Below are positions 1-25,011 of a DNA stretch of 25,011 bases, in pieces. A program made the translations under genes and the position numbers. Numbering within the stretch: position 1 is the stretch's first letter; each line of letters starts with the position of its first letter. This stretch comes from Bacillota bacterium (GTDB lineage: Bacteria > Bacillota_A > Clostridia > Peptostreptococcales > Anaerovoracaceae): NCBI GenBank assembly GCA_017457585.1, contig JAFTHD010000013.1:1-25011 (forward strand). The letters run 5' to 3'. The notes beneath the pieces are model-generated. The model was not told the DNA's origin. It did no database searches and worked only from the letters and a program-made list of their open reading frames with translations.

Positions 1-861
1 GCAGTTCCGGGCGCAGCAGTTCTTTCAAAGAAAGAAAAGAAAGCTGCAGAAAAAGAAGCAAAAAGAGCAGCAAAGGAAGCGGCAAGAGAGGCTAAGAAGG
101 CAGCGAAAGCGGCACCTGCAGCAGAGGCAGCCGAAGCGGCGGAAGATACAGCAAAGGGCGGCAAGGGAAGAACTGTACTTATAATTCTTCTCATACTTCT
201 TTGTATCGTTCTGGCAGCCGAGATAATCGGAATAGGGGTGCATTACGTGGCTCCTCAGAGCAGGGTTGCGGAGATCGTTGACAACCAGCTGAATAAGGTA
301 ATCCATATGGTTACCGGCGATGAGGAGAACGATTATCAGGTCTTCTCTGACAGAAGGGAAGGGCCGGCAGAAGATCCTGCTTCGCTTGTAGCTGAACAGG
401 CTGACAGGAATTACAACGGACTGATTCAGAGCATTGAGTATAACGGAGAGCTTAAATATACAGAAGGTCAGGCAGAAGAAAATTCAGACCTGGTCCTATC
501 AATGCCCATAACCGAGTTTGAGTGGGGAAGAGATGAGTCTAACAATTCAGTTTACTACGACGAGGAGGTTATTGGGCAGGCGATAGCCTATGAATCACAG
601 AAGTATGCGCTTCTCAAAGACGGCGACGAGACCGTTCTTGGGATGATCGCAAGCGATTCGACAAAAGGAACGCTCATAAAGAAGAAAAACTCAAATCCGG
701 GAGAGTTTACAAAGCTTGAAATCGGAGAAGTCAGAGTATCAGGAACGTACTACTATGTCTGGATCAGCGAGACCATAGGGGATAAGACTGCGGAGCGTGT
801 GATCAAGATGCATCCTGAAAGTCAGTTCGTGATGATGATAGACAGAGGATTCGACGTATAG
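1..861 (+). CDS. membrane-anchored protein of unknown function, 5' end missing
   Basis: I do not recognise this gene. The reading frame is open from the first base of the window, so the start lies upstream; the visible part is 286 residues. It begins with about 55 residues very rich in Lys, Ala and Glu (a charged, probably helical or coiled-coil segment). One hydrophobic segment follows, about residues 60-82 (around bases 178-246), and then a roughly 200-residue acidic domain ending at the TAG codon. The likely topology is a cytoplasmic charged N-terminus, one membrane pass and an outer domain. The GTG at 238 could be read as a start, but it falls inside the membrane segment and has no ribosome site, so the longer frame is preferred. 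Such Lys/Ala linkers often follow a small N-terminal zinc ribbon, which would lie off the left edge; that is speculation. Confidence 0.75.
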   Translation, partial: AVPGAAVLSKKEKKAAEKEAKRAAKEAAREAKKAAKAAPAAEAAEAAEDTAKGGKGRTVLIILLILLCIVLAAEIIGIGVHYVAPQSRVAEIVDNQLNKVIHMVTGDEENDYQVFSDRREGPAEDPASLVAEQADRNYNGLIQSIEYNGELKYTEGQAEENSDLVLSMPITEFEWGRDESNNSVYYDEEVIGQAIAYESQKYALLKDGDETVLGMIASDSTKGTLIKKKNSNPGEFTKLEIGEVRVSGTYYYVWISETIGDKTAERVIKMHPESQFVMMIDRGFDV

Positions 862-877
862 GCATAAGGATAAAAAC

Positions 878-902
878 TGCAGGTGTCTCTGTGGCACCTG
901 CA
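878..902 (+). terminator. weak hairpin after the first gene
   Basis: An 8-bp perfect stem (878-885 with 895-902) with a 9-nt loop starts 17 bases after the stop codon of the first gene. No proper T run follows, only an AT-rich stretch, so it may be an inefficient terminator or an RNA-stability hairpin. Confidence 0.35.
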
Positions 903-972
903 ATTGTAAGTTATTGGGATTCTATTGGAAGTTAATTGTGTTTGACTGATCTTTTACAGGAGAGTGACCATT

Positions 973-3906
973 TTGGAAAACACCAGAAAGCCTAAGAAGA
1001 AGAGCGGGAAAGGGCTGCGGATATTTATAATCGTGCTGGCAGTGCTTCTCGTGGCGTTCATGAGCCTTATAGGGTTTATTACCGATTACCTGTGGTTCAA
1101 GGAACTGGGGTATGTTTCGGTATTCTTTACAAAACTTTTCACGCAGATAAAGATCGGCGTGCCAGTGTTCGTCATAGTGACGTTCCTGGCATACGTATAT
1201 CTCAAGTTCCTCAAACGGGGTTATATGAAGAAGATAGAGTCAACGGAGGCCGTAAATACCGGCAGACTCAATCTGATCTCGTGGGGACTTGCAGCATTGT
1301 TCGGCCTCATTGCGACATACGTATGCGTCGTGAGACTTTGGTTTGAAGGACTGCAGTATGTCAACAGCACGGGATTTGATATAAAAGACCCGCTGTACAA
1401 CATGGACATTTCGTTCTACGTTTTTAAGCTGGGGTTCATCGAGCAGGTAAATGAAATCGTTTTGGCTCTGCTCATAGCGTTCCTCGTTTTGACCGTAGTA
1501 TATTACATGGTACTGCTGACTGTTAGAACACCGTCATTCTTCGGTGAGGATGAGGATGAAGAGGATGACGCCGAAAGGTTTAAGTCCGACCATAAGGATG
1601 ACGCCGAAAGCGGACAGGGCGGCTTCGGAGGTCTCGGCGGCATTTTCGGAGCATTTACCGGCGGACTTGGCGGCGATAAGGGTCCTTTTGGGGGAGCAGA
1701 CGGGCAAAATCCTTTTGACAACATCAAAAGACCTAACGTTAAGAAGCCGGAGTTCGGAATCAACAACAGGAACCTGCACACCATAGTGACGATTGCGGAA
1801 AAGCAGCTGATAATAGTCGGAGTTCTGTTTTTCCTGATGGTAGGCGTACACTTCTTCCTGAAGCAGTACGAACTCCTCTTTGGAAGCACAGGAGCTGTTT
1901 ACGGCGCAGGATTCACAGATGTTAACGTTACTCTCTGGGTTTACAGAATCATAATGGTTCTCAGCGTCCTTGGAGCTGTCGGGTTTGCCATCGGCATTTC
2001 CAGGAAGAAGATCAGACCTGCAGTCGTTGTTCCGATTGCAATGATTATAGTGGGAGCCCTTGGAATCGGCGGGCAGATGCTCGTACAGAACCTGATCGTT
2101 ACACCTGATGAGATCAATAAGGAAAGCAAGTATCTGGAGAGAAATATAGAGTACACCCAGTACGCTTATGGGCTCGATAATGTTGATGAGAAGAGCTTCA
2201 CAGCAGGAGATGACCTTAACAGCGAAGATATTGCGAATAACTCGGATACGATTTCAAATATTAGAATAAACGACTACAGTCCGGCAAAGAAATTCTACAA
2301 CCAGACTCAGTCCATCAGACAGTATTATGATTTCAACGATGTAGACGTTGACAGATACATGGTCAACGGGGAATATACCCAGACATTCCTTTCGGCGAGA
2401 GAAATCGACGAGAGTAAGATCAGCAGCACCTGGCTGAATAAACACCTGAAGTACACGCACGGTTATGGCGTTACTCTTTCCAGAGTAGACCAGATTACCG
2501 CCAGCGGACAGCCTGATATGCTTGTAAAAAATATTCCGCCTGCATCCAGCGTTGATGAAATCGATGTAACGAGACCTGAAATATACTTCGGTGAGATGAC
2601 TGACAACTACGCTCTTGTCAACACCTCGGAGGATGAATTTGACTATCCTGACGGCAACAACAATAAGTACACGCAGTACGAGGGAAATGCCGGCATCAAG
2701 CTCAATCCGCTCAACAGGTTCATGTTCTCGGTTAGAGAAAGATCCATGAAGCTGCTCGTTTCGGGGAATATCAAGAACAAGTCAAAGATCGTCATAAACA
2801 GGAATATCAAGAACAGGGTAAGACAGATCATGCCGTACCTGGACTACGACTCTGATCCGTATATGATAACTGTAGACGGCAAGCTCTACTGGATACTGGA
2901 CGCATACACCTATTCCGATAAGTACCCGTATTCCGAGCCTTATTCAAACGAAACGACTGCCGACTACATAAGAAATTCGGTCAAGGTAGTAATAGACGCC
3001 TATAACGGAGATACCAACTACTACATAGTTGACAGCAATGACCCGATCGCGCAGACCTTCAAGAGCATCTATCCGAAGCTCTTCAAGACGTTTGATGAGA
3101 TGCCGGATGCCATCCAGGCGCATATAAGATATCCGAGCACGCTGCTTAATATTCAGGCACAGGTATATCAGAGATACCATATGGAAGACGTGAAGGTGTT
3201 CTATCAGAACGAGGACCTTTGGGAGATCTCCAGCGAAATATACGGAACTCAGGAACAGCCTATGGAGCCGAACTACTACATCATGAAGCTTCCTGGTGAA
3301 AAGAGTGCAGAGTTCGTCAACTCCATCCCGTTCACACCTAAGGACAAGAAGAACCTGATGGGACTTCTCGTAGCGAGAAATGACGGGGAAAATTACGGCA
3401 ATCTGGTGCTCTATCAGATGCCAAAGAGCAAGACGGTTTACGGACCTATGCAGGTCGAGGCTCAGATAGACCAGAACACTGAGATTTCGAAGGAATTCTC
3501 TCTCTGGAGTTCTGCAGGGTCAACCTACAGCAGAGGAAACATGTTCGTAATACCGATTGAAGATTCCATCCTCTACGTGGAACCGGTATATCTGGAAGCA
3601 ACGAACTCCAGTATACCGGAAGTTAAGAGGGTAATCGTGGTGTACGGAGATGAGATCGCCTACGAACCTACCCTCGCAGATGCGCTCAACGAAATGTTCG
3701 GAGAGGGCAGCGCCAGAAATACAAGTGCCAAGAAGGATGAGTCCGGATCGGAAGAAAAGGCGGACGACACTCTGACACAGGGTGAAATAATAGATAAAGC
3801 GCAGGAAGCATACGATAGTGTACAGGATGCACTCAAGGACGGCAAGTGGGCCAAGTACGGAGAGTACATGGACGAGCTGGAAAAGTACCTGAAGATGCTC
3901 AAGTAG
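973..3906 (+). CDS. UPF0182 family integral membrane protein
   Basis: A large membrane protein of the UPF0182 (COG1615) family, whose molecular function is not established. The N-terminal third holds several hydrophobic segments: about residues 15-40, 55-80, 100-125, 160-185, then 275-300, 325-345 and 355-375. It carries family-like sequences such as DYLWFKELGY and YNMDISFYVFKLGF. The rest is a long soluble, probably extracytoplasmic region ending in a charged helical tail. Its length of about 977 residues fits the family. A low-complexity insert between membrane segments four and five is first very acidic (around 1540-1610) and then Gly/Phe-rich (1615-1720). Start choice: AGGAG at 958-962 sits 10 bases before TTG 973, whereas GTG 964 overlaps it, so TTG 973 is preferred; the difference is three residues. 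The gene is flanked by hairpins on both sides and looks monocistronic. Confidence 0.88.
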   Translation: MENTRKPKKKSGKGLRIFIIVLAVLLVAFMSLIGFITDYLWFKELGYVSVFFTKLFTQIKIGVPVFVIVTFLAYVYLKFLKRGYMKKIESTEAVNTGRLNLISWGLAALFGLIATYVCVVRLWFEGLQYVNSTGFDIKDPLYNMDISFYVFKLGFIEQVNEIVLALLIAFLVLTVVYYMVLLTVRTPSFFGEDEDEEDDAERFKSDHKDDAESGQGGFGGLGGIFGAFTGGLGGDKGPFGGADGQNPFDNIKRPNVKKPEFGINNRNLHTIVTIAEKQLIIVGVLFFLMVGVHFFLKQYELLFGSTGAVYGAGFTDVNVTLWVYRIIMVLSVLGAVGFAIGISRKKIRPAVVVPIAMIIVGALGIGGQMLVQNLIVTPDEINKESKYLERNIEYTQYAYGLDNVDEKSFTAGDDLNSEDIANNSDTISNIRINDYSPAKKFYNQTQSIRQYYDFNDVDVDRYMVNGEYTQTFLSAREIDESKISSTWLNKHLKYTHGYGVTLSRVDQITASGQPDMLVKNIPPASSVDEIDVTRPEIYFGEMTDNYALVNTSEDEFDYPDGNNNKYTQYEGNAGIKLNPLNRFMFSVRERSMKLLVSGNIKNKSKIVINRNIKNRVRQIMPYLDYDSDPYMITVDGKLYWILDAYTYSDKYPYSEPYSNETTADYIRNSVKVVIDAYNGDTNYYIVDSNDPIAQTFKSIYPKLFKTFDEMPDAIQAHIRYPSTLLNIQAQVYQRYHMEDVKVFYQNEDLWEISSEIYGTQEQPMEPNYYIMKLPGEKSAEFVNSIPFTPKDKKNLMGLLVARNDGENYGNLVLYQMPKSKTVYGPMQVEAQIDQNTEISKEFSLWSSAGSTYSRGNMFVIPIEDSILYVEPVYLEATNSSIPEVKRVIVVYGDEIAYEPTLADALNEMFGEGSARNTSAKKDESGSEEKADDTLTQGEIIDKAQEAYDSVQDALKDGKWAKYGEYMDELEKYLKMLK

Positions 3907-3957
3907 TCCGTTAGAGGGACGCAGGCATGCAGGTGCCAAAAGTCAAAAGTTTAAGAC

Positions 3958-3989
3958 CAGAGTTGCCGGCTCTCCAGCCAGCAACTCTG
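3958..3989 (+). terminator. hairpin between the UPF0182 and glutamine synthetase genes
   Basis: A strong stem of nine pairs (3958-3966 with 3981-3989) continues after one mismatch into four more pairs (3968-3971 with 3976-3979), closed by a CTCC loop. There is no T tract downstream. It is probably the end of the UPF0182 transcript, either as a poor intrinsic terminator or as a 3'-end stabilising hairpin. Confidence 0.4.
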
Positions 3990-3994
3990 TCGCA

Positions 3995-4024
3995 TTGTAA
4001 TGATAATATTGTAGCTTTGATAAT
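3995..4024 (+). promoter_or_regulatory. possible promoter for the glutamine synthetase gene
   Basis: TTGTAA (3995-4000) and GATAAT (4019-4024) are separated by 18 bases and lie about 20 bases upstream of the start codon. This would leave a very short leader carrying only the GGAAGGAGG ribosome site. The match is imperfect and the region is AT-rich, so this is tentative. Confidence 0.3.
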
Positions 4025-4044
4025 GAAATACGGAAGGAGGGCAC

Positions 4045-5967
4045 ATGCTATCATACGACTTGAACAAAATGCTGTTCACCGTACCGGCAGATAAACACAG
4101 GCCGGAAGATATCAGTGCTATATTGACTGCTCACCCGGAAATAAAGTTTGTATCTGTGGTGGGAATCGACGTAGGCGGACATGACACAGATGAAAAGATT
4201 CCCGTAGAGGAATTCCTGTCAAACATAAAAAAATTCCTGACTCACGGAGTTCAAACCGACGGGTCATCCGTAGTTCTGCCCAAGATCGCCAATCTGAGCA
4301 ATGCAAAGGTTGACATCATACCGGATACGACGGTTAACTGGTTCGTCGATCATAACTTTAACTACACGGATCCATCAACGGGATTGCCGGTAGGAACTCT
4401 GCGGATTCCTTCATCCCTCGTGCACAACGATTCCACGAGAGTCGGATCGAGGGTAATTCTCAGGGATGCCATTGACAATTTCAAAGAGGATCTGATGGAG
4501 CTGCTGAGAGATCATCCATACGTTTTTGAACATATGGATGAAGAACTTACCAGCGCAGACGATATCGATGAGATCGTCATTACGGCAGCGACGGAACTGG
4601 AATTCTGGGTAAAGACGCCGGACGATGACGCAGACAGGGAGCAGCTCTCCACTGCGCAGATGCTCAAAGAGCAGTACTGGAAGAGAACGACAGGCCCTGT
4701 AAGAACCGCCCTTGAAGAAACCATGGTGATATTGCAGCACTACGGGTTTGATATGGAGATGGGGCACAAGGAAGTTGGCGGCGTTAAGGCGCAGCTGGGA
4801 AATTCCGGTGCCTACGACCACGTAATGGAACAGCTTGAAATAGACTGGAAATATTCGACGGCCGTGCAGGCTGCGGATAACGAGAACCAGATTAAATATG
4901 TAGTAAGGGATATTTTCAGAACTTACGGCCTTGAGGTTACCTTCATGGCAAAACCGATGGAAGGCGTTGCCGGAAACGGAGAACATACCCACATGGGCGT
5001 TGCGGCAAAACTCAAAAATGGCAAGATGGTAAACCTGTTCAGCCCGTCTGATCCTGAGACGCAGTACATGAGTCCGGTAGGCTTCGGAGGCCTGATGGGA
5101 CTTCTTAAGAACTACGACGTCATCAATCCATTTGTAAGTTCCAACATCGACTCCCTGAACCGACTGAAGCCGGGATACGAAGCGCCCGTATGTACCGTCA
5201 CATCTTTGGGACATTCAGCGAAGCTCCCGTCGAGAAACAGAACGGTTCTCGTAGGTCTGGTTCGTGAGTACGGCAACAAGATGGCGACGAGATTCGAACT
5301 GAGAGCGCCGAACCCTAAATCAAATACCTATCTTGTGCTGGCAGCCTCATACATGGCGATGCTGGACGGCATCAAGGCCGTTCTGGAAGCCGGCAAGACG
5401 CCTGAGGAACTGGAAAGGTCCATTTCCAAGGAGTACGGACAGGATGATTTCTATCTGGAGAAGGACAGAATGTACAGGACGGAGCTTGACGTATTCGATG
5501 AGTTCACAGAAGAAGAGCGTGAGAAGTTCTTTGGCAAATCACCGAGAACCGTATGGGAAAATCTCCAAGCCTTTGAGAACTGCCCTGAAAAGCTTGAAAT
5601 CTTCAAGAGAGACGACGTTATGACCGACCTGGTGTTGGCTTCGTTTAAGGAAGCAACCTTGAGCCAGTGGTCTACGGAGCTGACCAACAGAATCGTTCCG
5701 GAGGTCATGGATGTTGTGAGGGCTTGCGTTAAGTGCCACGACGATGCCACAAGCGTGGATTACGACAGATACTACTGGGGCAAGATCGATTCGCTGAGAA
5801 ATGAGCTGGGCAGAGACAAGATCGAATCCGACTGCCTGCTCACGCAGATCGTCAAGTCCCTTGCGGCGAAGGATTACAGCAGAGCCTCCGACCTTCAGAT
5901 CGACATGCAAAGGAAGGTTGAGAAACTGAGATGGCTTTATATCAAATACAAGAAGAATCTGTTCTAA
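4045..5967 (+). CDS. glnA: glutamine synthetase family protein, long form
   Basis: ATP-dependent glutamate-ammonia ligase family, expected in the cytoplasm and central to nitrogen assimilation. The N-terminal beta-grasp-like part contains DGSSVVLPKIANLSNAKVD (about residues 71-90). The catalytic core shows ATELEFWV (about 181-188), NENQIKYVVRD (about 279-289), the nucleotide-site motif GNGEHTHMGV (about 310-319), and NRTVLVGLVREYGNK followed by RFELRAPNPKSNTYL (about 395-430). These match the known glutamine synthetase active-site blocks, including the two His of the ATP loop and the Glu/Arg near the C-terminal end of the core. At 640 residues it is about 170-200 longer than a type I enzyme. 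The extra length is mostly a helical C-terminal tail of about 170 residues after the catalytic blocks. It is shorter than typical type III enzymes. Ribosome site GGAAGGAGG lies just before ATG 4045. The family call is firm; the exact substrate is less so, because long clostridial paralogues have not all been tested. Confidence 0.85.
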   Translation: MLSYDLNKMLFTVPADKHRPEDISAILTAHPEIKFVSVVGIDVGGHDTDEKIPVEEFLSNIKKFLTHGVQTDGSSVVLPKIANLSNAKVDIIPDTTVNWFVDHNFNYTDPSTGLPVGTLRIPSSLVHNDSTRVGSRVILRDAIDNFKEDLMELLRDHPYVFEHMDEELTSADDIDEIVITAATELEFWVKTPDDDADREQLSTAQMLKEQYWKRTTGPVRTALEETMVILQHYGFDMEMGHKEVGGVKAQLGNSGAYDHVMEQLEIDWKYSTAVQAADNENQIKYVVRDIFRTYGLEVTFMAKPMEGVAGNGEHTHMGVAAKLKNGKMVNLFSPSDPETQYMSPVGFGGLMGLLKNYDVINPFVSSNIDSLNRLKPGYEAPVCTVTSLGHSAKLPSRNRTVLVGLVREYGNKMATRFELRAPNPKSNTYLVLAASYMAMLDGIKAVLEAGKTPEELERSISKEYGQDDFYLEKDRMYRTELDVFDEFTEEEREKFFGKSPRTVWENLQAFENCPEKLEIFKRDDVMTDLVLASFKEATLSQWSTELTNRIVPEVMDVVRACVKCHDDATSVDYDRYYWGKIDSLRNELGRDKIESDCLLTQIVKSLAAKDYSRASDLQIDMQRKVEKLRWLYIKYKKNLF

Positions 5968-6014
5968 ATCGTGAAAAACATGTAAGTGTGAATAGATAAA
6001 AGAGAGGAAGTAAA

Positions 6015-7289
6015 ATGTTAGACATCAGGAAGATAAGAGAAGATTACGAAGGAATGAAAGCCGGCATCGAGAGAAGAACCAAGGGAAGCTTCGGTATTGA
6101 GCAGATCCCGGAGATCGACGGTAAGATCAGAGCTGCAAAGGCTGAGGTTGAGCCGATGAAGGCGAGACTCAACTCCGTGTCAAAGGAGATCGGTAAGCTG
6201 AAGAAGGCAGGGGAAGACACTTCGGCGATAATGGCAGAGATGAAGGAACTGTCCGCAGGCATCAAGAAGAAGGACGAGGAGGTTTCAAAGCTGGAAGCCG
6301 AATTAAAGGATGCGCTTCTTGGCATCCCGAATGTTCCTGCTGATTTCGTTCAGGTGGGCGAAGATGATAACGATAATGTAGAAATCAGAAAGTTCCTGGA
6401 ACCGACGGAATCCGATTTTGAAGCAAAGGCTCACTGGGATATCGGTACAGACCTGGATATTCTCGATTGGGAGAGGGCAGGCAAGATTGCAGGCACCAGA
6501 TTTACAGTATACAAAGGCCTGGGCGCAAGGCTTGAGAGAGCCATCGCCATGTTCATGCTGGATCTTCACACTATCGATCAGGATTACACAGAGATCCTTC
6601 CGCCTTTCATGGTAAACAGGGCTGCAATGACAGGTACCGGTCAGCTTCCGAAGTTTGAAGAGGACATGTTCTATATCCCTCAGAAGGACTTCTTCCTCAT
6701 TCCTACGGCAGAGGTTCCTGTAACGAATCTTCTGGCTCAGGAGATACTGCCTGAAGCGGATCTTCCGATTCATTACACCGCGTATACGCCTTGCTTCAGA
6801 GCTGAGGCAGGTTCTGCTGGAAGAGATACGAGAGGACTTATCAGACAGCACCAGTTCAACAAGGTAGAGCTTGTCAAGTTCTGCAAGCCTGAAGATTCAT
6901 GGGATGAACTGGAGAGCCTGACGGCAGATGCAGAGGAAGTTCTTAAGATTCTCGGAATTCCATATAGAGTCGTGAGACTTTCCACGGGAGACCTGGGCTT
7001 CTCATCAGCCTGCACATACGATATCGAAGTGTGGATGCCGAGCTATGGCAGGTACGTAGAGATTTCATCATGCTCCAACTTCCTGGACTTCCAGGCAAGA
7101 AGAGCCAACATCAGATTCAGAAGAGAAGGCGGCAAGAAACCGGAATTCGTTCACACACTCAACGGATCGGGTCTTGCCATCGGCAGAACTACCGCAGCAG
7201 TACTGGAGAACTTCCAGCAGGCTGACGGATCGGTAATCATTCCTGAACCGCTCAGAAAGTACATGGGCGTAGACAAGATCGAAAAGTAA
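6015..7289 (+). CDS. serS: seryl-tRNA synthetase
   Basis: Class II aminoacyl-tRNA synthetase that charges tRNA-Ser (and tRNA-Sec where present) in the cytoplasm. It has 424 residues, the usual length. Residues 1-105 form the long antiparallel coiled-coil arm that binds the tRNA extra arm, seen here as alternating Lys/Glu/Ala-rich helices. Motif 2 is visible in [17 protein letters not shown] (about 258-274) with [14 protein letters not shown] after it. Serine-site and motif 3 blocks are [19 protein letters not shown] and [20 protein letters not shown]. The protein ends normally with [12 protein letters not shown]. The gene starts 47 bases after the glutamine synthetase gene with an AGAGAGGAAG ribosome site, so the two may share a transcript. 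A large AT palindrome follows. Confidence 0.97.
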
Positions 7290-7330
7290 TGAATTCGGTA
7301 GCGTGAGGCAGGGGTGACCGGCGGCGTCTG

Positions 7331-7370
7331 AAGCTTTTGAAACTTTTTTTCAAAAAAGTTTCAAAAGTTT
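7331..7370 (+). terminator. AT-rich palindrome after serS, probable terminator
   Basis: A perfect 16-bp inverted repeat (7334-7349 with 7352-7367) extends by a G-T and two A-T pairs to about 19 bp, with only TC between the arms. Each arm is mostly A and T. It lies 45 bases after serS and ends one base before the -35 box at 7372. It can act as a bidirectional intrinsic terminator; its position also allows a role in the next promoter. Confidence 0.55.
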
Positions 7371-7371
7371 G

Positions 7372-7400
7372 TTGACACTAACCAGGGGTTGTGGTAGTAT
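7372..7400 (+). promoter_or_regulatory. strong sigma-A promoter for the candidate small RNA
   Basis: A perfect -35 box TTGACA (7372-7377), 17-base spacer and -10 box TAGTAT (7395-7400). Predicted start of transcription is about 7407. No start codon with a ribosome site follows; instead there is structured sequence and a terminator. Confidence 0.75.
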
Positions 7401-7409
7401 GTGAGTGGA

Positions 7410-7425
7410 GTTAGTTAACCCTAAC
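7410..7425 (+). promoter_or_regulatory. operator dyad GTTAG-N6-CTAAC at the small-RNA start
   Basis: GTTAG TTAACC CTAAC lies directly on the predicted start site of the 7372 promoter, the place where a repressor blocks initiation. It shares its arms and spacing with the sites at 13214, 13808, 13842 and 16017. The arms resemble DtxR/IdeR-type iron boxes; the regulator itself is not visible here. Confidence 0.65.
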
Positions 7426-7589
7426 CTCCTTTGTGAAACTATTTTACTCATACAAAACCTTACCTCATTTCCGCCTATTGGGGAAATCCCGCGGGCGCAT
7501 CTTATGAGAGGTGCGTCCGCTGATATAGGCATCACGACACTGAACTTTACAATTTTTATTGTGATATTAAACGACAAATATACTTCCTG

Positions 7590-7620
7590 AAAAAAGCAGA
7601 GCGTTCGGCTCTGCTTTTTT
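7590..7620 (+). terminator. intrinsic terminator of the small RNA
   Basis: A 7-bp GC-rich stem (7596-7602 with 7608-7614) with loop GTTCG, preceded by six A and followed by six T, so the pairing can extend to 13 bp. A textbook intrinsic terminator. Confidence 0.88.
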
Positions 7621-7823
7621 CATGGGTTAAGTTAAGGTTAAAAAAATATCAAAGCATGGTAATTATATGAGTTTTGTGGTATGCTTACTCTGTCTGAGCA
7701 TGCGTTCAGGCTAATTGCATTTCAAATGAAATGAAGTAATCTCTTGAAGGAAATGCTAAAGTAGTTATTTGGGTCTGCACATCTGTTTCGGTGTAGATTC
7801 AAAGTGAAAGGAAGGTTTTGACA
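7621..7823 (+). other. untranslated leader region of the rnf operon
   Basis: About 200 bases between the small-RNA terminator and rnfC with no supported gene. Contents: GTTAA-type direct repeats at 7626-7640 that do not form the regulon dyad; an ATTTCA-AA-TGAAAT inverted repeat at 7719-7732; and a 7-bp hairpin (7773-7779 with 7790-7796, one G-T pair) shortly before the ribosome site. TTGCAT (7715-7720) and TAATCT (7737-7742), 16 apart, are a weak promoter candidate. I see no confident promoter for rnf, although one is expected here. Confidence 0.4.
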
Positions 7824-9149
7824 ATGGGCCAGAAACACCTGAATAGCGTTAAAGTAAGTCACGAGAAGCACACTTCCGGCTGCGCGACTGAAATAATGGC
7901 TATCCCGGAAACTGTCTGTATCTCAATGTCACAGCACATCGGCGCACCTTGTAAGCCTCTCGTTAAGAAGGGAGACCAGGTCAAGGTAGGCCAGCTAATC
8001 GGAGATACGGATGCTTTCGTGAGTGCCCCGATCCATTCAAGCGTGTCAGGAACCGTTAAGCAGATCAAGACCATGAGAAATGTCATGGGCGGATACGATC
8101 AGATGATCGAGATCGAGACGGACGGCAAGCAGGAAGTTTCGGAGGACGTTAAACCACCTGAAATCAACAGCTTTGAGGATTTCATCGCTGCCATCAGAGC
8201 AAGCGGAGTTGTAGGACTCGGTGGTGCATCATTCCCTACACACATCAAGTTAAATCCTAAGAATCTTGACGAATGTCACGATCTCATCGTCAACGCAGCA
8301 GAATGTGAACCGTTTATCACTTCTGACCACAGACTCATGCTGGAGAACGCAGATTCGATCATCGACGGCGTACTGGCAATCATGAAGTGGTTAAACCTGG
8401 ACAAGGGTCACATCGGCGTCGAGGAGAACAAGCCGGATGCTATCGAAAGCCTGAGAAAGGAGATAGCAGACAGAGGTCATTCGGGAGACGTAGAAGTTCA
8501 CGTTCTGAGAGCAAGGTACCCACAGGGCGCTGAGCGTGTCATGATTTACGAGATTCTCGGCAAGACTATGAATGCAGGCGAGCTGCCTGCACAGCACGGA
8601 GTTATCCTCTCCAACGTTACTACGATCGCGTTCATAGGGCAGCACCTGAAGACCGGAAGACCGCTCACAACGAAGAGAGTGACCGTTGACGGAAGTGCTG
8701 TTGCAGAGCCGAAGAACATCATCGTTCCGATCGGTGCTGCTATCGCAGATGTTATCGAAGCCTGCGGCGGGTACAAGGCAGAGCCTAAGAAGATACTCAT
8801 GGGCGGACCTATGATGGGAAGAGCCATCTACTCAGATGAGCAGCCTATCGTAAAGAACAACAATGCGATCCTGGCATTCTCATTCGAGGGTGACGCTAAG
8901 CGATTTGACATTCAGGAAGAGACAGCATGTATCAAGTGCGGCAGATGCCACGGTGCATGTCCGTTCAACCTCCTGCCTGTAGCCATCGCTTCAGCTTACG
9001 ACCAGAGAGACGCCGGCAAACTTGACGCACTTAAGGTAATGCAGTGCATGGAATGCGGAAGCTGTTCCTACATTTGCCCTGCGAGAAGACCACTGAGCTT
9101 TATCAATAAGATGGCAAAGGGTGTTGTAAAGGAGGCGCAGAGTAAGTAA
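7824..9149 (+). CDS. rnfC: Rnf complex subunit C (NADH-side, Fe-S/FMN protein)
   Basis: Peripheral cytoplasmic subunit of the Rnf ferredoxin:NAD+ oxidoreductase, the part that docks NAD(H). It has 441 residues. The N-terminal third contains the lipoyl-like fold seen in RnfC (GDQVKVGQLIGDTDAFVSAP, about 50-69). The middle has the Gly-rich NAD/FMN region (VVGLGGASFPTHIK and AAECEPFITSDHRLM). The C-terminal part carries two [4Fe-4S] motifs, CIKCGRCHGACP from residue 369 and CMECGSCSYICP from residue 408. ATG 7824 is chosen over TTG 7818 because GAAAGGAAGG (7807-7815) stands at normal distance. It is the first gene of a six-gene operon, and its stop codon overlaps the rnfD start (TAATG). Confidence 0.96.
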   Translation: MGQKHLNSVKVSHEKHTSGCATEIMAIPETVCISMSQHIGAPCKPLVKKGDQVKVGQLIGDTDAFVSAPIHSSVSGTVKQIKTMRNVMGGYDQMIEIETDGKQEVSEDVKPPEINSFEDFIAAIRASGVVGLGGASFPTHIKLNPKNLDECHDLIVNAAECEPFITSDHRLMLENADSIIDGVLAIMKWLNLDKGHIGVEENKPDAIESLRKEIADRGHSGDVEVHVLRARYPQGAERVMIYEILGKTMNAGELPAQHGVILSNVTTIAFIGQHLKTGRPLTTKRVTVDGSAVAEPKNIIVPIGAAIADVIEACGGYKAEPKKILMGGPMMGRAIYSDEQPIVKNNNAILAFSFEGDAKRFDIQEETACIKCGRCHGACPFNLLPVAIASAYDQRDAGKLDALKVMQCMECGSCSYICPARRPLSFINKMAKGVVKEAQSK

Positions 9150-10174
9150 TGGCGAATAAATATCACGGAAACCTGGTTGTGTCTTCATCACCACATATGG
9201 TCTCACCTACAGACACAACTAAGATAATGGGAACTGTTATGCTGGCCCTCCTGCCTGCACTGGCTGTCGGCGTATATCAGTTCGGACTGAGAGCGCTTGT
9301 ACTCACATGCGTATGCGTGATAGCAAGCGTAGGATTTGAATATCTTTACAATCTCTTAATGAAGAGACCACAGACAGTAGGCGATCTTTCGGCAGCTCTT
9401 ACAGGACTTCTCATAGCCCTCAACTGCCCGTCAAGCCTGCCGTTTACAATTACAATCGTAGGTTGCTTCGCAGCAGTGATCGTTGTTAAGCAGCTCTTCG
9501 GCGGTCTGGGACAGAACATTGTAAACCCTGCAGTAACTGCCAGAGTATTCATGTTCATCGCATTTGCAACAGAGATGACAAGCTGGCCTGTATCGAGAAT
9601 TTCTCACGTTACAGAGGCACTGAATCCTGTTGATCCTGAGATGCCGGATGCAATCACAGCCGCTACAGCTCTCGGACAGCTTGGACACGGCGACGGAACA
9701 CTCGCTTCCGTTGAGTACTCCAACCTGGATCTTTTCCTCGGAAACACAGGCGGATGTATCGGCGAAATCAGTGCACTGGCTCTGATTATCGGTGGAGCAT
9801 TCCTCATCTGGAGAAAGATCATATCACCAATCATTCCGCTCACATTCATCGGAACAGTATTCCTGCTGGGACTGATCTGGGGCGGATTTGACGGAGCGAT
9901 CTTCCACATCTGTGCAGGCGGCGTAATGCTCGGTGCATTCTTCTGCGCTACAGACTACGTTACTTCACCTACACTTCCGATGGGTAAGGTAATCTTCGGT
10001 ATCGGATGTGGTATATTCACGATGCTCATAAGAATCTTCGGTTCTTATCCTGAAGGCGTATCCTTTGCAATCCTGCTCATGAACATCCTCACTCCGTTCA
10101 TCGACAGATTCTGCGAAGGAAGAGCATTCCCACTTCCAAAGGCAGCGAAAGGAGGCGACGGTGATGGAAAATAA
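9149..10174 (+). CDS. rnfD: Rnf complex subunit D (membrane flavoprotein)
   Basis: Integral membrane subunit related to NqrB that carries covalently bound FMN and takes part in ion translocation. It has 341 residues with about eight to ten hydrophobic segments. The N-terminus has SSSPHMVSPTDTTKIMG, typical of RnfD, where the SPH block precedes the first helix. NCPSSLPFTITIVG and QNIVNPAVTARVF are family blocks. The sequence ATDYVTSPTLPMGK (about residues 267-280) is where the family's FMN-bearing Thr motif is expected. It begins inside the rnfC stop codon and overlaps rnfG by 11 bases, indicating translational coupling. Confidence 0.96.
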   Translation: MANKYHGNLVVSSSPHMVSPTDTTKIMGTVMLALLPALAVGVYQFGLRALVLTCVCVIASVGFEYLYNLLMKRPQTVGDLSAALTGLLIALNCPSSLPFTITIVGCFAAVIVVKQLFGGLGQNIVNPAVTARVFMFIAFATEMTSWPVSRISHVTEALNPVDPEMPDAITAATALGQLGHGDGTLASVEYSNLDLFLGNTGGCIGEISALALIIGGAFLIWRKIISPIIPLTFIGTVFLLGLIWGGFDGAIFHICAGGVMLGAFFCATDYVTSPTLPMGKVIFGIGCGIFTMLIRIFGSYPEGVSFAILLMNILTPFIDRFCEGRAFPLPKAAKGGDGDGK

Positions 10175-10715
10175 CAAGTTCAAAGAAAACTTCATTCCTG
10201 CTATCGTGCTGCTTTGCATCTGTCTCTGTGCTACTTTGGCACTGGCTGCAACACATGCAGTAACACAGCCTCTCATCGACGCAAACGCTGAGAAGGCTGC
10301 TAACGAAGCAAGAGCACTTGTACTTCCTGAAGGCGACGGCTTCACAGAATACGACGGAAGCCTTCTTGAGGGAGTTGATGACTGCTACATCGCTAACAAC
10401 GGCGTAGGCATGGCTGTGACTTCACATTACAAAGGATTCGGCGGTGACGTTAAGGTTATGACAGGTATCGACGCGAACGGTCAGATTACAGGCGTAACGG
10501 TAACGGAACACTCCGAGACTCCGGGACTTGGTACCAAGGACATGACGCCTGAATACCTGGCACAGTACAGTGGAGTTTCAGAAGCACCGGAAGCCAGCAT
10601 CAGCGATGATGCTAACATCGACGCAGTTACAGGAGCCACGATCTCCGCTAATGCGATCTACAATTCCGTTGGCGAAGCACTGGCGCAGTTTGAAAGTTGC
10701 GGAGGTGTGAAATAA
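10164..10715 (+). CDS. rnfG: Rnf complex subunit G (covalent FMN subunit)
   Basis: Rnf subunit anchored by one N-terminal membrane segment (about residues 10-33), with an extracytoplasmic FMN_bind domain. The flavinylation motif TGAT is at residues 156-159 (DAVTGATISA), with Thr159 as the expected site of phosphoester-linked FMN attached by an ApbE-type transferase. No apbE gene is in the window. It has 183 residues, normal for RnfG. ATG 10164 is preferred over GTG 10161 because GGAGG at 10151-10155 is then eight bases away. The start lies inside rnfD and the stop overlaps the rnfE start. Confidence 0.95.
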   Translation: MENNKFKENFIPAIVLLCICLCATLALAATHAVTQPLIDANAEKAANEARALVLPEGDGFTEYDGSLLEGVDDCYIANNGVGMAVTSHYKGFGGDVKVMTGIDANGQITGVTVTEHSETPGLGTKDMTPEYLAQYSGVSEAPEASISDDANIDAVTGATISANAIYNSVGEALAQFESCGGVK

Positions 10716-11413
10716 TGGATAACAAGACAAGCAAATTAACAGTATTCACAAAGGGCCTCATCAAAGAGAACCCGGTTCTGGTACTGCTCCTGGGATGCTG
10801 TCCTACACTGGCTGTAACGACCAGTGCGGTCAACGGACTGGGCATGGGCGTATCGACGATGGCCGTTCTCGTTTGTGCAAATATCGTAATCTCACTTTTG
10901 AGAAACATCATTCCTGATAAAGTAAGAATCCCTTGCTACATCGTAGTAATCGCAGCGTTCGTAACCATCGTTCAGTTCGCACTGAAGGCATATCTGCCTG
11001 CACTGGACAAGGCGCTCGGACTGTTCATCCCGCTGATCGTAGTAAACTGCATCATCCTGGGTAGAGCTGAGATGTTCGCTTCAAAGAACGGCGTATTCGA
11101 TTCACTGCTCGATGGTCTCGGCATGGGCGTAGGTTTCACATGGGCTCTCGGCCTCATGGGTCTCATCAGAGAATTCCTGGGAAGCGGTACTGCATTCGGT
11201 ATCGACATCCTGGCACACCTCGGATGGACGCCTGCCGGAATCTTCATGCTGGCTCCGGGCGGATTCTTCATCTTCGGTATCCTGATTGCAGGTGTAAACT
11301 TCTTCTCCAAGGACGGAGCAAAGAAGGAATTCAGCTGTGAAGGCTGTATGTTTGCAGGAAACTGCAACCCTGAAGCAGGAGAAGGCTGTGACGGAAAGGA
11401 GGCTAAAGCATAA
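10715..11413 (+). CDS. rnfE: Rnf complex subunit E (membrane subunit)
   Basis: Integral membrane subunit related to NqrD. RnfA and RnfE together form the inverted-topology pair at the core of the ion and electron path. It has 232 residues and six hydrophobic segments. Family blocks include ENPVLVLLLGCCPTLAVTTS (about residues 18-37) and PLIVVNCIILGRAEMFA. The Cys in these two blocks match the membrane-buried Fe-S ligands known for this family. The start is ATG 10715, overlapping the rnfG stop with GGAGG nine bases upstream; the in-frame ATG at 10697 is in the wrong place relative to that site. Unusual feature: a soluble C-terminal tail with four Cys (C208, C211, C217, C225). Confidence 0.95.
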   Translation: MDNKTSKLTVFTKGLIKENPVLVLLLGCCPTLAVTTSAVNGLGMGVSTMAVLVCANIVISLLRNIIPDKVRIPCYIVVIAAFVTIVQFALKAYLPALDKALGLFIPLIVVNCIILGRAEMFASKNGVFDSLLDGLGMGVGFTWALGLMGLIREFLGSGTAFGIDILAHLGWTPAGIFMLAPGGFFIFGILIAGVNFFSKDGAKKEFSCEGCMFAGNCNPEAGEGCDGKEAKA

Positions 11414-12006
11414 TGACTGGTATATTATCGATCATGCTGGCAGTTATACTGACCAACAACTATGTATTAGCTCAGTTCCTTGGTATCTGTCCGTTCCTGG
11501 GAGTATCCAAGAAACTCGATTCCGCAGTAGGTATGGGTGCAGCCGTAATCTTCGTAATGGTTCTGGCTACAGCCGTAACATGGCCTATTCAGTACTTCAT
11601 CTTAGAGAGATTTGATATCGCTTACCTGCAGACCATCGTGTTCATCCTGATCATCGCGTCGCTGGTACAGCTGGTTGAAATGACTCTTAAGAAGTACATG
11701 CCGCCTCTTTACAAGTCACTGGGCGTATTCCTCCCACTGATCACTACAAACTGTGCGGTTCTCGGTCTTACGATCAACAACATTACAGATGGATACAACT
11801 ACGTTGAGTCAATCTTCTGCTCCATCGGCGCAGGAATCGGCTTCCTCCTCGCTCTCGTACTCTTCGCAGGAATGAGAGAGAAGATGGAAAACAACAAGGG
11901 TATCCCTAAGTGCTTCCAGGGAGCACCTATAACACTCGTTGCAGCTTCCATCCTGGCAATGTCATTCATGATGTTCTCAGGTGTAGTAGACGGCATATTC
12001 GGCTAA
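11413..12006 (+). CDS. rnfA: Rnf complex subunit A (membrane subunit)
   Basis: Integral membrane subunit related to NqrE and the partner of RnfE. It has 197 residues and six hydrophobic segments. Diagnostic blocks are LTNNYVLAQFLGICPFLGVS (about 13-32) and LPLITTNCAVLGLT, each with the Cys that supplies an intramembrane Fe-S ligand. The start overlaps the rnfE stop as TAATG, with AAAGGAGG upstream. No anomalies seen. Confidence 0.97.
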   Translation: MTGILSIMLAVILTNNYVLAQFLGICPFLGVSKKLDSAVGMGAAVIFVMVLATAVTWPIQYFILERFDIAYLQTIVFILIIASLVQLVEMTLKKYMPPLYKSLGVFLPLITTNCAVLGLTINNITDGYNYVESIFCSIGAGIGFLLALVLFAGMREKMENNKGIPKCFQGAPITLVAASILAMSFMMFSGVVDGIFG

Positions 12007-12021
12007 GAAGGAGGGAGACGT

Positions 12022-13098
12022 ATGAGTGCAATAATACTGCCTGCTATCATCGTAGCAGTGATTGGTCTTATCGCAGGTGTTATCCTGACGATAGCCGCAA
12101 AGCTTATGTTCGTTCCTGTAAACGAGAAGGTTGCCCTCGTTCAGGAGGCTATGCCGGGCGCTAACTGCGGTGCCTGCGGTTTCCCTGGGTGCGACGGATA
12201 TGCGACTTCTCTCGGAGAAGGCGAAACGGACGATATTACAAGATGTCCTGTAGGCGGAGCAGCTCTTCAGGCTGCACTGTCAGAGATTCTGGGACTTGAA
12301 GGTGGCTCAGCAGAACCTGAAACAGCAATGGTAATGTGTAAGGGTCACTACGGCGTTACGAATGAGATCATGCAGGATTCAAGAATCCACACATGCTCTG
12401 AAGCCAAGATGTTCTACGGCGGCCAGTGGGCTTGCAAGTACGGATGTCTTGGTCTGGGTGACTGCGTAAGCTCATGTCAGTTTAACGCCATCGGAATCGT
12501 AAACGGTGTTGCATGGGTGGACAGAGAGAACTGCGTAGGCTGTAAAGCTTGTGCTGTTGCTTGTCCTCAGAACATCATCGACATGGTTCCAAAGAAGAGC
12601 ATGGTATTCGTAACCTGTAAGTCAACTGACAAGGGTGCCGTTGCAAGAAAGGCCTGCCAGGCTGCTTGTATCGGATGTATGAAGTGTCAGAAGGCTTGTA
12701 AGTTCGACGCCATTACAGTTGAGAACTTCCTGGCTCACATAGATCCTGTTAAGTGTAAGAACTGCGGACTCTGTGTTAAGGAATGTCCTACTGAGGCGAT
12801 TATCAACCTTAGGAAGAAAAAGACGCCTGCTAAGCCAAAGATGACGCCTGAGCAGATCGAAGCTGCGAAGGCAGCGGCTGCTGCAAAGAAGGCGGCTGCC
12901 GCTGAGGCTAAGGCCGAAGCGCCGAAGGAAATCGAGGCGAAAGCCGAAGCACCAAAGGAAATCGAGGCGAAAGCCGACGCGCCAAAGGAAGTCGAGGCTC
13001 CGAAGGCTGACGCGCCAAAGGAAGTTGAAGCTCCAAAGGCCGACGCTCCGAAGGAAGTTGAAGCTCCAAAGGCCGACGCAGAAGCAAAGGCTGAATAA
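12022..13098 (+). CDS. rnfB: Rnf complex subunit B (ferredoxin-accepting Fe-S protein)
   Basis: Entry point for electrons from reduced ferredoxin. One N-terminal membrane helix (about residues 4-28) is followed by the RnfB-type [4Fe-4S] motif CGACGFPGC (C49, C52, C57) with a fourth Cys near C75. Further Cys-rich blocks follow: [47 protein letters not shown] and [16 protein letters not shown]. This is a multi-cluster clostridial-type RnfB rather than the short proteobacterial form. From about residue 275 the protein becomes a Lys/Ala/Glu/Pro tail, with in-register repeats from residue 295 (listed separately). It has 358 residues, last gene of the operon, 15 bases after rnfA, with a strong GAAGGAGGG ribosome site; a terminator follows. 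Confidence 0.96.
12904..13092 (+). repeat. tandem repeat encoding the RnfB C-terminal tail
   Basis: Six in-frame units of 30, 30, 30, 33, 33 and a partial unit. The three 30-base units start at 12904, 12934 and 12964 and encode variants of [10 protein letters not shown]. The 33-base units start at 12994 and 13027 and encode [11 protein letters not shown]. The last unit starts at 13060 and is degenerate. Neighbouring units differ mostly at third positions, so the array expanded by duplication while keeping the reading frame. Confidence 0.9.
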
Positions 13099-13125
13099 TC
13101 TTCAAGAGATCATTTAAAATAGACG

Positions 13126-13160
13126 CTGCTGCATCCACTACGGGTGCAGCAGTTCTTTCT
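13126..13160 (+). terminator. intrinsic terminator of the rnf operon
   Basis: An 11-pair stem (13126-13136 with 13142-13152, one T-G pair) and loop ACTAC, followed by TTCTTTCT. It starts 27 bases after the rnfB stop. Confidence 0.85.
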
Positions 13161-13180
13161 GACGATAGTCAAAGTCCATA

Positions 13181-13209
13181 TTGCGACAATTTCATTTGAG
13201 GAGTATAAT
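13181..13209 (+). promoter_or_regulatory. promoter of the DUF4418 gene
   Basis: TTGCGA (13181-13186), 17-base spacer and a perfect -10 box TATAAT (13204-13209). The predicted start is about 13216, inside the following operator. It lies just after the rnf terminator, so the DUF4418 gene is a separate unit. Confidence 0.72.
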
Positions 13210-13213
13210 ACCG

Positions 13214-13229
13214 GTTAGAGAAAACTAAC
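13214..13229 (+). promoter_or_regulatory. operator dyad GTTAG-N6-CTAAC upstream of the DUF4418 gene
   Basis: GTTAG AGAAAA CTAAC begins five bases after the -10 box and covers the predicted start site. The arms and spacing match the other four sites; the six central bases differ, which suggests the arms are what is recognised. Confidence 0.65.
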
Positions 13230-13255
13230 TATAAATTACATCATGGGAGGACAAC

Positions 13256-13726
13256 ATGGTAATCAACAGGATTTCAGGTGTACTGACTATAATCATGGGA
13301 GCACTCATGGCGATAGGCCCGCTCACCTTTGCACACGTATGCAACGACATGAGCGGATCCGTTCCGGCATGCCATGAGACAAGGACGACAGCAATCATAC
13401 TCGGACTCATCATCGTAATTCTCGGACTTGCGCTTTGCTTGTTCAAGAGCAGAATCGCAGGGAAGATATTTCCGATTCTTTTCATAATTGCAGGAATTGC
13501 GGGCGTACTGGTTCCGACGGTCATCGCGCCTGTTTGCAAGATGAAGGACATGCATTGTCACATGTACACGCTGCCATTCCTCATTGCAGACAGCCTTTTG
13601 CTCATAGGAATTTCGGCAATCTTCGCACTCATTGCGTTTAAGAGAAAGCCGAAGGTTCAGGCAGAAGCCGTTGCAGCAGTCGAAGCGGCTGAAGTGATTG
13701 AACATACAGACGGGAAGTCGGAATAA
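13256..13726 (+). CDS. DUF4418 family small membrane protein
   Basis: A 156-residue protein with four hydrophobic segments (about residues 5-27, 45-63, 70-92 and 105-128) and a short hydrophilic Ala/Glu-rich tail. It matches my memory of the DUF4418 family, whose members often sit near FtsX-type ABC transporters in Clostridia; function is not established. Two Cys/His groups lie at membrane boundaries: C29 with C39-H40 (VPACHETRTTA), and C94 with H100-C101-H102 (PVCKMKDMHCHMYTLP). Such pairs could bind a metal or heme, or form disulfides. It has its own promoter with the shared operator, supporting a role in the same iron response as the FTR1 system downstream. Ribosome site GGGAGG precedes ATG 13256. 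Confidence 0.7.
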   Translation: MVINRISGVLTIIMGALMAIGPLTFAHVCNDMSGSVPACHETRTTAIILGLIIVILGLALCLFKSRIAGKIFPILFIIAGIAGVLVPTVIAPVCKMKDMHCHMYTLPFLIADSLLLIGISAIFALIAFKRKPKVQAEAVAAVEAAEVIEHTDGKSE

Positions 13727-13734
13727 TTCCATCT

Positions 13735-13752
13735 GTTTATTTGTAAATAAAC
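13735..13752 (+). other. AT-rich palindrome after the DUF4418 gene
   Basis: GTTTATTT-GT-AAATAAAC, a perfect 8-bp dyad with a 2-base centre, nine bases after the stop codon. It lacks a T run, so it is at best a weak terminator and possibly a transcript-end hairpin. Confidence 0.4.
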
Positions 13753-13753
13753 C

Positions 13754-13798
13754 GTCAAGTTAATACTTGACAACGGGAAAAAAGAGGCATAATATAAT
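13754..13798 (+). promoter_or_regulatory. promoter of the FTR1-P19 unit with a dyad over the -35 box
   Basis: TTGACA (13767-13772) with TAATAT (13790-13795) at 17 bases; TATAAT (13793-13798) overlaps at 20 bases. The -35 box is part of a perfect dyad, GTCAAGT-TAAT-ACTTGAC (13754-13771). Two GTTAG-N6-CTAAC sites lie downstream. Confidence 0.6.
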
Positions 13799-13807
13799 CA
13801 AGTAAGC

Positions 13808-13823
13808 GTTAGTTTCGGCTAAC
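13808..13823 (+). promoter_or_regulatory. first operator dyad upstream of the FTR1 gene
   Basis: GTTAG TTTCGG CTAAC lies just after the predicted start site of the 13767 promoter. Same arms and spacing as the other regulon sites. Confidence 0.62.
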
Positions 13824-13841
13824 CTTATTTTTTGTATACGG

Positions 13842-13857
13842 GTTAGTTATCACTAAC
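13842..13857 (+). promoter_or_regulatory. second operator dyad upstream of the FTR1 gene
   Basis: GTTAG TTATCA CTAAC begins 34 bases after the first site, in the FTR1 leader and about 30 bases before the start codon. The 34-base offset is near three helical turns, so two bound dimers could lie on about the same face of the DNA. It shares GTTAGTTA with the sites at 7410 and 16017. Confidence 0.62.
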
Positions 13858-13888
13858 AACTAAATTTACTAACGCTAAGAGGAGAGTT

Positions 13889-15190
13889 ATGGAAGTATTA
13901 AAGAGATCATTCGCGGTACTGTGCATGATTCTCGTGCTTATATGCACACCGGTTTTCTCCTTCGCAGATCAGTCCGGTGAATACTACAAGACATGGGAAG
14001 AATACTACACAGCAAATAATCTGGACGCGAGGAACTGGCATGAAGTTGCGGATGCCATCGATGTAATCATCGATCACGCAGTTGAACTTTATGAACAGGG
14101 AGATTCGGCTGAAGCATATGAGTATGCGAAGGCAACTTACTGGGGTTACTACGAGACGACAGGTTTTGAGCGTAACACCATGACCTATATTTCGGGCAGA
14201 GTCGGAGCCGTTGAGCTTCAGTTTACGGCATTCCGAAAAGCTATAAAAAAGGATGAAGGTGCTGATAAGGCAAAGGAAGAAGGGGCGAAGCTGAGCTCCA
14301 TGCTTCATGAGGACGCAGAGATACTCCAGCCGGGCGGCGCAACATCAGACGCTGGTGCTGGCGGTACAGTAGCTGTATTCCTGGGAAGCCTTACCATCAT
14401 ACTGAGGGAAGGACTTGAAGCGATCCTCATCGTCGGCGCTATCGCAGCCTACCTGAGGAAGTCCGGAAATCTTCAGGGGCTTAAGCCTGTATACGGCGGT
14501 GCGATTATTGCCGTTGCATGCAGTTTCGCTATGGCAGCCCTCTTAAGCTACATCAAGAACCAGAATGCAGAGGCAGCAATGTCTCAGGAAATCATAGAAG
14601 GTATCGCAGCACTTACGGCGGTAGCCGTTCTCTTCTACGTAAGTAACTGGATGGTATCCAAGTCAGAGGCGGCCGTTTGGAGCTCCTACATCGAAAAGCA
14701 GGTGGAAAGCTCCGTAACGAAGGGAAGCATCTTCGCCCTGGCATTCACCTCCTGGCTTGCAGTATTCAGAGAAGGTGCGGAAGTGATTCTCTTCTATCAG
14801 CCACTCATGCAGGAGAGCAGTGCAAAGGCTGTATGGGGCGGATTCATCCTCGGATGCGTGCTTCTCGTAGGCGTATGGATCCTCATCCACTTCGTCAGCG
14901 TCAAGCTGCCGCTTAAGCCGTTCTTCATGGCAAGTAGTATCCTGATGGCAGTTATGTCCATCTGCTTCCTGGGCGCAGGAATCAAGGAACTCATCGAAGG
15001 TGGTGTAATCAACGCTTCATACCACGACTGGTTCCCGATCAACGATACGCTGGATATGCTGGGTCTGTACCCACTCTATGAGACGCTTATCCCGCAGGCA
15101 ATACTTCTGGTTATTACGATCATCACATTCGTAATCTGGATCAGAAGGAACAACCGTATTGCAAAGGAAGCTGCTACAAAAGCAGCGTAA
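13889..15190 (+). CDS. FTR1 family iron permease
   Basis: High-affinity iron permease of the FTR1/FetM/EfeU family, in the cell membrane. A signal peptide (about residues 1-27) is followed by a helical extracytoplasmic domain of about 130 residues and seven hydrophobic segments (from about residue 160 to the end). The two diagnostic iron-binding motifs REXXE are REGLE (residues 173-177) and REGAE (residues 294-298), both in membrane helices. It has 433 residues. In Campylobacter (Cj1658) and uropathogenic E. coli (FetM) the homologue works with a P19-type protein, and the next gene here is P19-like. AGGAGAG precedes ATG 13889. Upstream are one promoter and two copies of the regulon dyad, supporting iron-repressed expression. 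Confidence 0.93.
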   Translation: MEVLKRSFAVLCMILVLICTPVFSFADQSGEYYKTWEEYYTANNLDARNWHEVADAIDVIIDHAVELYEQGDSAEAYEYAKATYWGYYETTGFERNTMTYISGRVGAVELQFTAFRKAIKKDEGADKAKEEGAKLSSMLHEDAEILQPGGATSDAGAGGTVAVFLGSLTIILREGLEAILIVGAIAAYLRKSGNLQGLKPVYGGAIIAVACSFAMAALLSYIKNQNAEAAMSQEIIEGIAALTAVAVLFYVSNWMVSKSEAAVWSSYIEKQVESSVTKGSIFALAFTSWLAVFREGAEVILFYQPLMQESSAKAVWGGFILGCVLLVGVWILIHFVSVKLPLKPFFMASSILMAVMSICFLGAGIKELIEGGVINASYHDWFPINDTLDMLGLYPLYETLIPQAILLVITIITFVIWIRRNNRIAKEAATKAA

Positions 15191-15201
15191 ATAGGACCCT
15201 G

Positions 15202-15218
15202 ACTGCATTTGCAGTTTT
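15202..15218 (+). other. small hairpin between the FTR1 and P19 genes
   Basis: ACTGCA-TT-TGCAGT followed by TTT, 12 bases after the FTR1 stop. It is too short to be a confident terminator; it could reduce read-through or protect the upstream message, so that P19 and permease amounts differ. Confidence 0.35.
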
Positions 15219-15275
15219 GGATAAAAGTGACACAACAATATTTACAATGATGGTTTTGAAAGGAGAAAAACTCAA

Positions 15276-15908
15276 ATGATGAAGAAATTATTAGTGTTAC
15301 TCATGTCACTGACAATGGTATTCGCATTCGTAGGATGCGGAAGCAGCTCATCTGACGATCAGGCAGCAGCTGATGATCAGGCAGCAGTAGAAGATGAAGC
15401 AGTAGCAGAAGACGATGCAGCAGCAGACGACGCCGGCTTCACAGAAATCCCTATCTTCGAAGACGAAGAAGTTGGATTCATGAACGTATCAGGCGTTTAC
15501 TTCCAGCCTGTACCAATGTCAGACGGAACTAAGGCAGAGGATTATGACATCCACCTGGAGTGCGACGTAGCAGCTCTGGAGAACAACTTCGGTTATGAGC
15601 TGGGTTCATGGATTCCTTACCTGACAATCGACTACAGCGTAGTTACTGAAGACGGTACTGAAGCAGCAGCAGGTACTTTCATGGAAATGGCAGCATCAGA
15701 TGGCCCTCACTACGGTGCTAACATCAAGCTTCCGGATGCAGGAACTTATGAACTGACTTTCACAATCCACAGCCCTGCTGACAACGATTACCTGATCCAC
15801 ACTGACTCACTGACAGGCCCTGGAGCTCAGTCATTCGACGAAGCATTCCCTGATGGCGTTCTGAAGGTTACTCAGACTTGGAACTACGAAGGCCCTGTAA
15901 CAGTTTAA
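15276..15908 (+). CDS. P19/FetP-type iron transport lipoprotein
   Basis: Extracytoplasmic partner of the FTR1 permease, homologous to Campylobacter P19 (Cj1659) and FetP, which bind copper and iron as a dimer. Here it is a lipoprotein: the signal sequence ends in VFAFVGC with Cys21 as the lipid site, as expected for a cell with no outer membrane. Residues 22-54 are a low-complexity Ser, Asp, Glu, Ala and Gln linker. The P19 domain then shows GVYFQPVPM, DYDIHLECDVAALENN (His93), GSWIPYLTIDYSV and GPHYGANIKLPDAGTYEL. Met138 and His145 are seven apart, as are Met88 and His95 of the Campylobacter copper site, and His93 is 45 before Met138 (46 in Campylobacter). It has 210 residues. ATG 15276 or ATG 15279 are both possible; AAAGGAG is upstream. 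A terminator follows. Confidence 0.9.
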   Translation: MMKKLLVLLMSLTMVFAFVGCGSSSSDDQAAADDQAAVEDEAVAEDDAAADDAGFTEIPIFEDEEVGFMNVSGVYFQPVPMSDGTKAEDYDIHLECDVAALENNFGYELGSWIPYLTIDYSVVTEDGTEAAAGTFMEMAASDGPHYGANIKLPDAGTYELTFTIHSPADNDYLIHTDSLTGPGAQSFDEAFPDGVLKVTQTWNYEGPVTV

Positions 15909-15943
15909 TTGCTGACAGAGATAATCGAAACAAAAGAAATGAT

Positions 15944-15969
15944 GAGGCGGCAAATGTCGCCTCTTTTTT
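15944..15969 (+). terminator. intrinsic terminator after the P19 gene
   Basis: A 6-bp GC-rich stem (15944-15949 with 15958-15963), 8-base loop and six T. It separates FTR1-P19 from the downstream genes, which have their own promoter. Confidence 0.82.
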
Positions 15970-15980
15970 CTTTCGCGAGG

Positions 15981-16008
15981 TTGATTTTCTCAGGAGAAGT
16001 GTTAAAAT
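15981..16008 (+). promoter_or_regulatory. promoter of the DUF2318-to-fumarate-reductase run
   Basis: TTGATT (15981-15986), 16-base spacer and TAAAAT (16003-16008). The predicted start falls at about 16015-16016, at the edge of the operator that follows. It drives the long run of same-strand genes starting at 16073. Confidence 0.62.
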
Positions 16009-16015
16009 GGAATTT

Positions 16016-16036
16016 GGTTAGTTATACCTAACTAAC
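16016..16036 (+). promoter_or_regulatory. best operator dyad of the regulon, upstream of the DUF2318 gene
   Basis: The core GTTAG TTATAC CTAAC (16017-16032) extends to a perfect 8-bp dyad, GTTAGTTA-TACC-TAACTAAC (16017-16036). Its TTAG...CTAA ends and inner CTAA resemble the DtxR/IdeR box TTAGGTTAGGCTAACCTAA with small changes in spacing. It begins eight bases after the -10 box. Confidence 0.68.
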
Positions 16037-16072
16037 TTTCTAATAGAAACTATTACTTTCAAGAGGGACAAC

Positions 16073-17326
16073 ATGCTCAAATACTTAGTTTTACTGACAG
16101 AAGATCTTATTATAGCAGCGTTGCTCGTATGCATGATTTATGCCTTCATACGCTTTAACATGAAGAAAAGGGATAACCTGATTGCCCTTGGCGTAATAGG
16201 GGTATCTCTCATTGCTTCTATCGTGATGGCAATCCTGCTGAACACGACAAATAAGGTGAATATCGGCTATGTCAATCTGACCATGTTCATACTGTACATC
16301 GCGTTCTTCATTCTTTTTATTGTTTTCAACCTGACGCCGATCAGGAATAAACTCGGCATGATTTCGGAGATAGGCGTCCTGGCCTCAGGCGCAGTGATGA
16401 TATTCACACTGCTGTTTTACTCACTTCCTGACGCTTGGGCTTATCCTTACAACTTCGACCTTTCCGGGAACACCCTGTTCTCCACGGACTTCATCTACAG
16501 ATTCATAGGATGGCTGGGAGGCTTCCTGCTTTCACTGGTTGCAGGAGTTGCGGCATACAAGATTCTGAAGCATATGGAACTGAGATATCAGAAGGTATTC
16601 CTTTACGTCGTGCTGCTGATCAATGCCCTTTCATTTGCAGGCAAAGCAGTGCAGATCATGAGGACCCGTATGCTTATTCCACCATCGGATCTGACCTTCA
16701 ACATCATCAAACTGACGCTCAACTACAGCGACTATTTCATATACGCATCCATACTGGCTGTCGTTATCGCAGCTGCGATACTCATTGCAAACAGCAGGAA
16801 GGTGACGAGCCCATATGCCAACAATGCGCAGTTCAGGAAGCTTAAGGCTGCACTGCGGAACAGGAGAAGATGGTCCACATGCCTCATCGTATGTGCAATC
16901 TTTGCCATGGTAAATCTCACCGTTGTGGACGCTTACAACAACAGAGAACCGGATGAGGCGCCTGTTGAGGAATGCCAGGTCACGGATACGGACATGATCG
17001 TTCCCCTGGAGATGGTTGCTGACGGACATCTTCACCGATTCGGCTATACGACAGATGAAGGCATCCTCGTCAAGTTCATCGTGGTTCAGAAGCCGGGAAC
17101 GACGGCTTATGGAGTAGGGCTTGATGCCTGCGACATATGCGGTGACGCCGGATACTACGAGAGAGACGACGAAGTCGTATGCAAGAGATGTGACGTAGTA
17201 ATGAACAAGAACACCATAGGATTTAAGGGCGGGTGTAACCCGATCATTATCGACTACTCCGTCAAGGACGGTCAGATAATCGTTCCAATCGAGACCTTGG
17301 TAGACCATGCAAACGAGTTTAAGTAA
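16073..17326 (+). CDS. DUF2318 family membrane protein (Cj1660-like)
   Basis: Polytopic membrane protein with a C-terminal DUF2318 domain, homologous to Campylobacter Cj1660 of the P19 iron system. Eight or so hydrophobic segments fill residues 5-285. The outer domain (about 295-417) contains the family Cys/His set: HLHRFGYT, ACDICGDAGYY (from about residue 351), VVCKRCDVVMN (from about 369) and GGCNPI (about 386). This arrangement suggests a bound metal or Fe-S/redox centre, but the cofactor is unproven. It has 417 residues. It is the first gene after the 15981 promoter and its operator. The next gene starts nine bases downstream with an AAGGAGG ribosome site that overlaps this stop codon. 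Confidence 0.88.
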   Translation: MLKYLVLLTEDLIIAALLVCMIYAFIRFNMKKRDNLIALGVIGVSLIASIVMAILLNTTNKVNIGYVNLTMFILYIAFFILFIVFNLTPIRNKLGMISEIGVLASGAVMIFTLLFYSLPDAWAYPYNFDLSGNTLFSTDFIYRFIGWLGGFLLSLVAGVAAYKILKHMELRYQKVFLYVVLLINALSFAGKAVQIMRTRMLIPPSDLTFNIIKLTLNYSDYFIYASILAVVIAAAILIANSRKVTSPYANNAQFRKLKAALRNRRRWSTCLIVCAIFAMVNLTVVDAYNNREPDEAPVEECQVTDTDMIVPLEMVADGHLHRFGYTTDEGILVKFIVVQKPGTTAYGVGLDACDICGDAGYYERDDEVVCKRCDVVMNKNTIGFKGGCNPIIIDYSVKDGQIIVPIETLVDHANEFK

Positions 17327-17335
17327 GGAGGCATA

Positions 17336-18621
17336 ATGTTTTTTAGGATGGTAAAAGGTGCCCTTTTCAGACAGAAGGGCAAAATGCTCATGATCGCATT
17401 CACGATCCTGCTGGGAGCATCCCTTGCTACTGCAATGCTAAATGTTATGCTTGACGTAGGTGATAAAGTAAATCAGGAACTTAAGACTTACGGGGCCAAC
17501 ATTACAGTAGTTCCAAAGGACAACAGCGTCATCGACGACATCTACGACGTAGAAGACGATGACACGGAGATCAAGAGCTCATACCTGAAGGAAGATGAAC
17601 TGGGTAAGATCAAGACCATTTTCTGGGCCTTCAATATCGTTGACTTTGCACCGTTTATCGACACGTCGGTGGATTTTGACGGAAGCGATGTCAAGATGGT
17701 AGGCTCCTGGTTCAACCACCACCTTTCCCTTTCCACAGGCGAGGAACTGGATACAGGCGTTACCAGTCTCAGATCCTGGTGGGAAGTGACGGACGGCGAG
17801 TGGCTGGATGAGCAGAAAGACGAAAATGGCGTAATGGTAGGAACCCTCCTGGCAGATCAGAAGGGGCTCAAAGTAGGAGATACCATATCCGTAAAGGGTT
17901 CAGACGGCAAGGCAGATCTGAAGGTAGTCGGAATCTACGACTGCGGAGGAGACGAAGACCAGCAGCTCTTTACGAACGTGGATACGGTGCAGGAGCTTTC
18001 GGGAACCGACGGCATGATTTCCAGCATCGAGGTCAGCGCCCTTACGACGCCTGACAACGAGCTTGCAAGGAAGGCTGCAAAGGACCGAACTCCCTTTCCG
18101 TTGACGACTACGAGACCTGGTACTGCACGGCATACGTAAGTTCCATCTGCTATCAGATCCAGGAGGTTATCACGGATTCGGTGGCAGCACCGGTAAGACA
18201 GGTAGCAGAGTCTGAGGGAGCAATCTTAGACAAGACGCAGCTTCTCATGCTGCTCATTACGATTCTATCGCTCTTTGGATCGGCGCTCGGTATTTCAAAC
18301 CTGGTTACTGCCAGCGTGATGGAGCGTTCAGCAGAGCTGGGGCTTCTCAAGGCCATCGGAGCAAAGGACGGAGCCATATCGGCCCTCGTGCTTACGGAGA
18401 TTATGATAACAGCGCTGGTGGGAGGCATAGTCGGATACTTTGTCGGATACGGGTTCGCTCAGATCGTAGGGCATACCGTATTCGGAGACTCCATAGAGAT
18501 GAAGCTGATGGTAATCCCTATCGTAGCCGTACTCATAATCATCGTGACACTTTTGGGCAGCATCCCTGCCATCAGAACGTTGCTTAAGATGAGACCTGCA
18601 GAGGTACTCCACGGAAGATAA
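17336..18621 (+). pseudogene. FtsX-type ABC permease (Cj1661-like), interrupted by a one-base frameshift
   Basis: Homologue of the first FtsX/MacB-type permease of the P19 system. The first frame (17336-18139) encodes an N-terminal membrane helix (about 15-38) and the outer domain. After AAKD it drifts into RTPFPLTTT and stops at 18137. The continuation is in the next frame, from about 18087 (NSLSVDDYETWYCTAYVSS) through three C-terminal membrane segments (FtsX block ASVMERSAELGLLKAIGAKD) to the stop at 18619-18621. Inserting one C at 18085-18086 (GACCG to GACCCG) would join the frames and give AAKDPNSLSVDDYE, about 428 residues in all. Both halves look well conserved, so this is either a very recent mutation or an error in the sequence. 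If real, the transporter would lack its first permease. Confidence 0.85.
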
Positions 18622-18637
18622 ATAGTAGGAGCTTGAA

Positions 18638-19819
18638 ATGACGAAACGTAAAATGTATTTCAGAATGATAACTGCCTCACTGATTCGTCGCAGATCCCGA
18701 ATGTTTATAGCGCTCCTTGCTATCGCAGTTGGAGCGACCATCCTCAGCGGACTTGTGACCATCTACTACGATGTGCCAAGGCAGATGGGTGAGCAGTTCA
18801 GAAATTACGGAGCCAACATGATATTCGTTGCTTCCGCGGATTCTGAGAGACTGACAATGGACAATATAGATCAGGCGGTGGACACCATAAAGGAAGACCA
18901 GGTGGTGGGTGTCGCCCCGTACAGATACGAGACCGTTACCGTTAACGAACAGCCGGTCATCGTGGCAGGAACAGACCTTGAAGGTGCTAAGAGCACCAGC
19001 CCGTACTGGCTTGTAGACGGAGAGTGGCCGTCGGGAGAGCATCAGATTCTCGTGGGAAAGAAGACGGCGGATTTGCTCTCCGTAAAGACCGGCGATACGC
19101 TGGCCCTCACCTATTCAGAGGAAAGCATCGAGAACCCGGATCAGCCGGCGGATACGGACAGAACGGACGATGAGAACGCGACCACCATCCGGTACGATAT
19201 TACGGGAACCCTGGATACAGGCGGTAACGAAGAGGAATACATCTTCATGTCTTTAGAGGATGCAGGAACGCTCACGGCTGACAAGAATAAGATAGACATC
19301 GTGGAGCTTTCCATATCGGCCGATTCAGCGCAGCTGGAGAGCTACGTAGATTCCATATCAAAGAATGTGCCTGAGATCACGCCGAGACTCGTAAAGAGAG
19401 TGACCCAGTCGGAGACGACCGTGCTCTCGAAACTGCAGTCCCTCGTATTCCTCGTAACCTTGGTAGTACTTCTCCTCATGGCAATATGCGTTGCCACCAC
19501 GATGATGGCGGTTGTAACGGAGAGAAGAAAGGAAATCGGACTCAGAAAGGCTCTCGGAGCTTCCAATCAGAGCATTATCAGGGAGTTCATGGGTGAGGGA
19601 ATGCTCCTGGGCGGAATCGGCGGATTCATAGGCTCCCTTCTGGGATTTGCCTTCGCACAGGCTGTAAGCATGAACGTATTCAACAGCACCATCACCTTCA
19701 GACCGGCCCTCGTTCCGATTGCAATCATCGCGGCGATTATCGTAACAGGTATCGCTTGTCTCATTCCGGTAAGGAATGCAACAGAAGTTGACCCGGCACT
19801 TGTACTTAAGGGCGAATAA
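18638..19819 (+). CDS. FtsX-type ABC permease (Cj1662-like)
   Basis: Second FtsX/MacB-type permease of the iron-system ABC transporter, in the cell membrane. It has 393 residues. One N-terminal membrane helix (about 20-42) is followed by a 220-residue MacB-like extracytoplasmic domain and three C-terminal membrane segments (about 268-290, 315-340 and 350-375). The FtsX signature block is TERRKEIGLRKALGASNQSI. The gene starts 16 bases after the frameshifted permease and ends ten bases before the ATPase gene. FtsX-type pairs move no small solute in the usual way; many act as mechanotransmitters on lipoproteins or outer factors, so the cargo here is uncertain. Confidence 0.9.
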   Translation: MTKRKMYFRMITASLIRRRSRMFIALLAIAVGATILSGLVTIYYDVPRQMGEQFRNYGANMIFVASADSERLTMDNIDQAVDTIKEDQVVGVAPYRYETVTVNEQPVIVAGTDLEGAKSTSPYWLVDGEWPSGEHQILVGKKTADLLSVKTGDTLALTYSEESIENPDQPADTDRTDDENATTIRYDITGTLDTGGNEEEYIFMSLEDAGTLTADKNKIDIVELSISADSAQLESYVDSISKNVPEITPRLVKRVTQSETTVLSKLQSLVFLVTLVVLLLMAICVATTMMAVVTERRKEIGLRKALGASNQSIIREFMGEGMLLGGIGGFIGSLLGFAFAQAVSMNVFNSTITFRPALVPIAIIAAIIVTGIACLIPVRNATEVDPALVLKGE

Positions 19820-19829
19820 GGAGGATCAA

Positions 19830-20504
19830 ATGAGTTTACTTGAATTAAAGAACGTATCAAAGATATATGGAGACCTACACGCTCTTGACAACGTCAGCTT
19901 AAGCGTAGATCAGGGAGAATGGATTGCCATCATGGGACCTTCCGGTTCGGGCAAGAGTACCATGATGAATATCATAAGCTGTCTGGATAAGCCGACAAAG
20001 GGGGAGATCCTCCTGGATGGAGTAGACATCGCCAACGAGAGCTCCAGGAAGCTGACCGAGATTAGAAGGGACAAGATCGGTCTCATCTTCCAGCAGTTCC
20101 ATTTGGTAAACTACCTGACTGCGGTGGAGAACGTCATGGTAGCCCAGTACTACCACAGCATGCCGGATGAAGAAGAGGCTATGGAAGCCCTGGCAAGGGT
20201 TGGCCTTGCAGACAGGGCAAAACATCTGCCGAGCCAGCTTTCCGGTGGTGAGCAGCAGAGAGTATGTATTGCAAGAGCGCTCATCAATCATCCTGAGATC
20301 ATGCTTGCCGACGAGCCTACCGGTAACCTGGATGAGGCCAACGAGAACATCGTTCTGGATATCTTCAAACAGCTACACGATGAAGGAACGACCCTCGTTG
20401 TAGTAACCCACGACCCTGAAGTTGCGGAGGTTGCCCAGAAGACGATCGTGCTCAACTACGGCAAGATTCAGGAGATCAAGATAAACGAGAACTTTGGTAA
20501 GTAA
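19830..20504 (+). CDS. ABC transporter ATPase, MacB/LolD type (Cj1663-like)
   Basis: Cytoplasmic ATPase that drives the two FtsX-type permeases upstream. It has 224 residues with all key elements: Walker A GPSGSGKST (36-44), Q-loop FQQFHLVNY, signature LSGGEQQR, Walker B IMLADEPTGNLD and H-loop VVVTHD. The LFQQFHL and PTGNLD details are typical of the MacB/LolD/FtsE branch. ATG 19830 is chosen because AAGGAGG lies just upstream; the longer open frame from 19776 would overlap the permease gene and has no ribosome site. It completes the set matching Cj1658-Cj1663 in the same order. Confidence 0.93.
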   Translation: MSLLELKNVSKIYGDLHALDNVSLSVDQGEWIAIMGPSGSGKSTMMNIISCLDKPTKGEILLDGVDIANESSRKLTEIRRDKIGLIFQQFHLVNYLTAVENVMVAQYYHSMPDEEEAMEALARVGLADRAKHLPSQLSGGEQQRVCIARALINHPEIMLADEPTGNLDEANENIVLDIFKQLHDEGTTLVVVTHDPEVAEVAQKTIVLNYGKIQEIKINENFGK

Positions 20505-20524
20505 GATACGGGAAGGAAAAAACC

Positions 20525-20965
20525 ATGAAAATTAAGAAGATACTCATATGCATGATGGCTCTCGTGATGACGATGGCACTTCTCGCAGGATGCGGAAGCG
20601 CTTCCTATAAGGACGGAACCTTCGAAGGTCAGAGTACCGTCTACGAAGACGAAAGCGGCGAAGGCGACGGATACGGAGTTGCTACCGTTACCATAAAGGA
20701 CGGTCAGATTACCGACTGTCAGTTCCTCACCTATGAGAAGGACGGGACGCTCAAGGACGAAGACTACGGTAAGCAGAACGGCGAGATCGCAAATCAGGAT
20801 TACTACAACAAGGCGCAGAAAGCCCTTGCAGGTGCCAACGAGTATCCTAAGATGCTGATTGAATCACAGGACTATCACTCCATCGATGCGATCAGCGGAG
20901 CGACCATTTCCTACAATCAGTTTATGGAAGCTGTAGACGCTGCCTTAGCACAGGCAAAGGAATAA
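20525..20965 (+). CDS. FMN-binding domain lipoprotein
   Basis: A 146-residue extracytoplasmic lipoprotein: signal sequence with lipobox LLAGC (Cys23), then one FMN_bind domain. The flavinylation motif is SGAT at residues 124-127 (DAISGATIS), so Thr127 should carry FMN attached by an ApbE-type enzyme. Such lipoproteins carry electrons on the outer face; Listeria PplA, used in flavin-based extracellular electron transfer, has two such domains. The gene starts 20 bases after the ABC ATPase gene. Its location between an iron transporter and a fumarate-reductase-like complex suggests a one-electron carrier that could reduce iron or feed the heme subunit downstream; that link is inference. Confidence 0.88.
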   Translation: MKIKKILICMMALVMTMALLAGCGSASYKDGTFEGQSTVYEDESGEGDGYGVATVTIKDGQITDCQFLTYEKDGTLKDEDYGKQNGEIANQDYYNKAQKALAGANEYPKMLIESQDYHSIDAISGATISYNQFMEAVDAALAQAKE

Positions 20966-21022
20966 GCACAGTTTAGTTTAAGACACAAGTTACTATAAGA
21001 ATAGAAAGGAAGGTGCCGGCGT

Positions 21023-21520
21023 ATGAACAAATTGAGACATGTTGTTGTTTGTGTGCTGGCACTTTTTGTGATTCTCGGAGTGCCTACGCTGAAATACGTG
21101 GATCTGTCAGCGGCCTTTTCCGGCGGAACTGACGCGGTCACGCAGGCTACGGGGGAGATTCCCGACGCACCGTCAGGTGAGTTCATCGTGCTGATTAACG
21201 AGGAGAAGCACGGGGACACGTTGGACCAGTGGGAGACCTTCTTCAGCGGAGGAGACGCGGGAGTCATTTTGGAAGATATTGATTGCATGGTAGTGAACTA
21301 CGATGCCACGGGAATTCAGCTTGCCGAAAGGTTCCAGCAGAGGCTTCCGGCAAACCAGATGACAGTTAAGAAACAGGATGGAACGCTGCTTGTATCGAAG
21401 ACCCAGGAGAAGGCTTTTGATATCGTTATCCTTTCCAAGGAAATCGGCGATGTGTACAGTATTGATACGGTGAAGGATTCTGGAGACATCAGTTGGATAG
21501 ATATCAGGGAGGAAGAGTAG
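21023..21520 (+). CDS. unknown membrane-anchored extracytoplasmic protein
   Basis: I do not recognise this 165-residue protein. It has one N-terminal hydrophobic segment (about residues 6-23), which could be an anchor or an uncleaved signal. An acidic soluble domain of about 140 residues follows, with mixed alpha/beta-looking segments (GEFIVLINEEKH, CMVVNYDATGIQLAERFQQRL, FDIVILSKEIGDVYSIDTV). There is a single Cys (C88, in EDIDCMVVNY). The gene has a GAAAGGAAGG ribosome site, and its stop codon abuts the start of the cytochrome-like gene, so it belongs to the same transcript and probably the same complex. It may be a small accessory or outer-face subunit of the FMN, heme and fumarate reductase module. 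Confidence 0.65.
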   Translation: MNKLRHVVVCVLALFVILGVPTLKYVDLSAAFSGGTDAVTQATGEIPDAPSGEFIVLINEEKHGDTLDQWETFFSGGDAGVILEDIDCMVVNYDATGIQLAERFQQRLPANQMTVKKQDGTLLVSKTQEKAFDIVILSKEIGDVYSIDTVKDSGDISWIDIREEE

Positions 21521-22060
21521 ATGCGCAAAGCGAACATTTTAATTTCCATAGCCATACTGGTGCTCTTAATCGTGCACGCAGTTCTGGGAAGTCTTCAGAT
21601 GATGGGCGGAAGCACCAGCCCGCAGAGAATCCTGTCCTGGGTTCTCTTAGCACTCGTAGTGGCCCATATGGTAATCGGTACCATCTATACGGTGAAGACC
21701 ATCAGAATACAGAGGCAGACGGGGGCTTACTATTTCGGACAGAACAAGCTGTTCTGGGCGAGAAGAATAAGCGGATTTGCCATCATCATATTTCTCGTCT
21801 TTCACTTCTTCACCTTCGGATATACGGTGGAGGGAGCCTACAGGCTGCACATGTTTGATGAAATCAAGCTTGCCAGCCAGATAGGACTGGTAGCGTCCAT
21901 AGCGGTGCACATCGTCACGAATATCAGACCCATGTTCATATCCATGGGCGTAAGGAGCTGGAAGAAGTGGCTTGTAGACGTGATGTTCGTACTGTCTGCC
22001 ATCATGCTTTTCGCAGGGATCGCATTCGTCATCTATTATCTCAGGTGGAACGTTTTTTAG
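21521..22060 (+). CDS. fumarate reductase/succinate dehydrogenase cytochrome b-type membrane subunit
   Basis: A 179-residue membrane protein with five hydrophobic segments (about 5-24, 38-58, 82-102, 118-136 and 148-172). Its gene sits directly before frdA and frdB, as in SdhCAB and FrdCAB operons. The block ARRISGFAIIIFLVFHFFTF resembles the SdhC signature of Gram-positive type b558 subunits. His19, His49, His95 and His130 each lie in a separate predicted helix, which is the right number and placement for two b hemes (bis-His); His110 lies in a loop. The role would be to pass electrons between the membrane or outer face and the FrdB clusters. Sequence similarity is weak, so the call rests on context, topology and His pattern. 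Confidence 0.72.
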   Translation: MRKANILISIAILVLLIVHAVLGSLQMMGGSTSPQRILSWVLLALVVAHMVIGTIYTVKTIRIQRQTGAYYFGQNKLFWARRISGFAIIIFLVFHFFTFGYTVEGAYRLHMFDEIKLASQIGLVASIAVHIVTNIRPMFISMGVRSWKKWLVDVMFVLSAIMLFAGIAFVIYYLRWNVF

Positions 22061-22070
22061 AGGGTCAGCA

Positions 22071-23675
22071 ATGGAGAGGATCAACATAGCAGGAGCAGGA
22101 CTTGCAGGATTATCTGCTGCCATTCATCTGGCGCAGCTTGGCGTAAGGACAAACCTCATATCCGTACTCCCTTCGGAGAGAGCCCAGTCAGTTCTGGCAG
22201 AAGGGGGGATTAACGCTGCCTTAAACACCATGGGTGAGGATGACAAGGTGGAATACCACTTCGAGGACACCATGAAGGGGGGCGTGAACCTGGCCGATCC
22301 CAACGCCGTTGCAGGACTCACAGGCGGAGCGCCCGAAATCGTTCTCTGGCTAAAGGATCTTGGAGCACCTTTCCAGATGGAAGGGGACAGGATGATTCAG
22401 AGAAACTTCGGCGGTCAGAAGAAGAAGCGAACGGCCTACGCCAAGAGCAGCACCGGCAAGATCCTCATGACGACTTTGATAGATGAAGCCAGGAAGTACG
22501 AGGCGAAAGGGCTCATCACAAGATACAAGAATCACGAAATCCTGAGGGTGCACATATCGGATAAGTGCGAAGGCCTTCACATAAGAAATACATACACCGA
22601 CGAATACATCTTCTGCCCGGGCAAAGTTCTGCTTGCCATCGGCGGAATGAACGGAATCTTCCCGGGAAAGACGACGGGAACCGTCAAGAACACGGGCAAT
22701 CTCACGGCAGGACTCTTCACACAGGGCCTTGAGATGGCAAACCTGGAGTTCATTCAGTACCACCCGACCACGGTATCCATTCCTGGCAAACGGCTGCTTA
22801 TAAGCGAGGCGGCCAGAGGCGAAGGCGGAAGGCTCTTCACCTACAGGAACGGGGAGAAGTGGTACTTCATGGAGGAATTCTATCCGGAACTGGGAAACCT
22901 GATGCCGAGGGACGTGGTCTCAAGGGAGATATATAACGTGACATCAATGGAGGACTGCAGCGGTCACGTGTATCTGGATCTGACCCATCTTCCTGCTGGC
23001 ACATGGGAAAACAAGCTGTCGGACATGAGAGAGGAGATCATCGAGTATCTTTCCGTAGATCCCGTAAAGGATCCCGTTGAAGTGAGCGGCGGCATACACT
23101 TCTTCATGGGCGGGATCAAAGTTGACGAAGCCCACAGGACGAACATACCGGGGCTTTACGCCGCAGGAGAGTGCGCATGCCAGTATCACGGGGCCAACAG
23201 GCTCGGCGGAAACTCCCTGCTGGGCGCCATATACGGCGGTAAGGTGGCTGCCGGAACCATCTTTAAGGAAATCGAGTACGAGATGGAGAAGAAACCGGAG
23301 AGCCTTGGCAAAGTGCCTGAAGGCGTTGCCAAAGACGCGGATGTTTCAAATTTGAACAAGGAAGAACTATCCGAACTGCTCTTTACAGCCCTGGGAATTA
23401 AGAGGACGGAGGAGCAGCTTAGAGAAGGACTGGCCGGAATCGAGACCCATCTTGCAAAGGAGGGCCTGACGGTGACGGAAAGGAACAGAGCCATACTCGG
23501 CAAGGCCATGATACTGGCAGCCCTTGAGCGTCACGAGAGCAGGGGTGCCCACTATAGAATCGATTTCCCGGAAAGGGACGACGTGAACTTCCATAAGACG
23601 ACGGTCGTCAAGTTCAGTGATGGAGATATCCATATATCCTACGAAGAGATCCCGGAAAGGAGGGCAGAAGTATGA
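22071..23675 (+). CDS. frdA: fumarate reductase/succinate dehydrogenase flavoprotein subunit
   Basis: FAD-containing catalytic subunit, 534 residues, cytoplasmic face (no signal peptide). Dinucleotide fold INIAGAGLAGLSAAIHLAQ at the N-terminus; FAD block LAEGGINAALNT (about 42-53). Catalytic-site blocks: QYHPT (His231), LMPRDVVSREIY (Arg280 as the proton-shuttle Arg), VSGGIHFFMGGI (His343) and HGANRLGGNSLLGA (His373, Arg377). Odd point: the His that carries covalent FAD in classical SdhA/FrdA aligns with Gln39 (RAQSVLAEGG), so FAD is probably non-covalent. L-aspartate oxidase also lacks that His, but the adjacent Fe-S and heme subunits favour a Frd/Sdh-type complex. Direction (fumarate reduction or another enoate) cannot be read from sequence; anaerobic context favours reduction. 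The ATGA overlap with frdB shows coupling. Confidence 0.88.
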   Translation: MERINIAGAGLAGLSAAIHLAQLGVRTNLISVLPSERAQSVLAEGGINAALNTMGEDDKVEYHFEDTMKGGVNLADPNAVAGLTGGAPEIVLWLKDLGAPFQMEGDRMIQRNFGGQKKKRTAYAKSSTGKILMTTLIDEARKYEAKGLITRYKNHEILRVHISDKCEGLHIRNTYTDEYIFCPGKVLLAIGGMNGIFPGKTTGTVKNTGNLTAGLFTQGLEMANLEFIQYHPTTVSIPGKRLLISEAARGEGGRLFTYRNGEKWYFMEEFYPELGNLMPRDVVSREIYNVTSMEDCSGHVYLDLTHLPAGTWENKLSDMREEIIEYLSVDPVKDPVEVSGGIHFFMGGIKVDEAHRTNIPGLYAAGECACQYHGANRLGGNSLLGAIYGGKVAAGTIFKEIEYEMEKKPESLGKVPEGVAKDADVSNLNKEELSELLFTALGIKRTEEQLREGLAGIETHLAKEGLTVTERNRAILGKAMILAALERHESRGAHYRIDFPERDDVNFHKTTVVKFSDGDIHISYEEIPERRAEV

Positions 23676-24367
23676 TGAAGACCTTTAAAATACTGAAGCG
23701 CTCCAAGGGAGAAGAGAAGGGACACTTTGAGAACTACGAATACCAGGTAGCAGGGGAAGCGGATACCGTTGCAACAGCCCTGACGAAGATCAACGAGACA
23801 GAATACGTAGGCTGGGAGTGCAACTGCCTTCAGAAGAAGTGCGGCGCGTGCGCCATGGTGATAGACGGACTTCCGGGACTTGCCTGTTCCGCGAAACTGA
23901 GCAGCTACGGAGATGTGATAACCCTTGAGCCGCTTAAGAAGTTTCCTGTGGTTGAGGACCTGATCATTGACAGAAGTGCAATGCATGAGAACCTGGATGC
24001 CATGCAGATGTGGTTTGAGGACAAGGCGAAGGGCTCGGGATTTACCATGGACAATGCCTATGAAGCTTCCAGGTGTCTTCAGTGCGGATGCTGCCTGGAG
24101 GTATGCCCTAACTTCATGGTAGGCGGAGAATTTAACGGCATGGCGTCTGCTGTACCGGCCTCCAGGATCATAGGTCAGATCGAGAAGACCGCTCCCGGTG
24201 AAATCAGGAAGATGTACAAGCGGCACGTCTTTGAAGGGTGCGGCAAATCCCTGGCGTGCAGGAACATATGCCCTGCAGGAATCGACATAGAGAATCTTCT
24301 GATCAATTCGAACGCGATTGCGATCTGGAAGAGGTTTGGCAGAAAAGGAAGAAAAGGCAGTAAATGA
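23672..24367 (+). CDS. frdB: fumarate reductase/succinate dehydrogenase iron-sulfur subunit
   Basis: A 231-residue electron-transfer subunit between flavoprotein and membrane subunit. The [2Fe-2S] ligands are C52, C57, C60 and C72 (CLQKKCGACAMV ... GLAC), spaced exactly as in SdhB/FrdB; an extra C50 lies two residues before. The [4Fe-4S] motif is CLQCGCCLEVCP and the [3Fe-4S] motif CGKSLACRNICP has the usual C-x5-C-x3-CP spacing. The C-terminus is a short basic tail. The start at 23672 overlaps the frdA stop, with AAGGAGG eight bases upstream. The end overlaps the start of the next permease gene as ATGA. Confidence 0.92.
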   Translation: MMKTFKILKRSKGEEKGHFENYEYQVAGEADTVATALTKINETEYVGWECNCLQKKCGACAMVIDGLPGLACSAKLSSYGDVITLEPLKKFPVVEDLIIDRSAMHENLDAMQMWFEDKAKGSGFTMDNAYEASRCLQCGCCLEVCPNFMVGGEFNGMASAVPASRIIGQIEKTAPGEIRKMYKRHVFEGCGKSLACRNICPAGIDIENLLINSNAIAIWKRFGRKGRKGSK

Positions 24368-25011
24368 AATTTGAACGGGATTTAGCAATAAAGAACATGA
24401 ATCGCAAACCGGGAAGAACCGTGGCGCTCATCGTGCTTACGGCTTTTCTCGCTTTTTCAATATTAGGCGGTTCCATCGTGATAACCAGTCTTCAAAAGGG
24501 ACTGGACAGCTACGAATCCAGGCTCGGTGCAGATATCGTCGTCGTTCCCTATGAGGCGCAGACCAAGGGAAGCCTGGAATCCATCCTCCTTCAGGGGATA
24601 CCGGGATACTTTTACATGGACGCAAAGAACCTTGAAAAGGTGGCGCAGATCGACGGTGTGGAGGCTGTATCACCGCAGTTTTTCCTGGCGTCCGCCACGG
24701 CAAGCTGTTGTTCTACTTCCGTGCAGCTCATAGGCTTCGACCCGGACACGGACTTTTCCATACTTCCGTGGATCAGAAAGAACTATTCGGGAGAGATCGG
24801 AGACATGGACGTTGTCGTAGGCAATCACGTGGAGATACCACAGGATCACAAGGTCATGTTCTACAATAACGACTGCAACGTGGTGGCCCAGCTTGACGAG
24901 ACGGGAACGGGACTCGATAACGCCATCTACGCCAACATGGAGACCATAAGAACCCTCACAGAGAGCGCAAAGGATCTGGGTTTCAATTACTTTAAGAAAA
25001 TCAATCAGGAC
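24364..25011 (+). CDS. FtsX/MacB-type ABC permease, 3' end missing
   Basis: Open from ATG 24364 (overlapping the frdB stop as ATGA) to the right edge with no stop, 216 residues visible. It shows a cytoplasmic start (MKFERDLAIKNMNRKPGRT), one membrane helix (about 20-44) and the first part of a MacB-like outer domain, with ADIVVVPYEAQ, the Cys pair in SATASCCSTSVQLIGFDP (C114-C115) and TDFSILPWI. By my recollection, this subtype, with the CCS block, is found in Clostridia near DUF4418 proteins. The C-terminal three-helix part should lie past the edge, probably followed by an ATPase gene. It is distinct from the two permeases at 17336 and 18638 and implies a second FtsX-type transporter in the same operon. 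Confidence 0.85.
   Translation, partial: MKFERDLAIKNMNRKPGRTVALIVLTAFLAFSILGGSIVITSLQKGLDSYESRLGADIVVVPYEAQTKGSLESILLQGIPGYFYMDAKNLEKVAQIDGVEAVSPQFFLASATASCCSTSVQLIGFDPDTDFSILPWIRKNYSGEIGDMDVVVGNHVEIPQDHKVMFYNNDCNVVAQLDETGTGLDNAIYANMETIRTLTESAKDLGFNYFKKINQD

Follow-up and report, generated by a model that had tools for sequence, protein, structure and literature searches.

A conserved GTTAG-N6-CTAAC dyad as the probable operator of a short DtxR-family iron repressor in Clostridia, with a predicted small RNA upstream of rnf

The window analyzed here is a 25,011-nucleotide stretch of contig JAFTHD010000013.1 from a member of the Anaerovoracaceae (Clostridia), and the genes, dyads, promoter-like elements and predicted RNA described for it below lie on its forward strand. 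A predicted non-coding RNA (7407–7620) lies between serS and the rnfCDGEAB operon (7824–13098). The operon is followed by a DUF4418 gene (13256–13726; PF14387, E 5e-22), genes for an FTR1 iron permease (13889–15190; PF03239, E 2e-26) and a P19 Fe2+ transport protein (15276–15908; PF10634, E 1e-43), and a gene for an FtrD-like (DUF2318) membrane Fe-S protein (16073–17326; PF10080, E 7e-29), which is the first of its operon. FtsX/MacB-type permeases, an ABC ATPase and an FMN-binding protein complete this P19/FTR1 cluster (17336–20965), and its gene order is similar in the loci of many relatives.

Exact matches to GTTAG-N6-CTAAC occur at five positions in the window and nowhere else in it, as a preliminary description of this DNA had stated: operator 1 (GTTAGTTAACCCTAAC, 7410–7425), operator 2 (GTTAGAGAAAACTAAC, 13214–13229), operator 3a (GTTAGTTTCGGCTAAC, 13808–13823), operator 3b (GTTAGTTATCACTAAC, 13842–13857, 34 bp after 3a) and operator 4 (16017–16032). 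The last of these lies within a perfect 8-bp dyad, GTTAGTTA-TACC-TAACTAAC (16017–16036), and GTTAGTTA is common to the sites at 7410, 13842 and 16017; both features had been claimed and both were confirmed. Two further dyads have one mismatch: that at 16021 is a shifted register of the 16017 site, and that at 7367–7382 (GTTTGTTGACACTAAC), which is identical in the sister species G996 and overlaps the −35 hexamer of the promoter-like element at 7372, may be a second operator. The chance expectation of 0.02 given earlier is correct (25011/4^10 = 0.024), and none of 100 dinucleotide shuffles of the window contained a match. All five exact dyads are intergenic, as had been proposed, the only ORF covering the one at 7410 being an unsupported 75-aa antisense ORF.

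Four of the dyads had also been placed at promoters and the fifth in a leader, and this placement holds. Promoter-like hexamers end 5–13 bp 5' of the sites at 7410 (TTGACA-17-TAGTAT with TG before the −10, 7372–7400), 13214 (TTGCGA-17-TATAAT, 13181–13209), 13808 (TTGACA-17-TAATAT, 13767–13795) and 16017 (TTGATT-16-TAAAAT with TG, 15981–16008), as found by a promoter scan that gave no excess over shuffles across 7200–16200 (12 versus 10.9), and the 13842 dyad lies within the FTR1 leader. Positions 7363–7406 are identical at 37 of 44 bases in G996, where the arms of operator 1 are kept and its spacer is changed. The five identical palindromes are very probably landing sites of an iron-sensing repressor, so that the iron-uptake genes would be switched on when iron is scarce.

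The unit that begins at the 7410 dyad is predicted to yield a structured, terminated RNA of about 215 nt (7407–7620), which we regard as a small RNA candidate. Its fold has a z-score of −7.3 (−4.9 for the G996 homologue). A 12-bp hairpin at 7491–7520 shows one pair changed on both sides in G996, one changed on one side and none broken, and the intrinsic terminator AAAAAAGCAGAGC-GTTCG-GCTCTGCTTTTTT (7590–7620) folds at −18.3 kcal/mol (−14.2 for its G996 counterpart). Promoter-like hexamers, the terminator and the lack of a conserved ORF are the predicted features of a free-standing unit; a 28-aa ATG frame in the RNA has no start in G996, as judged by eye from the alignment. The unit is kept in G996, also 5' of rnfC, and its 5' domain is identical at 71 of 74 positions, versus 47 of 95 fourfold sites in serS and 121 of 187 in a second fourfold-site comparison, both being comparisons of two species only. 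Among 49 genomes of the genus, G996 alone gave a long match, and G976 and G994 gave matches of 22–38 bases to 7556–7597. Searches of 119 family genomes returned only five matches, 28–37 bases long, of which four fall on the terminator, and 14 chosen genomes returned only weak short ones; G996, which was found by the genus-level search, belongs to neither of these two sets. Rfam gave no gathering-level match in the window. Its best sub-threshold match over 7300–7860, SpF25, lies antisense over the terminator and was not accepted (34 bits; cut-off, 48 bits); most of the others were to models of miRNAs or of unrelated sRNAs. Nine orphan dyads were also read by eye as candidates for more sRNA genes; several serve FeoA, DUF3793 or others, and no second RNA unit was recognised.

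In one correction to the preliminary description, the 7410 site most likely serves this separate small RNA gene, which had gone unseen, instead of rnf, as indicated by the terminator, the conservation and the relatives' rnfC loci. No dyad with 0–1 mismatch was found within 1 kb 5' of rnfC in 17 loci from relatives (of which L167 and L175 offer only about 160 and 570 bp); in L183, a one-mismatch dyad lies 1.2 kb from rnfC, inside an ORF. Because of this result in 17 loci, and because the intervening RNA is terminated, direct membership of Rnf in the regulon was judged unlikely, and comparison of these loci suggests that the operon is probably not directly under the dyad. The RNA might instead be a mere rnf leader with an attenuator, Rnf itself being iron-regulated, and its position 5' of rnfC in the window and G996 alike would fit such a role. 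However, the strength of the intrinsic terminator and the 17 other loci make this unlikely, as does a possible rnf promoter of its own 3' of the terminator, a weak extended −10-like element (TGgTATGCT, 7677–7685) that is partly kept in G996 and has weak matches of 10–11 bases (E 1–3.5) in the L171 and L173 sequences 5' of rnfC.

The preliminary description had read the dyads as DtxR/IdeR-like boxes of an iron regulon, a reading that sites mostly inside genes, or sites lacking conservation, would refute; the opposite was found in relatives. Although 87% of the DNA scanned there is coding, 83 of the 91 distinct exact dyads fall in no ORF of at least 100 aa. A dyad with 0–1 mismatch occurs within 1.7 kb 5' of FTR1 at all 16 assessable loci (of 17), versus a mean of 0.46 loci and a maximum of 2 in a block-shuffle control. 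Exact dyads lie within 420 bp 5' of FeoA in 10 of the 14 relatives scanned and of DUF3793 in five, one genome having both, and each of the 14 carries an exact dyad before one or the other. Flavodoxin and an Shr-like haem protein are further genes found beside dyads, and 12 of the 19 spacings below 200 bp between neighbouring sites fall at 27–36 bp. Within 420 bp of 41 of the 86 exact sites outside the window there is no clear match to the ten gene families tested, and in G005, with 8 dyads and no PF02742 match, several sites adjoin genes without an evident link to iron. Part of the dyad matches is chance, because raw counts are only about twofold above those of a backwards-read control (41 versus 15 in nine genomes, 43 versus 25 in 14) and some genomes show no excess. 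Site conservation and linkage to iron genes in relatives nevertheless support the iron-regulon reading; the sites and their positions and conservation, the association with FeoA, FTR1 and DtxR, and the retention of the RNA unit in the sister species can all be read from the sequences.

The candidate regulator belongs to the DtxR family (PF02742), which is matched in all 14 relatives and in 14 of 17 FTR1-carrying genomes. Exact dyads precede DtxR genes in L016, where the gene heads the run DtxR-288 aa-FTR1, and in L072, L191 and L193; in L220, which holds the same gene as L193, DtxR is divergent from FeoAB with the dyad between them. In the family set, 14 of 16 DtxR genes, including those of G748 and G888, have no exact dyad in the 400 bp 5' of them. 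For the 21 PF02742 matches in the FTR1-carrying genomes, the dyad check covered genes recovered in 15 loci, the other six matches being truncated or divergent. A search of 714,849 bases of G996 turned up no DtxR gene. The classical 19-bp DtxR operator TTAGGTTAGGCTAACCTAA is not matched: the sites show GTTAG-N6-CTAAC with weak flanks and are therefore not classed as a classical IdeR box.

The dyad could also be recognised by a member of the Fur family (Fur, PerR or Zur) and not by DtxR, given that a Fur box precedes the Campylobacter P19/FTR1 cluster (PMC6083913, in excerpt), that iron in C. difficile is under Fur control (PMC6311696, in excerpt) and that 10 of the 14 relatives encode a Fur-family protein. 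We consider this quite improbable: the other four relatives, G748 and G888 among them, have no PF01475 match (MAG incompleteness could hide the gene) and nonetheless carry dyads before FeoA or DUF3793, and exact dyads precede four DtxR genes. The Fur box also has a spacing and letters unlike GTTAG-N6-CTAAC, which counts against this family.

A DtxR-family regulator of the MntR type, sensing manganese with only a secondary link to iron, is improbable as well. At about 125 aa the protein is short, as is MntR, the PDB sequence it matches best is that of an MntR (2h09), and a ZIP transporter lies 3' of a dyad in L051. However, the targets include FeoA/FeoB, FTR1, flavodoxin, DUF3793 and the Shr-like haem protein, and when aligned with IdeR and MntR the regulator shares the Ala-Cys-Arg-x-Glu-His of IdeR (EACRWEH in IdeR, DACRVEH in the G748 protein), whereas MntR has Glu at the Cys position. 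A Cys in the IdeR-type metal site marks iron-type metal residues. That the dyads act as RNA hairpins in 5' leaders, and not as DNA operators, is very improbable: the 7410 dyad does fold at the predicted RNA 5' end, but the dyad arms are short, sites occur in tandem and between divergent genes (L220), and the L219 site, by eye, lies between promoter hexamers.

Overall, we put a probability of roughly 0.87 on a single account in which the dyad is the operator of a short DtxR-family iron repressor that controls the three units carrying the iron-uptake genes and DUF4418 together with a predicted, probably trans-acting small RNA. The binding protein, iron as the signal, repression, and the transcription and action of the RNA are what we infer here. 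A repressor of about 125 aa would bind GTTAG-N6-CTAAC and, when loaded with Fe2+, occupy the start region of the four transcription units and block them; as iron falls, it would leave the dyads. Three units would then yield the FTR1/P19/FtrD iron-uptake machinery and DUF4418, and the fourth (7407–7620) the structured, terminated RNA, probably acting in trans on mRNAs for Fe-S proteins.

The candidate seed of this RNA is the conserved segment CTCATACAAAACCTTACCTCATTTCC (7447–7472), identical in G996, of which 7447–7466 is predicted to be unpaired, a further 6 nt having been added by choice. Against 652 ribosome sites of G996, the segment pairs best by energy with that of rnfC, and the three lowest z-scores of the 652 belong to an aconitase-family protein, NadA and RnfC, all Fe-S proteins; Fe-S proteins make up 4 of the lowest 10, versus 4 of 40 random genes. 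This target test is post-hoc, as the switch to the 26-nt segment was made after the first 170 nt of the RNA had given no Fe-S gene signal against 22 ribosome sites of the window, where the pairing figures for the 26-nt segment are without a shuffle control. A crude Fe-S motif test over the 652 genes gave P values of 0.02 for energies and 0.17 for z-scores, and the lowest energy is not unusual, being reached on some gene by 37 of 150 shuffled segments. We hypothesize that the RNA may spare iron by turning down Fe-S enzymes. Tentatively, it may be an undescribed iron-sparing sRNA of Clostridia, repressed by DtxR through GTTAG-N6-CTAAC, that at low iron would block translation of the neighbouring rnfC, whose product is the Fe-S subunit of the Rnf respiratory complex, as well as of an aconitase-family enzyme and NadA, and so couple iron supply to energy conservation.

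These features exhibit similarities to known systems, but there are also differences. As in the DtxR/IdeR regulons of Actinobacteria, the candidate regulator is of the DtxR family and has IdeR-like metal residues, the targets include iron-uptake genes, and the operators are palindromes containing TTAG/CTAA. DtxR/IdeR proteins have a C-terminal SH3-like domain, unlike the protein of about 125 aa described here. The present operator, GTTAG-N6-CTAAC, is often repeated every 27–36 bp; for Corynebacterium, a 19-bp consensus, TTAGGTTAGGCTAACCTAN, is given (PMC6701010, in excerpt). The window shares with P19/FTR1 (Cj1658-1663-like) clusters the order of FTR1, P19, DUF2318/FtrD-like, FtsX permease, ABC ATPase and FMN-binding genes, and Gram-positive clusters with an FMN-binding gene have been described (PMC8238504, in excerpt); it differs in that DUF4418 adjoins the cluster and in having the dyad in place of the Campylobacter Fur box (PMC6083913, in excerpt). 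The predicted RNA resembles the iron-sparing sRNAs MrsI (Mycobacterium), FsrA (Bacillus), IsrR (Staphylococcus) and RyhB in being non-coding, structured and terminated, with a probable iron-repressor box and an unpaired segment of computed complementarity to Fe-S gene ribosome sites; the MrsI promoter contains an IdeR site (PMC8628891, in excerpt), and IsrR has unpaired C-rich regions (PMC9410917, in excerpt). Unlike them, it has no gathering-level Rfam match, lies at a different locus (serS-rnfC), has computed targets and has no known chaperone. A literature search largely confined to papers outside subscription found nothing on this operator or on iron regulons under DtxR in these Clostridia.

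Finally, iron control in this set of largely uncultured Clostridia, also in genomes that gave no Fur-family match, would gain a defined operator in the dyad and a candidate for its regulator in the short DtxR-family protein, and iron regulons would become readable from metagenomes. Poorly known families, namely DUF4418, DUF3793 and perhaps DUF6110 and DUF2325, would be tied to iron. In addition, the small RNA would extend iron sparing by sRNA under a DtxR-type repressor, as with mycobacterial MrsI, to another phylum, and would link iron sparing to the Rnf complex.

All five copies of the dyad GTTAG-N6-CTAAC reported in the preliminary description (7410, 13214, 13808, 13842 and 16017) were borne out, as was their intergenic placement; the window holds no further copy, and the exact dyad is absent from all 100 dinucleotide shuffles of it. 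Four of the dyads follow promoter-like -10 hexamers at a distance of 5-13 bp, and the remaining one is in the FTR1 leader, as had been described. The promoter scan alone is uninformative, with 12 matches in total versus 10.9 in shuffles; four of its matches sit directly before the four dyad-bearing starts. The genes by these dyads are rnfCDGEAB (named by sequence; Pfam matches in G996, the sister species, confirm RnfC and RnfA) and those for DUF4418, FTR1, P19, an FtrD-like protein (DUF2318), FtsX permeases, an ABC ATPase and an FMN-binding protein. The first FtsX-type permease (17336-18621) is divided into two ORFs (17336-18139 and 18181-18621), a split that is a frameshift, real or from sequencing; relatives have a single ORF (e.g., L003 4900-6201). 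The C-terminal end of RnfB (about 12830-13098) consists of low-complexity Ala/Lys/Pro/Glu repeats.

A search of genome contigs with FTR1 gave 17 loci, nearly all from MAGs labelled as Clostridia groups and one labelled Flexilinea, and eight of the 17 carry exact dyads. Conservation in relatives, on which the regulon claim depended, was found at FTR1: in 16/16 loci with upstream DNA (L015, having none, was left out, and L003, L007 and L017 have less than 1.7 kb), the 1.7 kb before the FTR1 match holds one or more dyads with 0-1 mismatch, versus a mean of 0.46 loci and a maximum of 2 in the block-shuffled control. In several loci (L002, L004, L008, L009, L013, L016) the dyads stand 0.7-1.5 kb from FTR1, before other genes of the run. 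An exact dyad precedes the DUF4418 gene near the FTR1 cluster in both L014 (6382-7005) and the window (13214-13726), which suggests a role for DUF4418 in iron handling. In the FTR1 protein of L006 (9974-11842), the N-terminal part appears to be duplicated in tandem. The part of the literature consulted describes clusters that combine P19 with an FMN-binding gene, most of them Gram-positive (PMC8238504).

Searches with SerS (391 genomes) and RnfC (296 genomes) pointed to a group at the family level whose RnfC identities reach 88%, the best match in an earlier search of 295 genomes being only 55%; the 14 best RnfC matches of the 296-genome search were scanned. The exact dyad occurs 1-8 times per genome, in total 43 times versus 25 for the pattern read backwards, and nine FTR1-carrying genomes gave 41 versus 15. 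In some single genomes (e.g., G004 and G868) the control count exceeds the dyad count, so dyad number alone is weak evidence; dyad position is strong evidence. Across the window and the examined loci, 83 of 91 distinct dyads lie outside ORFs of at least 100 aa, in keeping with the expected intergenic location, while such ORFs, called simply, take up 87% of the 691,168 bases in these loci. An exact dyad lies no more than 420 bp upstream of FeoA in 10/14 genomes and of DUF3793 in 5/14, and all 14 have one before either. Outside the window there are 86 exact sites: for 47, one of ten query families lies within 420 bp (two of the 47 being only weak FeoB matches), and for the other 39 none does. 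Further neighbors are a flavodoxin (L044), DUF2325 (L048), a ZIP transporter (L051), DUF4418 (L014), a 948-aa Shr-like heme-binding protein with Shr-like hemoglobin-interacting domains after two dyads (L202 4075 and 4111, genome G888), and an arginase-family gene 119-129 bp behind an exact dyad in three sister genomes among the 14 (L204 4059, L208 4021, L211 4028). Neighboring sites less than 200 bp apart are spaced by 27-36 bp in 12/19 cases, as at 13808/13842. Overall, the regulon is real at the sequence level.

Symmetrized intergenic sites show just weak preferences beyond the ten fixed bases (T or C, then A/T), and the dyad differs from the 19-bp Corynebacterium operator TTAGGTTAGGCTAACCTAN as given in the portion of the source consulted (PMC6701010). 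A DtxR-family match (PF02742) occurs in 14/14 relatives and 14/17 FTR1 genomes; a Fur-family match (PF01475) was not found in four of the 14 relatives (G748, G888, G902, G739). In Campylobacter, according to the excerpt consulted, a Fur box precedes the P19/FTR1 cluster (PMC6083913). Structure matches for the 123-aa DtxR-type protein encoded by G748 are to MntR, IdeR and DtxR, the best being an MntR. The Cys/Glu position of IdeR/MntR has a role in the choice of metal. Cys-Arg-Val-Glu-His in the G748 protein aligns with Cys-Arg-Trp-Glu-His of IdeR, and this Cys stands where MntR has Glu, which points to iron. Exact dyads stand before 2/15 distinct DtxR genes of the FTR1 set (L016, L072) and 2/16 of the family set (L191, L193); in L016 the DtxR gene is first in the run DtxR-288 aa-FTR1, and in L220 it is divergent from FeoAB, a dyad lying between them. 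The DtxR genes of G748 and G888 have no dyad of their own, and no DtxR gene was found in the G996 DNA examined (714,849 bases, about 55%). Two different DtxR-family genes are adjacent beside the FTR1 cluster in L005 (7759-8678). It is very probable that iron controls the regulon through a DtxR-type regulator.

The new element is a predicted small RNA gene (7407-7620, + strand) under the same dyad box, kept in G996. A transcript from the promoter at 7372-7400 would start at the 7410 dyad and would run into a strong intrinsic terminator (7590-7620) far short of rnfC (7824); the 216 nt of 7407-7622 fold at -72.4 kcal/mol (z -7.3). No dyad with 0-1 mismatch was found within 1 kb upstream of rnfC in 17 relatives' loci, two with short upstream DNA, and the promoter-like sequence around 7677-7685 is matched there over just 10-11 bases, in L171 and L173. 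G996 shares the order serS-RNA-rnfC (SerS 95% identical over 219 aa, RnfC 97.5%). The two species are identical at 71/74 bases of 7407-7480, two of the three changes falling in the dyad spacer, and at 47/95 fourfold sites in serS and 121/187 in rnfC. The RNA's 12-bp hairpin keeps every pair, one having changed on both sides and another on a single side; the terminator is also kept, and the G996 RNA folds with z -4.9. Among 49 genus genomes, a 541-base query gave any match in six and a long match in G996 only; the other five are rnfC-leader or short matches. Among the short ones, G994 (L249) and G976 (L246) match 22-38 bases in the 3' part of the RNA (7556-7597), with E 0.004-0.008 for the two. 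The same 714,849 bases of G996 hold four exact dyads at three places: two at FeoAB, one at the RNA unit and one (L263 11891) at a DUF6110/P-type ATPase operon, the ATPase possibly being a metal efflux pump. Since this DNA yielded no FTR1, DUF4418 or FtrD-like genes, the RNA of G996 stands, as far as seen, without the FTR1 island.

Possible targets were sought with the longest unpaired stretch (7447-7466, extended to 7472) among 652 G996 ribosome-site regions. The neighboring RnfC had the lowest pairing energy of all, matched at that gene by 0/150 shuffled segments, while 37/150 reached this energy on some gene. The three lowest z-scores were those of an aconitase-family protein, NadA and RnfC, all three of them Fe-S proteins, as is well established for aconitase and NadA. 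Such proteins make up four of the ten lowest z-scores versus 4/40 random genes, a category chosen after the first target listing had been seen, and a crude Fe-S motif test was borderline. An earlier pairing test with the first 170 nt of the RNA was null. In the window, the best three of 22 for the 7447-7472 segment were RnfC, an Fe-S protein at 23672 and RnfB, a ranking without shuffle control. We hypothesize that this RNA may have an iron-sparing action, which would be consistent with FsrA, IsrR and especially the IdeR-boxed MrsI, as far as the excerpts consulted describe them (PMC9410917, PMC8628891).
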